Below are positions 1-64,000 of a stretch of 64,000 nt of DNA, in pieces. The stretch comes from Anaerolineaceae bacterium. Lineage in GTDB: Bacteria; Chloroflexota; Anaerolineae; Aggregatilineales; Phototrophicaceae. The translations under genes were made by a program, and so were the position numbers. The stretch's first letter is position 1. The number at the start of each line of letters is the position of its first letter. The DNA lies in the NCBI GenBank assembly GCA_002699585.1, contig PABP01000009.1, positions 62,001 to 126,000 on the forward strand, written 5' to 3'. The notes beneath the pieces are model-generated. The model was not told where the DNA came from, ran no database searches, and saw only the letters and a program-made list of their open reading frames with translations.

Positions 1-42
1 AAGCTCGAAGTCCGTGAGCGCTGGCGTCGTCGCAGCCGCTAG
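1..42 (+). CDS. C-terminal tail of an upstream gene (partial)
   Basis: An open frame from the first base ends in TAG at 40-42 and encodes only the very basic tail KLEVRERWRRRSR. The stop lies 15 bases before the next start, so the gene is probably co-transcribed with thiamine pyrophosphokinase. A basic tail like this is common at the cytoplasmic end of transport permeases, and thiamine transporter genes often precede this kinase, but the fragment is too short to assign. Confidence 0.5.
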   Translation, partial: KLEVRERWRRRSR

Positions 43-57
43 GAAGTACCCTGTTCA

Positions 58-735
58 ATGACGCAACTGAATGAGACGAACATGAAGCGCTGTCTGATTT
101 TCGCCAATGGCGCACCTAATGATGGCCCGATGGTCCGTGATGTGCTGACATCGGCCCCTGATGCGTTGACAATTGCGGCTGATGGTGGCGCGCGCGTGGC
201 GGGCTATTTCGGTCGTCGGGTCGATATTGTCATCGGGGATATGGATTCGCTGGAAGAAGATGAAATTCAGCGATTGGCCGTCGCGGGTACGGACATCGTG
301 CGCTTCCCGGAACATAAAGACGAAACCGACCTGGAATTGGCTCTATTGCGGGCTGCTGATGCTGGTGTGCAATGGATACGCATCATCGGTGGGTTGGGTG
401 ATCGCTTCGACCAGACCCTGGCTAACGTCTATCTGATGGGGTTGCCCCAACTGGCGGAGCTTGATGTGGCCCTGGTCGCCGGCAAAGAACGACTGTGCCT
501 GCTCAAACCTGGTTCACATACGTTGCGCGGCGAGGCCGGAGACACGCTATCGTTGATTCCTCTGGGCGGTGATGTCACTGGCGTCACCACCGAGCGCTTG
601 AGTTATCCGCTCAAAGGGGAGACGCTCTATTTTGGTCCGGCACGCGGCATCAGCAACGTGTTTGATGAGGCTACGTGCCAGGTTTCATTGGTGAGTGGTG
701 TCTTGCTTGCCGTCCATACCTACGGCAGGGCTTAA
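58..735 (+). CDS. thiN: Thiamine pyrophosphokinase
   Basis: This cytosolic enzyme transfers pyrophosphate from ATP to thiamine to make thiamine diphosphate. The family landmarks appear in order: ANGAPND near the N-terminus, AADGGARVA, the acidic IGDMDSL motif, EHKDETDLELAL and GGLGDRFDQTLANV, the last two forming the Mg/ATP-diphosphate pocket. A beta-rich thiamine-binding C-terminal part follows. The length of 225 residues is normal. The ATG at 58 has AGGAAG about 12 bases upstream; an ATG at 82 (MKRCLIF) fits the family N-terminus better and may be the true start. The upstream gene stop is only 15 bases away, suggesting an operon, probably with a thiamine transporter outside the window. It converges on the stress protein gene. 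Confidence 0.93.
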   Translation: MTQLNETNMKRCLIFANGAPNDGPMVRDVLTSAPDALTIAADGGARVAGYFGRRVDIVIGDMDSLEEDEIQRLAVAGTDIVRFPEHKDETDLELALLRAADAGVQWIRIIGGLGDRFDQTLANVYLMGLPQLAELDVALVAGKERLCLLKPGSHTLRGEAGDTLSLIPLGGDVTGVTTERLSYPLKGETLYFGPARGISNVFDEATCQVSLVSGVLLAVHTYGRA

Positions 736-747
736 AGCTAAAAGACC

Positions 748-1212
748 TTAGTTCTCACGGTCAGGCCGGATAATCATCACCGGCACATTGACGTCTTGCA
801 TGACTTTTTGGGCCACGCTGCCGAAGATAAAGCGGCTGATGCCCGACCGTCCATGTGAACTCATCACCACCAGGTCCACATCTTGATCGTTGATAAAATC
901 GCAGATGAGTGAAGCCACGCCCACACCTTCGATAACTTGTACGCGGGCGTCAATGCCCTGGGCGCGCAGTCCGTTACGCAGTGCTATCAATTTTTGCTTC
1001 ATCTCTTCACGGATTTGCTGAAGTTGTTCCTCACCGCCGCCCAACGCAATCTGATCGGTATATTCAGAGGCAGGCGGGCGCAAGACGTGCAGCAGGATAA
1101 TCTCGGCGTCGTTATTGCGGGCGATGTCGGCAGCGTGCGGGATGGCGCGTTCACTCCAGCCGGAGCCATCTATCGGGACCACAATCGTCTTGTAGCGGCT
1201 GTTCTGGACCAT
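748..1212 (-). CDS. Universal stress protein, UspA family
   Basis: A single Usp domain (154 residues) with the Rossmann-like start YKTIVVPIDGSG and the nucleotide-binding end SSHG-x9-GS followed by VAQKV and PVMIIRP. The glycine that would open the usual G-x2-G-x9-G-S/T motif is Ser here, a common variant, so ATP binding is likely but not certain. I chose the ATG at 1212 because AGAGG lies about 7 bases upstream; the in-frame ATG at 1230 has no ribosome-binding site and lies in a 16-bp tandem repeat. The protein is probably cytosolic and involved in stress survival. Its target is unknown. Confidence 0.9.
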   Translation of the reverse strand: MVQNSRYKTIVVPIDGSGWSERAIPHAADIARNNDAEIILLHVLRPPASEYTDQIALGGGEEQLQQIREEMKQKLIALRNGLRAQGIDARVQVIEGVGVASLICDFINDQDVDLVVMSSHGRSGISRFIFGSVAQKVMQDVNVPVMIIRPDREN

Positions 1213-1228
1213 GCGTTTACCTCTATTC

Positions 1229-1260
1229 ATTATGAAACGAATTAATTATGAAACGAATTA
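1229..1260. repeat. 16-bp direct repeat, two perfect tandem copies
   Basis: ATTATGAAACGAATTA occurs at 1229-1244 and again at 1245-1260 with no gap. It sits directly upstream of the stress protein gene, and on the minus strand each copy contains CATAAT, which resembles a -10 box. It could be a slippage duplication or a paired regulator site. Confidence 0.85.
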
Positions 1261-1379
1261 AGGCTATTGTACTCGCAACCGGCCATGTCGGCCCGTAAGA
1301 ACTGCGTACAATTTCCGACGAATACCTCGCTACACCGCATCACGATCCGATTTCATCATGACGTTCTCATCTGCGTTTA

Positions 1380-1408
1380 TTGACGCAGAAAGTTGGCATC
1401 CCTATAAT
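1380..1408 (+). promoter_or_regulatory. Sigma-70 type promoter for the PucC-like gene
   Basis: TTGACG at 1380-1385 and a perfect TATAAT at 1403-1408 are separated by 17 bases. The -10 box lies 41 bases before the ATG at 1450, leaving a short leader. Confidence 0.8.
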
Positions 1409-1449
1409 CTGGGCATAATTCTGCATAAATCTACAAAAATTGAGCGAAA

Positions 1450-2847
1450 ATGTCGCAAAAAACCAAAGGCCTGAGCCTGGGCCGTAACTTCAAGATCAGC
1501 CTGTTCCATCTGGGTTCAGGCATGGCGGATGTGCTTTCTACGGGTGTGTGGAATCGCATTATGATTAGCGATCTGGGCTTTGAAGCTGGCCCCGTCGGTT
1601 TGCTGTTGTCGCTGCGCTACTTCTTGACGCCATTGGGCATCTGGGCGGGGCGCATCTCTGATCGGCGCACGATATTGGGCTTTCGCCGACTTTTCTGGAT
1701 CTGGCTGGGTCGCCTCCTGATGGTTCTCAGCACCGTTGGCCTGGGTTTTGTGACGGCTCGACTGGTGGAAACAGGTGAATCCATTGCAACGTCCTGGTTG
1801 ATGATCGGCGCGGCATTGATCGCTTTCAGCCTGGGTAATGCCATATCGGGGTCGACCTTCCTGGCGCTCATTTATGATCGTTCCACAGAGGAACAGCGCG
1901 GGCGTGCGGTGGGCATTGTCTGGACGATGCTGCTGGTGGGCTTTACAGTGGGCGGCATTTTCTTTGGCGTGGCCTTGCCGTCGACCGAAGGCGCCACTGA
2001 GCTGTCCTTCACTGCTGCTGACTTGTTGCGCCTGTTCTTGATCGGCGCGGGTATATTCGCCGTATTGTGGTTTGTTTCGCTATTCGGGGAAGAACGCCGC
2101 CGCACCTACACGGAATTTGATGCTGCACCCGGCGAATCGCAGTCCATACGCGAGGACCTCAAGCTGGTGTGGCAGGATCGCTCGATGCGCTTCTTCTTGA
2201 TTTACCTGGTTGGCTCCATGTTTTTCGCTTTCTCCCAGGACATTATTTTGGAGCCATTCGCGGCGGATGTCTTCGAGATGCCTGCCCAGGTGACCAACCG
2301 CTTCGCCGCTTACTGGGGTGGCACGGCCATTCTGGGGTCGCTGTTGTTCCTGTGGCTATCGCGCCGGGTGCGCTGGTTCGATACCAAGCGAATGTCTGTG
2401 ATCGGCACGTTCATCCTGTTTGTGACCTTCATCCTGCTGGCGATTTCCGGCATGGCTCAAATTCGCCAGATGGTTACCCCGGCTTTGATTACGCTGGGCC
2501 TGGGCCTGGGTATGTGGAACATCGGTACGCTAGGCCTCATGATGGACTTTAGCCCGACCGGGGGCGCTGGGACGTTCCTCGGTTTTTGGACAATGTGCGT
2601 AACGCTTGCGCGTGGGGCAGGCGTTGGCAGTGGCGGGTGGTCACGTGACCTCTGGTTACGGATCACCCAGGAGCCACATCTGGCTTATGGCCTCGTTTTT
2701 GCCATTGGTGCCGTTGGTCTGGCCTTCTCTCTGTGGGCCGTATCGCAGATTGATGTGGCTGGCTTTAAGAGCGCCCATAATGGTGCCGAGGATGCCCTCA
2801 GCGAATCAGAAGAAACAGCGGCTATCCTGGCAGGTGCGATGGAATAG
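1450..2847 (+). CDS. PucC/BCH2-family major facilitator
   Basis: A 465-residue multi-pass membrane protein of the major facilitator type. The N-terminus, with LFHLGSGMADVL, GVWNRIMISDLG, LLLSLRYFLTPL and GRISDRR, matches the PucC/LhaA/BCH2 subfamily, which in phototrophs helps assemble light-harvesting complexes or handles (bacterio)chlorophyll. About 12 membrane segments can be read, with a cytoplasmic loop near residues 225-240. It has its own promoter (1380-1408) and stands alone between a stress protein and a two-component system; no photosynthesis gene is visible nearby. The subfamily assignment is firm. A role in pigment handling is inferred from the family; a general carrier in a non-phototrophic relative is the alternative. 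Confidence 0.85.
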   Translation: MSQKTKGLSLGRNFKISLFHLGSGMADVLSTGVWNRIMISDLGFEAGPVGLLLSLRYFLTPLGIWAGRISDRRTILGFRRLFWIWLGRLLMVLSTVGLGFVTARLVETGESIATSWLMIGAALIAFSLGNAISGSTFLALIYDRSTEEQRGRAVGIVWTMLLVGFTVGGIFFGVALPSTEGATELSFTAADLLRLFLIGAGIFAVLWFVSLFGEERRRTYTEFDAAPGESQSIREDLKLVWQDRSMRFFLIYLVGSMFFAFSQDIILEPFAADVFEMPAQVTNRFAAYWGGTAILGSLLFLWLSRRVRWFDTKRMSVIGTFILFVTFILLAISGMAQIRQMVTPALITLGLGLGMWNIGTLGLMMDFSPTGGAGTFLGFWTMCVTLARGAGVGSGGWSRDLWLRITQEPHLAYGLVFAIGAVGLAFSLWAVSQIDVAGFKSAHNGAEDALSESEETAAILAGAME

Positions 2848-2858
2848 GGTTTCTAAGC

Positions 2859-4316
2859 TTAAATCACCGGGGCGGGCATCTCCTGTGATTCCAGTTGGAT
2901 CGGCTCGTGCTGGCGACGGAAAATTGGCACGGTAAAGACGAACGACGTGCCTACGCCGACTTCGCTGCGAATCTTGACCTGGCCGCCTTGTGCTTCCACC
3001 AACTGCTTGACAATCGCCAGTCCCAACCCGGCGCCGCCCGTATCGCGGCTGCGGGAGGGGTCCACTCGATAGAATCGCTCAAAAATATAGGGCAGGTGTT
3101 CTTCGCTGATGCCGTTGCCAGTATCCGTGACCCGTACCTCCACCAGTTGCAAATGCGCCGCCGCGGTGACGGTCACGGTGCCGCCGGAAGGCGTGTATTT
3201 GACAGCATTGCTCAACAGGTTGCGGATGATCTGGCCAGTGCGTTTTGGGTCCGCGTAGACGTAAGGCAGCTTATAGGGTAGGTCCAGGGTCAGGGCGATA
3301 CTCTGGTTGCGAGCGCGCGGCTGGAACATGGCCACGCTGCTTTCGATGATCTCATTCAGATCGGCTTCTTGTTTGACCAGCCGCAGTTGGCGCGCTTCTG
3401 CCAGCACCAGTTCCTGCAAATCGGTGATGATGCGGTTTAGCCAGATGGCTTCTTCGTAAATCAGGTCGATGATCTCCCGGTCGGGTGGCAGCACGCCATC
3501 TTGAATGCCTTCTAAGTAGCCGCGAATGTTAGTCAAGGGGGTGCGTAGCTCATGGGCCACATCGCTGACCATCGTCTGGCGCAGGGCTTCATTACGGCTG
3601 AGCGTTTCCGCCATAGAGTTAAAGGCGCGCGCCAATGCACCGATTTCTCCACTGCTATCGATGGTCACGCGCGGTGTCAGGTCGCCATCTTTCATGCGTT
3701 CAGTCGCGCCAATGAGCTGTGACAGCGGTTGGATGATACGCCGTGATAGCGTGAGCGTCAGGATAATCGCCGCCATCCCGGCCACAATTGCCGCCACGAT
3801 CAAGCCAATGGTCACCGACTCGACGAAATTGTCCTGGGCCGACGTCAGGGTGGTGGTGTCGGTTGGCTCCACATAATAGATGCCAATCGGGCGTCCGTTG
3901 GCGACCACTTCGACCTCACCGCCCGGTGTCGTCAGGAAGTTAATCGTGCGCGGGGCTTCGTCAAATAGGATTTCGGAAGTATCCACGTCGTTTTCGTCGA
4001 TGGCAAAAAACCTGAAATTGTCTGGGTTCAGGTAGATCAAATTGGGCTGGCTGATGATGCCATCGGTCAGGGCGTTATCCCCTGAATGTGGCGGCACCAT
4101 TGGCAGGGTGCTTTCTTCTTCCAGGGCGCTATCGGTATCGAAATAATTGAGCACTACGCGCTCGCTGCGCTGGGCAATCAGGGCATTGCCGACATCGACA
4201 TAACGCGAAAACTCAACGCGCGTCGTCAACAAAGAGATGCCCGTGATGGTGGTAATAGCGACGAGCGCCACCGCGATCATCGCCAGTAAGATGGTATACC
4301 GCAGGCTATACTGCAT
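2859..4316 (-). CDS. Membrane sensor histidine kinase
   Basis: A 485-residue sensor kinase: transmembrane segment near 8-31, extracytoplasmic sensor domain about 32-165, second transmembrane segment near 168-190, HAMP about 190-243, a dimerisation domain with phospho-acceptor His255 in SDVAHELRTPL, and an ATPase domain with the N box (RNLLSNAVKYTP), DTGNGIS and FERFYR motifs and GGAGLGLAIVKQLV. It autophosphorylates and passes phosphate to the response regulator encoded just upstream. Its start overlaps the end of that gene by 11 bases, so translation is probably coupled. The sensor domain is unrecognised and the signal unknown. It converges on the PucC-like gene with only 11 bases between stops. 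Confidence 0.95.
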   Translation of the reverse strand: MQYSLRYTILLAMIAVALVAITTITGISLLTTRVEFSRYVDVGNALIAQRSERVVLNYFDTDSALEEESTLPMVPPHSGDNALTDGIISQPNLIYLNPDNFRFFAIDENDVDTSEILFDEAPRTINFLTTPGGEVEVVANGRPIGIYYVEPTDTTTLTSAQDNFVESVTIGLIVAAIVAGMAAIILTLTLSRRIIQPLSQLIGATERMKDGDLTPRVTIDSSGEIGALARAFNSMAETLSRNEALRQTMVSDVAHELRTPLTNIRGYLEGIQDGVLPPDREIIDLIYEEAIWLNRIITDLQELVLAEARQLRLVKQEADLNEIIESSVAMFQPRARNQSIALTLDLPYKLPYVYADPKRTGQIIRNLLSNAVKYTPSGGTVTVTAAAHLQLVEVRVTDTGNGISEEHLPYIFERFYRVDPSRSRDTGGAGLGLAIVKQLVEAQGGQVKIRSEVGVGTSFVFTVPIFRRQHEPIQLESQEMPAPVI

Positions 4317-5004
4317 GTTCCCTCGGCTCCGCGAAGCGATACCCGACGCCGTAGACAGTTTCTACATAATTGTGCTGGGCTGCGTCGATTTCGATCTTCT
4401 TGCGCAGGTTCATCACATGGGCATCGACGGTTCGCTCTAAACCTTCATAATCATAACCAAATGCACGCTCGACCAGCTCCATGCGGCTAAAGGCACGGCC
4501 TGGTTCTTTGGCCATTGTTTCCAATAGTTTAAACTCTTTGGGCGTCAGGTGGATGATCTGACGCTTGATGCGGACTTCATGCCGCTTGAGGTCGACCAGC
4601 AAGTCACCGAATTCCAGCGATTCCGGCATGCTTTGGCCATTGTTGCGCGTCCGCCGTAGCACCGTCCGCACACGGGCGACGACTTCACGCGGGCTGAAAG
4701 GCTTGGTGATGTAGTCATCGGCGCCCAGGTCCAGGCCGCGCAGCACATCGTCCTCGGTGGATTTAGCAGTCAGGATGATGATGGGCACATTGCCCGTCAT
4801 GCGCAGCATGCGGCAGACTTCTAGCCCGTTGAGTTCCGGCAGCATTAAATCCAGCAGGATGAGTTCCGGCTGCCAGTTGTGGGCGACGTCCAGCGCGGCG
4901 TTGCCATCCACAGCGATATTGACGGTGTATCCAGATTGTTGGAGGTAAAGGCGGATCAGGTTCGCGGTCTTGCGGTCATCTTCGACGACGAGTATCTTGT
5001 TCAT
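4306..5004 (-). CDS. OmpR/PhoB-type response regulator
   Basis: A 232-residue two-domain regulator. The receiver domain has the acidic pair D9-D10, phospho-acceptor D52 in ILLDLMLPE, T79 and K101. A linker leads to a winged-helix DNA-binding domain (about 130-228) with LTPKEFKLLETM, RTVDAHVMNLRKKI and VYGVGYRF. It is the first gene of a two-gene operon and overlaps the histidine kinase gene by 11 bases. The divergent gene starts 63 bases away, so the shared region may be a target, but no clear direct-repeat operator was found. Confidence 0.96.
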   Translation of the reverse strand: MNKILVVEDDRKTANLIRLYLQQSGYTVNIAVDGNAALDVAHNWQPELILLDLMLPELNGLEVCRMLRMTGNVPIIILTAKSTEDDVLRGLDLGADDYITKPFSPREVVARVRTVLRRTRNNGQSMPESLEFGDLLVDLKRHEVRIKRQIIHLTPKEFKLLETMAKEPGRAFSRMELVERAFGYDYEGLERTVDAHVMNLRKKIEIDAAQHNYVETVYGVGYRFAEPREHAV

Positions 5005-5067
5005 ATCATTTATCTCGTTGGGTTATCAGCCGATAATGCTACTATACGATGGACTTGTGAAGATTTA

Positions 5068-6903
5068 ATGGTGTCTGGCGTAAGCCAATATGGACTAATG
5101 CCTGTGAAAACAATGCAAAATTACGAAACCAGCAAGCCTGTGGCTGCTTCGACGATGGTGGCAACGCACTCGGCACAGGGGTTTGTCTGGCAGTCAACGG
5201 CGGCGGTGCTGCTGGCCCTGATGAGCTTTTTCTTGAGTACCTATTTTAGCCACACAACCTTCGAACAGCTACCACATCTGGAAGATGAACTGGCTTATGT
5301 CTATCAGGCGCGTATCTTCGCTGGTGGCCAACTGACCGTCGATACGCTGCAGCCAATCCTGACGTACTGGCAGCCGTTCCTGGTTGATGATGCCACCACG
5401 GGCCAGCGTGGCGGCAAATACCCGCCCGGTTGGCCGCTGCTGCTGGCTTTCGGTGAATTGGCGGGCCAGCTCTGGATCGTGAACGCGCTGCTGGCAGCCG
5501 TGCTCACGTCACTAACCTACGCGGTCGGGCGTAACTGGTTCAACCCGGATGTGGGCTTGTTCGCGGCTTTGCTCTTTAGCTTATCGCCGACAGTCATGCT
5601 GCTGAATGCCAGCCTGATGGCGCACACGTTGGCCCTGTCCTGTGTCATGGCTATTTTGCTGCTATGGCGGCGTCTGCTGCGCGGGAGTTGGCGTGTTGCG
5701 CTGTTGGTGGGTTTGCTGGCGGGGTTGCTGTATATCACGCGCCCCTTGCCGACGCTCGGCCTGGGGTTGGTTTGTTCGGTGATGTTCGTGCGCCATCTTG
5801 TTGGTCGCTGGCGTGCGGGACGGCTGCTACAGACCTTGCCGCCCTATGTGTTGGCGGCGGCTGGCTTGCTGTTGATGGTTGGCTTCGGTTGGGGCTTCAC
5901 GAACGCATTGACGGGCAGTCCCACGGAAAATCTGTACGTGCGCATCTGGGATTATGACCGGATCGGCTTTGGCGAGTGCTGTGGACGCAGTGGTCATACC
6001 CTGACCAAGGGCGTGCGTCACTTCCAGTATGATGCTTCCTTGGCCCTGGCTGATCTCTTTGGCTGGCAGGTGGGCCACATTGACGAGGGCATCATCAATT
6101 ACTGGCGCAACAGCAGTACGTACTATCCCAATACCGGCCTGAGCTGGATTGCGGTGGTGTTTGGCTTGTTGGTGGCTCTATGGCCCGTCGCCCGCAAATA
6201 TCCGCGTGCAAGCGCCTTTTGGGGCCTTCTGACGGTCATCTGGCTATGGCTGCCTGGGAGCCAGGGCGACGCACTAACCGATGAAGTCTGGTTCAGTTGG
6301 GCCTGGGTCCTGTTTGGGCTGGTCTGGCTGCTGTGGCCGCTGTTATGGCTGCGTGGGCGCCAGCAGCGCACCTGGGCGATAATGAGTGCGGCGGCGGTCT
6401 TGCTGCTGCTGACGACAGTCTATTGGACGGGCAGCCAACGCTACAGCACGCGCTACTTTTTTGAGGCGGTTGGTCCGCTAGCGATCCTCAGTGGCATGAG
6501 CCTGGCCTGGTTGGCACGGCAAAGCTCTAAACCTGTGATTTACGGCGGACTCGTGCTTTTGAGTATTGTCACCTTTGTGACCTACAGCCAGCCACGCATC
6601 GACGCTTTACGCGGCTTCAATCAGGTGACACAGTCTTTCCTCGACGAGGTGAACGCCCGACGTCGCAGTGAGGAGCCAGCAGTGGTCATTGTGCATGGGC
6701 CGGGTACGGGCAGCGAGCGTGTCAGTTGGCGCGCGATGGGGGCGCTCATGGCCGTGACCAGCCCCTACCTCGACAGCGACATCGTGCTCGCCTGGGACTA
6801 CCAGAGCCAGGGTGTCTTTGACGATATTCTGGAACGTTTCGCCGGTCGCGAGATCATTGAGATGCAGGCGACCGGCAATGATATCTGGTTTTTGGAGAAC
6901 TAG
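5068..6903 (+). CDS. GT-C type membrane glycosyltransferase (PMT/ArnT-like)
   Basis: About 611 residues with a dozen or more hydrophobic segments. The first extracytoplasmic loop carries an acidic pair in PHLEDELAYVYQAR, followed by GGKYPPGWPLLLAF; this layout is typical of glycosyltransferases that use lipid-phosphate sugar donors. A soluble C-terminal part ends the protein. Acceptor and sugar are unknown; surface glycan or protein glycosylation is likely. The open frame reaches back to 4879 through the response regulator gene, so I placed the start at 5068 (TGAAG about 8 bases upstream); ATGs at 5098 and 5113 are possible. Its stop TAG overlaps the stop of the convergent LysM gene in the tetranucleotide CTAG. 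Confidence 0.8.
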   Translation: MVSGVSQYGLMPVKTMQNYETSKPVAASTMVATHSAQGFVWQSTAAVLLALMSFFLSTYFSHTTFEQLPHLEDELAYVYQARIFAGGQLTVDTLQPILTYWQPFLVDDATTGQRGGKYPPGWPLLLAFGELAGQLWIVNALLAAVLTSLTYAVGRNWFNPDVGLFAALLFSLSPTVMLLNASLMAHTLALSCVMAILLLWRRLLRGSWRVALLVGLLAGLLYITRPLPTLGLGLVCSVMFVRHLVGRWRAGRLLQTLPPYVLAAAGLLLMVGFGWGFTNALTGSPTENLYVRIWDYDRIGFGECCGRSGHTLTKGVRHFQYDASLALADLFGWQVGHIDEGIINYWRNSSTYYPNTGLSWIAVVFGLLVALWPVARKYPRASAFWGLLTVIWLWLPGSQGDALTDEVWFSWAWVLFGLVWLLWPLLWLRGRQQRTWAIMSAAAVLLLLTTVYWTGSQRYSTRYFFEAVGPLAILSGMSLAWLARQSSKPVIYGGLVLLSIVTFVTYSQPRIDALRGFNQVTQSFLDEVNARRRSEEPAVVIVHGPGTGSERVSWRAMGALMAVTSPYLDSDIVLAWDYQSQGVFDDILERFAGREIIEMQATGNDIWFLEN

Positions 6904-7832
6904 GGTACGTTCGGCAAATTGAATTTGTCGCGCGTGTAGACGTAGTCTCTCCGTGCATTGCCACTCATATCGAAGCGGTAGATCAGGTTTTCGCCATTCA
7001 GCATGATGACTGCCTCATTGACGTTGGCCAGATACAGCACATTGCCGACGAGCTGTGCCTCTAAGATGGCATCGAAACACACGCCCGACAGGATCATATC
7101 GCCCGACAGATCTACCTCAACATAGCCAATGTTTACGGCGATGTTGTTGACGCTCAGGTTGTAGCCATGCAGCGGATTGTACGTATCACTGGCGCTGGCT
7201 GGATTGCGCGTGCCCTCCGGCGCGTTGCCGAAGTAATCAATAACGGCTTCGATATTGGCGGCGGCGTACTCGCTGCGTGCAATTGGCAACGACTGCAAAA
7301 CTAAACTGTCACCACAGCCGACCTGCGGCCCTTGTGCGCCATCATCTTCGCTCAGGATGACATACGCCTCTAGTTGTTCATCCGGGCTGAGCGTGGCGGT
7401 GGGTTCCGGCGTGGCGCTGGGCCGCGGCGTGACCGTTGCCACATCGTTGGGTACGTACAAAATCTGCCCGGATACAATCTTGCTTGGGTCGTCGATACAG
7501 TTGCCTGTCGTCAATTCAGCGACGGTGGTATTGCCGCGCTCCGCAATGCGGAAAAGGGTATCACCGGGCAGGACGACGTATTGCTTCCAGTCCCCACGCG
7601 GAATACAGCTTGGCAGCACTGCCGTCGGCGGTTGCGGCACTGTCGCCGTGAAGGTGGCTGTTGGTGTAAGTGTGTTGGTCGGGATGATGTCAGAAGTCGG
7701 GGTCGCACTCGGCACCGAAGTGAGCGGTTCCGGGGTGGGGGTATCGGTCAAGCTGCTGCTGCTCGTCAGATTGCAGGCGGCCAAACTCGCCACCAGCATG
7801 GCAGCCAGCGCCCATTTCTTGATCCAACCCAT
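6900..7832 (-). CDS. LysM-domain lipoprotein
   Basis: A 310-residue exported lipoprotein. The signal peptide MGWIKKWALAAMLVASLAAC ends in the lipobox LAAC. A Ser/Thr/Pro-rich linker follows, then a LysM domain (YVVLPGDTLFRIAERGNTT up to GQILYVPND) that binds peptidoglycan or related glycans, a second Thr/Pro linker, and an unrecognised beta-rich C-terminal domain of about 150 residues. The start at 7832 is supported by GAAGGAG five bases upstream; an ATG six codons earlier has no such site. Probably anchored at the cell surface with the C-terminal domain held against the wall. Confidence 0.88.
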   Translation of the reverse strand: MGWIKKWALAAMLVASLAACNLTSSSSLTDTPTPEPLTSVPSATPTSDIIPTNTLTPTATFTATVPQPPTAVLPSCIPRGDWKQYVVLPGDTLFRIAERGNTTVAELTTGNCIDDPSKIVSGQILYVPNDVATVTPRPSATPEPTATLSPDEQLEAYVILSEDDGAQGPQVGCGDSLVLQSLPIARSEYAAANIEAVIDYFGNAPEGTRNPASASDTYNPLHGYNLSVNNIAVNIGYVEVDLSGDMILSGVCFDAILEAQLVGNVLYLANVNEAVIMLNGENLIYRFDMSGNARRDYVYTRDKFNLPNVP

Positions 7833-7920
7833 ACGCACTCCTTCGTCCATATCGCGATTTCCCGGTCATCATACACCAAACTGGGCGATGCTGCTGTACG
7901 CTTACTGGGCGCAGGCGAAA

Positions 7921-8481
7921 CTAGCAGGGGAACTTAAAACACTCGGCCACATGGTCATTGACCATGCCGCAGGCTTGCATATAGGCATAGCAGATAGTCG
8001 GCCCGACAAACTTAAAACCGCGCTTCTTGAGATCCTTGCTCATGGCTTCCGATTCCGGTGTGTAAGCGGGGACATCGGCCAGAGTAGCGAAGCAGTTAAT
8101 TTTCGGCTGGCCATCGACGAACTGCCAGATATAAGCGTCAAAGCTGCCAAATTCCGCTTGCACGTTCAGGAAGGCCTGGGCATTGCTCACCACGCTGCGG
8201 ACTTTGGCTTTGTTGCGGATGATGCCTGCGTTTTGCAGCAGTTCACTGATTTTGGCCTCATCATACTGGGCGACCACCTCCGGCTGGAACTGGTCGAAGG
8301 CGGCGCGGTAGTTGTGCTCGCGCTGCAAAATCGTGATCCAACTGAGGCCGGCCTGTGCGCCTTCCAAGCTCAGCATGGCGAAAAGCTCCTGGTCATCGTG
8401 CTGTGGCTCGCCCCAGACTTCATCATGGTATTTTTGATAGATGGGGCTATCGCCAGCCCAGCCGCATCGTCCGCGCTCCAT
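7921..8481 (-). CDS. tag: DNA-3-methyladenine glycosylase I
   Basis: A 186-residue base-excision repair enzyme that removes 3-methyladenine from alkylated DNA. The zinc ligands of the family are all visible: C6 and H19 near the start, H177 and C181 near the end. The base-binding residues are E40 in LSLEGAQAGLSW and W48. AGGAG lies upstream of the ATG. It is followed by no other gene on its strand before the LysM lipoprotein, and it lies 24 bases downstream of the HIT gene, so the two may share a transcript. Confidence 0.95.
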   Translation of the reverse strand: MERGRCGWAGDSPIYQKYHDEVWGEPQHDDQELFAMLSLEGAQAGLSWITILQREHNYRAAFDQFQPEVVAQYDEAKISELLQNAGIIRNKAKVRSVVSNAQAFLNVQAEFGSFDAYIWQFVDGQPKINCFATLADVPAYTPESEAMSKDLKKRGFKFVGPTICYAYMQACGMVNDHVAECFKFPC

Positions 8482-8505
8482 AGGGTATTGCTCCTGATAG
8501 GTTGT

Positions 8506-8976
8506 CTATTCGGTTTGGGACGCCATCTCAGTAAGCCGCGCCCTGAGCTGATTCGCTATACGATTCATGTCCTCTTCCCCGACGCGCTCCTGCTCATCCA
8601 CGCCCAGATAGTTGAAAATGCGTGTGCTTTTGTAGTCGTCAGGTTGGTCGCTCATGCGTGGTACCAAATGGAAATGCACATGCGGATGATCGGGATGCTC
8701 TGCAAACTGGATGACGTATGTTTTGGCACAGCCCGTTATCTCTTTGAGGATGATGCTCACCCGGCGCATGAGCAATCCCAGGTCAATGGCTTCCTCTTCG
8801 GTCATTTCGTCGATGGCCGCTATGTGCCGCTGGCATACCAGTACGGTCCATCCTGGTAGGGCTGTATTGTAGCTGTGGACCACATCCCAATAGCTCGTGC
8901 GATAGATACTGTCCCAAAGTGGGGCAGTGCCTTCGTCACGCTTTTTGATGAGTTGGCAGGTCTGACAGACGGGCAT
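8506..8976 (-). CDS. HIT-family hydrolase
   Basis: A 156-residue histidine-triad protein, the superfamily of nucleotide hydrolases and transferases acting on dinucleoside polyphosphates or nucleoside phosphoramidates. The catalytic triad motif HPHVHFHLVPR is complete. Two Cys near the start (MPVCQTCQL) suggest a small metal site, seen in some members. Upstream of the glycosylase gene on the same strand with a 24-base gap. The substrate cannot be told from sequence. Confidence 0.88.
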   Translation of the reverse strand: MPVCQTCQLIKKRDEGTAPLWDSIYRTSYWDVVHSYNTALPGWTVLVCQRHIAAIDEMTEEEAIDLGLLMRRVSIILKEITGCAKTYVIQFAEHPDHPHVHFHLVPRMSDQPDDYKSTRIFNYLGVDEQERVGEEDMNRIANQLRARLTEMASQTE

Positions 8977-9248
8977 AAGCAGCTCTCTAGGATAGCGAAC
9001 ATTTATTCGGGCATGGTATCATGAAACCCTCATCAGCGAAACCTGTGCATAAGGGATACATGAGCCGCACATCAGAAGTATGAAAGTGTGCGGCCCTCAA
9101 TAGACCACACTTGCACATTTTTGCTTTATGATTACGTATAGAGACTGTATCCAGGTTGTTTTGTATCCAACACCACAAGTCTGATGGTTTGCATGAGGCT
9201 GATAACAACCTGCGATTGGTCGAACGATTTTAGGATAAGAGGGGTACT

Positions 9249-10487
9249 ATGCGCGTTATTGTTCACACAGGTAAGGGTGGTGTCGGTAAGACCAGCATCT
9301 CGGCTGCGACCGCGCTGCGCTGTGCCGAAATGGGCATGAAAACGCTCGTTATCAGCACGGATACCGCCCACAGTCTGGCGGATTCGCTGGAACGTGAAGT
9401 CGGCCCGGAACCCGTAGAATTGATGACAAACCTATGGGCGCAGGAAATTGACGCCCGCTATTCGATGGATAAGTACTGGGGCAAAATCCAGACCTACCTC
9501 AGCGCGGTATTCAGCCGCCAGGGGGCCAGTGACATCGTCGCCGAAGAAGTGACGATCATCCCCGGCCTGGAAGAAGGCGCCTCGCTGCTGTGGATCAATG
9601 AATACTTCAAGACCAGCGACTTCGATGTGTTGATTGTCGATGCCGCCCCGACTGCGGAGACTATCCGCCTGCTGAGCTTGCCGGATGTCACCCGCTGGTG
9701 GTTAGAACGCATCATGCGCCTGACGCGCGGCTTTAAGAGCGTCGTCGATACCGTCAAAGGTGTGCGTAATGTGTTCCGGCGCGGTGACAAAGAAACGATT
9801 GAGCGCGTCCAGACTGACGATGGTGATGCCTGGGATCAGGTCGTTGCACTGTTCGATATGCTGGAAGATGTGCGCGACCTGTTGACCAACCCGGAAGTCG
9901 CCAGCATGCGCCTGGTCGTCAATCCAGAGAAGATGGTCATCAAAGAGACGCAGCGCACCTATACCTACCTGAACTTATATGGTTATGCTACCGATGCCAT
10001 TCTGGTCAATCGTGTGTTGCCCGATGAAATTCAGGACCCGTACTTCGACGCCTGGAAGAAGCGCCAGAAAGAAAACCTGAAGTTCGTCAAAGAAGCTTTT
10101 GGCCAACTGCCGATGCTGCAAGCGCCGCTGTTTGGCGAAGAAATGGGCGGCCTTGATGGGTTACGTAAGCTGGGTGATGCCCTCTATGGCGATCAAAACC
10201 CTGCGGAGCGCATGTTTGATGGCATTGTCCATGAGATTATCAAAGTCGAAGATGATGATAGCGAAGAAGCGGCTTATATCCTGCGGGTACCCGTAGGCTT
10301 CGCTGCCAAAGGCGATGTCGACCTGTATCGCTCCAGCGATGAGATTACGCTGCGCGTCGGTCCCTATCGCCGCAATATTGTCCTACCACCCGTTTTGCAT
10401 AACTTAGAGATTGCAGATGCCAAGCTCGCAGATTCCAACCTCAACATCCGATTCTTTGAACCAGAAGCCAAGAACGGCTCTAAATAA
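9249..10487 (+). CDS. ArsA/Get3-like ATPase with C-terminal HSP20-like domain
   Basis: A 412-residue ATPase of the SIMIBI class. The deviant Walker A motif GKGGVGKTS sits at residues 8-16, STDTAHSLADSL is the switch I region, and IVDAAPTAETIRLL gives the DxAPTxxT-type switch II. After the ATPase part, about residues 335-405 form a small beta domain (VGFAAKGDVDLYRSSDE, then VGPYRRNIVLPP), resembling the alpha-crystallin-like domain often fused to bacterial ArsA homologues. No ars operon is nearby, so arsenite export is unlikely; a chaperone or targeting role is inferred. AAGAGGGG lies 6 bases before the ATG. The next gene overlaps its end. Confidence 0.87.
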   Translation: MRVIVHTGKGGVGKTSISAATALRCAEMGMKTLVISTDTAHSLADSLEREVGPEPVELMTNLWAQEIDARYSMDKYWGKIQTYLSAVFSRQGASDIVAEEVTIIPGLEEGASLLWINEYFKTSDFDVLIVDAAPTAETIRLLSLPDVTRWWLERIMRLTRGFKSVVDTVKGVRNVFRRGDKETIERVQTDDGDAWDQVVALFDMLEDVRDLLTNPEVASMRLVVNPEKMVIKETQRTYTYLNLYGYATDAILVNRVLPDEIQDPYFDAWKKRQKENLKFVKEAFGQLPMLQAPLFGEEMGGLDGLRKLGDALYGDQNPAERMFDGIVHEIIKVEDDDSEEAAYILRVPVGFAAKGDVDLYRSSDEITLRVGPYRRNIVLPPVLHNLEIADAKLADSNLNIRFFEPEAKNGSK

Positions 10488-12576
10488 CCAACCAGATAAC
10501 CCAGGCGCGGCTCCTCATACAGAGGCCGCGCCCTCTGTATCTACTCCCAAGTCCAACGGCGCGACCAACGGCAATGGAGCGCATGGCCAGGATGCACAGA
10601 ATGTTGTGCCGCCGGATGCGGGCAGCCGCATTCCCATCCCGGTAGGCGAGGAAGCGGAGGCCTCTGCGCCCAAGTCAGAGGCTCCGCGGACCTCGGCGCC
10701 GCCACGCCCTCAGGCCAAGCAGTCTGCTTTCCCTGGGGCGGGTCTGGTGCCGGATGTCATGCAGCATGGCCGCGAACAAGTCCCGCCAGAAGAAACCGTC
10801 GAGGAATATGTCAACCGGATGCGTCCGCGCAACCTGCGCATGCGCTTGCGCTTCTGGCATACGCTGGTGTTCGCCATGTGGCTGTTTGGTCGCCTCATCT
10901 TCTGGAACATCTACGTCGCGCGATATTTCCCGCGGTGGGTTTACAACGGCAATACCAAGCGCTGGCAAAAATATGCGCGCCAGTTCCGTAATTTTGCATC
11001 CGGGATGGGCGGTGTGCATATCAAGGCGGGGCAGTTCGCCAGCACCCGCGCTGACATCCTGCCGGAAGAGGTCATCGTTGAATTAGCCAGCCTGCAAGAT
11101 GAAGTGCCGACTATCGCTTTCAGCCGGATTGCACGCACGATTGAAGCCGAACTCGGCAATCCTGATCTGCGCTTCCAGTTCATTGACGATGAACCGCTGG
11201 CGGCGGCTTCCTTAGGGCAGGTGCACCGCGCCCGTTTGACCAATGGCGACAAGGTCGTCATCAAGGTGCAGCGCCCTGGTATCCGCGATATTGTTTATAC
11301 GGATCTGGCGGCGTTGTTCATCGTGGCGAAAGTGGCCATGCGTTTCCGTTTCGTCAGCCGCCGTGTGGATGCTGTGCAGTTGGTCGATGAATTTGGGCGC
11401 GTGCTGCTGGAAGAAGTCTCCTATATTCAGGAAGCGGAAAACGCCCAGCGCTTTGATCGCATGTTCAGCCAGGATCGTGGCGTCAAGGTGCCGCAAGTCT
11501 ACCGCGAGCACTCGACTGACCTGGTGCTGACGCTCGAAGACGTGACCACACTCAAAATTAACGATTTTGAGGCGCTGGAAGCTTACGGCGTGGACCGTCG
11601 TGCAGTCGCGGAACGGCTGATGGATACTTACATGATCCAGATATTCGATCAGCGCTTTTTCCATGCCGACCCGCACCCTGGCAATTTGTTCGTCAAGCCG
11701 CTGCCCGTTCCCCAGGCGGATGAACGCCGCTATATCGAGCAGGGCGGTGGTCGCCCCTTTGAATTGATCTTCATCGACTTTGGCATGACCGGCTCGCTGA
11801 CGCCCCAGATCGCCAATGGTCTGGTCAATACGCTGAAGGCGGTCATCACGCGCGATGCCCGTGCCCTGGTGCAGTCTTATGTGGATCTGGGCCTGCTGCT
11901 GCCCAGTGCCGATACTGTTCGCCTGGAAGAAGCGGTAAAGGCCGTTTTTGAACAGGTCTGGGGCCTGAGCATGACCGAAATCAACGATGTTGAGTTCGAT
12001 GTTATGTCGGGCATCGCTGGCGAGTTCAACGACATCCTGAAGGATATTCCCTTCCGTTTGCCGCAGGACTTCATCTACCTGGGCCGGACGGTGGGTATTC
12101 TGACGGGCATGGCCACCTCGCTGGATCCGACCTTCAATCCCTGGCAGTCGATCCAATCCAATATGCAGCGTTTCATCCTGACAGACGAGGAAGCCGATTT
12201 TGTTGGGGAGATGCGCAAGGCTTTCCTGATGCCACTGGAAGAAGCTCTCACAGGCGGTCCACAGGGCCTATTGAATGCCTTGCAGCGCGTGTCGCAGCAG
12301 GTGATTTATCGTCTGCAATCCTCGGAACGCATTGAGAAGATGCTCAGTGAGATCGTCAGTGGCGATATTGCTGTGCAGACCAAACTCAGTCAGCAGCACC
12401 GCCGTCTATTGGAAAATATCGATAGCAATGGCCGCCGTACGACGCGCATGGTGCTCGTCGGCAGTCTGGTGATTAGCGCGACCATGCTCTATACCAACGG
12501 CGATGTCGATGTGGCTGCGGCTGCTCTCGGCGCGGCTGGTGTCGTCTACGTCTCTACGCTGTTCCTCAGTCGCTAG
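10411..12576 (+). CDS. ABC1/ADCK (UbiB-like) atypical kinase
   Basis: About 721 residues. After a low-complexity Pro/Ser/Ala/Gly N-terminal region (1-110) come the family hallmarks: the KxGQ motif in HIKAGQFASTRAD, the Ala-rich nucleotide loop AAASLGQVHRAR, the VIKVQRPG lysine strand, FHADPHPGN and the metal-binding FIDFGMTG. Two C-terminal hydrophobic segments (MVLVGSLVISATM and a final Ala/Gly-rich one) anchor it to the membrane. In other bacteria such proteins act in isoprenoid quinone lipid metabolism. The frame is open from 10411, a 77-base overlap with the ATPase gene; a later start such as GTG at 10606 or ATG at 10759 would remove the low-complexity part. Co-transcription with the ArsA-like gene is clear. 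Confidence 0.85.
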   Translation: MQMPSSQIPTSTSDSLNQKPRTALNNQPDNPGAAPHTEAAPSVSTPKSNGATNGNGAHGQDAQNVVPPDAGSRIPIPVGEEAEASAPKSEAPRTSAPPRPQAKQSAFPGAGLVPDVMQHGREQVPPEETVEEYVNRMRPRNLRMRLRFWHTLVFAMWLFGRLIFWNIYVARYFPRWVYNGNTKRWQKYARQFRNFASGMGGVHIKAGQFASTRADILPEEVIVELASLQDEVPTIAFSRIARTIEAELGNPDLRFQFIDDEPLAAASLGQVHRARLTNGDKVVIKVQRPGIRDIVYTDLAALFIVAKVAMRFRFVSRRVDAVQLVDEFGRVLLEEVSYIQEAENAQRFDRMFSQDRGVKVPQVYREHSTDLVLTLEDVTTLKINDFEALEAYGVDRRAVAERLMDTYMIQIFDQRFFHADPHPGNLFVKPLPVPQADERRYIEQGGGRPFELIFIDFGMTGSLTPQIANGLVNTLKAVITRDARALVQSYVDLGLLLPSADTVRLEEAVKAVFEQVWGLSMTEINDVEFDVMSGIAGEFNDILKDIPFRLPQDFIYLGRTVGILTGMATSLDPTFNPWQSIQSNMQRFILTDEEADFVGEMRKAFLMPLEEALTGGPQGLLNALQRVSQQVIYRLQSSERIEKMLSEIVSGDIAVQTKLSQQHRRLLENIDSNGRRTTRMVLVGSLVISATMLYTNGDVDVAAAALGAAGVVYVSTLFLSR

Positions 12577-12595
12577 GACCGTATTTCTGCAAACA

Positions 12596-12626
12596 AAAAG
12601 AGCTGGCCCATACGGTCAGCTCTTTT
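12596..12626. terminator. Bidirectional Rho-independent terminator
   Basis: Perfect 10-bp arms AAAAGAGCTG (12596-12605) and CAGCTCTTTT (12617-12626) around an 11-base loop. It lies between convergent genes and has A and T tracts on both sides, so it can serve both. Confidence 0.85.
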
Positions 12627-12645
12627 AAGTTGTGTAGCTGGTTTT

Positions 12646-13008
12646 CTAGTCGACGTCGATCTTGACCTTGCCGGACCCTGTCGATGACGGACGATCATCG
12701 TCATCATCGTTGGATTCCAGCTTGGCGATGCGTTCTTCAGTCTCAGCGTCTTCTTTTTCGCTGACCTTCTTCAACTCATCAATGGCTGCGTCAACCAGAA
12801 TACGAAATCCCTGCGTGAACTCGCGGCTGGCTTCCGTGCTGTGCTCCCGGAATCCGGGCGGCAGCAGGGCTTCTAGCGCCTTGCCGGTTTCTTCCAAAGC
12901 ACGCCGTTGGTGATAGAAAAAACGCTCCATCGGTGTGGTCACATCATCTTCCTGGATGCCATCTTCAGGGACTTCGTTTAGCAGATCGTTTTCGTGTTCG
13001 CTCATCAT
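12646..13008 (-). CDS. Acidic hypothetical protein
   Basis: 120 residues, strongly acidic at both ends, with a run of five Asp near residue 100. The middle (PMERFFYHQRRALEETGKAL and PPGFREHSTEASREFTQGFR) looks like an amphipathic helical bundle of about 60 residues; the ends look disordered. No signal peptide or membrane segment. GAGG lies 5 bases before the first of two adjacent ATGs. I do not recognise a functional family. Probably monocistronic. Confidence 0.75.
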   Translation of the reverse strand: MMSEHENDLLNEVPEDGIQEDDVTTPMERFFYHQRRALEETGKALEALLPPGFREHSTEASREFTQGFRILVDAAIDELKKVSEKEDAETEERIAKLESNDDDDDRPSSTGSGKVKIDVD

Positions 13009-13165
13009 CCTGTCCTCATCGGGCTAACTACCGTCTCGTTACTATACTATACGTCAGTCTGATAGTGTAGTTGCGCACACACAACGGTATTTATTGCAAT
13101 TATTTTACAATTGTCAGGCCATGTCGCCAAATATTTACGGGCAACTTTACATCAGATGCTTAGTT

Positions 13166-14191
13166 TTAATAACCTGTTTCGCGGTCAAGCATGTTGATGA
13201 GCGGGCGATTTTCTACATAGCGCTTTAGATTTTCCGCGAAGATGGCTGTGGCCTTCTCCCGATAGCGAGTCGTGCTGCCGCCGACATGCGGGCTAATAAT
13301 GACGTTATCGAGTTGCCACAATGGGCTGCTGCTCGGCAGGGGTTCTTCTTCGAAGACATCCAGGCTCGCGCCGCGTATCTTGCCCGATGACAGGGCCGTT
13401 ATCATGGACTTCTCGTCGATGACGCCGCCGCGCCCCACGTTGATAATCACGCCGCTGTCTTTCATCGCCTCAAAGACGCTGTCATCAATGACGTGATGCG
13501 TGCCCTCGGTATAGGGCAGCGTTACTGCCAGATAGTCGCATTCGGCGGCCATATTGGCGATGGCTTCGCCGGGGTAAATGCGCTCTGGAATGTCGCCTTC
13601 CGGGTCGCCAATACCGGGCTGAATATAATCCGTATCGCGCTGCGCGGGGTGCTTGATGTCGCGCTTGGAAGCCAATACGCGCATGCCGAAGGCTTTGGCC
13701 AGCCGCGCGATTTCGCGTCCAATGCTGCCATAGCCGACGATGCCAACCGTCTGCTGATCAATATCGACGGGGACGTAATGCGACTGTGGACGATCCGGCC
13801 AGTGGGCTTTGGGCTTATCGGCCATCCACTCCGGCAACCGGAAGTTAAAGGCCAGGATCATCAGCCAGGTATAGTTAGCGAGCTGTTGAGCGTGCATGCC
13901 ACTGGTCGATGTAATGACCACGTCTTCTGCTTGGCCGATAGGGTTGCGCAGGACGCCTTCCATCCCAGCAGATGGTACTTGGATCCAGCGCAGGCGCGGG
14001 GCTTGCTCCGGCAAGGGGAATTGGTTGCCCGTGTACAGCACTTCAGCATTGGCCCAGGCTGTTGCTGGGACTTCGCCTTCATAGCGCGTAATTTCTAGCC
14101 GAGGGGAGACCGCTTGTAAGCTGGCGATAAGGTCGTCACTCAAATCCATAGCGACGATGACTCTGATGGGTTCCGTAGCGGGATTCGTCAT
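13166..14191 (-). CDS. D-isomer-specific 2-hydroxyacid dehydrogenase
   Basis: A 341-residue NAD(P)-dependent oxidoreductase that interconverts 2-keto acids and D-2-hydroxy acids. The Rossmann motif VGIVGYGSIG is at 149-158. The catalytic set is visible: R254 in NVGRGGVID, a Glu in LDVFEEEPLP near 281-283, and H302 in SPHVGGSTT. Substrate cannot be deduced. The open frame extends 84 codons further upstream, but those codons look non-coding; the ATG at 14191 has AGGAA about 7 bases before it and starts the family fold at once. Divergent from fabI. Confidence 0.9.
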   Translation of the reverse strand: MTNPATEPIRVIVAMDLSDDLIASLQAVSPRLEITRYEGEVPATAWANAEVLYTGNQFPLPEQAPRLRWIQVPSAGMEGVLRNPIGQAEDVVITSTSGMHAQQLANYTWLMILAFNFRLPEWMADKPKAHWPDRPQSHYVPVDIDQQTVGIVGYGSIGREIARLAKAFGMRVLASKRDIKHPAQRDTDYIQPGIGDPEGDIPERIYPGEAIANMAAECDYLAVTLPYTEGTHHVIDDSVFEAMKDSGVIINVGRGGVIDEKSMITALSSGKIRGASLDVFEEEPLPSSSPLWQLDNVIISPHVGGSTTRYREKATAIFAENLKRYVENRPLINMLDRETGY

Positions 14192-14538
14192 AATACATTC
14201 CTGATCGTATTGGATACGGATGGTGTTGGATACGCACTTTTGAACATTTTCCCCTATGTTTATAGCGCACTTTGTAAAAATCAAGCTAGAACCAAGCCGT
14301 AGCTGTTCGCCGTTGCTCGTGTTAAAGTAAACGTCGTTCGAAATGTTTTGATCCAAATAGATGTATTTTGCAATCTGTGTTGGTGACGTATCATTAAAAC
14401 TCAACTGGCGTACAATAATCGTCATGTGTATACCGGGTGCCAAGTACCGTATCCCGTGTTGCTATAAAACAGCGACCAATCTGTGGGGTCGCTGGACAAA
14501 CGTCAGCCACCACGCTTTCAACCAGAGGGGAAGACAAT

Positions 14539-15351
14539 ATGGGATTGCTAGACGGAAAAGTTGCTTTGATATTTGGCCTGGCCAACAATCGCTCAATCGC
14601 CTGGGGTATTTCCAGGGCATTGAAGGATGCCGGGGCAACTATCGCACTGAGTTATGCTGGCGAACAACTGGCGCGGCGCGTCCAGCCGATGGCTGACGAG
14701 CTAGAAGCCGAAATCGTGATAGAGTGTGACCTGAGTGCGGATTATGCGGCGCTCGATGTGGTTTTCGATGCTGTTAAAGAGAAGTACGGTAAGATCGACA
14801 TTTTGGTGCATTCGGTGGCCTTCGCCCCGCGCGAAGACCTGGGAGGCCGTTTCGTCGATATGTCGCGCGAAGGCTTTCATACAGCCCTGGACATCAGCGC
14901 TTACAGCCTGATTGCCATGGCCAAACGTGCCGAGCCACTCATGTCCGAAGGCGGCAGCATCATGTGTATGACCTACTATGCTGCCGAAAAAGTTATGCCG
15001 GATTATAATGCGATGGCGGTTGCCAAAGCCGCCCTTGAAACCATCACGCGCTATTTGGCTGCCGACATGGGGCCGAAGGGTATCCGCGTCAATGCCATCA
15101 GCGCTGGGCCGATCAAGACACTGGCGGCGGCAGGCATCCCCGGTTTCAGGGATATGCTGCGTCAGTTCGACATCGTGGCCCCCATGCGGGAAAAAGTGGC
15201 CATTGAAGAAGTTGGTCAGACGGCGCTTTTCCTAGCGTCGGATATGTCGACCAAAGTCACGGGCGAAGTGCTACACGTCGATAGTGGCTATCACGTCCTG
15301 GGCATGACCGCTGATCCCCTTGATGGTGCTGAACCGGGCGAAGGCGATTAG
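14539..15351 (+). CDS. fabI: Enoyl-[acyl-carrier-protein] reductase (NADH)
   Basis: A 270-residue short-chain dehydrogenase that carries out the last reduction of each fatty acid elongation cycle. FLAG features of FabI rather than generic SDRs: IFGLANNRSIAWGIS for the cofactor, SVAFAPRE, and the catalytic set Y146, Y156 and K163 at the same positions as in E. coli FabI. The start at 14539 is preceded by AGAGGGGAAG; the frame is open 34 codons further upstream but without coding character. The last dozen or so residues (DPLDGAEPGEGD) form an acidic tail beyond the usual end. A strong terminator follows. Confidence 0.96.
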   Translation: MGLLDGKVALIFGLANNRSIAWGISRALKDAGATIALSYAGEQLARRVQPMADELEAEIVIECDLSADYAALDVVFDAVKEKYGKIDILVHSVAFAPREDLGGRFVDMSREGFHTALDISAYSLIAMAKRAEPLMSEGGSIMCMTYYAAEKVMPDYNAMAVAKAALETITRYLAADMGPKGIRVNAISAGPIKTLAAAGIPGFRDMLRQFDIVAPMREKVAIEEVGQTALFLASDMSTKVTGEVLHVDSGYHVLGMTADPLDGAEPGEGD

Positions 15352-15377
15352 CAACGCACTCAATCATCTATAAAAAC

Positions 15378-15409
15378 AAAACGGGATGCCAGATCGGCAT
15401 CCCGTTTTT
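15378..15409 (+). terminator. Rho-independent terminator after fabI
   Basis: Perfect 13-bp arms AAAACGGGATGCC (15378-15390) and GGCATCCCGTTTT (15396-15408) with a five-base loop, ending in a T run. Confidence 0.9.
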
Positions 15410-15444
15410 GCATACTCTCTTACAGTTTCTATGTTTTTGCTGCC

Positions 15445-15471
15445 GTAGGGGAAAATTTATTGTGCCCCTAC
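15445..15471. repeat. GTAGGGG/CCCCTAC-ended intergenic palindrome, short copy
   Basis: GTAGGGG at 15445-15451 and CCCCTAC at 15465-15471 enclose an AT-rich centre. The same outer ends flank a larger element at 60155-60204, so this may be a degenerate member of one interspersed family. Confidence 0.5.
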
Positions 15472-15516
15472 ACACTTTCGTCAAATGAGGTCGGTCCAGT
15501 AGATCGGCTTTTTCTG

Positions 15517-15557
15517 GACCCCATCCTCGGACCTTCCCCTCATGGGGAAGGATGCCT
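15517..15557. repeat. Interspersed palindromic repeat, copy A
   Basis: A 41-base stretch with the hairpin CCTTCCCC-TCAT-GGGGAAGG (15532-15551), preceded by CCCATCCTCGG and followed by ATGCCT. A clearly related copy lies at 33470-33512 in another intergenic region. Confidence 0.75.
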
Positions 15558-15592
15558 CACAGTGGCTTATTGCAGCAGATAAGAGCACTACT

Positions 15593-16147
15593 TTAGGTAT
15601 CATTGCTGGTCCGCACCATGACCTCGACTAGCAGGGCGGCTAGCAAGGCTTTCAGCAAATCCAGGCCGAGGAACGGATACGCGCCCCATTGCCACGCCTG
15701 CGACCAGCTCCCACCCGTGACCAGCTTCAGCCAGGTCAGGCCGATGGCATAAATCACGCTGATGCCCACCAGCCCCGCCAACCAGCGCAGCCAGATCCGA
15801 TTTTGCGATTGCTCGGTCAGCCATCCGGCTGCATAGGCCGCTGGAACGAAACCGACCAGATAACCCGCCGTCGGGCCAGCGAAAGCTGCGGCGCCGATGC
15901 CAGCCGAATCAACGGGTAGGTTGACGGCGATCAAGCCCAGATAGCTCAGGACACTGAGCGCACCATCGCGTGCGCCCAGCAGCATCCCGGCCAGCAATAC
16001 AGCCAGTACCTGTAACGTAAAGGGCACTGGCCCACCAAACCAGATTTCGGCCTTGGTCGCCAAGACAAGTAATCCGGTAAACAGGGCAATACGCAAAACG
16101 CGCTGAGCGAGCGCGTTTTCTTGTTGGAGTGATTGTGTCCGCAGCAT
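15593..16147 (-). CDS. bioY: Biotin transporter BioY (ECF S component)
   Basis: A 184-residue membrane protein with about six hydrophobic segments. Family motifs are GPVPFTLQVLAVLLAGMLLG, AGPTAGYLVGF and YPFLGLDLLKA. BioY captures biotin and works alone or with shared energy-coupling ATPase and transmembrane subunits; none are encoded nearby, so it may use a distant module. GAGAGGG precedes the ATG. Monocistronic between two small intergenic gaps; no BirA-type operator was recognised. Confidence 0.93.
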   Translation of the reverse strand: MLRTQSLQQENALAQRVLRIALFTGLLVLATKAEIWFGGPVPFTLQVLAVLLAGMLLGARDGALSVLSYLGLIAVNLPVDSAGIGAAAFAGPTAGYLVGFVPAAYAAGWLTEQSQNRIWLRWLAGLVGISVIYAIGLTWLKLVTGGSWSQAWQWGAYPFLGLDLLKALLAALLVEVMVRTSNDT

Positions 16148-16266
16148 AACATCCCTCTCTTGCCAATGACAATGTTTGCGAATGACGGTGTTCGTTCAAT
16201 AACAACACGGTCACTCACGGGATGTTGCGCGACAGGTTCATTTTATTTGGTTGGAAACAAGCGAGC

Positions 16267-16548
16267 TTAGAGGCGATTCTCTTTAGTCGGCTCGACGATA
16301 ATCTCTTCCAGGGTGTACTCGGCCTTATTCTTGCGGCCCAGTTCCATACTTTCTACCAGTGTGACTTTGACGCCCTTTGTTGGCAGTTCATAGGCCGTTA
16401 GCCAGCGATCAGTCTCTTGCACGTTGCGGTAATACATCAGACGATTCTTATCGTCCATATGGCGCAGCTTGCCCTTGATGCGGTTGAACTTGAGGTCTTT
16501 GATGCTGTCGAGTAGCTCGTCACGTTCTTGCTTGTTCAAAAAAGCCAT
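16267..16548 (-). CDS. Small basic hypothetical protein
   Basis: 93 residues rich in Lys, Arg and Glu, with a helical start (KQERDELLDSIKDLKF) and a beta-rich second half (WLTAYELPTKGVKVTLVES). No membrane segment or signal. CAGGAG lies 9 bases before the ATG, and coding character is good over the whole length. Function not recognised; a nucleic-acid or protein-binding role is possible from charge alone. Confidence 0.75.
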   Translation of the reverse strand: MAFLNKQERDELLDSIKDLKFNRIKGKLRHMDDKNRLMYYRNVQETDRWLTAYELPTKGVKVTLVESMELGRKNKAEYTLEEIIVEPTKENRL

Positions 16549-16741
16549 GCGGGTTTGCTCCTGTAGCCGTTTCAGTCGATGCCGCGACCCTATGGCAGGC
16601 GGGCATTAGTCACACATTCCTAAACTGGCAATAATTGTATATGCTTAAGCCACGCCTGACCATAGCCTGAGCGCGATTGATTGCGCAATTAGGCCGCCCA
16701 AAGGCGCATCAGACCCGGCCCTTTACCCTAAGGCGCAGCAA

Positions 16742-17950
16742 ATGGTTCAAGAACCTTATTCGATTGCCGGTATCACCGCCTACATTCGCAACGTGCTGGA
16801 GTCCGACCAATTGTTGGCGGATGTCTGGATCACGGGCGAAGTCTCTAACTTCCGTCCGGCGGCATCCGGCCACTGGTATTTCACCGTCAAAGATGACAAA
16901 GCCCAGCTAAAGTGTGTCATGTTTCGGTCGGCGGCATCGCGCCAGTCCATCGACATGCGCGAGGGCGATGCTGTTAATGTGCATGGCCGCGTCGGCGTGT
17001 ATGATGCCCGGGGCGAGTACCAACTGTATGCCGATAGCATCACCCCGGCAGGGGGCATCGGCAGCCTGTATGAACAGTTCGAGCGCCTTAAAGCCAAATT
17101 GCTGGCCGAGGGCCTCTTCGAAGAAGATCGTAAACGCCCGTTACCTGCTTTCCCCAGGACGATAGGAATCGTTACCTCACCGGATGCCGCCGCGTTCCAG
17201 GATGTGCTAAACGTCCTACGCCGCCGCTACCCGCTGGCGCATATTTTACTCAGTCCGACATTGGTGCAGGGAACTGACGCGCCGCCGCTGATCGTGCGGG
17301 CTATTGAGCGCTTGCAGCAGGCTGACATCGACGTGCTGCTGATTTGTCGTGGGGGTGGCAGCATTGAAGACCTGTGGGCCTTCAACGATGAGCAGGTCGC
17401 GCGGGCATTGGCTGCCAGCCGTGTGCCGACTGTCAGCGGGGTAGGCCATGAAACCGACTTTACCATTGTGGACTTTGTGGCTGATGTGCGTGCCCCAACG
17501 CCATCCGCGGCTGCCGAAGTCGCTACGCCCAATCTGGCGGATGTGCGCTATGGTCTGACCCAGGTCGATGAATTCCTCACCAAGGCGATCAGCAGCCGCC
17601 TGGACAATGCCCAGCAAAATCTGGACTCCGTCCAACGCCGCCTGACCCTGGCATCGCCGGAAAGACAAGTGCGGCTGGTTCGTCAGCAGCTTGATGACCT
17701 CTACGAGCGGTTGGTCAATGGCCAGCGCCGTTACTTCCAACGCCAGCGGGAACGGTTAGAGGCACGCCAGCAAGCGTTGGCTGCGGCCAGCCCGCAGGCG
17801 ATATTGGCGCGGGGTTATGCCGTGATCTCCCGTGCAGACGATGGCGAACGCATCCGCAGCGCCCAGGATGCGCCTGCCGGCACCGATATTCAAATTCAAC
17901 TACACGATGGCACGTTAGCGGCCCATATTGATGAGGAGGCAACTTCATGA
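16742..17950 (+). CDS. xseA: Exodeoxyribonuclease VII large subunit
   Basis: 402 residues. The N-terminal OB-fold (about 5-100) has VWITGEVSNFRPAASGHWYF and VNVHGRVGVYDARGEYQLY. The nuclease domain has the conserved GIVTSPDAAAFQDVLNVLRR, LLICRGGGSIEDLWAFNDE and VPTVSGVGHETDFTIVDFV; a long coiled coil occupies the last third. With XseB it degrades single-stranded DNA from both ends to short oligonucleotides. The stop overlaps the start of xseB in ATGA, so the two are translationally coupled. Confidence 0.95.
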   Translation: MVQEPYSIAGITAYIRNVLESDQLLADVWITGEVSNFRPAASGHWYFTVKDDKAQLKCVMFRSAASRQSIDMREGDAVNVHGRVGVYDARGEYQLYADSITPAGGIGSLYEQFERLKAKLLAEGLFEEDRKRPLPAFPRTIGIVTSPDAAAFQDVLNVLRRRYPLAHILLSPTLVQGTDAPPLIVRAIERLQQADIDVLLICRGGGSIEDLWAFNDEQVARALAASRVPTVSGVGHETDFTIVDFVADVRAPTPSAAAEVATPNLADVRYGLTQVDEFLTKAISSRLDNAQQNLDSVQRRLTLASPERQVRLVRQQLDDLYERLVNGQRRYFQRQRERLEARQQALAAASPQAILARGYAVISRADDGERIRSAQDAPAGTDIQIQLHDGTLAAHIDEEATS

Positions 17951-18171
17951 GCGAAAATACGTCACTGGATGACCTGACTTTTGAACAGGCCTATGCCCAA
18001 CTCGAAAGCGTCATTACAGCCCTGGAAGGCGGCGAGGTGCCGTTGGATGAGGCGGTGGGGCTTTATGAACAGGGCCGTAAGCTATCGGCACGCTGCCAAG
18101 CCCTGCTGGACGATGCTGAATTGCGCATCAGTCGCCTGGGTGATGATGGCGGTGTTACGCCCTTAAGCTAA
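17947..18171 (+). CDS. xseB: Exodeoxyribonuclease VII small subunit
   Basis: 74 residues, normal for XseB. LTFEQAYAQLESVITALEGG and VPLDEAVGLYEQGRKLSARC form the two-helix hairpin that wraps the coiled coil of XseA. Its ATG overlaps the xseA stop by four bases, giving roughly matched but coupled synthesis. Confidence 0.95.
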   Translation: MSENTSLDDLTFEQAYAQLESVITALEGGEVPLDEAVGLYEQGRKLSARCQALLDDAELRISRLGDDGGVTPLS

Positions 18172-18197
18172 TCAATGAATCCCACGATAACCCACTA

Positions 18198-18285
18198 TAT
18201 CCCAAACTTGGGATAACGTTTGGGATAAATAGCCGATATATCCCCAAAATTGGGTTATATTTCCAAACTTGGGTGCTTATCGGCT
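18198..18285. repeat. Cluster of CCCAAACTTGGG-type palindromes after xseB
   Basis: TATCCCAAACTTGGGATA at 18198-18215 has 8-bp arms around AC; its right half TTGGGATA recurs at 18220-18227. Further related blocks CCCCAAAATTGGG (about 18242-18254) and CCAAACTTGGG (18263-18273) follow. AGCCGATA (18231-18238) and TATCGGCT (18278-18285) are exact inverted repeats enclosing the last two, so the RNA or DNA could form a cruciform. Confidence 0.8.
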
Positions 18286-18287
18286 TT

Positions 18288-18309
18288 ACGGTCCTGGGTC
18301 CGTTTTTTA
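18288..18309 (+). terminator. Probable terminator of xseAB
   Basis: ACGG-T-CC and GG-T-CCGT form a short stem with one mismatch, followed by six T. Weaker than the other terminators in the window. Confidence 0.55.
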
Positions 18310-18502
18310 TGGTTCTCTCCGAACGTGAATGATGCATTTAGGTCGTCTTAGATTTACGTAAACAGGGGTATGATATAGGTGGATTCTAACGTCTATATCA
18401 TGTAGCAGTCGTAGTCTAAGACTGTTAAGAGCTGGACCCCACAAATCAACAAGGTGCCGTCCGGCCCAGGCTTAAAAATAATTCACTCAAGGAGTATTCG
18501 AA

Positions 18503-19000
18503 ATGGCAACCAAGACGAAGCCGCGTATGGTCTCGACCCATAATGATCTTAGCGAAGATGTCCGTGTGCAGATGGTCGATCTGCTCAACGCGCAGTTGGC
18601 CGATACCTTCGACCTCTACAGCCAGGTGAAGCAGGCCCATTGGAACATCAAGGGCATTGAGTTCATTCAGCTGCATGAGCTTTTCGACGATGTCGCTGGC
18701 ATTGTCCTGGAATACGTGGATATGATCGCTGAACGCGCAACGGCACTCGGTGGCTTGGCGATGGGTACGGCTCGGATGGCCGCTGCCAATACCACACTGC
18801 CGGAGATGGATGCCGACCTGACGGATGGTAAGGCCTTTGTCGAAGCGTTAGTGGAACGTGTCGCGCTGTATGCAAAGAGCACCCGCGCCGCCATCGACAC
18901 CGCCGATGAAGCTGGTGATATGAGCACTGCCGACCTGTTTACCGAGGTCAGCCGCGAAGTTGACAAGCAGCTCTGGTTCCTGGAAGCACACATTCAGTAG
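18503..19000 (+). CDS. dps: Dps-family DNA-protecting ferritin
   Basis: 165 residues, four-helix ferritin-like. The dinuclear iron site residues of Dps are present: H in QVKQAHWNIKG, and the downstream HELFDDVAGIV with its Asp/Glu. Dps dodecamers oxidise and store iron with peroxide and can bind DNA; the basic N-terminus (MATKTKPR) could serve DNA binding. AAGGAG lies 9 bases before the ATG. A strong GNRA-loop terminator follows, and the next genes encode small membrane proteins on the same strand. Confidence 0.93.
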   Translation: MATKTKPRMVSTHNDLSEDVRVQMVDLLNAQLADTFDLYSQVKQAHWNIKGIEFIQLHELFDDVAGIVLEYVDMIAERATALGGLAMGTARMAAANTTLPEMDADLTDGKAFVEALVERVALYAKSTRAAIDTADEAGDMSTADLFTEVSREVDKQLWFLEAHIQ

Positions 19001-19031
19001 TGTTTCTAGATCCTCTATTTTGAATATCGAG

Positions 19032-19057
19032 AGGGTGCAGGCGACTGCGCCCTTTTT
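19032..19057 (+). terminator. Rho-independent terminator after dps
   Basis: AGGGTGCAG and CTGCGCCCT pair over 9 positions (one G-U) around the tetraloop GCGA, followed by a T run. Confidence 0.85.
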
Positions 19058-19214
19058 GGTTCCATCAAACCTGTAACCTGTAAAAACATATAAAGATCTC
19101 CGAGATTGTAAAACCTTTTCCTCAACTTCCCCGTAAATAGCTATAGATCGACAGAAAAACACACGGCGCAATTCAGCAGCCGAATGGATAGAGAAAGCAC
19201 TTGGGGGTAACAAT

Positions 19215-19373
19215 ATGTTTTATGTGAATCTTGATGAACATCGTGCACGGCTTCGTTACATGGAACAACGCGCGGAAAAAGTACGTACAGCACGCGAATT
19301 GGCACGCACTGACACACAAAGTGGCTTACGCAGACGCGGTTGGGGCCGCAGGAAATCTGAGAGGATGATATAA
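19215..19373 (+). CDS. 52-residue highly basic protein
   Basis: ATG at 19215, preceded by GGGGGT, opens a frame that ends two bases before the next gene. The peptide starts MFYVNLDEHRARLRYMEQR and ends in the Arg-rich LRRRGWGRRKSERMI. No membrane segment. The tight spacing to the Gly-zipper membrane protein gene suggests an operon; the basic tail could touch membrane lipid or nucleic acid. No family recognised. Confidence 0.6.
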   Translation: MFYVNLDEHRARLRYMEQRAEKVRTARELARTDTQSGLRRRGWGRRKSERMI

Positions 19374-19375
19374 CG

Positions 19376-19726
19376 ATGGAAAAGCGTAAAAACGGTTCTA
19401 GCGATAACAATACACTGGCTACGATTTTGATCGGCCTGGGCATTCTGTGGCTGGTCGCCAGCACAGGCATTCTCGATCTGGTGTTTGGCCTGTTCTTTGG
19501 GGCCATTGGTGCGGTATTCGGCGTCTTGGGTGGCCTGATTGGTCTGATCTTCGGCACGATTGGCACCGTGATCGGCCTGGTGATGGGCACATTCGGCACA
19601 TTGATGGGCCTGATCTTTGGCAGCATCATGTTGTGGCTGCCGCTGCTGCTGATCGTTATCGGCATCAAGCTGCTGAGTGGCAAAAGCCGCACTGAAAAGC
19701 GCAAGAACGACTACACCATCGTGTAG
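19376..19726 (+). CDS. Small glycine-zipper membrane protein, LiaF/DUF5668-like ends
   Basis: 116 residues. A polar, basic N-terminus is followed by ILIGLGILWLVASTGILDLV and, near the end, LWLPLLLIVIGIKLLSG; both resemble the paired helices of LiaI/LiaF-type membrane modules. Between them lies a region in which Gly recurs every three or four residues (FGAIGAVFGVLGGLIGLIFG and similar), typical of glycine zippers that pack helices tightly. The tail is basic. Start codon follows the preceding mini-gene by two bases, with GAGAGG upstream. A role in envelope stress or membrane organisation is inferred only. Confidence 0.75.
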   Translation: MEKRKNGSSDNNTLATILIGLGILWLVASTGILDLVFGLFFGAIGAVFGVLGGLIGLIFGTIGTVIGLVMGTFGTLMGLIFGSIMLWLPLLLIVIGIKLLSGKSRTEKRKNDYTIV

Positions 19727-19754
19727 TTCTTGACCAAATACGTGATACGATAAG

Positions 19755-19777
19755 GGCACAGGCAACTGTGCCTTTTT
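19755..19777 (+). terminator. Rho-independent terminator
   Basis: GGCACAG and CTGTGCC with tetraloop GCAA and five T. Its build closely matches the terminator after dps. Confidence 0.85.
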
Positions 19778-19815
19778 ATGTTCAAGTAGCCGCAGCAAAC
19801 CAGGAGCAGCGCAGT

Positions 19816-20250
19816 ATGTCCAGCATTCGCTGGTTTTTGATCCTCATCGTCAATACAGCGCTCATTTTTATGAGCTATTTTGTGTCTGAGTACTTTAGTT
19901 ATTCCAGGTATGGATTTTTCTTGTTCCTGGGGGCCGCTATCATGATGACATTTGCGACCTGGCTCATCTTAAATGTTGATGTGCGCCGCGCAGGTGACAA
20001 TCAACTGGCTAAACAGAAGCGCGGCCAGCAGGCCACGCAGCTTGAGTCCGATATGAACGATCTACAGGCGCGTTTGGCGCGCTTAGAGACGATAGCTGCC
20101 GCAGGCTATGTCAACGGCCAGCGTCCAGAGCGGGTTGAACTAGAGGAACGCCTCGCACGCCTGGAAACCATCGCCGCTGCTGAGCACCTCAGCGACCATC
20201 CCGAAGATTGGGATCAGATTGACATCAAGCGCAAACGCGGCCTGAATTAA
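19816..20250 (+). CDS. Small membrane/coiled-coil protein, copy 1 of a tandem pair
   Basis: 144 residues: two hydrophobic segments in the first 55 residues, then a cytoplasmic-looking coiled coil with the doubled block ARLARLETIAAA and ERLARLETIAAA, and the acidic-basic end DHPEDWDQIDIKRKRGLN. AGGAG lies 9 bases before the ATG at 19816; the frame is open to 19768 but that codon lies inside the preceding terminator. The last 184 bases are nearly identical to the next gene. The plan (membrane anchor plus short coiled coil) recalls PspB-like proteins; no firm family. Confidence 0.78.
   Translation: MSSIRWFLILIVNTALIFMSYFVSEYFSYSRYGFFLFLGAAIMMTFATWLILNVDVRRAGDNQLAKQKRGQQATQLESDMNDLQARLARLETIAAAGYVNGQRPERVELEERLARLETIAAAEHLSDHPEDWDQIDIKRKRGLN
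20067..20250 (+). repeat. 184-bp tandem duplication, left copy
   Basis: Pairs with 20511-20694 at an offset of 444 bases. I count about 12 differences, nearly all synonymous, and none in roughly the last 55 bases. Confidence 0.9.
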
Positions 20251-20283
20251 GCTGCATATTCGACTAGTTAGCAGGGCTACCCT

Positions 20284-20694
20284 ATGAAGTTCTTGCGTGC
20301 ATTCCTCATTTTTAACCTGAACGCTGTTATTTTGACCTTGTCCTTCTTGTTTGTGCCGGGGATGTACCTGGGCATTGGCAATGTGTTTGTGATTTTATTT
20401 TTGTCGATGCTGATGACCTGGCTAACGTGGGTCATCTGGAACTATAGCCTCACTCGAAAGGCCCCCAAACAGAAGCGTAAGCAGGCCGATTCGGATCTGG
20501 CTGACTTGGAGGCGCGTTTGGCGCGCTTAGAGACGATTGCGGCTGCGGGTTATGTCAACGGCCAACGTCCAGAGCGAGTTGAACTAGAGGAACGGCTCGC
20601 ACGCTTGGAAAACATCGCCGCTGCTGAACACCTTAGCGACCATCCCGAAGATTGGGATCAGATTGACATCAAGCGCAAACGCGGCCTGAATTAA
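20284..20694 (+). CDS. Small membrane/coiled-coil protein, copy 2 of a tandem pair
   Basis: 136 residues. The N-terminal half has two membrane segments unlike those of copy 1 in sequence but alike in layout; the C-terminal 61 residues differ from copy 1 at only one position that I see (ETIAAA versus ENIAAA). The gap to copy 1 is 33 bases, so they are probably one transcript. The stop codon overlaps the stop of the convergent murJ gene within TTAA. The pattern suggests duplication followed by divergence of the membrane half and conservation, or gene conversion, of the tail. Confidence 0.78.
   Translation: MKFLRAFLIFNLNAVILTLSFLFVPGMYLGIGNVFVILFLSMLMTWLTWVIWNYSLTRKAPKQKRKQADSDLADLEARLARLETIAAAGYVNGQRPERVELEERLARLENIAAAEHLSDHPEDWDQIDIKRKRGLN
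20511..20694 (+). repeat. 184-bp tandem duplication, right copy
   Basis: See the left copy at 20067-20250; it covers the coiled-coil tail and the stop codon. Confidence 0.9.
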
Positions 20695-22385
20695 GCCGCC
20701 AGCCGCCGCAGCCCAGGAATCCGCCTCAGTATGGGGCCGAGCAGTCCCAGCACTTCCGGCACGCCCAATGCCCAGGCGACTGCAAAAAAGACGCCACCGC
20801 CGATGATCCCGCCCACAATGGCCACCATCAGGCCCGATGTCGGCATGGCTTGATTGATGACCCACAGCACAACTGCCATGACCAGCGTGGCAATGCCCGT
20901 CCGGCTGACGCTGTACCACGTCCCGGCATCATCCAGCCCAGGTGTTTCGCCCAGGTGGCCGATGCGTCGCCGCAGCAGCCAGTAAAGCACTGCCGCTTCA
21001 ATCAGCGTTGTGAGGGCATTGGCCAGGGCCAACCCGGCGAACGGTCCCCGTACGAGGCTGTCCGGGTCGCCAATGACGCGGATCAGCAGCAGGCTGAGCA
21101 CGATATTGGTTACCATCGCCCCGATGCCGATGCGCACAGGCGTCCAGGTGTCTTCCAGCGCATAAAAGGCCCGCGATAAAATTTCCAGTAGGGCAAACCC
21201 GGCAATCCCCGACGCATAGAAACCGAGCGCCCAAGCAGTCGCTTCCGTACTGGTGCGTGACCACTCGCCGCGCTCAAAGATGCTGACAATCGGCACGCCC
21301 AAGATGATGAAAGCGGCAGTCGCGGGTAGAGCCAGGAACAACACACTGCGCATGGCGCGGCTCAGTCGATCTTTATAACCGTCCCAGTCGCCGCGGGCGT
21401 GTAGGGCACTCAACGTTGGGAAAACCGCCGATCCCACGCTCTGGCCGATCATGCCCAAGGCGAAGAACATCAGGTTGAAGGCCGTTTGCAGCGCGACATA
21501 GCTGCCCTCGACCATGCCACTGGCCAGGTTCACGTTCACCAAAAAGTTGATCTGTACCACGCCCTGGCCCAGGATACGCGGCCCCATCAGCCGCAGCACA
21601 TCCCAAACACCGGGCAGCCGCCAGTCGAAGTTGGGACGTATCCGTGCCCGAATTTGCCACAGGCCGGGTAGCTGCACCAGCAAATGCAAAAGGGCACTCA
21701 GCACCGCGCCATAGGCCAACCCATACACGCTGGCGTTCCCCACCTGATGTAGCGGCAGTTGCCCACCGGGCAGCAGGGCGAAGGTCGCATTGGCGGTGGC
21801 CATCGCTGGGGCCAGGAACAGCGCCCCGGCGATGATGCCCAGGCTGTTCATGCTGATGGCCAGGCTGGGGAGCAAAAACAATCCGTGTGACTGCAAGATG
21901 CCCATCACCAGCCCACTGATGCTGAAAATAAAGGGCGTGACCATCATCAGCCGCATGAGGTGCGCCGCCAACTGCTGTTGATGCAATGGACGACCGGGAT
22001 AGAGAGCATGTTGCACGATGGGGTCGGCGAAGAGGATGACCACAATGCCGAGCAGGGCCGCTGCCAGCGCGGACAGGGTCATCACTGCACTGGCGAAGCG
22101 CCATGCCGCTTGTTTATCGCCCTCACGCACCCGCGCGTAAATCGGGATGAACGAGGACCCCAATGCGCCCCCGGCCACCAGCACGAAAATCAGCTCCGGC
22201 AGACGCTGCGCCGCTAAAAAAGCCTCATGGGCACCGCTGGTCCCGAATTGGGCGCTGAGTACGGCCGTGCGCACAAAACCCAATACGCCGCTTGCTAAAA
22301 AACCGAGCAGCATCAACAGCGCGGCGCGCAATATCTGGGCATTGCTCAGGGTGCTGTTATCCGGGCTGGTCGTTGGCTCGGCCAT
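20691..22385 (-). CDS. murJ: Lipid II flippase MurJ
   Basis: A 564-residue MOP-superfamily membrane protein with about 14 hydrophobic segments. Near the start GFVRTAVLSAQFGTS and AQRLPELIFVLVAGGALGSS are the MurJ signature (RxxxxAxxFG and the LxxxGALS-like motif); ILSRAFYALEDTWTPVRIG matches the conserved REXFYA-type motif in the middle. It flips the cell wall precursor lipid II across the membrane. The ATG at 22385 has AGGA about 9 bases upstream; the frame extends 34 codons further back without coding character. Its stop overlaps that of the convergent gene. Confidence 0.93.
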   Translation of the reverse strand: MAEPTTSPDNSTLSNAQILRAALLMLLGFLASGVLGFVRTAVLSAQFGTSGAHEAFLAAQRLPELIFVLVAGGALGSSFIPIYARVREGDKQAAWRFASAVMTLSALAAALLGIVVILFADPIVQHALYPGRPLHQQQLAAHLMRLMMVTPFIFSISGLVMGILQSHGLFLLPSLAISMNSLGIIAGALFLAPAMATANATFALLPGGQLPLHQVGNASVYGLAYGAVLSALLHLLVQLPGLWQIRARIRPNFDWRLPGVWDVLRLMGPRILGQGVVQINFLVNVNLASGMVEGSYVALQTAFNLMFFALGMIGQSVGSAVFPTLSALHARGDWDGYKDRLSRAMRSVLFLALPATAAFIILGVPIVSIFERGEWSRTSTEATAWALGFYASGIAGFALLEILSRAFYALEDTWTPVRIGIGAMVTNIVLSLLLIRVIGDPDSLVRGPFAGLALANALTTLIEAAVLYWLLRRRIGHLGETPGLDDAGTWYSVSRTGIATLVMAVVLWVINQAMPTSGLMVAIVGGIIGGGVFFAVAWALGVPEVLGLLGPILRRIPGLRRLAA

Positions 22386-22491
22386 GTTTGTATCCTGACT
22401 TGGCGGTCGCTGTGGGCAGGCATCAGGCCCAGGCGAAACGGTTTTTAGCATTGTAGTGTGATTTGCGGTGGGTGCAACAGCCAACAAATTC

Positions 22492-22550
22492 GTAGGGTAA
22501 GCTTGCCTGACGTTTAGCCGACGCTGGCTTGCCTATAGGGCCAAATGAGC
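22492..22550. repeat. Possible intergenic imperfect palindrome
   Basis: GTAGGGTAAGCTTGCC near 22492 and GGCTTGCCTATAGGG near 22526 are partly repeated and partly inverted around a CGTTTAGCCGACG centre. It lies in the 327-base gap between murJ and rplI and looks like the interspersed repeats elsewhere, but I found no second copy in the window. Confidence 0.35.
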
Positions 22551-22604
22551 CTATTCTGGCGCTGAATGTGCTATCGGAAGGCACTCATGCTGTTAGATTA
22601 GGTC

Positions 22605-22633
22605 TTGGCACGCATTGGGTCGCTGTTTATAAT
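22605..22633 (+). promoter_or_regulatory. Sigma-70 type promoter for rplI
   Basis: TTGGCA at 22605-22610 and TATAAT at 22628-22633 with a 17-base spacer. The leader to the rplI ATG is about 75 bases. Confidence 0.8.
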
Positions 22634-22712
22634 GCAATGGTTTCGCTAACCAGATGCAAGACGCATAGCCGCCCTTTACTGGGCGCTGATATTTTGTAAG
22701 GAAAGTGCCCAT

Positions 22713-23336
22713 ATGAAAGTCATTCTTCTCCAAGACATCTATAAGCATGGTGTCGCAGGTGAAGTGGTAGACGTCGCCAACGGCTTTGCCCGTAATTTCC
22801 TGATCCCGCGCAAGATGGCGGTCCAGGCTACCAAAAACGCCCTGCGTTCCCACAAAAAGCTGACCGAACGTGTAGAAGCACGTCGTGCCCAGTACGATAA
22901 TATGCTCAATGACGTTGCCAAGCAGATCGATGGTGCGGAAGTTATCTTTGAGCGTCGCGCTGCTTCCACCGGCAAACTCTTCGGTTCCGTGACCAACCAG
23001 GAAATGGCCGATGAATTGCTGGAAGTCACCGGTGTCGACATCAACCGGCGTCGTATCAGCGTGCAGAATATCCGTGAATTGGGGACACACGAAGTCCCGG
23101 TTCGCATCGGTACTGACATCACGCCAAACATCACCGTGACCATCATTCGTGAAGGTGAACTCGCGGAATTCCTGGCCGCCCGTGAAGCGGGTGAAGCCGA
23201 AGAATTCATCGCGGAAATGGTCGAAGAAGTGGCAGAAGCCGTTTCAGAAGAACCGGTCGTCGCCGACGTATTTGTCGAAGACGAGCAAGAACCGGTTGCT
23301 GAAGGTGCTGAAGCCGCTGACGAGGACGCTGAATAA
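22713..23336 (+). CDS. rplI: 50S ribosomal protein L9
   Basis: 207 residues. The N-terminal rRNA-binding domain MKVILLQDIYKHGVAGEVVD, with VANGFARNFLIPRKMA, is followed by the long connecting helix and the C-terminal domain ending near residue 148. About 58 further residues form an acidic tail rich in Glu, Ala and Val that normal L9 lacks; such tails occur in some Chloroflexota. AAGGAAAG precedes the ATG. It stands alone instead of beside rpsF and rpsR. Confidence 0.95.
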   Translation: MKVILLQDIYKHGVAGEVVDVANGFARNFLIPRKMAVQATKNALRSHKKLTERVEARRAQYDNMLNDVAKQIDGAEVIFERRAASTGKLFGSVTNQEMADELLEVTGVDINRRRISVQNIRELGTHEVPVRIGTDITPNITVTIIREGELAEFLAAREAGEAEEFIAEMVEEVAEAVSEEPVVADVFVEDEQEPVAEGAEAADEDAE

Positions 23337-23504
23337 GCGTCACGACACCACTCCAGGCGTGGGTGTGTCTTAAAGAGCACGACACAAAACGATACGGTAT
23401 ACTAGCCCCGCTGGTCATCAAGTCCTGTGGGGCTTCTTTATCCTGTTAGATTGTATCTGTGTACCTGCTGCTCTTGAAGCTGCTGTTTAAATGAGTAGAC
23501 ACCT

Positions 23505-24920
23505 ATGGATCCACAGGCGCTAGGGCGCTATCTCCGAGAAAGCCGCGAAACACGAGAAATTCGACTGGAGGATGCTGTCGCATCGCTCAAGATTCGGCGT
23601 GGCATACTGGAGAGCTTTGAATCCGGTGATTTCGATGTGGCCGAAACGGATGTGCAGGTGCGTGGCTTGCTGCGCAATTATGCGCGGTACCTGCAACTAG
23701 ACGAAAGCACGGTCCTCAGCTACTACGAAGCGGCCCAGCAGGATGATGAGGGTGAGGGGCGCGGCTTGTTCCGGCGGCGTAAAAAAGCCCCGGCGGCAGA
23801 GCCACGCGCACCGCGTAAGATCACCGATACGCCACCGTCCTTGCCCATTGTAGAAATCGCCGCGGCCAAGGATGCCCGTAACCGGACACTGCTGACCACC
23901 TTTGTACAGATTACAGTCGGGTTGGCGGCGCTGATGATCGTAATCTTTATTGGGGCGCAACTGCTGACCTTAACGCCCGTTAATGCCACGCCCGTGCCAC
24001 CGACCGAGGTCGCAGCGGCACCGGGTACGCCAACAGCCACCTATACGCCCACCTGGACCCCATTGCCGCCTATGGAAGAAACCGCGCCGGATGCCAACTT
24101 CTTCGCCAGTGGCGTCACTGTGGAAATCGAACTGTTACAGCGCTCGTGGATGCGCATCATCGCTGATGGCGTTGAACAGTTTTCAGGGATTGCGACGACA
24201 GGCGAAGCTTATCGCTCAGAAGCCAATCAGGAGATTCAACTATCTGTGGCCAATGCTGCCGCCGTTCGTGTCACCTACAATGGCAATGAACTGCAACCGC
24301 TTGGCGTTCGCGGCCAACAGGTGGAAGCTGTCTTTTCGCCATCAGATATGACGATGAATGCCGATAATGAGGGGTTGCAGCCCAGCCCCACGCCTGATGC
24401 CAGCATCGAAAGCACGGTGCCATCGAGCGAAGCTGATACTGCACCGACACCCATTGGCGCAGAAACAGGCAGCATGGATGGCCCGACACCGACATCGCTG
24501 CCGGGTGTCGCTCCGGTAGAATCAACCGTCATGGAATCTACGCCACTCACCAGCACAGGCGGTGGTGACCCGGACATGGCCACCAATAGCAGCCCTTCCG
24601 TTAATACGGGGCCGCCGTCACCGACGCCGCTGCCATTTGTTGCTGAGGCATCGTCAACGGCTGAGGGGGCATCTGGCGAGAGTGCAGCGGGCGAGAGTGC
24701 AGCGGGCGAGGGTGCATCTGGCGAGAGTGCAACCAGTGAACAACCCACAACGGAAGCGCCAGCCAATAGTGCTGAGCCGACCGCCCTGGGTTTTGATACG
24801 CCCACGCCGACGATTGTTGTCACGGCCACACCGGAACCCACCAGCACGGGCATCCCGACTGCGACGGCCATTTTGCCGCCGCGCAGTACGCCATCCTACT
24901 TGCCGACTGCCAAGCCCTAA
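23505..24920 (+). CDS. RodZ-like membrane protein with N-terminal HTH
   Basis: 471 residues. An N-terminal helix-turn-helix (ALGRYLRESRETREIRLEDA, then VRGLLRNYARYLQL) of the RodZ type is followed by a basic/proline linker, one transmembrane segment near 129-153, a Thr/Pro linker, and a DUF4115-like beta domain (about 200-280, VTVEIELLQRSWMRIIADG up to EAVFSP). RodZ links the MreB cytoskeleton to the wall synthesis machinery. The last ~190 residues are a Ser/Thr/Pro/Glu-rich tail with the repeat GESAA, not typical of RodZ. No mreB is nearby. The start at 23505 matches the family start but lacks a clear ribosome-binding site. Confidence 0.85.
   Translation: MDPQALGRYLRESRETREIRLEDAVASLKIRRGILESFESGDFDVAETDVQVRGLLRNYARYLQLDESTVLSYYEAAQQDDEGEGRGLFRRRKKAPAAEPRAPRKITDTPPSLPIVEIAAAKDARNRTLLTTFVQITVGLAALMIVIFIGAQLLTLTPVNATPVPPTEVAAAPGTPTATYTPTWTPLPPMEETAPDANFFASGVTVEIELLQRSWMRIIADGVEQFSGIATTGEAYRSEANQEIQLSVANAAAVRVTYNGNELQPLGVRGQQVEAVFSPSDMTMNADNEGLQPSPTPDASIESTVPSSEADTAPTPIGAETGSMDGPTPTSLPGVAPVESTVMESTPLTSTGGGDPDMATNSSPSVNTGPPSPTPLPFVAEASSTAEGASGESAAGESAAGEGASGESATSEQPTTEAPANSAEPTALGFDTPTPTIVVTATPEPTSTGIPTATAILPPRSTPSYLPTAKP
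24661..24735 (+). repeat. Short tandem repeats within the rodZ-like tail
   Basis: Near-identical 15-base units read GGCGAGAGTGCAGCG and encode GESAA or GEGAS blocks. They suggest length change by slippage. Confidence 0.7.
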
Positions 24921-25052
24921 AACCCGTTTTTAAACTGCTGACTAACGCATTCTAAGACGATGCCTACACAAGACTTTGGGCGGCTATCATGTTGGCTACC
25001 TATGTTTAGGTTGGCTAATTTTGTGTAGCAATGTTTTAGATTGATGAGGTAA

Positions 25053-25976
25053 ATGACGATAAAACCTATTGACGAAATCCGATCTGATCCGGTGTATTTT
25101 CTCTCCAGATTGATCCTGCTGACAATCGGGAGCCTGGTCGCGGCTTTTTCTGTGGTGGTATTTTTCCTGCCATCTACGATTGCGCCTGCTGGCGTGACCG
25201 GGTTGGCCGTTATCCTGCGGGAACTCATAGGGGCGCCGATCTGGTTGGTCATTCTCTTGGCGAACATCCCTATACAGATAATTGCGTTTAAGTTGCTCGG
25301 TGGCTGGCGCACGGTGCTGTATACGATCTATGCAGTGCTGCTGTATTCGGTTGCCGTTGAACTGCTACAGGTTGCCCTTGGCGATGTCCAATTGACCGAT
25401 GATGCCTTCCTGAATGCGGTTGTGGGGGGTGTTGTAGGTGGTATTGGCGGTGGTTTGATCTATCGCGCTGGCGGGACAGTTGGCGGGACATCAACTATTG
25501 CTCAGATGCTGCGGCATAAATTTGGCTTGCCCTTGAGTGCGGCAAGTTTTGCGTCTGATACGCTGGTGATCTTGCTGGCTGGCATTGTGCTTGGTTGGGA
25601 AGCAGCACTTTATGCCCTTGTAGGTGTATTTCTGAACCGACTAGCATCCGATTTTGTGCTGGAAGGCCCCAGCGATACCTGCACGGCGATTATCATTACA
25701 GATAGAACTAAGAAAGTCAGCAAAGCCGTCACAGAAGCGTTTGATCATGGGGCGACAAGCTGGGATGTAACAGGTTTGAAGAAAACCAGCACGCATAAAA
25801 TCGTGATGGTATCCATCCTGCGCTCACAAATCTGGCAGTTGCGGCATTTGGTGCGTGATGTGGATGAAGACGCTTTTGTCACGATTCTTAGTGGGCAGGC
25901 CGTGTATGGGGATGGCTTTGAACCGCTCCAACCCGATATGCCCCTTCGTCTGGACGAAGTTGAAGTCAGTGCATGA
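25053..25976 (+). CDS. YitT-family membrane protein
   Basis: 307 residues. The first ~200 residues contain five or six hydrophobic segments with the family features FFLPSTIAPAGVTGLAVIL and YRAGGTVGGTSTIAQMLRHK; the last ~90 form a DUF2179-type domain (TAIIITDRTKKVSKAVTEAF, then VVMVSILRSQIWQLRHLV-like segments). The family is widespread and its transport role is not settled. GAGGT lies just before the ATG. Monocistronic by position. Confidence 0.9.
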   Translation: MTIKPIDEIRSDPVYFLSRLILLTIGSLVAAFSVVVFFLPSTIAPAGVTGLAVILRELIGAPIWLVILLANIPIQIIAFKLLGGWRTVLYTIYAVLLYSVAVELLQVALGDVQLTDDAFLNAVVGGVVGGIGGGLIYRAGGTVGGTSTIAQMLRHKFGLPLSAASFASDTLVILLAGIVLGWEAALYALVGVFLNRLASDFVLEGPSDTCTAIIITDRTKKVSKAVTEAFDHGATSWDVTGLKKTSTHKIVMVSILRSQIWQLRHLVRDVDEDAFVTILSGQAVYGDGFEPLQPDMPLRLDEVEVSA

Positions 25977-26092
25977 TCTGTGCGCGTTCCGCTGGGGCGA
26001 ACGTTTCTTGAGCATTAAACTATCCCTGGGACCTCTGGTATACTAGGTTGCTCACAACTCCCATATGCCAATTTGTAGAGTGTACCGAACCT

Positions 26093-27544
26093 ATGACGAC
26101 AGCGATTAACCGTCGTGACAAATATTTCCTGCTCAGCCTGGGGTGTTCCAAGAACACTGTTGATAGCGAGAGTATCGCCCAGGTTTTGGAGCAGCAGGGC
26201 ATGGTCGGCGTCAGCGTACCCGACGAAGCCGAAGTGCTCATCGTCAATACCTGTGGCTTTATTGATACCGCCAAGCAAGAGAGCGTCGATATGCTGCGCC
26301 AACTGGTGGACCTCAAGCAGGACCATCAAATGGTGATTGCGGCAGGCTGTCTGTCGCAGCGCTATGGCGAAACGCTCGTGCAGGATATTCCGGGCCTGGA
26401 TGGCGTCATCGGCACGCGCCGCTGGATGGATATTTTTGATCTGGTGACGCGCTTGCGTGACCGTAAACATCCGCAGCCGCTATATCATCTGCCGACCGAT
26501 GCCAAAGTCGTCGGCCTGGATGAGCGCGGTGTTTTGCGTGCCAGCATCCAGGGGGCCAGTGCCTATCTCAAAATTGCCGATGGCTGCCGCCGCCCGTGTG
26601 CTTTCTGTGCCATTCCGACCATTAAAGGCACCGCCGTCAGCCGTCCAATCGAGAGTATCGTCGCAGAAGCCGTACGCTTGCAGGATCTGGGCGTCAAAGA
26701 GTTGATGCTTATCGCTCAGGATACGACCGACTATGGTTATGACCTGGGCATGAAAGACGGTCTTGCTCATCTGCTGGATGCGCTCTGCGAAGCCGCGCCG
26801 GATATTCCCTGGATACGTATCATGTACGCTTATCCCGGTTACGTCACCGAGCGCCTGATGGAGACAATGGCCAAGCATAAGCAAGTGCTGCCGTACCTGG
26901 ATATTCCCTTGCAGCATGGCAACCGCGAAGTGCTCAAACGCATGAAGCGTCCGGCCAAAATCGAATGGGTATACGACACCATCGGCAAGCTGCGTACCAT
27001 GCTGCCGGAACTGGCTGTCCGTACGACGTTTATCGTTGGCTACCCTGGCGAAACAGATGAGGAATTCGCGGGCTTGGTGCAGTTTGTCAAAGATTTGCAG
27101 TTCGACCGCGTGGGGGCCTTTACCTACAGCTACGAAGTTGGGACGCCCAGCGCGACCCTGGCCAATCAGGTCGATGACGACGTAAAGCAGGCACGCTATG
27201 AACAACTCATGGCGGTGCAGCAGAACATCAGCCTTGCCAAAAACCAGTCCTTCGTCGGCAAAACGCTCGATATTCTGGTCGAAGGGCACGGCAATGCGGA
27301 AGACGAAGATGGCAACCCGATGGATCAGGTCATCAGCCTGGGGCGCAGTTATCGTGATGCCCCTGAAATCGATGGTTATGTGCTGGTCGAGGGTGAACTG
27401 CCACCTGGGGAAATCGTCCCCGTGCGCATTACGGGTGCGACGACTTACGATCTGCTGGCTACAGTAGACCTCAACCAACCGCAGGTCATTCAGCCGGGGC
27501 AGGTCTTCGGCGAGGGCATGATTGACCTGAGCAACATCAACTAG
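26093..27544 (+). CDS. rimO: Ribosomal protein S12 methylthiotransferase RimO
   Basis: A 483-residue radical-SAM enzyme that adds a methylthio group to an aspartate of ribosomal protein S12. The N-terminal UPF0004 domain has LGCSKNTVDSE, NTCGFIDTAKQES and AAGCLSQRY, whose Cys bind the auxiliary cluster. The radical-SAM motif is DGCRRPCAFCAIP (C-x3-C-x2-C). A TRAM domain ends the protein. LGCSKN and the spacing separate it from MiaB. The frame opens 15 codons earlier at 26048, but a TATACT box at 26039-26044 would place the transcript start there, favouring the ATG at 26093. Confidence 0.94.
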   Translation: MTTAINRRDKYFLLSLGCSKNTVDSESIAQVLEQQGMVGVSVPDEAEVLIVNTCGFIDTAKQESVDMLRQLVDLKQDHQMVIAAGCLSQRYGETLVQDIPGLDGVIGTRRWMDIFDLVTRLRDRKHPQPLYHLPTDAKVVGLDERGVLRASIQGASAYLKIADGCRRPCAFCAIPTIKGTAVSRPIESIVAEAVRLQDLGVKELMLIAQDTTDYGYDLGMKDGLAHLLDALCEAAPDIPWIRIMYAYPGYVTERLMETMAKHKQVLPYLDIPLQHGNREVLKRMKRPAKIEWVYDTIGKLRTMLPELAVRTTFIVGYPGETDEEFAGLVQFVKDLQFDRVGAFTYSYEVGTPSATLANQVDDDVKQARYEQLMAVQQNISLAKNQSFVGKTLDILVEGHGNAEDEDGNPMDQVISLGRSYRDAPEIDGYVLVEGELPPGEIVPVRITGATTYDLLATVDLNQPQVIQPGQVFGEGMIDLSNIN

Positions 27545-27566
27545 CCATTCGTCCGTCACACAATCA

Positions 27567-27601
27567 AAAAAGGGGATGCCCATCGTGAGCATCCCCTTTT
27601 T
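27567..27601. terminator. Bidirectional Rho-independent terminator
   Basis: Perfect 13-bp arms AAAAAGGGGATGC (27567-27579) and GCATCCCCTTTTT (27589-27601) between convergent rimO and the SH3 protein gene. Confidence 0.92.
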
Positions 27602-27630
27602 GTATTCTGAAAATTGTCTTTTCGGCTGGT

Positions 27631-28404
27631 TTAGTCGGCTGGTGCCAGCCAGTAAAGATCGCTGCCCCAGATGCTGACGCGCTGGCTTTCCGATGCCCAA
27701 CCTTCTTTGCCATCGGCATACTTGATCTTATACCAGGTCAACGGGCCGTATCCGGCGCAGATGGGGCCATCGGTTACTTCAAACGTAGCGCCATTCCCGT
27801 AAACGGCAATCGGGTTGCCTGCTGGGACATCGCGCAGCGTGCTATACGCGCGGGCGACAACACCTGTATCACCTACGGCCAGCACCGGTGGCAAAGAAGC
27901 AGCACATGGCGGCTCCGAGGTGGGTGGTGTCGTTGGCTCCGGTGTTGGGGTTTCAGTTTCTGGTGTTGGCGTTTCAGTTTCTGGTGTTGGCGTTTCCGTC
28001 TCCGGTGTTGGGGTGGTTGGAGTTGGTGTCACAGCCGTAACAGGCTCCAGCCAGTATAGATTGCTGCCCCATTCGCTGGCGACCTGGCTTTCGTTGGCCC
28101 AACCGACCAGTCCGTCGCCAAAGTCGATCTGGACATAGAGCAGGTTATTGGCACAGACAGCCTCGCCAACGACGGTGAACACGCTGCCGTAGGCTTTATA
28201 GGCAATCGGGATGCCGGCAGGGGCGTTACGTAGTGTGCTGAATTCGCGCGCTACCCGTCCCTGATCGCCGACTTCAAAGCGCGATTCTAATGAGCCTGGG
28301 CAGGTTGTAGAAACCGTTCCTGCGGCAAAAACGACGCTTACAGCCGTCAAGAGGGTAAGCAGGACAAGAAGAAATACCAATGGTCTTAACTGTGGTCGAT
28401 TCAT
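27631..28404 (-). CDS. Secreted protein with two bacterial SH3-like domains
   Basis: 257 residues. A signal peptide (PLVFLLVLLTLLTAVSVVFA) is followed by two copies of a ~75-residue SH3-like module, recognisable by VGDQGRVAREFSTLRNAPAG and VGDTGVVARAYSTLRDVPAG and by their ends GWANESQVASEWGSNLYWL and GWASESQRVSIWGSDLYWL. A linker of three TPETETP units separates them. Each module has a Cys pair (TTCPGS and VCANN; PPCAAS and ICAGY) that could form disulphides. Such modules bind peptidoglycan or other wall glycans. No catalytic domain, so probably an adaptor or wall-binding protein. Confidence 0.85.
   Translation of the reverse strand: MNRPQLRPLVFLLVLLTLLTAVSVVFAAGTVSTTCPGSLESRFEVGDQGRVAREFSTLRNAPAGIPIAYKAYGSVFTVVGEAVCANNLLYVQIDFGDGLVGWANESQVASEWGSNLYWLEPVTAVTPTPTTPTPETETPTPETETPTPETETPTPEPTTPPTSEPPCAASLPPVLAVGDTGVVARAYSTLRDVPAGNPIAVYGNGATFEVTDGPICAGYGPLTWYKIKYADGKEGWASESQRVSIWGSDLYWLAPAD
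27945..28010. repeat. 21-bp tandem repeats coding the TPETETP linker
   Basis: Three near-identical units built on GTTTCAGTTTCTGGTGTTGGC encode PTPETET on the minus strand. The last unit differs by a few bases. Confidence 0.8.
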
Positions 28405-28549
28405 AGCAAGTTCCCCAAATTATCTATTTCTATGATTGAAGTAGCGCTTCGAACAACACACATTAACAACAGGCATACCACACCCTACAACCTGTGGTTG
28501 TATAACGATAGTGTAATATAGTTTGTCATAACGCGCAAAGGAAATGGGG

Positions 28550-29521
28550 CTATGCATCGTTTTCTGGTGTATTGCGATATGAGGCTCTTGACTTGACCAT
28601 CGGCTTATCGCGCCGGATCGTAAATTGGTCAAAGTCGCGCACGAGGTGGACTTCTGGGAAGATAGCACGCGCTTCGTTGAGCATGTCACGTTCACGGTAG
28701 CGTCGGGAGACATGCGTTACCAGCAAGTTGCGCACATTAGCGTTCCTGGCGATTTCTGCTCCCTGGCGGATCGTCAAATGGCCGAAGCGACGGGCCATGT
28801 CTGCTTCTTCGTGGAGGAATGTTCCCTCAATGACCAGTGCGTCGGCATCCTGGACATGCGGTAGCAGCGGCTCAATGCGGCCCACATCTCCTGTAAAAAC
28901 CACTTTCACGCCGGGGATCGTCTCTCCGAGGACCTCTTCTGGCTGGATGACGCTGCCATCAGCCAGTGTCACCGCCTGTCCTTGCACCAGACGTCCACGT
29001 TCTGGTCCGAAGGGCACACCTAGCGCATCGGCTTTTTCTGCAAGGAACGGGCGATGGTCATCTTCTTTGAAGATATAGCCGTAGCAATCTGGCCCACGAT
29101 GTACTACCGGGAAAGCGGTCACTGTGAACTTTTTGCCTCGATAAAAGATGCCCGGTTCGACTGGCTTAAGATGTACCGGAACAGGCGTTTGCTGATTAGG
29201 GAACACCACCCCATACAGTAGACTTTCCACACGTTGCAAGGTCGTTTTACCGCCCCAGATGGTAAAGTCGTCGATGGTTTCCCAGCGGGTGAAAGTTGAT
29301 ACCAGCCCACCCAGGCCCAGAATATGATCGAGGTGGCCGTGCGTCAGCATGATGTGATTTAGCTTCTTAAAGCCGATGCCGCTGCGTAAAATCTGGCGCT
29401 GGGTGCCTTCGCCGCAATCGACCAGAAAGCGATCTTCGCCAGCCAGTACTGCCGCCGCCGATAGCCCCCGGTGGATAGATGGCGCGGACGCCGAGGTTCC
29501 CAGAAAGACAATATCAAACAT
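28550..29521 (-). CDS. rnz: Ribonuclease Z (tRNA 3' processing)
   Basis: A 323-residue metallo-beta-lactamase fold enzyme that trims tRNA 3' trailers. The zinc site motif THGHLDH gives H61, H63, D65 and H66; further ligands lie in PVVHRGPDCYG, VVFTGDVG and LLVTHVSRRY. The start MFDIVFLGTSASAPS is the usual one. The exosite arm region around 150-190 is present, consistent with a true RNase Z. The upstream GT-C gene ends 46 bases before it, so they may be co-transcribed. Confidence 0.93.
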   Translation of the reverse strand: MFDIVFLGTSASAPSIHRGLSAAAVLAGEDRFLVDCGEGTQRQILRSGIGFKKLNHIMLTHGHLDHILGLGGLVSTFTRWETIDDFTIWGGKTTLQRVESLLYGVVFPNQQTPVPVHLKPVEPGIFYRGKKFTVTAFPVVHRGPDCYGYIFKEDDHRPFLAEKADALGVPFGPERGRLVQGQAVTLADGSVIQPEEVLGETIPGVKVVFTGDVGRIEPLLPHVQDADALVIEGTFLHEEADMARRFGHLTIRQGAEIARNANVRNLLVTHVSRRYRERDMLNEARAIFPEVHLVRDFDQFTIRRDKPMVKSRASYRNTPENDA

Positions 29522-29567
29522 GAATGGTCCTAATGTGTTTCGATTAACTCAAGATTGCTCTATGCCA

Positions 29568-31580
29568 TCATCGATTGGATAGGACGTTGATGTTATAGAG
29601 GATCAGGCTGTTGCTCTGTGGTTCGTCGTCTAGCAGGGCGTCCAGGCGTAGGCGTGATGTCCACTGGTAGGCGCCCACCGACAGGGTGTATGTCCCGTCG
29701 GAAATGGCCTCTGGCAGTTCGATGAACGTCACCTGGGCGACGATGTCACGCTCGCGTAGGCGGCCCGCATCCATGCTTAGCTCGTCGCGCTGGGCCACAA
29801 TAGTCACTGGATCGCTCAAGATGTGGTTGAAGAAAGTCAGATCTGGTGGAATCACACCTTCGATGCGCCAGTAATTGGTCACAGCGACGGTGTCCCCCGG
29901 CTGATAAACGGGTAGCTCATTGGATTCATAGCCCAACCAGGTAACGTTGCCCCCGAACCGAATTGGCGGTGGCGTCCACTGGCCATCGGGCGCGTTAAAG
30001 CGCGCCGGGGAAATCGTCACAAATTTGCCCATTTCATCAGCGACTGTCTGCTGGATGTCCATATCAATGACCGAGTTTTCTGGCAGGTTGGGGTCCAGCA
30101 GTGGGCGACCGATGCGCAGCCAGTTGGCAATGCTCGGATGAATCCTGAACACCTCATTTTCTCCGGCGACAATCACTTGCTGATGCCCACCGCCATCGGC
30201 GAAGACCAATGATTGGCGACAGTCAACGAAGCGGACGTCGCTGGTGGGTCGGTTCATCATCAACAGGACAAGTTGCGTGTTGTTGAGCCGCCTATAGCGC
30301 GTGAAGTCATCATAGCGCTGGTGACAGATGACTGTTGGCAGCGTGCCCGCTGTCTGGTCGATATGTAGCGCCAGATGGCCCAGGTCACTCTGGTATGCGA
30401 CTTGCATATCTTCGTTTTGCGGCCATACCGTGAACAGATCATAGGCTGTCCAGATAGCATTACCGAGGATGAGTCCTACCAGCCCAACCACAGCCAACCG
30501 TTGATAAAGTGGTCGTCGCAGCCAGCCGATGACGATCTGCACGCCCAACCCAAAGCACAGTGCAATCGGCGGCAGCAGCACGCTCATCGCCAGGAAGTTG
30601 GGCGGCGCTACAGCGATGAACCCGGTTGGGATCATGAAGATCAGCATGATGAGCAGGACCGCATAACGCGGTTGTCGCCAGTTGCGGATACAGGCGATCA
30701 GGCCGATTAGCGCCAATATCGAGCTAATGGGGCCGATGAGCGGACGCCCTGGTATGTTAAAGGCCGGGTTCAAGTCACCCTGGATGCCGATGCCCAGGAA
30801 TCCCGTCCACATCGAGCGCAGCAGACCGGTGCTTGACTCGAACAAACGCGACCCGGCGGCAAGGTCCGGCAAATTGATGCTGGAGAGCAAATAGGGCGTC
30901 ACCAGGATGAAGATGATTAAAATCGAAAAGCCGATGTAACTCAGGCGGCGCGTGGAAAGAGGACGCTCCGTGAGGATGATGTACGTAATGAAGGTCATCG
31001 CCCCCAGGACGATCATCAGGCTGGCGGCATGTAAATAAAAACTCATGCCCAGCAGCGCGCCCAACACGGCAAACGAAGTGATATTGGTACTTTCCGTGGT
31101 GTAACGGCGATAAACAGGCAGTGCCCGTGCCAGGACCAGCATTACCGCAACCACCAGCAGCGGCAAAAATGCCTGGATGACGATCAGCCGCGCCAACAGT
31201 GAAGCCCATAGCATCACAGCCAGCAAGGCCATCGCTGACAGACCCGCCACACGTCCAAACAGGCGTACACCTGTCGTATAGACCAGCGTCAGCATAACGA
31301 TATTGGCCAGCACGGACATCATTCGATAGCCGATAGAGCCGGTACCTGTGCCCAACCGGGTGAAGGCCAGCGCCGTGTAATACAAATTCTCGCGCGCGTC
31401 ACCGCCGCCGACTGGATAAAATACGCGAATATCCCCGGCGCGCACGGTATCGCTCAGGCGCAAAGTGAGTACTTCCTCTGCATGCAAGCCGATGGGCACG
31501 GTGGTTAGCTCCCACATACGCAAGCCCGTCGCCAGCAGCAGAATCAGTACCGCAATTGCATAACTTACCCGGCTAGACAA
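29568..31580 (-). CDS. Large GT-C type membrane protein with C-terminal beta domain
   Basis: 670 residues. The first ~400 hold about 11 membrane segments; the first loop has the acidic pair in LHAEEVLTLRL, as in GT-C glycosyltransferases of the ArnT/PMT group. The C-terminal ~250 residues are soluble, with a beta-sandwich-like part (TWLGYESNELPVYQPGDTVA, then DGTYTLSVGAYQW) probably outside the cell. The start is TTG at 31580, supported by GGAAGG upstream and the lack of any nearby ATG. It lies downstream of the CopD-like and glycosidase genes on the same strand. Donor and acceptor are unknown. Confidence 0.75.
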   Translation of the reverse strand: MSSRVSYAIAVLILLLATGLRMWELTTVPIGLHAEEVLTLRLSDTVRAGDIRVFYPVGGGDARENLYYTALAFTRLGTGTGSIGYRMMSVLANIVMLTLVYTTGVRLFGRVAGLSAMALLAVMLWASLLARLIVIQAFLPLLVVAVMLVLARALPVYRRYTTESTNITSFAVLGALLGMSFYLHAASLMIVLGAMTFITYIILTERPLSTRRLSYIGFSILIIFILVTPYLLSSINLPDLAAGSRLFESSTGLLRSMWTGFLGIGIQGDLNPAFNIPGRPLIGPISSILALIGLIACIRNWRQPRYAVLLIMLIFMIPTGFIAVAPPNFLAMSVLLPPIALCFGLGVQIVIGWLRRPLYQRLAVVGLVGLILGNAIWTAYDLFTVWPQNEDMQVAYQSDLGHLALHIDQTAGTLPTVICHQRYDDFTRYRRLNNTQLVLLMMNRPTSDVRFVDCRQSLVFADGGGHQQVIVAGENEVFRIHPSIANWLRIGRPLLDPNLPENSVIDMDIQQTVADEMGKFVTISPARFNAPDGQWTPPPIRFGGNVTWLGYESNELPVYQPGDTVAVTNYWRIEGVIPPDLTFFNHILSDPVTIVAQRDELSMDAGRLRERDIVAQVTFIELPEAISDGTYTLSVGAYQWTSRLRLDALLDDEPQSNSLILYNINVLSNR

Positions 31581-31708
31581 AAAATGGTCCTTCCAAAAAG
31601 TGCACTAGGAGCATGATGCCCTCAGTACCGAATATCTCGTAATAGCTTCGCTATGTTACCATCGCAGGCAGCAATGTGCATCAGCCAGTGATAACTGCTT
31701 CAACTTGG

Positions 31709-32215
31709 TCAGATCGCTGTTGCCCATGCACTGAACCCCAGCACACACATGCCCAAAATGACGTTCAGCCATGTTAAACGGACCTCCCGCTGGCGTAGCT
31801 TGGCCCATTCCTCGGCATTGCCTTTATTGCGTTCTAAAAGCATGGTGGTGCGTTCTAAAGAGGGGACGACGCCATATTGCAGCAGCCACCCACTGAGCGC
31901 CATCAGCACGATGGTGAGGTGCTTGGCCAGCATGACCCGGCTCCATTCATTGTCGAAGGTCATGATGCCATCGTAACTGGGGTCGGCAGTCATCTGGAAC
32001 AGGCCGGTGACGATCAGCACACCCAGGCTGATGTTGCTGATGGGATAAAAGCGCTTACGCAAGCGCGTCAGCAGGCTGTACAGCGAGGGCGTATTTTCCA
32101 GCACGCGCCGCATTTCCGGCCATACCAGCAGGGCCGTTATGAGCAAACCACCGATCCAGATGACGGTTGCAGATAGGTGAAAAAATAGACTAAGGGCAAG
32201 TTCTGGGTGGCTCAT
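31709..32215 (-). CDS. CopD-like four-helix membrane protein
   Basis: 168 residues with four hydrophobic segments. LFFHLSATVIWIGGLLITAL, GVLIVTGLF and MLAKHLTIVLMAL match the CopD/DUF2269-type fold, in which conserved His residues bind heme or metal; His in FHLS and KHLT are visible. I chose ATG 32215 with GGAG 10 bases upstream; a GTG at 32245 is possible. Its start overlaps the end of the upstream glycosidase gene by 26 bases, so it belongs to that operon. Confidence 0.7.
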   Translation of the reverse strand: MSHPELALSLFFHLSATVIWIGGLLITALLVWPEMRRVLENTPSLYSLLTRLRKRFYPISNISLGVLIVTGLFQMTADPSYDGIMTFDNEWSRVMLAKHLTIVLMALSGWLLQYGVVPSLERTTMLLERNKGNAEEWAKLRQREVRLTWLNVILGMCVLGFSAWATAI

Positions 32216-33398
32216 TACCTGTAAACTCCGGGTGTCCTGGGTCACGATAGGGCAATGTTACCGTATCGCAGGTTTTAGGCATACGGGCAACCGCGAAAAA
32301 GGCCGGACGGGTGCGGCCATCCGGGGCCACCAATGCCCACCAGCTTTCTTCGTCGGCTTCGGTCCAGGTGGGGTCCGGTAGATAGATGAGCGTCATCAGG
32401 CCGACCCACGGCGACCAGTTCTCAAGGGCGTATTCATAGGCCGCGACGATATTTTCCGCTTGTTCGTCTTCGCTCACACTGAACCAACTATAGGCCGGGT
32501 CGAGTGTGTCCGTCGTCCAGCCCATTTCTAAGATGGCCATCTGTCGGGCAGCATCGCCGTTGGCGACCATGATCTTGCGTAGGTCTTCCACACGCCGGAA
32601 GCTGGCCCAGCGACCGTTGCCATCTTGTTCGGCATCATCCGGGCCGTAACTGGGCACGTTGTAGCCTGGTGCATGTGCGCCGACGACATCCACATATTGC
32701 TGGAAGTCGGCATCGTACATGGCTTGCAAATATAGATCATCGCGTTGGGCGGATGCATCGTCATTACCCGTTGGCGATAGCCCCGCTGAGATGATGATCG
32801 CTGCCGGGTCCGCTTGCTGGATAGCCTCGCTGCATGCTGCCAGCATCTCGACATAGGCGGCTGCATTAGGAACTTGTTCGCCCCATTCTCGCGCCAGGTT
32901 GGGTTCGTTCCATACTTGGTACGCCTGAATGCGGCCTACATAGCGCTCCGCGACCGTGCCGCAGTAATTGGCGAAATCGGCGATGTTATCGGGCGGGCCG
33001 TCATGCGCATCGCTATCTTGGCTGCTAATAGCCCAATCGGGCGTCAGGCCGAGGCGTGCTACCAGATGTAGCTCGCGCCGTTCGACGCGGTCCACGACCA
33101 GATCAGCCCGGTCGAAGTGCCATTCGCCCGGTTCCGGCTCCATATCGCGCCAGGAAAAAATCTGCTTGACCGTGTTGAATCCCAACATGCGCACCCAATC
33201 CAGATGCGTGCCCACCTGACCTTCATCCCACCAGACGAAGGTATGCAGCGCATACGTTAGCGAGGGAAAAGGTGGGTCGGTGATGGCATCCCCACGGAAC
33301 GGATCGCTTGGTTGTTGGCTGAGTAGGGCCGCAGCCGTCAGTGCAATCGCACCCACGCCGCTGACGATACCTGCCCATAAGCGTTTGGATCGGGTCAT
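32190..33398 (-). CDS. Surface GH-A type glycosidase, array member 4
   Basis: 402 residues: a single N-terminal membrane anchor or signal (WAGIVSGVGAIALTAAALL) and one TIM-barrel domain of glycoside hydrolase clan A. The acid/base Glu is in YQVWNEPNLAREW and the likely nucleophile Glu in MAILEMGWTT. It is the most divergent of four paralogous tandem genes and lacks the shared C-terminal end. Clan assignment is from the two Glu motifs and overall barrel pattern; family number and substrate cannot be given. Probably acts on surface or environmental polysaccharide. Confidence 0.8.
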   Translation of the reverse strand: MTRSKRLWAGIVSGVGAIALTAAALLSQQPSDPFRGDAITDPPFPSLTYALHTFVWWDEGQVGTHLDWVRMLGFNTVKQIFSWRDMEPEPGEWHFDRADLVVDRVERRELHLVARLGLTPDWAISSQDSDAHDGPPDNIADFANYCGTVAERYVGRIQAYQVWNEPNLAREWGEQVPNAAAYVEMLAACSEAIQQADPAAIIISAGLSPTGNDDASAQRDDLYLQAMYDADFQQYVDVVGAHAPGYNVPSYGPDDAEQDGNGRWASFRRVEDLRKIMVANGDAARQMAILEMGWTTDTLDPAYSWFSVSEDEQAENIVAAYEYALENWSPWVGLMTLIYLPDPTWTEADEESWWALVAPDGRTRPAFFAVARMPKTCDTVTLPYRDPGHPEFTGNEPPRTCP

Positions 33399-33469
33399 AA
33401 ACTGGACTCAGGAAATGGTGTGTATATCTGTCCCAAATGGGAAGATTGAGCAATCTCTGATGCGTCCCA

Positions 33470-33512
33470 GACCCCCATCCTCGGTCCTTCCCACGAAGGA
33501 GGAAGGATGCCT
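33470..33512. repeat. Interspersed palindromic repeat, copy B
   Basis: CCCCCATCCTCGGTCCTTCC, a short centre, and GGAAGGATGCCT. It matches copy A at 15517-15557 with changes only in the loop region, as expected for a mobile or REP-like element. Confidence 0.75.
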
Positions 33513-33540
33513 TTCTTATGAACATGCTGTACACAAGTCC

Positions 33541-33561
33541 CCTCTCCTACGGGGAGGGGAT
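33541..33561. repeat. CCCCTCTCC/GGGGAGGGG hairpin
   Basis: CCCCTCTCC (33541-33549) and GGGGAGGGG (33553-33561) around a TAC loop, followed by ATTTAGGCGTGGGGTTC. It lies 28 bases from copy B; together they fill much of the 302-base gap 33399-33700, which otherwise contains no gene. Confidence 0.65.
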
Positions 33562-33645
33562 TTAGGCGTGGGGTTCGGGATAGGAGGCTAAACTGCATTT
33601 GATACAGGCCTTCTAAATCGTGTGCTTTGATCATGTGACTACAAA

Positions 33646-33671
33646 GGGCACACCCATGCTGGCGTGTGCCC
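33646..33671 (-). terminator. Hairpin after array member 3
   Basis: GGGCACAC and GTGTGCCC arms with a 10-base loop; read on the minus strand it is followed by TTTGT. A weak Rho-independent terminator just past the stop at 33701. Confidence 0.6.
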
Positions 33672-33700
33672 CCAAGTTACTATCTATGCTGAAACCAGCT

Positions 33701-35152
33701 TTAGCCGCCGGACTGCATCCGCTGGTTATAGGCGGATTGCCATGAGCGCACAGCATCATAGGCCGGGCGGAACTGGAAGTTGGGGCCAATGAGCGAGTAG
33801 GGCACGTTGTCGTTATCGGGTGCCCAACCAGCCTGTGGCGCATAGTTGAAGTTCCAGATGATGCCCAGGCGCACCCAACCGTATTCGTCCATCATTGTCA
33901 TGGCTTCCGGGATCCACTGCGCTTGTTCTTCCAGGGTGTTATCCAGCGCGAAACCGAAGCCATCCGGCACGCCTTCCAGGTCTTCGCCAACAGCCCAGCC
34001 GAACTCTGTTACGCACAGCGGGATGTCATAGTTAGCTGCCACGATGCGGTTGCGATAGCCTTCTAGCGTACTACGGAAGCTCCAGCTATGGTGCGGATTG
34101 TCATATGGCCCGCGGAACTGCGCAGTCGGATCGTTGACCACCTGATCGTAAGCTTCGCTGGGGCCAATGTTAAAGCCATTGACATGCGAACCCACGCAGT
34201 CAGTGACATCCAGCAAACCTGCTGAAATCATCTGCTCCAGATAAACGAAGTCATCAACGGCCATCACACCATCGTTGATGCCCGTCTGTGACAGGGCACC
34301 ACTGATAATGATGATATTCGGGTCTATGGCTTTGACCGCGTTATAGGTTTGACGCAGCATCTCGACGTAGTTAGTCGCACTCAGGCCGCCGGTCGATGTC
34401 CATTCGCGGTCGAGGTTCTGCTCATTCCAGACCTCGATGGCGTGGACCTGGCCGGGGTAACGCTGAACGATACTGGTCACGAAGTTGACATAAGCGCTGA
34501 TGTCGGCAGGTGGGCCTTCGCGCCCCAGCTCGACACCCGGTTCACGCGCCCAATCCGGCGCCGTGACGATGCTCAGGGCCATCTTCAAGCCCAGGTGCTG
34601 GGCACTGGGCATCACGAAGTCGAGGATTGCATAGTCGATTTGGCCCGGTTCGCGTTCGAAGTCTTCCCAACGCACCTGCTGCTTGACCCAGGGCAGGCCC
34701 AGGTCGTCGGCTACCGAACGATAAAAACCGTCCTGGTTATCGGGGTTAAAGTCCAGACTGTACTGCACCTGGATCCCCGCTTCAAAGTGATCGACATCCA
34801 CGGGTGGCACGGTTGGCTCCGGTGTGGGGGTGCTTTCCGGCGCGGCCTGGGCCACTTCGACAGGTTCGTTGGTCGCTTCAACTGGGGCTTCAATGACGGC
34901 CTCTGTGGGGGCTTCTGTAGGTACAGCCGTATCAGCCGGGGTGATGCTCGGCTGGACCAGCACAACATCGCTGTTGTTCTGTGGTGGCAGCGCGACATTT
35001 TCTGACGCGCCCAGGCCCGTCACAAGGGGATAGGCGAAGTAGATCGCAATAAACGTAGCGAAGCCCATCGCCAGTGTGACGAACGTCCATACGAGGATGA
35101 ACCCGCGCAGACGTTTGCGCGTCCGGGTTTGTGGCGAAATGGTGGCAGTCAT
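33701..35152 (-). CDS. Surface GH-A type glycosidase, array member 3
   Basis: 483 residues: basic N-terminus, one membrane anchor (about 18-45), a ~70-residue Pro/Glu/Thr linker, then a TIM-barrel domain. The acid/base motif is IEVWNEQNLDREW, with Gln where the other copies have Pro; the nucleophile motif is LCVTEFGWAVGED. TAGGAG lies 9 bases before the ATG. Its start is 46 bases after the stop of the next upstream paralogue, so the array is probably one transcript here. Anchored outside the cell with the barrel held away from the membrane. Confidence 0.83.
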   Translation of the reverse strand: MTATISPQTRTRKRLRGFILVWTFVTLAMGFATFIAIYFAYPLVTGLGASENVALPPQNNSDVVLVQPSITPADTAVPTEAPTEAVIEAPVEATNEPVEVAQAAPESTPTPEPTVPPVDVDHFEAGIQVQYSLDFNPDNQDGFYRSVADDLGLPWVKQQVRWEDFEREPGQIDYAILDFVMPSAQHLGLKMALSIVTAPDWAREPGVELGREGPPADISAYVNFVTSIVQRYPGQVHAIEVWNEQNLDREWTSTGGLSATNYVEMLRQTYNAVKAIDPNIIIISGALSQTGINDGVMAVDDFVYLEQMISAGLLDVTDCVGSHVNGFNIGPSEAYDQVVNDPTAQFRGPYDNPHHSWSFRSTLEGYRNRIVAANYDIPLCVTEFGWAVGEDLEGVPDGFGFALDNTLEEQAQWIPEAMTMMDEYGWVRLGIIWNFNYAPQAGWAPDNDNVPYSLIGPNFQFRPAYDAVRSWQSAYNQRMQSGG

Positions 35153-35198
35153 AGTGCTGTCTCCTAAGCTTAACGATCAGATGGGTACGATCAGAGTA

Positions 35199-38087
35199 TT
35201 AGCGGGCAGCGGCCAGCGCATCACAGGCCGGACAAGAGCCGTCAGGCCGGATGATGGCATAGCCACCCTGCGGATCGGATGCGTACAGCGTGAAATCAAT
35301 ATTCCAGACGATCATCATCTGCGCTTTGCCGCTGTTAGATAGCAGCGAAGCCGCCCCGGCCAACCAGGCCGCTTGCTGGGCGACGGTCGTATTTTGACCC
35401 CATGCCCAGAATGACGGCAGCGCCGGGTAGCCTTCTGGCGTCAGATAGCCCAATTCGGTGATGCAAATCGGACGTTGGCCGCCGATGATGTTCCAGTGTT
35501 CGTTGAGGAACAACGAGAGATAACGAGTGTAGTAATTGTCACCACGCGGATCGCCGCTGGTGGCAGTTGGTGGGACCGCGCCTTCGTTATAGTGCATACC
35601 CAGGCAGTCCATGTAATTCAGACCACCCGCATCGACGACCTGCCGTAGCCAGTTATTATCGTTAACTACCTGTCCAGGGTAGGCATTCTCCGCGCCAGTT
35701 GGCGAGGGAGCCGCGCCGATGACAATCGTGCTGCCATTGGCGCTCTTGATCGACTGATAAGCCAGCCGCAGCATATTGACATAACCGCCGCCACTGATCT
35801 GGTTACGCGGCCATTCACGGTCGATATTGGGTTCGTTCCAGACTTCAATGGCATCTGCGCCGGAAGCGGCGATGGCACCCAGCCAGTTGGCGAACTCACG
35901 CAAATAGGCTTCGCCACCTGCGGCGACATCTGCCGGGTTGCCGACTGTGCCGACTAGCGCTTTGAACCCGGCGGCGTGTGCCTGCCCGACGAAGGCAATC
36001 GCGTCAGAAGCATCATAACCGGGGTAAAAGCGAATCTGTTTCTTCATCCAGGTCATACCGGAGCGCTGCATAGCGCCTATAGCCGCGCCGCTGACGTTGT
36101 GGACATGGCCACCCAGAGCGAAATCGCCGATGCTGCCTGCGGCGGGTGCCACTGCACTAAATCCGCCACCCGTTGACCCGGCTGTCGGGATGATCGGTGC
36201 AGGTGTTGGCGTGACAGTGGGCGTCGGTGTGGGTGTCGCTGTCGGTGGGGGCGTGGGTGTTGGCGTCGGTTGGAACAGGGCCACAGCCGCACCGCTACGC
36301 ACGCTCTGGTTGGCTTCCTGGCCGATGCCGACCACAGCCACGTTAACCGCATAGTTGCCGTCGGGCGCTTCCAACGTGATGATGAGATCTTCACGCAGGC
36401 CCGTCGTGATTTCATCGACAAGGCCATTGGCGCTCTCGACGCTCCAGCGCAGGGCCAGGTCAGTCGGTGATGGTGCGCTTGGTATCTGCGTGCGATAGTC
36501 TTCAACGGCGGCGTACACATCTTGTGCCAGGTCGTTACTGAGCATGTCCTCAAAGGCGACACCGCCCAGTGCGAACGGAATCGTCATGTCCATGCGGTAG
36601 CGTAGGGCATCACCAGTCGTTAGCCAGATGCGTGCGCGCGGCGTTTCGTCGGCGTTCAAATAGTCAATATAGGGCGCGTTGATGATCGTATCGACGCCCG
36701 CGTTGGCTTGCAGGCCATCCAGATAAGCGCGGATTTCGCTGCCTGGTTCAATCGAACCCGTTTCGCTGACGTTAGGTGCCTCTACCACGACATTACCCAT
36801 ACCAGCCAGCGCGGCATCATAGCCAATTGTCGTAAACGCGCCTTCAAACTCGCGCACGGACTGTGCTGTCAGGCCCAAGGTGATCTTATAGCGATTCATC
36901 TCACGGATACCCCAGCGCAGCATGGCCTCGACCAGTTGCGTTTCACCAGGGGTATAGGTTTCCGGGTCCAGGCCCATGTCGATCTGCACGATGTCGGCGC
37001 CTTTGCCAATCGCGCGCCAATCGTATGCGCCTGTCTGCCAGACGCCATCGACATTTTCCGCAGCCGGAACCACCACGCCCAATAGTAGGCCGAGCGTATC
37101 CATACGCTGGCCCAGGTCGCTGATGAAGGTGCTGAAGTTATCGCGCTGATCTTCGCTCAGGCCGCGATAGTCGATGAACACGCCATCATAGCCGCCAACA
37201 CTCGCTAATTGGGCAATGCCCGACGCATGCTCGTTGCGCAGCGTGCGATTGCCCAAAATTGTATTGGCTGTTGTTGTATCCAGCGCACGCGGGTCGGCAA
37301 AGTCACGGATGATGGGCATCACGAGATAGCCGTTATTGGTATCGAAACCCGGTGCTAGACTGCCGATGATCTTGCCATCCAGCGTGGGTTGCAACCCTGC
37401 CGGGGCGACGACTGTCGCCAGATTGGCGGTGTCGGCATTCAACACCTGTGACACGTCATAGCTGATGACCACGCGCGGCGTATCCGGTGCGGCCTGGAAA
37501 AGCGCCACATGCTGGTACAGCTCGTCAGTTGTCGCTTCCAGACGATTATCGACCACCTGCGCCGGGATGAATTCCCATGCCTGGGTTTCATCTTGCCAGC
37601 CGTACAGGTCGAGCAAGTCACGTTCCGGGGCGTTACCGGGTATGTTGATGCTGTAGACCAGCGCATCGGGTGTGTCGCCATTGGTTTCAATGCTATAGAC
37701 CGGGCTTTGCAGTGCCAGATAATAGGGTACCGCACTGCGCGTTGTCGGTATCCATTCCTGCGTGCTGCCATCATTCGCAACGTAATCACGCAGGCCGATG
37801 GCACTCAGATTGGCTCCAAAATCATCGCTGGGAGCCGCTGCCACCAGCCTAAAACCCTGATCGGTCGTCGTCAGGCTCTCGCCCGGTTCTGCCAATGGCA
37901 CGAACTTGGGGCCAAACATGCGATCATACAGGTTAATGGGCGGCAAGAATAAGCCGACGATCACGAGTACAAAGACGATGAAGGCCGTTAGCGAGGTGAC
38001 AATCCAGCAGCCCGGTGTATTACGTGGCCCAGGCGGACGATCATCAAGAGGGATACGCGGATCGGCGGGTTCGGGGTTTACAACCAT
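35199..38087 (-). CDS. Two-domain surface protein: GH18-like plus GH-A glycosidase, array member 2
   Basis: 962 residues. A proline-rich cytoplasmic start and membrane anchor (about 28-50) precede a GH18-like barrel (about 150-480) with YDGVFIDYRGL where active GH18 enzymes have DxxDxDxE; Arg replaces the catalytic Glu, so this part is probably non-catalytic. A beta module and a (TPTP)n linker follow, then the GH-A barrel (about 660-955) with IEVWNEPNIDREW and ICITELGYLTPEGY, ending IIRPDGSCPACDAL. GAGG precedes the ATG. It sits between two shorter paralogues. The GH18-like part may bind a chitin- or peptidoglycan-like glycan while the GH-A part cuts. Confidence 0.82.
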   Translation of the reverse strand: MVVNPEPADPRIPLDDRPPGPRNTPGCWIVTSLTAFIVFVLVIVGLFLPPINLYDRMFGPKFVPLAEPGESLTTTDQGFRLVAAAPSDDFGANLSAIGLRDYVANDGSTQEWIPTTRSAVPYYLALQSPVYSIETNGDTPDALVYSINIPGNAPERDLLDLYGWQDETQAWEFIPAQVVDNRLEATTDELYQHVALFQAAPDTPRVVISYDVSQVLNADTANLATVVAPAGLQPTLDGKIIGSLAPGFDTNNGYLVMPIIRDFADPRALDTTTANTILGNRTLRNEHASGIAQLASVGGYDGVFIDYRGLSEDQRDNFSTFISDLGQRMDTLGLLLGVVVPAAENVDGVWQTGAYDWRAIGKGADIVQIDMGLDPETYTPGETQLVEAMLRWGIREMNRYKITLGLTAQSVREFEGAFTTIGYDAALAGMGNVVVEAPNVSETGSIEPGSEIRAYLDGLQANAGVDTIINAPYIDYLNADETPRARIWLTTGDALRYRMDMTIPFALGGVAFEDMLSNDLAQDVYAAVEDYRTQIPSAPSPTDLALRWSVESANGLVDEITTGLREDLIITLEAPDGNYAVNVAVVGIGQEANQSVRSGAAVALFQPTPTPTPPPTATPTPTPTVTPTPAPIIPTAGSTGGGFSAVAPAAGSIGDFALGGHVHNVSGAAIGAMQRSGMTWMKKQIRFYPGYDASDAIAFVGQAHAAGFKALVGTVGNPADVAAGGEAYLREFANWLGAIAASGADAIEVWNEPNIDREWPRNQISGGGYVNMLRLAYQSIKSANGSTIVIGAAPSPTGAENAYPGQVVNDNNWLRQVVDAGGLNYMDCLGMHYNEGAVPPTATSGDPRGDNYYTRYLSLFLNEHWNIIGGQRPICITELGYLTPEGYPALPSFWAWGQNTTVAQQAAWLAGAASLLSNSGKAQMMIVWNIDFTLYASDPQGGYAIIRPDGSCPACDALAAAR

Positions 38088-38172
38088 AGTGACCTCAGAT
38101 TCGGAAACAAGTGCTCAATGGGAGCGCGTGTGATGGCGCTCCCACAAATCATGAACGATATAGGGCTGGGGG

Positions 38173-39870
38173 TCAATTGCCCAGGGCAGCGCAGGCTGGG
38201 CAGCTTCCATCGGGCCGGATAATCGCATAACCGCCCATGGGGTCATCGCCGTAGATGCCCGTGAAATCAACATTCCATACGATAATCAGGCGGACGCGGC
38301 CACTGCTGCGGCCCCGGCTGATAGCGCCATCAAGCCATGCGGCGTGTTCCGCCACGCTGGTATCCCCCGCCCAGGCGAAGCCACCCGGCAGCGGACCGTA
38401 GCCCTCTGGCGTCAGGTAGCCCAATTCCGTAAAGCAAACGGGTTTACCGAAGGTGCGATAATACAGGTTGACCATGCTGCCATAGTAGCGTGTATGGTAT
38501 TCGCCGCGCGGGTCGCCCGATGTCCAGTTGGGCGGCACGATGCCTTCGTTATAGTGGGCACCAGCGCAATCCATATAGCGGCTCGCGCCTGCCGCAGCCA
38601 TCTGCTGGATGAAGGGCTGGTCATCGCAGCCTGCGCCACTACAGCCACCGAAAAATCCGGTTGGGGCTGGGGCGGCACTGACGACCATCGTATTGGCGTT
38701 GACGGACTTAATCGCATTGTAAGAGGCAGCTAGCAACTGCGTATAATTGGCGCCGCTGATATGGCCACTGGGCCATTCGCGGTCGATGTTCGGCTCATTC
38801 CAGACTTCCACCGCATCCACGCCTAGGGCCGCTAGACCCGCGACATACCCCGCATAGGCGTCGTTATAGCCGCCGTTCATCACCTGGCCGGGATCACCGA
38901 CCACGCCCAGCAGCACCCGGAAACCCAGATTGTGCGATTCATTGATGAAGCCGGCCCAACCGCTGGGGTCATCGCCCTGATTGTAGCGCACCTGGATTTT
39001 CACCCAGGTCATGCCCGCTTGCCACATATAATTGGCCGTGGTCGTGTTCAAATTGCGGATATGGCCACCGTAGGAAAAACCACGTACCGCGCTGTTGCTG
39101 GTGACGGGCGGTGGCAGAGCCACATTGCTGGTATCCGGTGCGGCTTCTTCTGCGGCAGGTGCGGGTGCGCCACCACCCGGAATCGGCAGCGAGAAAGGCG
39201 TATCTGCGGAAATCGCAGGTAGCGATAATATTTCATTGATAGTGATGCTGGTCAAATTCGCAGCCACCCAACCGACTTCACCGCGATTGTTAGCACCGCG
39301 TACCCAGTTGAGGTTGCCATCTTGGCCATCGACCAGCAGCGTGTCGCCATAGCTGACACCACCCACACGCCGGAAATCGGTGCCGGGGCCGCTGCGCATG
39401 TTCAAATTGCCATTGGCCGTGATCGTGACGCCGTTGCCGCTGGGAGCGGCATTATTGGCTGGGGCCTGGGGCGCGCTCGGTTCGGGCTGCTCGGCGGGGG
39501 CGCTGGGCGCTTCCACGACTGCACCGGGCGGGGGCGCTGGGACTGTAATGGGGGCTTCGCAGTCGATCACAGGCAGGGTTGCGATCTGATCCGTGCCGAC
39601 GCTCAGGTTATCAGGGGCATAAATCCAACCCACGTTACCATTCTGGCTGATACCGCGCACCCAGGTATTGTCGCTGATGCGGCCATCGAGGGCGATGTTC
39701 ATGCCCGTTTGCAGGGTAGCGACCCGCCGCCACTGCGTCCCGGCGCACACGCGCAGCGACAGGTTGTTCTGTGCGGCAGCGACCAGGCCTTGCGCTTGGA
39801 TGACGCCTGCCATCATAGCTAGCATCATCAACGTAAAGGATAGTCTGAACAGGAACCCGCGTTGTTTCAC
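38173..39870 (-). CDS. SH3-SH3-GH-A surface protein, array member 1
   Basis: 565 residues. A signal peptide (LSFTLMMLAMMAGVIQAQ) is followed by two SH3-like modules (LSLRVCAGTQWRRVATLQTG; LNMRSGPGTDFRRVGGVSYG), Pro/Ala linkers, and a GH-A barrel with VEVWNEPNIDREW and VCFTELGYLTPEGY, ending IIRPDGSCPACAAL. Start is GTG at 39870 with AGGCAAGAGG upstream. It is the first gene of the four-paralogue array. SH3 modules would bind the wall while the barrel hydrolyses a glycan; its C-terminal 290 residues are closest to member 2. Confidence 0.85.
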   Translation of the reverse strand: MKQRGFLFRLSFTLMMLAMMAGVIQAQGLVAAAQNNLSLRVCAGTQWRRVATLQTGMNIALDGRISDNTWVRGISQNGNVGWIYAPDNLSVGTDQIATLPVIDCEAPITVPAPPPGAVVEAPSAPAEQPEPSAPQAPANNAAPSGNGVTITANGNLNMRSGPGTDFRRVGGVSYGDTLLVDGQDGNLNWVRGANNRGEVGWVAANLTSITINEILSLPAISADTPFSLPIPGGGAPAPAAEEAAPDTSNVALPPPVTSNSAVRGFSYGGHIRNLNTTTANYMWQAGMTWVKIQVRYNQGDDPSGWAGFINESHNLGFRVLLGVVGDPGQVMNGGYNDAYAGYVAGLAALGVDAVEVWNEPNIDREWPSGHISGANYTQLLAASYNAIKSVNANTMVVSAAPAPTGFFGGCSGAGCDDQPFIQQMAAAGASRYMDCAGAHYNEGIVPPNWTSGDPRGEYHTRYYGSMVNLYYRTFGKPVCFTELGYLTPEGYGPLPGGFAWAGDTSVAEHAAWLDGAISRGRSSGRVRLIIVWNVDFTGIYGDDPMGGYAIIRPDGSCPACAALGN

Positions 39871-40213
39871 CCTCTTGCCTCCACAAAGACTTTATGCAGT
39901 AAGACTTCTCGTAGTCATGTATTTGGTAGAAAAGTTTTTGGTCGTGTTTCTGCTAAACGCATTTTCGTGAAAATCGGGCTGATATGCGCGCTGTTGCTGA
40001 TCGCCCCCTGGGAATTCTGTGCAGGGTGGCGCGGGCGGCATTGTAGCAGAGGGTGGGGCCTTTATCAATCGGTGTCGCCCGACGCCTGACCCACGCTCAT
40101 ATGACATCAACTGGGGGCAGAATGCCGTATTTTACTGCTAACGGAAATACGGTACACTGCTGCCCACGACCCATCAACACTGCAATTCATATCAAACAAC
40201 GGAAGCCAATGCC
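39871..40213. other. 343-base divergent intergenic region
   Basis: Separates the glycosidase array from the methyltransferase gene and must hold promoters for both. I see AT-rich segments around 39890-39970 and GC-rich ones around 40000-40090, but no promoter, hairpin or small gene I can support. Confidence 0.5.
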
Positions 40214-40978
40214 ATGTCTGCTTACTATAACTTGATTGCCCGCTATTATGATTCCCACACGGATGATGATGATCTGGCAGTGTACAGCCAATTGGCCGAG
40301 GAATATGGCGGTCCCATCTTTGATGTGGGCTGTGGGACCGGGCGCGTGCTGTTGCATTTAGCACAGGAAGGGTACAAGGTACATGGCATTGATAACAATC
40401 GGGCCATGCTCGATTTGTTCGATGATAAGCTGGCCGCGCTGCCGCAACTGGCAGAAAACATCTCCTATGCTGAAGGCGATGTGCTGAGCTATGAAGATAG
40501 CACGCGCTATTCTCTCATCCTGCTGACCTACAACGCGCTGATGCACTTCCATGAACAAGATGTGCAGATCGCCCTGCTTGAGAAATTACGCAGCCTGATA
40601 GCTGACGATGGCCTGCTGGTCATCGACCTGCCCAACGCGGGCGATACCTTCGCTACCGAAGACAGTGACAGTATCATTTTCGACCGCACGTTCCTCGACC
40701 CTGAAACAGGCTACATGGTGATGTTGCAGTCCTTTAGCGAGTTGGACCGCACCACGCAGCTTATGCAGGTCGATTGGATATATGACATCATCACTGAGGA
40801 TGGCGCAGTTCGCCGTATCGTCGCACCGCACCTGCTGCGCTACTACTTCTACCCGGAAATCAAGCTGCTGCTGGAACGCACGGGTTTTACCATCGAAGGG
40901 GTTTTCGGTGATACCGATGGCAACCCCTTCGAGGATGGTTGCGAGCGCATGATTGTCTACGCTGCGCCTGCTACATAA
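40214..40978 (+). CDS. Class I SAM-dependent methyltransferase
   Basis: 254 residues. The start SAYYNLIARYYDSHTDDDD resembles small-molecule methyltransferases. Motif I is IFDVGCGTGRVLLHLA, with the acidic end of strand 2 in VHGIDNN and motif II in GDVLSYED. The C-terminal half is a beta-rich lid (YMVMLQSFSELDRTTQLMQV). The substrate cannot be told. AAGCC-type weak ribosome-binding site. It converges on the tryptophanase gene with 13 bases between stops. Confidence 0.88.
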   Translation: MSAYYNLIARYYDSHTDDDDLAVYSQLAEEYGGPIFDVGCGTGRVLLHLAQEGYKVHGIDNNRAMLDLFDDKLAALPQLAENISYAEGDVLSYEDSTRYSLILLTYNALMHFHEQDVQIALLEKLRSLIADDGLLVIDLPNAGDTFATEDSDSIIFDRTFLDPETGYMVMLQSFSELDRTTQLMQVDWIYDIITEDGAVRRIVAPHLLRYYFYPEIKLLLERTGFTIEGVFGDTDGNPFEDGCERMIVYAAPAT

Positions 40979-40991
40979 TGCGTGCTTCTGC

Positions 40992-42386
40992 TTATTCAAC
41001 CGGCGCCATGCGGATGGTGAAGTGCCGCAGAACGGGCGCTTGTTCAACGATGCGATAACCGGGCAGCGTGTCGCGGCGTTCATACAGTGCCAGCAGGACT
41101 TCCGCCAGATAGTCGACATGGCTCTGCGTATACACTCGCCTGGGGAATGCCAAGCGCACCAGATCCATTGGCGCGGGCTTTTCCGTGCCATCGGGCTGCA
41201 TGCCGAACATGACCGAGCCAATCTCGACGCCGCGCACGCCACCCAGCAGGTAGAGCGCATTGGTCAGTGACCACGCCGGATACTGGTCATCGGGGATATG
41301 GGGCAGCATGGCGCGCGCATCAATGTACAGCGCATGGCCACCTGTCGGCTGCACAATCGGGATGCCTGCCGAAGAAATCTTCTCGCCTAAATACGCCACT
41401 GAGCGAATCCGATAGCGCAGGTAATCTTCGTCGAGCGCTTCGTATAAGCCGACAGCAATCGCCTCCAGATCGTAACCCGCCAAACCACCATAAGTCGGGA
41501 AACCTTCCGTCAGGATCAGCAGGTTGCGGCATTGCTGGGCGAGGGTATCGTCATTCAATGCCAAAAAGCCGCCGATGTTGGCCATGCCATCTTTCTTGGC
41601 GCTCATCGTGCAGCCGTCGGCATAACTAAAGAGTTCACGCGCGATCTCAATCGGCGTCTTATCAGCATAGCCTTCTTCCCGCAGTTTGATGAACCACGAA
41701 TTCTCCGCGAAGCGGCAGGCATCCAAAATGAAGGGCAGGCCATAACTATGGGCCAGCTCACTGACCGCTTTGATATTCGCCATGCTGACGGGCTGGCCAC
41801 CGCCGGAGTTATTCGTCACAGTGGCCATAACAAAGGGAATGTTCTCTGGGCCGACACTCTCAATCGTTTCGCGCAATTTGTCCAAGTCCACATTGCCCTT
41901 GAAAGGGTGGATGGTCTGCGGTTGGCGGCCCTCTGCAATGACCAGATCGCGTGCTTCACCCTTGCAGACTTCAATGTTGGCGCGGGTCGTATCGAAGTGC
42001 GTGTTGCTGGGGATGACCATGCCTTCGGTCACGGTTGAGGAAAACAGAATGTGCTCAGCGGCGCGTCCCTGGTGGGTCGGAATAATGTGCTTGAAGCCGG
42101 TGATGTCTTTAACGGCATTCTCAAAGCGATAGAACGAGTCCGACCCGGCGTAGGATTCGTCACTGGCGATCATGGCTGCCCACTGGCGCGAGGACATCGC
42201 ACCCGTGCCGCTGTCGGTCAGCAAGTCGATCAGGACGTGCTCGGCCCGCAGCAAAAACGGATTGTATCCAGCCTCGGCCAGAGCATCGCGCCGTTGCTGG
42301 GGCGTCGTAAATTTGATGGGTTCCACCGAGCGTATCTGAAACGGCTCGATAATCGTTTTGATGTCAATATCGTAGTATTTGTTCAT
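40992..42386 (-). CDS. tnaA: Tryptophanase (tryptophan indole-lyase)
   Basis: 464 residues, PLP fold type I, splitting L-tryptophan into indole, pyruvate and ammonia. PLP Lys is in TMSAKKDGMANIGG (K265 by my count), with DACRFAENSWF binding the ring nitrogen. Tyrosine phenol-lyase is very similar; I favour tryptophanase because VRGVEIGS and the terminal VLRHFT carry the tryptophanase-type residues (phenol-lyases have VRSMERG and LRFFT). Start at 42386, since the upstream 33 codons look non-coding. No tnaC-like leader with a Trp codon was seen. No transporter gene is adjacent. Confidence 0.87.
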   Translation of the reverse strand: MNKYYDIDIKTIIEPFQIRSVEPIKFTTPQQRRDALAEAGYNPFLLRAEHVLIDLLTDSGTGAMSSRQWAAMIASDESYAGSDSFYRFENAVKDITGFKHIIPTHQGRAAEHILFSSTVTEGMVIPSNTHFDTTRANIEVCKGEARDLVIAEGRQPQTIHPFKGNVDLDKLRETIESVGPENIPFVMATVTNNSGGGQPVSMANIKAVSELAHSYGLPFILDACRFAENSWFIKLREEGYADKTPIEIARELFSYADGCTMSAKKDGMANIGGFLALNDDTLAQQCRNLLILTEGFPTYGGLAGYDLEAIAVGLYEALDEDYLRYRIRSVAYLGEKISSAGIPIVQPTGGHALYIDARAMLPHIPDDQYPAWSLTNALYLLGGVRGVEIGSVMFGMQPDGTEKPAPMDLVRLAFPRRVYTQSHVDYLAEVLLALYERRDTLPGYRIVEQAPVLRHFTIRMAPVE

Positions 42387-42675
42387 CAGGTGACCTGTTT
42401 GCGGGTTAGTTGAATGAGATTGAAGGGTAACAAAAGATGCTGTACCCGACGAGATAATAGGCTCATTTATCCAAATCGAAAACACCTGTTACGAGCTTAA
42501 CCGGAATCAGTTTGCTAACATGCCCATAACAGCCTTGCCGGATTGAGCGTAAAATCAATCCAGCAGAATATAACGGAAATCCCACCGTCCTGCGCTTACG
42601 AAGTGTCGATGTGAACCGTTTTTGTGGTGACGTTAGAACCTAATGTCGCGCCTGATGCAGGGCCTGATCTATGGC

Positions 42676-43002
42676 CTAATCTACAATAAAGTAGCGGATC
42701 GTAAACGAGAGATACTCGTTGGTCGCTTCGGAGAAGTCATGCACGACGCGGTCAACCTGGGCCGCCGGTGACCCTCTGTAGAGGAAGTTCAACAATTGCC
42801 GGAGCTGCTCAGGTGTGCCTTCGGCTACGACTTCAACCGATCCATCGGGTTGGTTGCACACATACCCGGTGACGTCTAAGGTGCAGGCTTTTTGCTGAGT
42901 AAAGTAGCGGTAGCTCACCCCTTGGACGCGCCCGGATACAATGGCGTGCAGGCGCTGTTTAGTCAGGATCTGTTTGGGTGGGTGGGTTTCGATTTCGCTC
43001 AT
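42676..43002 (-). CDS. acyP: Acylphosphatase
   Basis: 108 residues. The phosphate loop and catalytic Arg are in VSGRVQGVSYRYFTQQ, and the catalytic Asn in GYVCNQPDGSVEVVAEG. It hydrolyses carboxyl-phosphate bonds. A ~20-residue N-terminal extension precedes the usual start. ATG 43002 has AAAGG upstream; a TTG at 43023 is possible. The 289-base gap between it and the tryptophanase gene holds no gene I can see. Confidence 0.92.
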   Translation of the reverse strand: MSEIETHPPKQILTKQRLHAIVSGRVQGVSYRYFTQQKACTLDVTGYVCNQPDGSVEVVAEGTPEQLRQLLNFLYRGSPAAQVDRVVHDFSEATNEYLSFTIRYFIVD

Positions 43003-43055
43003 CGCTAAGCCTTTCAAGCTCAACTTGGCTGGTGACTATCGACGTTATGTCGATA

Positions 43056-43084
43056 TTGACATTGTAACACTTCAATCGTATACC
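43056..43084 (+). promoter_or_regulatory. Sigma-70 type promoter for the lipoprotein at 43115
   Basis: Perfect TTGACA at 43056-43061, 17-base spacer, TATACC at 43079-43084. The ATG follows 31 bases after the -10 box. Confidence 0.7.
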
Positions 43085-43114
43085 AAATCGGCATGCAAAG
43101 TATAGGATCATATT

Positions 43115-44008
43115 ATGCAGCGCCAAACGCCCAGTATTTGTACAGTTTGCTCAATAATAGCCGTCATGTTGCTGGTTTTGGTGGGCTGTACCCCGGCTGG
43201 GAACGCGCCTACCCCCTATGCGACCCGAACCCTCAGTGCGCCAGGTATCGTAGCTAGCCCTACGATTGACCTACAGACGTCAGAAGAATTGTACGGCTCA
43301 GAGTCCGGTTACACGGGCAATGTGGGCCAGAGCGACCTGACGGCGGCCTCGCTGCCATCGCGCGGTGTGCTGCCCCCGGCGGCGGCGACCTTGGAAGGCG
43401 CTGACGACAGTGTCGATGCCGCCTCGAGCGTTAACATCACCCTGGTTGATGGCTCGTTGTGGCATGGTGATCTGTATTCGCCGCTGCCCGGCTTACAGCC
43501 CGATCCGACCGTACGGGTTCCAGGAGTGTTGCTGGTGGCCAGCGACCGCGTCGGCTGGGGTTTGCTCCCGGCTCAGTTACAAATTAATGGCCTAGCGGCT
43601 CTGGTCGTTGATGCGCCTGCCAATGCGATTGACCTCGTGACTGTGCTGGAGTCGCTCAGTGAAGTCGGCAATGTCGATCCCGGTCGGCTGGCCCTCATCA
43701 GCGCCGATACCAGCATTCCGGTATCGTTAGCGGGCTGTGACCTGTCTGGTTTGTGCGATGCTATCGTTTTACTCAGCCCGATGGATGCCGATACCACACT
43801 GGTCGAGTCGCTGAGTGCCCAGCCCATGTGGATCGCCGCTGCCAACTCCGATGGTCAGTCCTACCCGGTGGCCCTGTCTTACATGACCATTGGCAGCAAC
43901 GTCACTTTCACAGAATACAATACGGGGCAGGGCACGGGCCTGCTGACCAACGAAGGCGTCATCGAGGATATCGTGACATGGTTGAACGATATTCTTGCTG
44001 GCCAATAA
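43115..44008 (+). CDS. Lipoprotein with degenerate alpha/beta-hydrolase-like fold
   Basis: 297 residues. Signal peptide and lipobox IAVMLLVLVGC lead into a Thr/Pro-rich linker, then a domain with the alternating pattern of an alpha/beta hydrolase (VPGVLLVASDRVGWG, LAALVVDAPANAIDLVTVL, IVLLSPMDADT, final helix EDIVTWLNDIL). Where a hydrolase has GxSxG there is LALISADTSIPVSLAGC, so the nucleophile elbow is not conserved. Probably non-enzymatic, tethered outside the membrane. It has its own strong promoter and terminator, so it is a single-gene unit. Confidence 0.75.
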   Translation: MQRQTPSICTVCSIIAVMLLVLVGCTPAGNAPTPYATRTLSAPGIVASPTIDLQTSEELYGSESGYTGNVGQSDLTAASLPSRGVLPPAAATLEGADDSVDAASSVNITLVDGSLWHGDLYSPLPGLQPDPTVRVPGVLLVASDRVGWGLLPAQLQINGLAALVVDAPANAIDLVTVLESLSEVGNVDPGRLALISADTSIPVSLAGCDLSGLCDAIVLLSPMDADTTLVESLSAQPMWIAAANSDGQSYPVALSYMTIGSNVTFTEYNTGQGTGLLTNEGVIEDIVTWLNDILAGQ

Positions 44009-44084
44009 TGGGGCATATCTAAAAGGGTGTTTTTGAGCTTCGTGGGGACGCATCACGCTGCATCTGACCAATTTACAGTAATCA

Positions 44085-44113
44085 AAAAGGACGGGTACGA
44101 TTCCCGTCCTTTT
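44085..44113. terminator. Bidirectional Rho-independent terminator
   Basis: Perfect 11-bp arms AAAAGGACGGG (44085-44095) and CCCGTCCTTTT (44103-44113) with a seven-base loop between the lipoprotein gene and pheT, which converge. Confidence 0.92.
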
Positions 44114-44133
44114 GCATTCTGTTGTACGGGCTG

Positions 44134-46686
44134 CTACGCGCGCAGCTTGGCCCCCAGTTGATGCTCTGCGGACTTGATGATGCGCTTGCGCAGGGCAGCC
44201 ACATCCTTGTCCTTGAGCGTCTTCTCGTTGGTCTGGTAGGTCAGGGCATACGCCAAGCTCTTGTGCCCCGCATCAATCGAATCGCCCACATAGACATCGA
44301 ACAACTCAACTGATTGCAGCACATCGCCACCGGCCCGTTGGATGACCTCGGCCACCCGTGCGGCTGGCATATCCATCGGCACCACCAGCGCGATGTCTTC
44401 TTTGACTGCTGGGGTCACGGCTAATGGTACGATTTCATGGCGTGGCGGAATGGCGTCAATGACCGTATCCAGGTTGAGTTCCGCGATGTAGATTGTCGGC
44501 CCACTCAGGCGCAGTTGTTCGGCGACCAGCGGGTGCAGTTCACCGAAGATGCCTGCATCCTGGCCATTGACGACCAGCTTGGCCGAGCGCCCCGGATGGA
44601 AGGTGCTGTGGTCGGCACGTTCGTACTGTACATCGGTGATATGCAGCCCATTGACGAGCGCTTCAACGACGCCCTTCATATCGAAGAAATCGACATCCGG
44701 CGCAGTAACGTTGTTCAGCCAATCGCTGGCGGTACGCGGACCCGTCATCAGGATGCCCAGGTGCAGTGGTTCTTCCGGCAGACGCTCCCCATCTTTCTTG
44801 AGGTACACGGCGCCAATCTCGAACACCTGCTGACGTTCGTTGTAGCGGCTGTTACTCGCTGCGTTTTCCAGCATGTTACCGATCAGTGTATGACGTAGGT
44901 GGGTTTTATCAGCCGCAATCGGGTTGATGATCTCGACGTAACCCGCATCGGGTAGGCTGGATGCTGCCCCAGTCGGGACCAACTGTGCTTCGGCTTCCGG
45001 CGTGGTCAGACGGTAGCTGATGTTCTCGCGCAGGCCCAATCCCACCAGCAGATCCTTAATGGTTTCTTCGCCTGTGAGTTTGGTGTTGCCCATCTGGGGT
45101 GGCATTTCGTCGGCCATGATCGTATCTGGGATATGATCGTAGCCGATGATACGTGCGATTTCTTCGATTAAATCCGCGATGCCGACATCCCCCGTACCGA
45201 TGTCCGTGCGATAGTCAGGAGCTACGGCGTGGATGTCTTCACCGTCGATGGTGACTTCAAAGCGTAGGCGGCTGAGGACATCAGCGGCTTGCTGAATGCT
45301 GATTTCCATGCCTAGTAGGCGCTGTACATCGTCAATCGGCAGTGTGACTTCTACCGGATCAGGCTTGTTGGGGTAGTCATCAATGACGCCCTCAGCGATT
45401 TCGCCGCCGCCCGTCTGCCGCATCAATTCGATGCCGCGCTTGACGCCCAGGATCGCCCGTGACGGATGCACATTGCGGCTGAAGCGTGTACCCGCTTCTG
45501 TGAATAGCTTATGCGCCTGCTGCGTCCGTCGAATGCTGATGAAGTTCCAGTTGGCCGCTTCCAGCAGCACGTTGGTCGTCTCATCGCTAATTTCGGAATC
45601 CGCACCGCCCATGATGCCGCCCAGACTGAGCACACCCGCCGTATCCGTCACTAGGATTTGCTCGTCGCCCAGCTTGCGCTCAACGTCATCCAGCGTTTCC
45701 AGGGTTTCGCCCGGTTTGGGTGTGCGCGTGATGATGGTCGGCGGCTTGCCACCGGCACGTTCGACCAATTTGTCATAGTCGAAGGCGTGCAGTGGTTGGC
45801 CCAGTTCGAAGGTGATGTAGTTGGTAATATCGACCACATTATTGATCGGTCGCTGACCCACCAGCCGCAGCCGATTCTGTAACCAGGTTGGTGACGGCTG
45901 AACCTTGGTGTTTTTTAGCAGCGTTAACGTGAAGCGCGGGTTGAGGTCCGGCTCCTGAATGTCAATCGCCACCTGGCCTTCAATGCTCGCGCCGAAGGCT
46001 TCCATGTCATAGCTCGGTTCGCGCAGTTCGACATCTAGCAAAGCCGATACTTCCCGCGCAACACCCATCATGCTGAAGCAGTGCCCCAGGTTGGGCGTCA
46101 GTTCGATGTCCAGCACAACATCGCCCAGCACATCTTGCAGCGGTGTGCCAGCGACATATGCTTCGTCGTGGTCCATCAGAATGACGCCTTCGTGCTCGTC
46201 ACTAATGCCCAATTCTTTTTCGCTACACACCATGCTCTTATTGAAGATGCCGCGCAGGGGTTTACCCTTGAGCGTCATCAGCTTGGGTTCGTCGCTGTGA
46301 CCATCCCACACGACCGCGCCTTCCATAGCGAAGGCCGTCCATAGGGGTGTCTCCAGCGGACCTTTGTCTTTGTAATCGAACAGGTTGGGCGCGCCCGTGA
46401 CGCACTGCTCCAGTTCCTCTGCGCCATAATCGACCATGGCCAGCACCAGCTTATCGGCATCCGGGTGGCTCTTGACTTCTTTGATGGCGCCCAGCAGCAG
46501 TTTTTCGCGGTCCCATACCAGATGGTCCGATGGTGGCCAGCGTACACCTTCAACCTGCTGCTGTGGCACACCGATGTACCGGATATGGCCCACTTCTAAC
46601 CCGGCCAGCGTCAGGCGCTCGGCCAGCAGTTCCACCGGAATGGTGATGTCTACATATTCTTTTAACCAGCTTATAGGTACAAGCAT
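44134..46686 (-). CDS. pheT: Phenylalanine-tRNA ligase beta subunit
   Basis: 850 residues, slightly longer than usual. MLVPISWLKEYVDI starts the N-terminal hairpin; the tRNA-binding OB domain (KEVKSHPDADKLVLAMVDYG), the B3/B4 editing domain, the B5 domains and the C-terminal anticodon-binding FDX-ACB domain (YALTYQTNEKTLKDKDVAAL) follow in order. With PheS it forms the (alpha-beta)2 enzyme. The start is three bases after the stop of the ion channel gene, in an operon led by pheS about 2.6 kb upstream; the T-box therefore should control it too. Confidence 0.96.
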   Translation of the reverse strand: MLVPISWLKEYVDITIPVELLAERLTLAGLEVGHIRYIGVPQQQVEGVRWPPSDHLVWDREKLLLGAIKEVKSHPDADKLVLAMVDYGAEELEQCVTGAPNLFDYKDKGPLETPLWTAFAMEGAVVWDGHSDEPKLMTLKGKPLRGIFNKSMVCSEKELGISDEHEGVILMDHDEAYVAGTPLQDVLGDVVLDIELTPNLGHCFSMMGVAREVSALLDVELREPSYDMEAFGASIEGQVAIDIQEPDLNPRFTLTLLKNTKVQPSPTWLQNRLRLVGQRPINNVVDITNYITFELGQPLHAFDYDKLVERAGGKPPTIITRTPKPGETLETLDDVERKLGDEQILVTDTAGVLSLGGIMGGADSEISDETTNVLLEAANWNFISIRRTQQAHKLFTEAGTRFSRNVHPSRAILGVKRGIELMRQTGGGEIAEGVIDDYPNKPDPVEVTLPIDDVQRLLGMEISIQQAADVLSRLRFEVTIDGEDIHAVAPDYRTDIGTGDVGIADLIEEIARIIGYDHIPDTIMADEMPPQMGNTKLTGEETIKDLLVGLGLRENISYRLTTPEAEAQLVPTGAASSLPDAGYVEIINPIAADKTHLRHTLIGNMLENAASNSRYNERQQVFEIGAVYLKKDGERLPEEPLHLGILMTGPRTASDWLNNVTAPDVDFFDMKGVVEALVNGLHITDVQYERADHSTFHPGRSAKLVVNGQDAGIFGELHPLVAEQLRLSGPTIYIAELNLDTVIDAIPPRHEIVPLAVTPAVKEDIALVVPMDMPAARVAEVIQRAGGDVLQSVELFDVYVGDSIDAGHKSLAYALTYQTNEKTLKDKDVAALRKRIIKSAEHQLGAKLRA

Positions 46687-46689
46687 GGG

Positions 46690-47112
46690 TTAGTCTGTCT
46701 CCTCTTTTGATTCTTCGTCATTGCTTTCTTCTGTGTCTGTCTGACCGCGCTTGGCACGACGTCGGTGCAGTCTTTCTTGCATACCCTCACGATTATGCGT
46801 GGCAATCATCGTGATGAAGCTGGCTAACAAGCCCAGCCCCAGGATGATGTACATCACCGTAAACAGCTTACCGACCGGTGTCTGTGGCGCGAAATCACCA
46901 TAGCCGACGGTCGTCAGCGTGATGACCGTGAAATACAGCGAATCGATCCAGCCCCAGCCTTCAATCACATGGAACACGAATGTCCCTAAAAGGATCAGGA
47001 TGAAAACGCTGTACATCAGCCCGCGCGATGCCGGATCGCTCCAGGCCCGTCGCAACGCGCCAAAGAACTGGGCAATCAAGCTGCCTATCGCGAATAGAAT
47101 CGGTATTGGCAT
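46690..47112 (-). CDS. Two-helix potassium-type ion channel
   Basis: 140 residues. Two transmembrane segments flank a pore loop with the selectivity filter TVGYGDF in VITLTTVGYGDFAPQTPVG. The acidic, low-complexity C-terminus (TDTEESNDEESKEETD) is cytoplasmic. KcsA-like layout without an RCK domain, so it should form a tetramer conducting K+; gating is unknown. It lies between the GT87 gene (25 bases upstream) and pheT (3 bases downstream). Confidence 0.88.
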   Translation of the reverse strand: MPIPILFAIGSLIAQFFGALRRAWSDPASRGLMYSVFILILLGTFVFHVIEGWGWIDSLYFTVITLTTVGYGDFAPQTPVGKLFTVMYIILGLGLLASFITMIATHNREGMQERLHRRRAKRGQTDTEESNDEESKEETD

Positions 47113-47137
47113 ATCGTTTTACGCTTGCCTCATCGCT

Positions 47138-48232
47138 TTACGCTTCGTCTGTGGCCTGCCGCTGCCCGCTGAAGTAAAGGCCCCAACAGAGCACACCCAT
47201 CAACAACGGGATCAACACATCACTGGTGCCAAAGATTTGTCCATTCGCTATAAGATGTCCTGCTGGCAGCCATGCGACACCGTAGACCAACAGTCCGAGC
47301 GTCCAATGTCGCCTTGTAAGGTAGACCTGGACAGGTAGCAGCGCAACATAGTGATAAACCCAGGCATACGGTGTGAACACAAACTGGGTTGCAAGCGCTG
47401 TTGCCAATCCCCAATCGCTGAGCCCGTACTTAAGCGTGTGTCGCCACAGGATGAGGATCAGCACGATAGCCAAGGGTATCAACAGTATCTTTGCGTCTAC
47501 TCCGAATGAATCCAGCCATTTCCATAGGGTCGAAGTGCCGTTGTCGATCGGCTCAAAGGCTTGATAGTTCTCGATATAGCGCGTGATCCAGTCGAAACCA
47601 ACGACAAACCCGCTAGCGATGACGAACAACATAGGCACGCCGATAGCTTTGGCGATATTTATCCACGACCATTTGCGCATCCCTAACAGCAGAACGGTGC
47701 CAGCCAATACCAAATTGGTTGGTTTTACCAGCATCAGCACAAATCCAACTCCCAGCCAGAGGGCTTTTTGCCGACGATGTGCCCAATAGGCGATGGCGAC
47801 ACCTAGGAGCGAGATCGTGTCTATCTGGCCTGTAAGTAGCAGGTAGATCACAGGCATCGTCGCCAGTTGCAGCACCATGATTGGCGTTGGACGACTATCC
47901 GTTAGCAGCCATAGTGATACACCCAAACATGCTATAGATAGGGTAGCCAGGGCGCTCACTGCAGTGTCGACGGGCAGTTGACTGATGGGAGCAATAACTA
48001 GCAGTGTCCATGGCGCGTTGAAGAAGTTGCGGCTGGCTGCATCATATAGTTGCGTTTGCCCACTGGTCCACTTACTACCGGTAGCGTAGTAAACTTGGAA
48101 GTCTGATCCAGGTGGCCTTATTTGACTCAATACCAGGATTGCTCCAACAGTCATGGCCAACATCATTAATCCCAGTCCTAAGCCCAGGTGTTGGCTGCGT
48201 ATGCCATCCATCTGCTGCGAAACAGGTTGCAT
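47138..48232 (-). CDS. GT87/DUF2029-type membrane glycosyltransferase
   Basis: 364 residues with about ten hydrophobic segments. The first loop SDFQVYYATGSKW and the following FNAPWTLLVIAPISQLPV match the GT87 mannosyltransferase-type family, with Asp in SDF as the likely catalytic acid. Polyprenyl-phosphate sugar is the usual donor. It begins eight bases after the pheS stop, thus inserted into the pheS-pheT operon. The acceptor is unknown. Confidence 0.8.
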   Translation of the reverse strand: MQPVSQQMDGIRSQHLGLGLGLMMLAMTVGAILVLSQIRPPGSDFQVYYATGSKWTSGQTQLYDAASRNFFNAPWTLLVIAPISQLPVDTAVSALATLSIACLGVSLWLLTDSRPTPIMVLQLATMPVIYLLLTGQIDTISLLGVAIAYWAHRRQKALWLGVGFVLMLVKPTNLVLAGTVLLLGMRKWSWINIAKAIGVPMLFVIASGFVVGFDWITRYIENYQAFEPIDNGTSTLWKWLDSFGVDAKILLIPLAIVLILILWRHTLKYGLSDWGLATALATQFVFTPYAWVYHYVALLPVQVYLTRRHWTLGLLVYGVAWLPAGHLIANGQIFGTSDVLIPLLMGVLCWGLYFSGQRQATDEA

Positions 48233-48240
48233 TCAGCCCC

Positions 48241-49275
48241 CTAAAACTGCTCCAAAAAGCGCAGATCGTTCGACCAGAAGTAGCGAATGTCCTGAATGTT
48301 ATGCCGCAGCATCGTCATGCGCTCTGGACCCATGCCGAAAGCAAAGCCGCTCCATTCCGAAGGATCGTAACCGCCGTTGCGCAGCACATTCGGATGCACC
48401 ATGCCACTGCCGGCGATCTCCAACCAGCCTGTGTACTTACAGACGCGGCAGCCATCACCACCACACAAGAAGCACTCGGCATCGACTTCCATGCTCGGCT
48501 CTGTGAAGGGGAAGTAGGACGCGCGATAGCGCACCTGCACATTTTCCCCGTAAATACGCCGCGCGAATTCGGTGATAGTGCCTTTTAGGTCGCTCATACG
48601 GATATTGCGCCCAATCGCCAGCCCTTCGACCTGCGTGAACTGGGCTTCGCTGCGGGCGGTAATCTGCTCATTGCGATAGACCATACCTGGCAGAATCACG
48701 CGGATGGCCTTGGTGCCATTTTCGCCCAGGGTGCGCATGGCGTGGATTTGCCCCGGAGAGGTATGCGTGCGCAAGATTACGCCGTCCTGATCGGTATAGA
48801 ATGTATCCTGCATATCGCGCGCGGGATGATGAGGCGGCATGTTCAACATGGTGAAGTTGATGTCGTCTTCTTCCACCTCGCGGCTGCGGAACACCTGGAA
48901 GCCCATATCGGCCCATACTTTTTGGAATTGACGGTGCATCATGGTGACCGGGTGCAGCCCGCCGACCTGGCGTGCGCGTCCTGGCAGGGTGATGTCTATT
49001 TGGCCCTCTTCCAGGTCATTGGCAATCGCCTGCGCTTTGAGCGCATCTTCACGCTCGTCAAATAGCTCGGTCAACTTGACTTTGAGCGCATTGACGCCCT
49101 GGCCAAACCCGGCGCGTTCTTCTGCGGGTAAGCCACCAATCTGGCTGAGCAGGGCACGCACTGCGCCTTTGTTCCCCAGATACTTCGACTTCCACTGCTG
49201 CAACGATTCGGCATCTTTGGCGCTCTCCAGCGCGGCCAATGCCTCTTGCTCCACCTCTGCGATTGGTTGTGACAT
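48241..49275 (-). CDS. pheS: Phenylalanine-tRNA ligase alpha subunit
   Basis: 344 residues. A coiled-coil N-terminus (tRNA arm) is followed by the class II core: motif 1 HPVTMMHRQFQKVWADMGF, motif 2 VYRNEQITARSEAQFTQVEG and motif 3 GFAFGMGPERMTMLRH. The insert CFLCGGDGCRVCKYTGW holds two Cys pairs that probably bind zinc. A perfect GGAGG lies 4 bases before the ATG at 49275, eight codons inside the open frame. First gene of the pheS-GT87-channel-pheT operon, controlled by a T-box leader. Confidence 0.96.
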   Translation of the reverse strand: MSQPIAEVEQEALAALESAKDAESLQQWKSKYLGNKGAVRALLSQIGGLPAEERAGFGQGVNALKVKLTELFDEREDALKAQAIANDLEEGQIDITLPGRARQVGGLHPVTMMHRQFQKVWADMGFQVFRSREVEEDDINFTMLNMPPHHPARDMQDTFYTDQDGVILRTHTSPGQIHAMRTLGENGTKAIRVILPGMVYRNEQITARSEAQFTQVEGLAIGRNIRMSDLKGTITEFARRIYGENVQVRYRASYFPFTEPSMEVDAECFLCGGDGCRVCKYTGWLEIAGSGMVHPNVLRNGGYDPSEWSGFAFGMGPERMTMLRHNIQDIRYFWSNDLRFLEQF

Positions 49276-49342
49276 GCATCCTCCTAACGATGTCAACAAA
49301 AACGGAACCAGTTAGACGACTGCGCTCAGCGAACAAGAGAAA

Positions 49343-49657
49343 TAAAAAACGCACTCGCCCAATTCCAGGGACGAGTGCGTTCATAGACGCCATTCGCGGT
49401 ACCACCCTGGTTCAGTCTGCACAAAGCAAACTGCACCTCATTGTGCCCATAACGCCGGGCGGCGGGACAGACTACCTACCAGGATTATCCTGATTATCAC
49501 CTGCCAGCTCAGAAGTGAATTCCGCGTTCGTTTGCTGCCCAGGCTCTCAATCTACGGCCTGTGGCTCCCTGTCGCGCCCGGTGCAGTTTGCGTTGGTTCG
49601 CAAGTTGCACATACACGGACTGTCTTCGTCATCGCTTTTGTCAAATATTCGCTTTGG
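49343..49657 (-). promoter_or_regulatory. T-box riboswitch controlling pheS
   Basis: On the minus strand the 14-base T-box AGGGTGGTACCGCG is exact (rc of 49395-49408); its UGGU pairs with the ACCA end of tRNA-Phe. The terminator is the hairpin of 49348-49381 plus a U tract. CCAGGG (49405-49410) is complementary to CCCTGG (49365-49370), which is also part of the terminator stem, giving the alternative antiterminator. Upstream, GCGATGACGAAGACAGT, GAGAGCC and a GGAATTCACTTC stretch look like stem I; a Phe codon UUC at 49517-49519 is the probable specifier. Uncharged tRNA-Phe should permit read-through into the operon. Confidence 0.93.
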
Positions 49658-49662
49658 CCCGT

Positions 49663-49691
49663 ATTATGCAGCCAGCTTTGGCTGCTGTCAA
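49663..49691 (-). promoter_or_regulatory. Promoter of the pheS operon, with palindromic spacer
   Basis: Minus strand TTGACA (rc of 49686-49691), 17-base spacer, CATAAT (rc of 49663-49668). The spacer is filled by GCAGCCA...TGGCTGC, an 18-base inverted repeat with perfect 7-bp arms (49668-49685), placed where a repressor would block polymerase. Confidence 0.8.
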
Positions 49692-49815
49692 GCCATCGAT
49701 TATCCAGAAATGGACTGATGTGAACCCTTGCGCTTCTTAAATATCTCTATAAAATAAAAATAAGCTCTTGAAAACCTTATTTAACCATCAGTTGTACCCA
49801 AAATAGGAGGTAAAA

Positions 49816-50031
49816 ATGGCCAACGAAACGAAACTACGGATTGAACCAGGGGCTGTCTACTCTCGTCAAGAGGCAGCAGAAGCATTGGGCATTAGCCTGA
49901 GCACACTTAAGCGGCTCATCAAAAAGGGCCATCTGCAAGTCAGCAAACCCGCCGGGATGCGCCGTGTCTTTATCACTGGCGAAAGTATCCTGGGCATGTT
50001 GAACTCGACCACTGTCGAGAAGGGCGCGTAA
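49816..50031 (+). CDS. Excisionase/MerR-type helix-turn-helix protein
   Basis: 71 residues: VYSRQEAAEALGISLSTLKR followed by LIKKGHLQVSKPAGMRRVFI is the winged-helix DNA-binding fold of excisionase-type proteins. TAGGAGGT lies 5 bases before the ATG, a near perfect ribosome-binding site. No integrase or other phage gene is present nearby, so it is probably a chromosomal regulator. Its target could be the neighbouring unexplained region 50100-51640, but this is inference. Confidence 0.82.
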   Translation: MANETKLRIEPGAVYSRQEAAEALGISLSTLKRLIKKGHLQVSKPAGMRRVFITGESILGMLNSTTVEKGA

Positions 50032-50295
50032 GCCATCGGGACGCTGCGAGGCTGCGCGTGGAAGATGCCGCCTTTTGGGCAGCCACTTGTGCAATCTTTA
50101 TGAATCTGTAAAGAGATTGTAGCAATTTGGTGCATTATTCCAAAAAGTGTTGTACACTGTCGAAGTCGGGTATACGCCCTGGCAGGATGTGGCCGAGTAG
50201 GCCCAAGCAACATTCTTTATCAGCGTAACTAAAACTGTGAACAATCGCACTCTTAAAACGAGTAGCGAAGGAGGAAGCGCGAAAGCGCGAAGACA

Positions 50296-50667
50296 ATGAT
50301 GATTATGACCCGTACACACGCACCCAGCACACTAGGCAGCCTCGTGCCGCTTAGTCGTCTGCTGCCTGTTGGCCAGATGTGCCAATCGGTCGTGCTGCGT
50401 ATACGGCATAGCATCGTGTCTGTCGGCAGCTTGCGTTTGCCCGTCCTCGATGGATGGAATGCGTTTAGCGCCGCCACCAATGGTACGGCTAATGCCGCCA
50501 ATATGAACAGAGCAGCACGCACCTTCAGCGCCATCTTTGGCGTTGATGCCGCAGGCACCGGTTCATATGTTGATGGCTTCAATGGCTTAGTTGGCCGTGA
50601 AGGCATCCCGGCGGATGGCAAAGAACCACGAAGGTGTTGGTCTCATAGATGGCGAAACCGCGCTTAG
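50296..50667 (+). CDS. Doubtful hypothetical protein, 123 residues
   Basis: The frame MMIMTRTHAPSTLGSLVPL... to the TAG at 50665-50667 has codon use like real genes here (many GCC, GGC, ACC, GTC) across residues 15-105, including GVDAAGTGSYVDGFNGLVGR. GGAGG at 50270-50274 is 21 bases upstream, but the hairpin GCGC-GAAA-GCGC lies between and could bring it close to the start. A minus-strand frame of similar length covers the same place. No family match. It is followed by a strong terminator at 50709-50745. Confidence 0.4.
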   Translation: MMIMTRTHAPSTLGSLVPLSRLLPVGQMCQSVVLRIRHSIVSVGSLRLPVLDGWNAFSAATNGTANAANMNRAARTFSAIFGVDAAGTGSYVDGFNGLVGREGIPADGKEPRRCWSHRWRNRA

Positions 50668-50708
50668 GCGCACGGATCGCCAACACCCGATCTCTTGTGA
50701 GATGCAAA

Positions 50709-50745
50709 GGGTACGAGACTGACACATCGGTCTCGTACCCTTTTT
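50709..50745 (+). terminator. Strong Rho-independent terminator
   Basis: Perfect 11-bp arms GGGTACGAGAC (50709-50719) and GTCTCGTACCC (50730-50740), followed by TTTTT. It ends a plus-strand transcript in region 50100-50740. Confidence 0.92.
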
Positions 50746-50788
50746 ATTTTCTTAATACGCTGATACCGAAATACTCGAGGTGAAGCAC

Positions 50789-51073
50789 ATGTTACACAAA
50801 CGGTTAGAGGAAACGTATCTACAAGTCGTCTCAAGGGCGACCACCGACCTGACGTACGATCTGGATAACATTCTAGAGGCGTTGGACCAGCTTCACAACC
50901 AAATCTCGGATGATGACTTGTCGCGCTTCACCGACACAGAAGACCGGGAAACCATCAGCTTGCTGCGAGATGTCATCTACACCGCGCAAGAAACCATTAA
51001 TGAAATCGAGGCTCGACAAGCCACGCAGATGCCGATCCTGCACCTTGTCGAACATCACGAGAAGATCGGCTAG
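50789..51073 (+). CDS. Hypothetical helical acidic protein
   Basis: 94 residues, almost entirely helical in pattern: RLEETYLQVVSRATTDLTYD, NILEALDQLHNQI, ETISLLRDVIYTAQETINEI. Soluble, acidic, no motif recognised. GAGG lies 8 bases before ATG 50789 (an in-frame GTG at 50780 also exists). First of a run of four small plus-strand frames. Confidence 0.65.
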   Translation: MLHKRLEETYLQVVSRATTDLTYDLDNILEALDQLHNQISDDDLSRFTDTEDRETISLLRDVIYTAQETINEIEARQATQMPILHLVEHHEKIG

Positions 51074-51090
51074 TGCTGAAGGAGTGACCT

Positions 51091-51237
51091 ATGCGAAAGC
51101 ATCAGCACAAACAACGGAGTACGGGCACAGGCTCCAAAGAGGGCGACTCGTTAGGCGATGGCCTGACAGGCAACCCATATTGGAGCCAACGCGCCACTGA
51201 CAGATGTCCCGGGTACTCCGAGGACATGCCGCCATGA
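51091..51237 (+). CDS. Putative 48-residue peptide, chain member 1
   Basis: ATG 51091 has AAGGAG 7 bases upstream and follows the previous stop by 17 bases. The peptide starts MRKHQHKQRSTGTG and ends DRCPGYSEDMPP; hydrophilic, Gly/Ser-rich. Its stop TGA overlaps the next ATG in ATGA. Confidence 0.4.
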   Translation: MRKHQHKQRSTGTGSKEGDSLGDGLTGNPYWSQRATDRCPGYSEDMPP

Positions 51238-51380
51238 CTCAACAAAATGATCTCATGTGTACAATCGGCAAATACTGGGTAAGCGTTTTACTGGTAAAGC
51301 AACAAGGTAGCACAAGCAACAAGCAACATCAGGTGCCATGCACCTGCATCAACGTAAAGCAAGACGAAAGACCATCATGA
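51234..51380 (+). CDS. Putative 48-residue peptide, chain member 2
   Basis: Starts in the ATGA overlap with the preceding frame. MTQQNDLMCTIGKYWVSVLL then a Gln/Lys-rich part and VPCTCINVKQDERPS, with three Cys. No independent ribosome-binding site, so it depends on coupling. Ends in a second ATGA overlap. Confidence 0.3.
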   Translation: MTQQNDLMCTIGKYWVSVLLVKQQGSTSNKQHQVPCTCINVKQDERPS

Positions 51381-51634
51381 TGGAAGACAACAGCTTCCGA
51401 ATGAGAGATGGCAGCAGGCATCATCACTCACAACCTGGTCAGCGGCCAAATCGCCCGACGTCAGGTGGGTATACCGGATGCCCGATGTGGACGATGCTGC
51501 TGCCATCTGGCGACCCTAACCGCGCCAAATCGGTCTATTGTCGGCAAAATAAACTTGACTATTCCCGATTAAGGGGCCACTTGATTGTACAATTTGGCAC
51601 AAATATCGGTTTTTATCATCTGAATAGCGGCTGA
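51377..51634 (+). CDS. Putative 85-residue protein, chain member 3
   Basis: Begins MMEDNSFRMRDGSRHHH at the ATGA overlap with the preceding frame. The centre SGGYTGCPMWTMLLPSGD and AKSVYCRQNK carry two Cys. Basic, no membrane segment, no family recognised. The last third is AT-rich and may instead be the promoter region of the HNH gene. Confidence 0.35.
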   Translation: MMEDNSFRMRDGSRHHHSQPGQRPNRPTSGGYTGCPMWTMLLPSGDPNRAKSVYCRQNKLDYSRLRGHLIVQFGTNIGFYHLNSG

Positions 51635-51731
51635 TCGTCAGCGTCCTTAACAAAAAAGGGGTATACTTTTCTGAGGCAGTCTGTTTGACATCGGCAAGAT
51701 CAGCCGTCGTTTGTAGAGAGGATAGACGTCC

Positions 51732-52283
51732 GTGTCCAACAGCGTTTCTGTCATCAATCAGCGGGTCTTGCTGCTCAACGGCAGCACCTGGGAACCGCTC
51801 TCCGTTATTACCGTGCCGCGTGCGATGAACCTCCTGCTGGCCGGTAAAGCCATGGTCGTTGAAGAAAGTGGCAAGTTCCTCCGTACCGTACAAGAACGGT
51901 TCGCCGTGCCGTCGGTGATCGCGCTACGCACCTATATCAATGTGCCGCGTCGTCGGGCGACCTGGAGCCGCCGGGGCGTGCTCATCCGCGATGAGTACAC
52001 TTGCATTTACTGTGGCGTGCAGCCGGGTAACTTGCAGGCCAATAAGGTACTCGCCAAAAATGACTTTACCATCGATCACATCATGCCTCGGTCGAGAGGC
52101 GGCAAGGACACCTGGTCGAATACGGCCTGTGCCTGCGCCAAGTGCAACCACCGAAAGGGGGGGCGCACACCACACGAAGCTGGCATGAAGATGAGATGGG
52201 AGCCGAAAATTCCCCGCACCAGCTACCTGGTGATCGCGCTCGGAACTGGACCCTCTGTCTGGAAGCGATACGTCGAAATGTAA
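51732..52283 (+). CDS. HNH endonuclease
   Basis: 183 residues. C91 and C94 (CIYCG) plus C135 and C138 (CAKCN) hold the structural zinc; D115-H116 in TIDHIMPRSRGG and N139-H140 form the HNH nuclease site. The N-terminal ~85 residues, with VLLLNGSTWEPLSVITVPRA, match a widespread stand-alone HNH group found in many bacterial chromosomes. The start is GTG with GAGAGG upstream. Not part of a visible restriction system or mobile element. Target unknown. Confidence 0.88.
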   Translation: MSNSVSVINQRVLLLNGSTWEPLSVITVPRAMNLLLAGKAMVVEESGKFLRTVQERFAVPSVIALRTYINVPRRRATWSRRGVLIRDEYTCIYCGVQPGNLQANKVLAKNDFTIDHIMPRSRGGKDTWSNTACACAKCNHRKGGRTPHEAGMKMRWEPKIPRTSYLVIALGTGPSVWKRYVEM

Positions 52284-52560
52284 AACCGACCATCGCAACC
52301 AGACAACCTAGATTCCCTCAATGGAAGTGCAATCATGAGCAGTGCTTCTGTAAATTTCACACTCCCCAATGGCGTTTCCCAAATAAGACCGACATGCTGA
52401 ATACGGCCCAAAGTCTAGCTTTCGCTGGATGCTATTTGTGTTGTTATTTCCATCGTGATGTAGAGCGGGTGCTGCAACGCATGGTCCACTGCTGACGTAT
52501 ACGCCATAGATACTGGGGATAAATAAGCTATTGGATTATATCATAAGGGAGGGCTGATAT

Positions 52561-53574
52561 ATGGCGGCTATGATTGAGGCGCATGGTCTCAAAAAAGTAT
52601 TCACCACGGGCGATGGCAAACGCATTGAAGCCGTTAAAGGCGTTGACCTCGCTGTCCAAAAAGGCGAGATATTCAGTTTGCTTGGCCCTAATGGGGCGGG
52701 CAAAACCACGACCATCAACATGATTAGCGGCCTCATCGAACCCACTGAAGGCGATGCCAGCATCGGCGGCCATTCCATCACAGGCGAACCGCTCAGAGCC
52801 AAAGCGCTGCTGGGCGTCATTCCCCAGGAGATCGCCCTCTATCCCAAGCTGAGCGCACGCCAGAACCTGAACTTTTTCGGCAAGATGTACGGCCTTAGCG
52901 GTGCGGACCTGAACCGCCGTGTGGACGAAGTGCTCGATTTCATTGATCTGCGTGACCGACAGAATGACCGCGTGGAGAATTTTTCTGGGGGTATGAAGCG
53001 CCGCGTCAATATTGGCGTCGGCCTGCTGCACCGCCCGCAGGTGGTCTACATGGACGAGCCGACGGTCGGCATCGATCCGCAGAACCGCCGCCGCGTGCTC
53101 GATACGGTCTTCCGGCTACGCGATGAATACAACATGACCGTGCTCTACACCACCCATCTGATGGAAGAAGCCCAGGAACTCAGTGATCGTGTGGGCATCA
53201 TCGATCATGGCGAAATCATCGCTCTGGGCACACAAGGCGAACTCACGCAGCAAGTCGGCGAAGAAGATCGCCTGACGATTGGTATTGATGCCGTGCAAGC
53301 ACCTCAGCAATTGCTGGATGCCTTGCAAACGCAGATCGAAGGCGTGACCCAGGCGGAATTCCTCGCGCCCACACTGCCGGAAGGCGTTGATAGCGAGGAG
53401 CTTGAGCGCAAAGGCGGCAAGATACGGGTGCTGGCCAAACGCGGTCGCAAGGCTCTGCCGCGTATCCTCAACCTGATTGAAGAGCACAACGTCGAAGTGA
53501 ACTCGGTAGAGGTCCGGGAGCCGGACCTTGAAGCGGTCTTCCTGCATCTGACCGGGCGCGCACTGCGCGATTAA
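52561..53574 (+). CDS. ABC-2 exporter ATP-binding subunit
   Basis: 337 residues. Walker A GPNGAGKTT (42-50), signature FSGGM (141-145), Walker B VVYMDEP (161-167) and the switch His in TTHLMEEAQELS. The ~90-residue C-terminal extension is of the DrrA type. AAGGGAGGG precedes the ATG. First gene of an exporter operon with two permeases; such systems export antibiotics, lipids or polysaccharide. The TipA-like regulator converging from downstream is a candidate controller. Confidence 0.93.
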   Translation: MAAMIEAHGLKKVFTTGDGKRIEAVKGVDLAVQKGEIFSLLGPNGAGKTTTINMISGLIEPTEGDASIGGHSITGEPLRAKALLGVIPQEIALYPKLSARQNLNFFGKMYGLSGADLNRRVDEVLDFIDLRDRQNDRVENFSGGMKRRVNIGVGLLHRPQVVYMDEPTVGIDPQNRRRVLDTVFRLRDEYNMTVLYTTHLMEEAQELSDRVGIIDHGEIIALGTQGELTQQVGEEDRLTIGIDAVQAPQQLLDALQTQIEGVTQAEFLAPTLPEGVDSEELERKGGKIRVLAKRGRKALPRILNLIEEHNVEVNSVEVREPDLEAVFLHLTGRALRD

Positions 53575-53597
53575 CGGCCATCCGGGAGGAGACCCTT

Positions 53598-55001
53598 ATG
53601 TTCAACAAAATCTGGGCCATTGTCCAGAAAGACCTGTACACGACGTTCACTGACCGCAACCTGGTCCTGATTATGTTCGCCGTGCCACTGGCGATTGCGA
53701 CCATCGTCGGCGTTGTCTTCGGTGGCCTGGGCGATGGCGACAACCTCACCCTGGATCGCATTCCGGTGGCTATCGTCAATTTGGATGAAGGCTATGAATC
53801 CTTCGGCCAGCAGGCCAACCTCGGCGCGGATTTTGCAGCGCTAGCAACGGGCGGCGAAATGACCAGTGGCACTTCAGCCGTTGGTAGCGACACTTCGACG
53901 GCCTGTCCGCTGTCTGATGCCCAGAGTAGTGGCACATCTCAAAGTAGTATGACCGATATTCTGGCTGCGACCGAAGTCGCGACCGAAGCCGAAGCTCGCG
54001 CCGGGGTCGAATCCGGGGATTATGATGTAGCCATTGTATTCCCGGCTGATTTCAGTGCGTCACTTTCGCCGCGCATCAACGAAGATGAGGCCAGCCCACC
54101 TGCCGACCCCGTCGCCGTGAGCATCTACGCCAACAGCGCCCAATCCGTCGATGGGGCGATTGTGCGCAGCATCGTTGAAGGCTACGTCGATACCATCCAG
54201 ACGGGCTATATTGCTTTGGAAACGACCATCAATAGCCTGATCGCCAGTAACCCGGTAGCGGCTATCGTCGGTGGTAATAACGACGCGGCCAATGCGGTCA
54301 TCGCCTGTGCCTTTGGTGATACCCTGGCGACCATTCGTTTAGATCGCCAATCTATCGAAGTCCAGGCGGACGATGAACCAGCGGTCACGGGTGGCGCGTT
54401 TTCGTACATTCTCATCCAGATTGGTGCGGCCCAGGCGATGGTCTTTGGCCTGTTCGCGGCCCAGTTTGGCATCATCAGCATCGTAGAAGAACGCCGCGAA
54501 GGCACAATGCAGCGCATGATGCTCTCGCCGACGCCGCGTAACGTCATCATCGGTGGCAAATTCACCGCGACCTTCTTCATGGTGGTGCTGCAAATGAGCG
54601 TGCTGCTGCTGGCTCTGACCGTCATCGCCAGCTTTGGCGCGGGGACGTTCGTCTGGTTGTGGGGTAGCAATATCCTGCTGTTGGTCTTGCTGATCCTGGC
54701 GGTGGCAATTGCCATCTGCGGATTGTCGGTCATCTTGGCCAGTATTGCCCGCACCCCCGAGCAGGTTGGCACATTGGGGTCGGTCTTCAACATTCTGCTG
54801 GGACTGGTCGCCGGGGCATTTGGTTTCCCACCCATCCTACCCGTTGCCTATCTATCGCTGATCTACTGGGGCGTCAACGGCCTGGAAGCTCTGGCAATCG
54901 GTAGCACCGACATCACCCTGAACCTGCTTGTGCTGTTCGGCCAGGGCATTGTCTTCTTTTTGTTGGGTACGTGGCTGTTCAGCCGCCGTGTGGAAGCGTA
55001 A
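53598..55001 (+). CDS. ABC-2 exporter permease, subunit 1
   Basis: 467 residues: one membrane helix near the N-terminus, an extracytoplasmic domain of about 240 residues, then five C-terminal helices. SIVEERREGTMQRMMLSPTP followed by GGKFTATFFMVVLQM is the conserved cytoplasmic coupling region of ABC-2 permeases. GGAGG precedes the ATG. Begins 23 bases after the ATPase stop; partners the next gene as a heterodimer. Confidence 0.9.
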   Translation: MFNKIWAIVQKDLYTTFTDRNLVLIMFAVPLAIATIVGVVFGGLGDGDNLTLDRIPVAIVNLDEGYESFGQQANLGADFAALATGGEMTSGTSAVGSDTSTACPLSDAQSSGTSQSSMTDILAATEVATEAEARAGVESGDYDVAIVFPADFSASLSPRINEDEASPPADPVAVSIYANSAQSVDGAIVRSIVEGYVDTIQTGYIALETTINSLIASNPVAAIVGGNNDAANAVIACAFGDTLATIRLDRQSIEVQADDEPAVTGGAFSYILIQIGAAQAMVFGLFAAQFGIISIVEERREGTMQRMMLSPTPRNVIIGGKFTATFFMVVLQMSVLLLALTVIASFGAGTFVWLWGSNILLLVLLILAVAIAICGLSVILASIARTPEQVGTLGSVFNILLGLVAGAFGFPPILPVAYLSLIYWGVNGLEALAIGSTDITLNLLVLFGQGIVFFLLGTWLFSRRVEA

Positions 55002-55010
55002 GGGGCCATC

Positions 55011-56291
55011 ATGCGAAAACTACTTGAAATCACTCTACTGGACCTGCGCATCTATCTATCGGCAGCGAGCAACCTCGTTTCATTGACAGTCCTGCCGATT
55101 GTGCTGACCTTCGTGCTCGGCGGCGTGTTTTCTGGCGGCGATGGTGGCCAGAGCCGCCTGCGCGTCGATGTCATCGACCAGGACCAGAGCGAGGCCTCGG
55201 CAGCATTTGTCGCTGACTTGCAAGCGGTCAATCCGGGCCTGTACCTGTGCCCGATGGAGCAGTCCGATAGCATCCCATGCGAGCTGCCAGAGGTTGATGG
55301 TGATGATGTAGATGCGGCTGTACAGGCCGTGCAGGATGGCGACAGCAACGCCTTGGTGGTGATCCCATCTGGCTATGCTGCTGCCCTGGAAAATCTGGAG
55401 CCGCTGAGCCTGCCGTACTATTCACAAGCCGATGCCCTGCTTGGGGATGCTGTTGCCAATTCGGTTGACGCGGTTTTGCAGCAGGTGAACGGTGCGGTTA
55501 TCGCCGCCCGCATCAGCGTGGCCTACGTTGATGCTCTGGAAACAGACCTCGGTGGCGACCTGTTCGCTGATGAGAGTATGGTCGATGATTTGCAGCAGAC
55601 GGTCTATACAGCCGCGGAAACGCGCTGGCAGTTGCCTTCGGCAACCATCAGCTATGAGCAGACCAAAGAGGGCGTCGTGCAGCAAGATGGCGGCCCCGCA
55701 GGCTTTTCGCAATCTGTACCAGGTACAGCCAGCATGTTCGTGTTGTTCACAGCCATCAGCGGTATCGTCCTGCTGCTGGAAGAACGTCGGCAGCAGACCT
55801 TACAGCGCTTGGCGGCTATGCCCCTGGCCCGCTGGCAGATCATTGGCGGCAAGATTTTGTCGCGCTTCTTGTTGTGTATGTTGCAATTCGGGATTGTGTT
55901 CGGCCTGGGGCTGGTCGTCGGCCTGGACTTTGGCAATGACTTGCTGGCGCTATTGCTGGTGATGGCCGCCTTCGCTGTGTGCTGTACTTCACTCGCGCTG
56001 TGGCTGGCGACCGTCGTCCGCAGCGAAGGACAAGCCAGCGCGATGTCCACCTTCCTCGGCCTGACGCTAGCAGCGCTCGGTGGGGCCTGGTGGTCGCTGG
56101 AACTTCCGTTCATCCCGCAGATCATGCGCACTATCAGCCTGATCTCACCCGTGACCTATGCCATGAACGGTTTCAATCAACTGCTGTACTATGGCGGCAC
56201 GCTGGTCGATGTGCTGGTTCCGGTGGGGATTTTGCTGGCAGTTTCGGCCGTGTTCTTCTTCTTCGGGATTCGTAACTTCAAATACGTGTAA
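55011..56291 (+). CDS. ABC-2 exporter permease, subunit 2
   Basis: 426 residues with the same plan as subunit 1: N-terminal helix, extracytoplasmic domain of about 200 residues, five C-terminal helices. The coupling region is LLEERRQQTLQRLAAMPLAR followed by WQIIGGKILSRFLL. Begins nine bases after subunit 1. The two extracytoplasmic domains are acidic and not alike in detail, which points to an asymmetric pore. Confidence 0.9.
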   Translation: MRKLLEITLLDLRIYLSAASNLVSLTVLPIVLTFVLGGVFSGGDGGQSRLRVDVIDQDQSEASAAFVADLQAVNPGLYLCPMEQSDSIPCELPEVDGDDVDAAVQAVQDGDSNALVVIPSGYAAALENLEPLSLPYYSQADALLGDAVANSVDAVLQQVNGAVIAARISVAYVDALETDLGGDLFADESMVDDLQQTVYTAAETRWQLPSATISYEQTKEGVVQQDGGPAGFSQSVPGTASMFVLFTAISGIVLLLEERRQQTLQRLAAMPLARWQIIGGKILSRFLLCMLQFGIVFGLGLVVGLDFGNDLLALLLVMAAFAVCCTSLALWLATVVRSEGQASAMSTFLGLTLAALGGAWWSLELPFIPQIMRTISLISPVTYAMNGFNQLLYYGGTLVDVLVPVGILLAVSAVFFFFGIRNFKYV

Positions 56292-56311
56292 CGGAAATTT
56301 CATAGTCCGGC

Positions 56312-56350
56312 AAAAAAGGAGAGAGGCCTTGTCAGGCTCTCTCTTTTTGC
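56312..56350. terminator. Bidirectional terminator between exporter operon and merR-type gene
   Basis: Purine arm with GAGAGAG-GCC and pyrimidine arm GGCTCTCTC, one bulged G, loop TTGTCA, flanked by A and T runs. Confidence 0.8.
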
Positions 56351-57154
56351 TTACGAAACATCGCTGTTGGCTTCGTCTTCTGCTAGTAGTCGCTCGATAG
56401 CAGCGGTTTCTAACTCATCGACGTAGTGCGCGACCACATCGGCCAGGTATTCCGGCAGGTCCATGTGGATTTCCTCAAACGTCTTGCGGAAATCGGGGTG
56501 CGTTTTGTAGGTATGGCCCAGCCCCGCCAGAATGTCGATGGTTGGCTCGTAAAAGTAGCGAATATGCTGGTGCCAGCGCTGGGCTAATTCCTGCACTTCC
56601 GGGCTGTTGATGGGGCTTCCGGCTTGCATATGCTGGGCGATGTCCACGTAAATCTGGCCGCCTTCCTGCTTGATGGCCTCTTTCTCCTCATCGCTGTAAC
56701 TCTCCCAACGTTTGACGGATTCGTTGACCAGATCCGGCCCCCACTGCAAACGGGCCTCGCGTTGGTAGTGTTTTTGCTGCTCGTCACTAAAGCCTGTGAA
56801 CAGGCGTTTTTTACTCATGTCGATTTCTCCTGCCAGGTGCATGATGGTCGTATCTACGGTGCGGATGAGTTCCCGCATGCGTTCGAGTTTTTCTGTCAGC
56901 GCTTCCCGATGGGACCGCAGCGCCGCCACCGTATCAAAATCGGGGCTGTCCAGCACGGTCTTGATCTGCTGGAGTTCCAGGCCCAATTCCCGATAGAACA
57001 GGATTTGCTGCAAGCGCAGTACTGCCTCGTCGTCATAATAACGGTAGCCATTGCTGCCGATTTCGCTTGGCAGCAGCAGGTCGATATCGTGATAGTGGTG
57101 CAGCGTACGCACGCTGATGTCAGCCAGGTCGGCTAGTTGCTTGACGGTATACAC
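56351..57154 (-). CDS. TipA-type MerR-family regulator
   Basis: 267 residues. The winged-helix domain VYTVKQLADLADISVRTLHH and GYRYYDDEAVLRLQQILFYR, then a long dimerisation helix, then a TipAS-like antibiotic-recognition domain (about 110-260, SDEQQKHYQREARLQWGPD and IRYFYEPTIDILAGLGHTY). The start is GTG at 57154, supported by GGAGG seven bases upstream; an ATG at 57184 lies within the promoter. TipA proteins bind hydrophobic drugs and twist MerR-type promoters. It probably regulates itself and perhaps the convergent exporter. Confidence 0.9.
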   Translation of the reverse strand: MYTVKQLADLADISVRTLHHYHDIDLLLPSEIGSNGYRYYDDEAVLRLQQILFYRELGLELQQIKTVLDSPDFDTVAALRSHREALTEKLERMRELIRTVDTTIMHLAGEIDMSKKRLFTGFSDEQQKHYQREARLQWGPDLVNESVKRWESYSDEEKEAIKQEGGQIYVDIAQHMQAGSPINSPEVQELAQRWHQHIRYFYEPTIDILAGLGHTYKTHPDFRKTFEEIHMDLPEYLADVVAHYVDELETAAIERLLAEDEANSDVS

Positions 57155-57179
57155 AAGTCGCCTCCAAATTACTGTGCCT

Positions 57180-57210
57180 AGCATAAACTATCACGTAACG
57201 TCAGAGTCAA
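57180..57210 (-). promoter_or_regulatory. MerR-type promoter and operator of the TipA-like gene
   Basis: Minus strand TTGACT (rc of 57205-57210) and TATGCT (rc of 57180-57185) are 19 bases apart, the long spacer typical of MerR-controlled promoters. The spacer holds the near-palindrome TGACGTTACGTGA centred between the boxes, as for TipA/BmrR-type operators. Confidence 0.72.
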
Positions 57211-57343
57211 GCATTTGCCTCTAAATGGACCTGATGCAGCGGTGGGATGCAGCGGTGGGTTGTCTTAATAATCGGCAATCCGTATTCCGCCTATGATATA
57301 GGTAAATATTTTTATATATATAACGAAATGTTCGGAGGTAATG

Positions 57344-58153
57344 ATGAAACGGCTGATGATATTGTGCCTGGTGCTTGTCTTGGGAGCCTCATTGGCAACA
57401 ACAGCCTTTGCGCTTGGCCTGGATGATCGTGGGAATCCCAATGATCCGGCTGTCAATGAGCGTGCGAATGCCTGTTTTGAGGGCGGCACCATGGCGGAGC
57501 GTTGCTTCACAGAACTGGATTGGATCGCCGGATGGTATCTCATTCGGTTTGAATATGGCATTTTTAGCCGTAGCGATGTGCCGGAGTGGGTGGCATGGAT
57601 CTTGCCGCCAGAACCCGAATGGGTCCCAAGTACGAACAGTGGGGGTGGCGAACCTGGCCCGGCCCCAACTTCTGAACCAACGGCAGAACCGACTGAGGAA
57701 CCAACGGCAGAACCAACTGAAGAGCCAACGGCAGAACCAACTGAAGAGCCAACGGCAGAACCCACCGAGGAGCCAACCGAGGAACCCACCGAGGAGCCAA
57801 CCGAGGAACCGACTGAAGAGCCAACCGAGGAACCGACTGAAGAGCCAACTGAAGAACCAACCGAGGAACCCACGCCGATACCGCCTGCGGAACCAGGTAC
57901 CAACTGTGAGACCATAACGGATGACTTCTCCCGGTCCTACGATGTTGACTTTGGTGGCGGCTATTACTTGCCATCAGGCTCCAATCAGTATCAGGCCGAG
58001 TCAAGTTGCAGCGTGAATAATGGCCGAGGCATTCCAAATTCGCTGGTTTACGCCATTAACGGCGCTTCCGCTGCGAATGACATTTGCGTCTACTATGGAT
58101 TTAGTTCGGCTTCTCTATTTGTATCAGCACCGTTCTATACCTGTAACTCGTAA
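57344..58153 (+). CDS. Secreted protein with (EPTEEPT/EPTAEPT)n stalk
   Basis: 269 residues. Signal peptide (LMILCLVLVLGASLATTAFA), a ~75-residue globular part with one Cys pair (NACFEGG, ERCFTE), then a ~70-residue run of EPTEEPT and EPTAEPT units, then an ~80-residue C-terminal domain with four Cys (NCETI, SSCSV, DICVY, YTCNS). The acidic stalk probably extends from the cell; no membrane anchor or sortase signal follows. CGGAGG is 5 bases before ATG 57344. No family known to me; adhesion or wall role is inferred. Confidence 0.78.
   Translation: MKRLMILCLVLVLGASLATTAFALGLDDRGNPNDPAVNERANACFEGGTMAERCFTELDWIAGWYLIRFEYGIFSRSDVPEWVAWILPPEPEWVPSTNSGGGEPGPAPTSEPTAEPTEEPTAEPTEEPTAEPTEEPTAEPTEEPTEEPTEEPTEEPTEEPTEEPTEEPTEEPTEEPTPIPPAEPGTNCETITDDFSRSYDVDFGGGYYLPSGSNQYQAESSCSVNNGRGIPNSLVYAINGASAANDICVYYGFSSASLFVSAPFYTCNS
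57669..57870 (+). repeat. Tandem repeats encoding the Glu-Pro-Thr stalk
   Basis: Units of 12 and 21 bases based on GAACCAACGGCAGAACC and GAACCGACTGAAGAGCC. The antisense frame reads a long run of SSVG, which is a by-product. Confidence 0.88.
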
Positions 58154-58156
58154 TAC

Positions 58157-58184
58157 AGCTAGCGCAGTGTAGCTAGCGCAGTGT
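58157..58184. repeat. 14-bp direct repeat, two copies
   Basis: AGCTAGCGCAGTGT at 58157-58170 and 58171-58184, exactly adjacent, just after the stop codon of the repeat protein. Confidence 0.85.
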
Positions 58185-58205
58185 TCGGTAAATAAGCAAT
58201 TTGAT

Positions 58206-58237
58206 AAAAGAGCGTACCATCGAGCGTACGCTCTTTT
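58206..58237 (+). terminator. Rho-independent terminator
   Basis: Perfect 12-bp arms AAAAGAGCGTAC (58206-58217) and GTACGCTCTTTT (58226-58237), eight-base loop. Confidence 0.9.
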
Positions 58238-58276
58238 ACATTCTCTCAGTTACAATATGTTCAGATCGCAAGTATT

Positions 58277-59605
58277 TTGTCGAGTATAGACGTGGTCGTA
58301 CCTCAGAAGCACTTATCGCGCTTGCGCTATACCATCGTGTTGATGTTGTTTGCGGTGCTGTTTGTGGCCCTGTTCCCGCGGTCATCGGTGCTGATCGGTG
58401 ACAAGTGGCAGGCCATCGCCTGGGAAGTCAGCCCGCACCAGTTCGATTATATCGGCTGGGAGCTGAATGCCATCGCTGCCAAAGCCGACCAACTGTTTTT
58501 CGGTCAGCATGCCTATATGGACGAAGCCCAGCGCTCGCAATTCGTCCGCGATTATATGGCCGACCTGGCCCAGGCGCAGCAGCTAGAAGGGCAGATCACG
58601 GCCATCTACACTGACCCTACCGTGAGCGACCCGGTCGCTGCCAGTGTCGATCTTGTCAATCAGCGCGATGCCTTACGCGCCGATCTCGCTCAGCGCCAAT
58701 CGACCGCCGAGGCCATCTTAGAAGGGCAGGTCGCGGCTGTACTGGTGGAACAGGGCTTTGGCCAGTTGGGGCAGCTCGTCCCGCCCATGTCGATGCGCTT
58801 CAGCCGAGTCCCTATGCTGCTGATTACTTCCCCGCGCGATGAAATCAAGCTGGAAACCAGCATCAACCTTTATCCACTGCCGATTGATGACATCACGGCT
58901 ATCGAAGCCGAGATCGACCAGCGCTATGACGTGTCCTCCCTGATCGTGCCGCTGGGGGGCATCGCGCTCTACCCGGCTATGATTATGGAAACCACGTCTA
59001 TCCGCTGGATTACCGAAACCTTCGCCCATGAATGGCTGCATCAATATTTGCTGGCTTTCCCGCTGGGCTTGTACTACTTCACTGATAGCAATGGCCTATC
59101 CGGGGATGCCCGTACCATCAATGAAACCACCTGTGACTTGTTCGGTAAGGAATTGGGCCGACTGGTTTTAGAGCGTTACTATCCTGACTTAGTGCCACCA
59201 CCTGTCACGCCATCAGCCGTGGAAGAACAGCCGCAAACCAAATCACCGCCGGAGCCACCTGCTTTTGATTTTGCCGCTACGATGAACGATACGCGCGTCG
59301 GTGTCGATGAATTATTAGCTGCTGGACGCGTTGAGGAAGCTGAAGCCTTCATGGATCAGCAGCGCCAGCTTTTTTACGAAAACGGCTATGCGATCCGCAA
59401 GATCAATCAGGCGTATTTTGCATTTTACGGGGGGTATCAAGCCGGAGGCGTACCGGGTATCGCTGGCGAAGACCCTATCGGTCCGGCCATTCAATCGATA
59501 CGGGCACAAAGCGGGGATTTGCACGATTTTATCGTCACTATGCGTACAATCACCAGCCAGGAGCAATTACTGGCCCAGAACATGACATCTGACAACACAG
59601 AATAA
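58277..59605 (+). CDS. Membrane-anchored putative zinc metallopeptidase (HExxH)
   Basis: 442 residues. One N-terminal transmembrane helix (about 18-36), then an extracytoplasmic domain. HEWLH at 251-255 fits the HExxH zinc motif, in TETFAHEWLHQYLLA; NETTCDLFGKE (282-292) offers Glu as a third ligand, the spacing of gluzincins. A Pro-rich linker and a C-terminal domain (about 330-440) follow. The start is uncertain: TTG 58277 or GTG 58292, with no clear ribosome-binding site. I know no family for the whole protein; peptidase activity is inferred from the motif alone. Confidence 0.7.
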   Translation: MSSIDVVVPQKHLSRLRYTIVLMLFAVLFVALFPRSSVLIGDKWQAIAWEVSPHQFDYIGWELNAIAAKADQLFFGQHAYMDEAQRSQFVRDYMADLAQAQQLEGQITAIYTDPTVSDPVAASVDLVNQRDALRADLAQRQSTAEAILEGQVAAVLVEQGFGQLGQLVPPMSMRFSRVPMLLITSPRDEIKLETSINLYPLPIDDITAIEAEIDQRYDVSSLIVPLGGIALYPAMIMETTSIRWITETFAHEWLHQYLLAFPLGLYYFTDSNGLSGDARTINETTCDLFGKELGRLVLERYYPDLVPPPVTPSAVEEQPQTKSPPEPPAFDFAATMNDTRVGVDELLAAGRVEEAEAFMDQQRQLFYENGYAIRKINQAYFAFYGGYQAGGVPGIAGEDPIGPAIQSIRAQSGDLHDFIVTMRTITSQEQLLAQNMTSDNTE

Positions 59606-59606
59606 A

Positions 59607-59634
59607 TTGTAATCTTGGTTATTCTGGTTAATAT
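59607..59634 (+). promoter_or_regulatory. Possible promoter for the gene at 59679
   Basis: TTGTAA at 59607-59612, 16-base spacer, TAATAT at 59629-59634. Four of six consensus bases in each box. Confidence 0.4.
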
Positions 59635-59678
59635 AGAACTAAACGGTTCGGTATAGCAGTTTAGTGGAGCCTGTTGTC

Positions 59679-60092
59679 ATGGCTAATCATTGCGTCCATC
59701 GCCATTATCTCAACAACAATGTGCATAAATTCATCTTTGAAAAGTCCGATGAGCAGGCCGTTGATGAATTCTGCCAGGTGTTCGAGCAGCTTATGCGCGA
59801 ACATGAAGGTTCCGATCCTATCCTGATGATGGTTGATTTGCGCCCGGATGGCATTCCGCCGTTCCAATATCTGCTGCGAGCTATACGCGATATCTATAGC
59901 CGGGTAGACAATCCGCCGGAATTTCGGTCGGCTTATATGTACAATCGCAGCATGTTTTTGGCTATCATGCGCCGTTTCTTCAGTATGCTCAACCTCAATA
60001 ACCAGCGCCAATTCTTTGAAAACCCCAATGAGCCGGATGTGCTGCAATGGGTGCTAGAGGGTCAGCAACCCCAGTTCGCTACCGACCTCTAG
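59679..60092 (+). CDS. Small cytosolic protein of unknown function
   Basis: 137 residues. MANHCVHRHYLNNNVHKFIF begins a beta strand/helix alternation, with DPILMMVDLRPDGIPPFQYL in the centre and a helical second half. The pattern of one short sheet and helices recalls STAS/SpoIIAA-like folds, which fits the DLRP strand end, but this is not certain. GGAG lies 9 bases before ATG 59679. No membrane segment. Confidence 0.7.
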   Translation: MANHCVHRHYLNNNVHKFIFEKSDEQAVDEFCQVFEQLMREHEGSDPILMMVDLRPDGIPPFQYLLRAIRDIYSRVDNPPEFRSAYMYNRSMFLAIMRRFFSMLNLNNQRQFFENPNEPDVLQWVLEGQQPQFATDL

Positions 60093-60154
60093 CTCCAAAT
60101 ACCTAGCTCGTGTTGGCATTTATTGATTCAGTGACCCATCAGAAAGCGCAGATT

Positions 60155-60204
60155 GTAGGGGCAAGACATGTCTTGCCCACGAGTTTGGCATGCCAAACCC
60201 CTAC
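60155..60204. repeat. Composite palindromic element with GTAGGGG/CCCCTAC ends
   Basis: GTAGGGG (60155-60161) and CCCCTAC (60198-60204) enclose two perfect palindromes: GGCAAGACATGTCTTGCC (60160-60177) and GTTTGGCATGCCAAAC (60183-60198). It lies in the 145-base gap between convergent genes and looks like a REP/MITE-type interspersed element. Confidence 0.85.
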
Positions 60205-60237
60205 GAAAGCACTCAAAAGATCAAACATCAATACGAC

Positions 60238-61374
60238 TTAGCCTTGCCAATCGCGAATAATGGCCGCGACCAGGGCGGCTTTGCGCGGCAGGCTGGCGAT
60301 GACCACATGTTCATGCTGGGCATGTAAGCCCTGGCCCTCCGGCCCCAGACCATCCACAGTCGGAATGCCCATTGCGGCGGTGAAGTTGCCGTCGCTGCCA
60401 CCGCCTGCGCCATCGTCGCGCACGGTGATGCCGTTGGCCTTGCCAATCGCCTTTATCTGGTCGATCAGTTCGCTGTTGCGTTCCATCGGCGGGCGTGAGG
60501 TCTTCTCCGTGACGATGACCTCGGCGCCAGGGAGAAATGGGTGCAGGTCGGCCAGTGCCGCGTCGATGCGTGCTTTGGCGTCCATCGTCATCATGCGCGT
60601 ATCGATATGCGCCGTCACCAGATCAGGAATGACGTTGCCAGCCGACCCGCCCTGAACCAGATTCACGCACACCGATGTCCCCATTTTGAGGTCGTTTAGC
60701 TTATTGATGGCCAGCGCTTGCTGGGCAAATTCGATAATCGCGTTGATGCCCATCTCCGGCTCGTTGCCGGCATGTGCCGCACGGCCTTTGACCTTCAGTT
60801 CATAGGTTGCGCTGCCTTTGCGCCAGCCCTTGAGCGAGCCATCGCGGGTGGGCGGCTCCATCACCAACACCAGGCTGCTTTCTGCGGCCAGTTCCTTGAT
60901 GAGCGCCTCGGATGCCCGACTGCTGATTTCCTCGTCGCTGGTCAACAGATAGTGAATGGGGCGGTTGGGTAGTTCGCCGCGGTCCATTAGCCCCTTGATA
61001 GCGAACAGGGCCACCACCAGGCCACCTTTCATATCGAGCGCACCGGGGCCATACAGCAGCCCATCGTCGGTTATCGTCACCGGGCGCTCGGCCAGTGTGC
61101 CAAATGGCCACACCGTATCGCCGTGTCCCAATATCAAAATGGGCTTGCCGGGGGCTTCTGCGTTCCAGATCGCCTGCAAAATATCGCCGACATCCTCGCG
61201 CGCATGCCGGGTGACGTTGGCGTCGTTGGGTTCAAATACAGAGGATGTCATATAGTCCATAAAGGCATCGACGCGCGGCTTATCAATCGAGAAAGTCTCA
61301 TACTCGACCATCTTCGTCAACTGCTGCACCATCGCGTCTTGTTGCTGGGTAAAATAGCTGCGTAAATCACTCAT
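60238..61374 (-). CDS. M20-family metallopeptidase (carboxypeptidase G2-like)
   Basis: 378 residues. Zinc ligands and catalytic residues are in order: H84 and catalytic D86 in LGHGDTVWP, bridging D114 in GALDMKGG, catalytic E148-E149 in TSDEEISS, an Asp/Glu in VLVMEPPTRDG, and the last His in LHAQHEHV. A dimerisation domain lies at about 185-300 (KGRAAHAGNEPEMGINAI). No signal peptide, so cytosolic. It cleaves an amino acid or dipeptide derivative; the exact substrate is not clear. Confidence 0.93.
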   Translation of the reverse strand: MSDLRSYFTQQQDAMVQQLTKMVEYETFSIDKPRVDAFMDYMTSSVFEPNDANVTRHAREDVGDILQAIWNAEAPGKPILILGHGDTVWPFGTLAERPVTITDDGLLYGPGALDMKGGLVVALFAIKGLMDRGELPNRPIHYLLTSDEEISSRASEALIKELAAESSLVLVMEPPTRDGSLKGWRKGSATYELKVKGRAAHAGNEPEMGINAIIEFAQQALAINKLNDLKMGTSVCVNLVQGGSAGNVIPDLVTAHIDTRMMTMDAKARIDAALADLHPFLPGAEVIVTEKTSRPPMERNSELIDQIKAIGKANGITVRDDGAGGGSDGNFTAAMGIPTVDGLGPEGQGLHAQHEHVVIASLPRKAALVAAIIRDWQG

Positions 61375-61407
61375 GGGATGTCCTTCGTGGTGGGTGTGTC
61401 ATCAAAG

Positions 61408-62775
61408 CTAATACGGGCACAGATCAAGTGCCTCATACGTCGGATTGTAGCGCCCATACCGGTTGAGCTGGTCGAGTGCTTGTGGGCGAATTTCAATCAC
61501 GCGCTGCACGGATTCACAGGCGGTATGTAAGTCGCTGCGGGCTTGCATCGTGTTCAGGAAGGTATAGGCCAGTGCGATATACACCGGCTGATCGTCGGCG
61601 GTATCGCCTTCTTCAACCGGATAATCTGTGTTGATACGCGCCGTTACCTCGCTCAAACGTGGGTCTTCCAGATAGGCATAGGCCAGCGCCAGCCGATACA
61701 GCGCATAGGTCGTGATCGTCTGTGGCCCATCATTGAACCAGTAGCGCAGATCGAGATTCTCGTCATTGAGCACAGCGTCATACAGCCGCGCCGCGCCGCC
61801 GATGTTCTGCTCGGCAAATAGTCGATCCGCTTGATGGATGTACTGAATGTAATAGTCGGGCGAATCCAACTGAATGATACTCAGAGTATAGCCGCTGCCA
61901 TTCCAGTCGTAGACATTGACGCCCGTGCGCAGTGGACCCGTTGCCGTATTGCCGCGCGTATCCAGATCAACCACCAGCTCAGTAATCGTATCGTTGTCGG
62001 TATCGGCCACACGCGGAACTTCAAGCGTTCGCACGGGTTCATTCAGGATGTTCAAGAAGCGACCGCGCGCCGTATCCCAGCGCAGAATCTGCGTATCATA
62101 GGTACATAGGTCAGCGGATTCACATATGCGGCGGCTGACAACCATTTCGTTCTGCAAATCCTGGTTGACATCGCCAATCCACACCAGGGCGGGTGGGGCG
62201 CTGCCTTCGCTCGATAGGTCAAAACGCAGCCCATAACGTCCATTTTCGCAGCCCAGCACCAGCAGCGTGCCGATCCCTTCCGGCGAAGTAAAGCCCATGA
62301 CCAGTTCCGGCTGGCCCTCGCCCGTCAGGTCATCATCACGCACATAGCTTTGCTCGCCCAAGGCGTCCCAATCGTCCAGCACATCGCCGATGCTGCCATA
62401 CGTCCCACCCGCATCTAGATAGCTCAACAAGCTACTGATGGCATTTTCGCGGGTGTTGGGTTCATCAGGGACATCGTCATTGCCAGTTTGGGCAGGGCAG
62501 GCCTGGAAGTTGGGCGTAGGCGTGGCGCGTCCCGTCTGGGCGATGATTTCCGCGGGGCTGGCCCCGCTGCCGCTGCGGTCGACCAAGGGCCCACTGAGCT
62601 GTTGACCGGGTGTCATCGTCGGGAAGGGAATATCGGTAGGTAGCAGCGACGTGGGCGGTGTCGGTTGACAGGCGGCAGCCATCAGCAGCACAATAGCACC
62701 GAAAAGGCTAAAAATCAGGCGGCGGGTTTGCAGCCGTCGCCGCGTCAAATCGTGGGCATCCATAGGCGTATCCAT
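61408..62775 (-). CDS. Lipoprotein with FG-GAP-like repeats
   Basis: About 455 residues. Signal peptide and lipobox FSLFGAIVLLMAAAC, then a Ser/Thr/Pro linker. The middle has repeats such as DDDLTGEGQPELVMGF, IGDVNQDLQNEMVVSR and VADTDNDTITELVVDL, the calcium-loop pattern of FG-GAP/VCBS beta-propeller blades. The last ~150 residues are helical and look like tetratricopeptide repeats (AALYDAVL-like, TTYALYRLALAYAYLEDP). ATG 62775 or 62763 is possible; a TATACT box (rc of 62784-62789) close upstream favours the later one. The open frame to 62979 overlaps the divergent gene and is not used. Confidence 0.78.
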   Translation of the reverse strand: MDTPMDAHDLTRRRLQTRRLIFSLFGAIVLLMAAACQPTPPTSLLPTDIPFPTMTPGQQLSGPLVDRSGSGASPAEIIAQTGRATPTPNFQACPAQTGNDDVPDEPNTRENAISSLLSYLDAGGTYGSIGDVLDDWDALGEQSYVRDDDLTGEGQPELVMGFTSPEGIGTLLVLGCENGRYGLRFDLSSEGSAPPALVWIGDVNQDLQNEMVVSRRICESADLCTYDTQILRWDTARGRFLNILNEPVRTLEVPRVADTDNDTITELVVDLDTRGNTATGPLRTGVNVYDWNGSGYTLSIIQLDSPDYYIQYIHQADRLFAEQNIGGAARLYDAVLNDENLDLRYWFNDGPQTITTYALYRLALAYAYLEDPRLSEVTARINTDYPVEEGDTADDQPVYIALAYTFLNTMQARSDLHTACESVQRVIEIRPQALDQLNRYGRYNPTYEALDLCPY

Positions 62776-62815
62776 AGCTCGGAAGTATACACCAGCCATC
62801 ACCCATAGGAAAGTC

Positions 62816-63274
62816 ATGCCGACCACAGCAACGCACTCCATTGACCCCCAAAGCATCCATCTGCGTGATGCCACTGCTGCTGACGATGCCACTATCAAGC
62901 GGCTGATCCGACAGGCACACCTGGACCCCACATCGCTGAAGTGGGCGCATTTCATGGTCGCTGAGCACAACAGTCGCATTGTCGGTTTTGGTCAGGTGAA
63001 ACCGTATCCGGGCTGCAACGAAATCGGCAGTTTGCTGACGCTGCCGCGCTATCGTGGCCTGGGCATCGCCAGCCGTTTGATGAACGCCTTAGAAGCCCGT
63101 GCAGGTGTGCCGTTGTACCTGCTGTGCCTGCAAAAGATGGTCCCATTTTATGAGCAGCACGGCTATGAAACCATTGGCTGGTGGCAGGCCCCGGCTTTCC
63201 TCAAGCTAAAGCTGCTGCCGACCTTCCTCATGCGTTTATTGGGTATGCGTGCGCATGTCATGGTCAAGCGCTAA
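62816..63274 (+). CDS. GNAT-family N-acetyltransferase
   Basis: 152 residues. IHLRDATAADDATIKRLIRQ starts the fold; the acetyl-CoA binding motif is LPRYRGLGIASRLMNALEA (R/Q-x-x-G-x-A/G), and YLLCLQKMVPFYEQHGYETI the C-terminal strand-helix. Substrate unknown. Divergent from the FG-GAP lipoprotein gene, with 40 bases between the starts. Confidence 0.88.
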   Translation: MPTTATHSIDPQSIHLRDATAADDATIKRLIRQAHLDPTSLKWAHFMVAEHNSRIVGFGQVKPYPGCNEIGSLLTLPRYRGLGIASRLMNALEARAGVPLYLLCLQKMVPFYEQHGYETIGWWQAPAFLKLKLLPTFLMRLLGMRAHVMVKR

Positions 63275-63295
63275 AACGTGATGGTGTAAACAAAA

Positions 63296-63323
63296 ACAGG
63301 GCATGGCCATTGCCACACCCTGT
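63296..63323 (-). terminator. Terminator of the membrane protein gene at 63349
   Basis: ACAGGG/CCCTGT outer stem with an inner TGGC/GCCA stem; on the minus strand it is followed by TTTTTGTTT. Confidence 0.7.
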
Positions 63324-63348
63324 CACGTTTAAAATAGGCTTGCTTGGC

Positions 63349-64000
63349 TTAGTCGCTTGCCAACTGCTCAACAGTGCTCAAATCACGACGGGCATTGCGC
63401 CAGCGCAACCAGATCGACCCCAGCAGCACGATGAAAATAGCTGCTGTCACCGCCAGGCCCAGGTACAGATAAGCAGTATTGTCGCTGGTGATGAAGAACC
63501 CACCCAGCAGGGTGTAGTTATAGGCATCGACCATCTGGGTGGCATCGGCATCGCCAATCGCGATAGCCACATAATCGGTTACGCCAAAGTTAAGGCCATA
63601 GCCGGTGACGGTTGTGCCGTCGATATCATAGGTCGCACTTTCCCAATCGCCACTGGGCAGGGAAACCGTCTCGATAGTTGGTTCAGGCAGCTCATCAATA
63701 GCGGCGATACCCAGTGATTCAATAGCCTGCTCGATACCCGGCAGCGTCGTGTCTTCTTCCCAAGTGCGGTCGACCAGCGGCATATAGACGGCGACTTCCG
63801 GGTCGTCCTCAATGAATGCGATCACATAGCGGCGACCTTCCTCGATTTTGCTGAGGATCGACACGTTGCTATTGCCTTCATCGTAATAACGTTGTTCCCA
63901 GGTGCCATCGGCTGTGTTGACGCGATTGCTGAAGATCGGCTCGCTGGTGATGGTTGCGCCCAGGGCTTCGGCAGCGACCTCGGTCGGGTCGTCGCCTTCG
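63349..64000 (-). CDS. Membrane-anchored protein, 5' end outside window
   Basis: The frame stays open from 63349 to the window edge, so the start is missing; a GTG at 63864 is internal, since the codons upstream (SNRVNTADGTWEQRYYDEG) keep coding character. At least 216 residues are visible: an extracytoplasmic domain, one C-terminal transmembrane helix (AYLYLGLAVTAAIFIVLLGS) and a short basic cytoplasmic tail WLRWRNARRD. No family recognised; a type I membrane protein is likely. Confidence 0.75.
   Translation of the reverse strand, partial: EGDDPTEVAAEALGATITSEPIFSNRVNTADGTWEQRYYDEGNSNVSILSKIEEGRRYVIAFIEDDPEVAVYMPLVDRTWEEDTTLPGIEQAIESLGIAAIDELPEPTIETVSLPSGDWESATYDIDGTTVTGYGLNFGVTDYVAIAIGDADATQMVDAYNYTLLGGFFITSDNTAYLYLGLAVTAAIFIVLLGSIWLRWRNARRDLSTVEQLASD

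Follow-up and report, generated by a model that had tools for sequence, protein, structure and literature searches.

A recurrent array of four clan GH-A barrel genes in Chloroflexota, one joined to a GH18-like module that has lost its catalytic Glu

Results

Gene array and its setting

The window, i.e. the whole stretch of 64,000 nucleotides that was analysed, carries four tandem minus-strand open reading frames, called g4, g3, g2 and g1, at the coordinates given by the preliminary description. Gene g4 (38173..39870, 565 aa) encodes SH3 modules, a linker and a GH-A barrel, and g3 (35199..38087, 962 aa) encodes a membrane helix, a beta domain, a GH18-like module, a second beta domain, a Pro/Thr linker and a GH-A barrel. 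In g2 (33701..35152) an N-terminal helix (residues 7-46) and a disordered linker (45-116) precede a PslG-like GH-A barrel (117-483), and in g1 (32190..33398) such a barrel follows an N-terminal hydrophobic segment. The end of g1 is overlapped by 56 bases by a minus-strand gene for a CopD-like small membrane protein (31709..32245), whose PF05425 match (E 7.9e-11) is above the Pfam cut-off and bears out the earlier naming of this gene. The GT-C gene also reported behind the array exists as a membrane gene (29568..31580, minus strand); as a glycosyltransferase it is a candidate, the family call being a sub-threshold match to PMT_2 (PF13231; 24.0 bits vs a cut-off of 26.1). A metallo-beta-lactamase-fold gene (28550..29521, minus strand), RNase Z-like and named by eye, lies beyond it.

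The 302-base gap between g2 and g1 contains a dispersed repeat of about 110 bp (33467..33575, no strand assigned), found at 39 other places of the genome with 79-88% identity (40 places scored of 129 candidates); inverted repeats were sought in this gap and none was found. Upstream of g4 there is a promoter-like site (40040..40068, minus strand), a consensus match only, with 10 of 12 bases and a TG before the second hexamer, from a scan that gave 13 sites in the region against 7.9 expected. The terminator scan gave 12 sites against 10.3 expected, and therefore transcript ends are not callable. No tRNA was found within the window. When the neighbours in 26000-46000 were read by eye, neither polymerase, flippase or export genes beside the array nor sugar-uptake genes were recognised. 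A MurJ-like gene, likewise named by eye, is at 20691-22487.

GH-A barrels and their catalytic residues

The four genes encode clan GH-A barrels that are homologous to one another, as had been claimed. In the alignment, g3, g2 and g1 are 51%, 31% and 23% identical to g4, and BLASTP, which covers four of the six pairs, gave 50% identity over 298 columns for g4 and g3 (E 1e-104), 32% for g2 and g1 (E 4e-39), 28% for g4 and g2 (E 1e-37) and 35% over 101 columns for g4 and g1 (E 4e-15). The motifs read earlier are all present: WNEPN in g1, g3 and g4 and WNEQN in g2 for the acid/base residue, CITELG, CFTELG, CVTEFG and ILEMG for the nucleophile, and the shared end IIRPDGSCPAC of g3 and g4, of which R..G.CPAC is kept in their aligned relatives. 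For the g4 barrel (38176..39087, minus strand) the two residues are, by homology, Glu359 (38794-38796) and Glu482 (38425-38427), and for the g3 barrel (35202..36125, minus strand) they are Glu752 (35832-35834) and Glu878 (35454-35456), acid/base first in each case. The corresponding pairs on the minus strand are Glu244 (34421-34423) and Glu383 (34004-34006) in g2 and, again by homology, Glu165 (32904-32906) and Glu291 (32526-32528) in g1.

The structure models of g2 and g3 are eight-stranded (beta/alpha)8 barrels, and g1 and g4 are assigned this fold by homology. Glu244 of g2 and Glu752 of g3 come after strand 4, while Glu383 and Glu878 are on strand 7, and the proposal of GH-A barrels with two facing Glu, checked on these two models by strand, was not refuted. 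Both Glu are kept in 122 of 126 aligned barrels; the g3 protein of locus L140 is without both, and L171, L182 and L007, the last from this genome itself, are without the nucleophile.

Among solved structures, PslG is the closest to the barrels, by sequence for g1 and g2, by fold for g2, and weakly for g3 and g4. In profile comparisons with solved structures it ranks first for g2 (E 1.2e-16) and for g1 (2.8e-22), and it is a weak match for g3 (0.0026) and for g4 (0.0052), where a beta-xylosidase does equally well at E 0.005. The fold ranking of the barrel is that of g2, as GH18 chains filled the g3 fold-match list. The g2 model (mean pLDDT 82.3) superposes on PslG with Z 31.3 and an rmsd of 3.0 over 322 residues, followed by the GH39 structure 5jvk (Z 29.7) and GH164 (Z 26.9), with GH5 enzymes also among the best matches. 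The GH39 cut-off of PF01229 was not reached in the window (g1 17.9 bits vs 26, no PF01229 row for g2-g4), and Pfam places GH5 and GH42, not GH39, above cut-off on g1. PF01229 matches 11 of 19 g1-line proteins at E 1e-3 or better (best 1.1e-8).

This genome has 11 barrel matches. Two of its other proteins combine two LysM with a barrel, and a further one joins a barrel to an O-antigen-ligase (Wzy_C) domain; in its gene neighbourhood are another Wzy_C gene, a GT4 gene and an NAD epimerase gene.

N-terminal parts and the GH18-like module

The N-terminal parts differ as had been proposed. In g4 the second SH3 copy is an SH3_3 module (39256..39411, minus strand, residues 154-205, E 4.3e-10), and the first is supported by a profile of 18 relatives that matches the SH3 part of the solved autolytic lysozyme 4krt at about positions 39-102. 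SH3_3 is present in 16 of the 18 proteins aligned for the g4 position. With 73 SH3_3 matches in this genome, the module is not a specific sign. The helix and disordered linker of g2 were seen in its structure model, and the hydrophobic segment of g1 was read by eye.

The GH18-like module of g3 (36483..37481, minus strand, residues 203-535) has lost its catalytic Glu. It is flanked by beta domains (about residues 60-200 and 544-604) and followed by the disordered Pro/Thr linker (36162..36266, minus strand, residues 608-642, pLDDT under 50). The GH18-like call is upheld by profile matches to solved GH18, YdhD and SleL proteins (from 5.3e-22 to 1.4e-17) and by a GH18 TIM-barrel fold (4q6t, Z 29.2; SleL 4s3k, Z 28.5); PF00704 scores 22.0 bits in the window copy, below the cut-off of 29.6, and reaches E 1e-3 or better in 13 of the 21 g3 proteins aligned. 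We take DxxDxDxE to be the GH18 catalytic motif, and the position of its Glu in g3 was taken from profile alignments. That position is Arg308 here (37164-37166); across 40 aligned proteins it is Arg in 34 and Glu in none. In 23 further genomes, none among the 40, Glu is found once and is absent from 22, and by locus it is present in one of 30 (L229) and absent from 29. Asp306 and the stretch Tyr-Asp-Trp are mostly conserved.

Recurrence in relatives

Synteny in related Chloroflexota confirms that the neighbourhood recurs. The comparison covered 20 related loci, selected for a match to g3 and drawn from five families of the order: 16 have four successive barrels, and all 20 have the GH18-like module of g3. 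The CopD-like gene is next to g1 in 15, 17 have the GT-C-like gene downstream of g1 and on its strand, and the metallo-beta-lactamase-fold gene is found in 18, lying on the opposite side in one. Of 20 loci from other parts of the class and phylum, 15 have the GH18-fused barrel beside a barrel of g1 or g2 type, and the GH18-like module was matched in 130 of 150 sampled class genomes, as a single match in 113 of those 130. In families f7 and f8 of the same order, g3 matches cover the barrel only among the matches listed, so the fusion is not universal even in its own order. Six sampled genomes of family f34 gave neither a g2-type nor a GH18-module match and encode transpeptidases; a peptidoglycan wall as such can thus do without the system. 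The wide spread of the array, like the loss of the GH18 Glu, is beyond what the earlier reader could see.

Ancestry of the array

Judged from the barrel tree, g1-g4 are ancient paralogues. Across the order, g1 is a single line of orthologues and so is g2; g3 and g4 can be told apart as two lines at least in family f1. In families f3, f4 and f6, barrels from the g3 and g4 positions intermingle; their orthology outside f1 is therefore uncertain, and these families may have seen later duplication or conversion. A recent origin by tandem duplication and shuffling of modules was rejected, as the g1 and g2 barrels cluster with same-position barrels elsewhere, and g3 and g4 do so within f1. The N-terminal part at the g4 position varies among loci.

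The g3 N-terminal module is joined to a g3/g4-type barrel here and to a g2-type barrel in other families. One old exchange, in which the GH18-like module changed between two types of barrel, is supported: the tree of the GH18 modules requires a single switch of barrel type (support 85, with long branches in the tree). Alternatively, related modules may have been fused twice independently. In the AU test a single origin of all GH18-fused barrels was rejected, with lnL worse by 740 and p 1.6e-74; the test used 28 of 41 fused and 28 of 85 other rows, 13 fused rows having been dropped (near-duplicates, long branch, thinning), it relied on a quick tree, and its group was defined once the first tree was known. 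Of the module swapping proposed earlier, one ancient exchange therefore survives, and recent swapping is not supported, given the orthologue lines of g1 and g2 across the order, those of g3 and g4 at least in f1, and the GH18-like module kept by g3 in all 20 loci.

Discussion

Proposed function and alternatives

The earlier suggestion of a surface-glycan remodelling locus is plausible from the recurrent neighbourhood, with its substrate and physiology put forward by inference. With moderate confidence, we favour the reading that the array encodes ancient extracytoplasmic, PslG-like retaining clan GH-A endo-glycosidases that act on a self-made surface polysaccharide, with g3 gripping glycan through its dead GH18 module. 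It builds on the observed homology, the fold of g2 and g3, the Glu positions, the gene order and the GH18 Glu loss, and from there it would run as follows. An N-terminal anchor, an SH3 or a GH18-like module would keep the four proteins on the outer side of the membrane or in the wall, and each would hydrolyse or transglycosylate an internal beta-linkage of a polysaccharide made by its own cell, presumably via a covalent enzyme-sugar intermediate by analogy with PslG. What the dead GH18 groove of g3 grips may be a strand with N-acetylglucosamine, either peptidoglycan or a wall polymer, leaving the g3 barrel to act on a neighbouring chain. From a lipid carrier, the downstream GT-C-like enzyme might transfer a sugar onto the self-made polysaccharide, and the four copies could divide its length control, release and attachment. 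Several findings speak against this reading: no polymerase or export cluster was recognised by eye beside the array, the g2 barrel is only about 20% identical to PslG and the g3 and g4 barrels match it weakly by sequence, Pfam calls g1 GH5 and GH42, SH3_3 is frequent in the genome, the f34 genomes do without the system, the fusion is missing from the g3 matches listed for f7 and f8, and a few barrels have lost one or both Glu.

That these are instead nutritional enzymes, digesting environmental beta-glycans at the surface and multiplied for substrate breadth, seems unlikely to us. Clan GH-A does contain many digestive enzymes, g1 matches GH5 and GH42, and the genome has 11 barrel matches. Digestive loci, however, usually differ with diet, and what is found here is an array recurring in 16 of 20 related loci, a GH18-fused barrel with a g1- or g2-type neighbour in 15 of 20 class and phylum loci, a GH18-like module that is a single match in 113 of the 130 matched class genomes, and no sugar-uptake gene seen by eye in 26000-46000.

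Somewhat more doubtful still is the view that the barrels act directly on peptidoglycan strands in growth and division, targeted by their SH3, LysM and SleL-like modules. Such modules occur in wall hydrolases and are present on barrel proteins, and transpeptidases are encoded; on the other hand, the best matches of the g2 barrel, PslG, GH39, GH164 and GH5, are enzymes on neutral sugars, and the f34 genomes have transpeptidases without g2-type barrels. A comparison of these 6 genomes with 9 that have g2-type barrels gave transpeptidases in 15 of 15 and SH3_3 in 15 of 15, and so no support for a link between barrel and peptidoglycan. That the GH18-like module is no dead binding domain but an enzyme using a different catalytic residue, with the barrel as its partner enzyme, is very improbable: the Glu of L229 and the largely kept Asp306 and Tyr-Asp-Trp stretch would fit, but the Glu is absent from 40 of 40 aligned rows and 29 of 30 loci, and the dominant Arg has the opposite charge of the needed acid.

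The favoured surface-polysaccharide reading also has a bolder form, which we regard as speculative and about as unlikely as the nutritional one. Here, a widespread protein, usually seen as a single match, would be an envelope machine that marks lineages of the class: its GH18 fold, made into a glycan grip by a Glu-to-Arg change, and its PslG-like transglycosylating barrel would cut a secondary wall polymer and re-attach it at the peptidoglycan surface, with the paralogues dividing the steps.

Relatives in Anaerolineae, Aggregatilineales and other Chloroflexota are mostly known from metagenomes, and few studies have dealt with their envelopes. That a cluster as large as this recurs offers a concrete handle on the surface polymer that these cells build, and on how they build it, and PslG-type probes already exist that could be applied to a g3-type protein. 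Our literature searches found nothing on these proteins, and no description of an Arg-favoured pseudo-GH18 module joined to an active-looking endo-glycosidase.

Comparison with known systems

PslG of Pseudomonas aeruginosa (CAZy GH39), the endoglycosidase of the exopolysaccharide Psl, has a GH-A barrel like g1 and g2; its NE acid/base Glu aligns, and it is about 20% identical to the g2 barrel. According to PMC11912335, its Glu165 is the acid/base and Glu276 the covalently modified nucleophile. The likeness is in the barrel: unlike PslG, the array has four clustered paralogues with CopD-like and GT-C-like genes and other N-terminal modules. PgaB of exopolysaccharide loci, described in PMC5933820 as a two-domain polysaccharide-export protein with a glycoside hydrolase domain, is a possible counterpart in the way it works, judged from that description.

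The GH18-like module has its nearest known counterparts in the SleL/YaaH/YdhD type, which is spore cortex-lytic or related to such enzymes and shares fold and profile with residues 203-535 of g3, whereas in g3 the catalytic Glu is replaced, mostly by Arg, and the module is fused to a GH-A barrel. Chitinase-like lectins share the GH18 fold too: CHI3L1/YKL-40 and Ym2 match the module at Z about 25, and Ym1 and SI-CLP appear in its Foldseek list. The GH18 family takes in lectin-like proteins without chitinase activity, as stated in PMC3662789. The solved examples are mostly animal proteins, whereas the g3 module is bacterial, stands within a two-domain protein and favours Arg.

Results

The four open reading frames lie on the minus strand where the preliminary description placed them (g4, 38173-39870; g3, 35199-38087; g2, 33701-35152; g1, 32190-33398), and the ending IIRPDGSCPAC common to g3 and g4 is real. 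The aligned barrels (the homologous catalytic domains of g1-g4) have an invariant V-W-N-E-x-N and a second Glu. When four of the six barrel pairs were compared by BLASTP, the identity was 50% for g4/g3, 28% for g4/g2, 32% for g2/g1 and, in an alignment of 101 columns, 35% for g4/g1. The intergenic distances are 85 (g4-g3), 46 (g3-g2) and 302 bases (g2-g1), and a CopD-like gene (31709-32245) overlaps g1 by 56 bases. The 302-base gap contains a dispersed repeat of about 110 bp (33467-33575), found in at least 39 other places of the same genome at 79-88% identity (40 of 129 candidates scored). In the related loci, g2 and g1 overlap or are separated by about 110 bases or less, with the exception of L139; L132 is cut at that point. 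At its far end, the strand run that includes the four genes encodes a secreted protein (27631-28404) in which SH3-like modules accompany a linker of Pro-Thr-Glu repeats, and a MurJ/MviN-like flippase, named by eye, is located at 20691-22487.

The barrels were identified from profile and structure comparisons. PslG was the top solved-structure match for the g2 single sequence (E 9.8e-10), the g2 profile (E 1.2e-16) and the g1 profile (E 2.8e-22), and it was present, weakly, among the matches of the g3 and g4 profiles. The AlphaFold2 model of g2 (alignment of 21 rows, mean pLDDT 82.3) agreed best with PslG (Z 31.3, rmsd 3.0, 322 residues, 20% identity), followed by a GH39 enzyme (Z 29.7) and GH164 (Z 26.9); PslG was also ranked first by Foldseek. 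In Pfam, g1 is over the GH5 and GH42 cut-offs and under the GH39 cut-off. Since Pfam is ambiguous by itself, g1-g4 are called PslG-like clan GH-A enzymes and are not assigned to GH39. Both the g2 and the g3 model show the arrangement of clan GH-A, in which the first Glu comes after strand 4 and the second is on strand 7. According to PMC11912335, PslG is a retaining endo-beta-glucosidase with Glu165 as the postulated acid/base and Glu276, at which a bound inhibitor was observed, as the postulated nucleophile. When 126 barrels of the own genome and related loci were aligned, 122 kept both Glu. In the other four, the nucleophile is replaced by Arg (L007) or Ala (L171 and L182), or both Glu are missing (L140). 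The L140 protein (7522-10620) is in the g3 position and reads VWRNMN and TRLGY, yet the four-gene array is retained.

For gene order, 20 related loci chosen by a g3 match were read, from families f1, f2, f3, f4 and f6 of the order. Sixteen of them carry four or more consecutive barrels; such shares are not population frequencies because the loci were selected for a match. L126, L134 and L135 lack g4, L132 is ended by a contig end, and L139 has g1 split over two reading frames. The CopD-like gene is present in 15 loci, in 17 the GT-C-like gene (29568-31580 in the window) lies downstream in the same orientation, and the metallo-beta-lactamase gene (28550-29521) is found in 18. L141 has five barrels in a row; three consecutive barrel proteins (6361-14661, genome G037) take the place of g4-g3, two of them matching the g3 N-terminal part, a pattern that suggests local duplication. 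Among 20 loci from class and phylum matches, 15 have a GH18-fused barrel beside one of g1- or g2-type, and the CopD and metallo-beta-lactamase genes were found in L173 only.

The own genome has 11 barrel matches, and g3 matches occur in all 61 genomes (own plus 60 relatives). Among the matches listed, a single one spans the GH18-like part and the barrel (query start 146 or less, end 959 or more) in at least 40 of the 61, and those from the order's families f7 and f8 are confined to the barrel; contig ends interrupt the g3 match in several of the remaining genomes. In the class sample, the g2 search matched 144 of 150 genomes. Neither a g2-type match nor a match to the GH18-like module was found in the other six, all nearly complete genomes of family f34 (G086, G119, G146, G167, G185 and G202), three of which match g3 very weakly (E 8e-5 to 5e-4). 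The module alone matched 130 of the 150, with a single match in 113; a few of these single matches (for example in G043 and G155) cover a short stretch of a frame that has fewer than 400 residues, and these could be ordinary GH18 proteins. The phylum sample gave g3 matches in 110 of 201 genomes, many through the barrel only, and the GT-C-like protein has relatives, mostly distant, in 59 of 60 class genomes.

The GH18-like module of g3 (residues 203-535) is below the Pfam GH18 cut-off in the window (22.0 vs 29.6 bits), and 13 of 21 aligned g3 proteins match Pfam GH18 at E 1e-3 or better. Against solved structures, the g3-protein profile matched GH18 4q6t (5.3e-22), YdhD (7.8e-20) and SleL (1.4e-17), and the g3 model (mean pLDDT 83.6) gave Z 29.2 over 288 residues with 4q6t and Z 28.5 over 296 residues with SleL. 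Two of the profile alignments place the Arg of I-D-Y-R-G opposite the Glu of L-D-F-E or I-D-F-E. At this catalytic position, 40 aligned rows (21 from the order and 19 from elsewhere, the latter including three near-identical pairs) have Arg 34 times, Gln 3, Gly 2, Asp 1 and Glu 0. The 30 best-scoring loci of the class-sample module search, with one fragmented locus counted once, have Arg 26, Gln 2, His 1 and Glu 1; seven genomes, including that of the window, overlap the 40-row set, and the 23 new genomes have Arg 20, Gln 1, His 1 and Glu 1. The sole Glu among these 30 belongs to L229 (G121, LEYEG). Most sequences keep the Asp two residues before the position as well as a Tyr-Asp-Trp stretch. 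With the acid lost, the groove kept and Arg favoured, the evidence points to a binding role, and we infer that this is a binding module. A protein of 822 aa in G096 (L181, 5970-8438) has a GH18-like part with DYDD at the catalytic place and is without a barrel match.

Discussion

In the tree of 126 barrels, the g1, the g2 (of the order) and the g3/g4 types are grouped separately. Inside the order, f1 has g3 apart from g4, with no clear separation in f3, f4 and f6. The GH18-fused barrels fall into two types: those of the order and of f11, f17, f18 and f42 are g3/g4-type, and those of f9, f13, f22, f23, f31, f32, f40, f45, f58 and f66 are nearest to g2. Forcing 28 of the fused barrels into one group is 740 log units worse (p 1.6e-74), and when the tree is built from the GH18-containing part, one branch (support 85) divides the two barrel types. 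A single ancient replacement of the barrel behind a retained GH18 module explains this most simply; two fusions are a possible alternative. The module swapping that had been proposed is thus supported once, deep in time, but it is not the cause of the four-gene array; the preliminary interpretation as a whole is partly supported and its observation is confirmed.

Other barrels of the own genome bear on function. L191 and L194 have two LysM domains each, and the L194 protein (6316-8190, C35), whose barrel has its nucleophile Glu replaced by Arg (TRFGW), is perhaps another pseudoenzyme. By eye, the L193 protein has a lipoprotein-like start, the L195 protein has a C-terminal hydrophobic helix, and the L197 barrel adjoins glycosyltransferase-like genes. 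L196 (5421-8525, C35) encodes 1034 aa, in which a GH-A/PslG-like barrel with WDEPN instead of WNEPN is fused to an O-antigen-ligase domain (Wzy_C). Genes for an NAD epimerase, a GT4 glycosyltransferase and another Wzy_C protein are nearby. Penicillin-binding transpeptidases have 9 matches in this genome. LysM, SH3 and SleL-type modules are typical of wall-bound proteins. A tight tie of the barrels to peptidoglycan is disfavoured, as the f34 genomes have transpeptidases without g2-type barrels and SH3_3 is abundant in the own genome (73 matches). These f34 genomes do have SH3_3 domains. From the wall-type modules, the Wzy_C fusion, the glycosyltransferase neighbours and the transpeptidases, our reading is that g1-g4 are probably anchored endo-glycosidases that would work on a self-made polymer.

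No description of the cluster or of the Arg-type GH18 module was found in listings of open-licence papers on PslG in Chloroflexi, GH39 in Anaerolineae, GH18 pseudoenzymes, SleL and Chloroflexota envelopes. The cluster is a recurrent array of PslG-like barrels, with one barrel joined to a pseudo-GH18 module.
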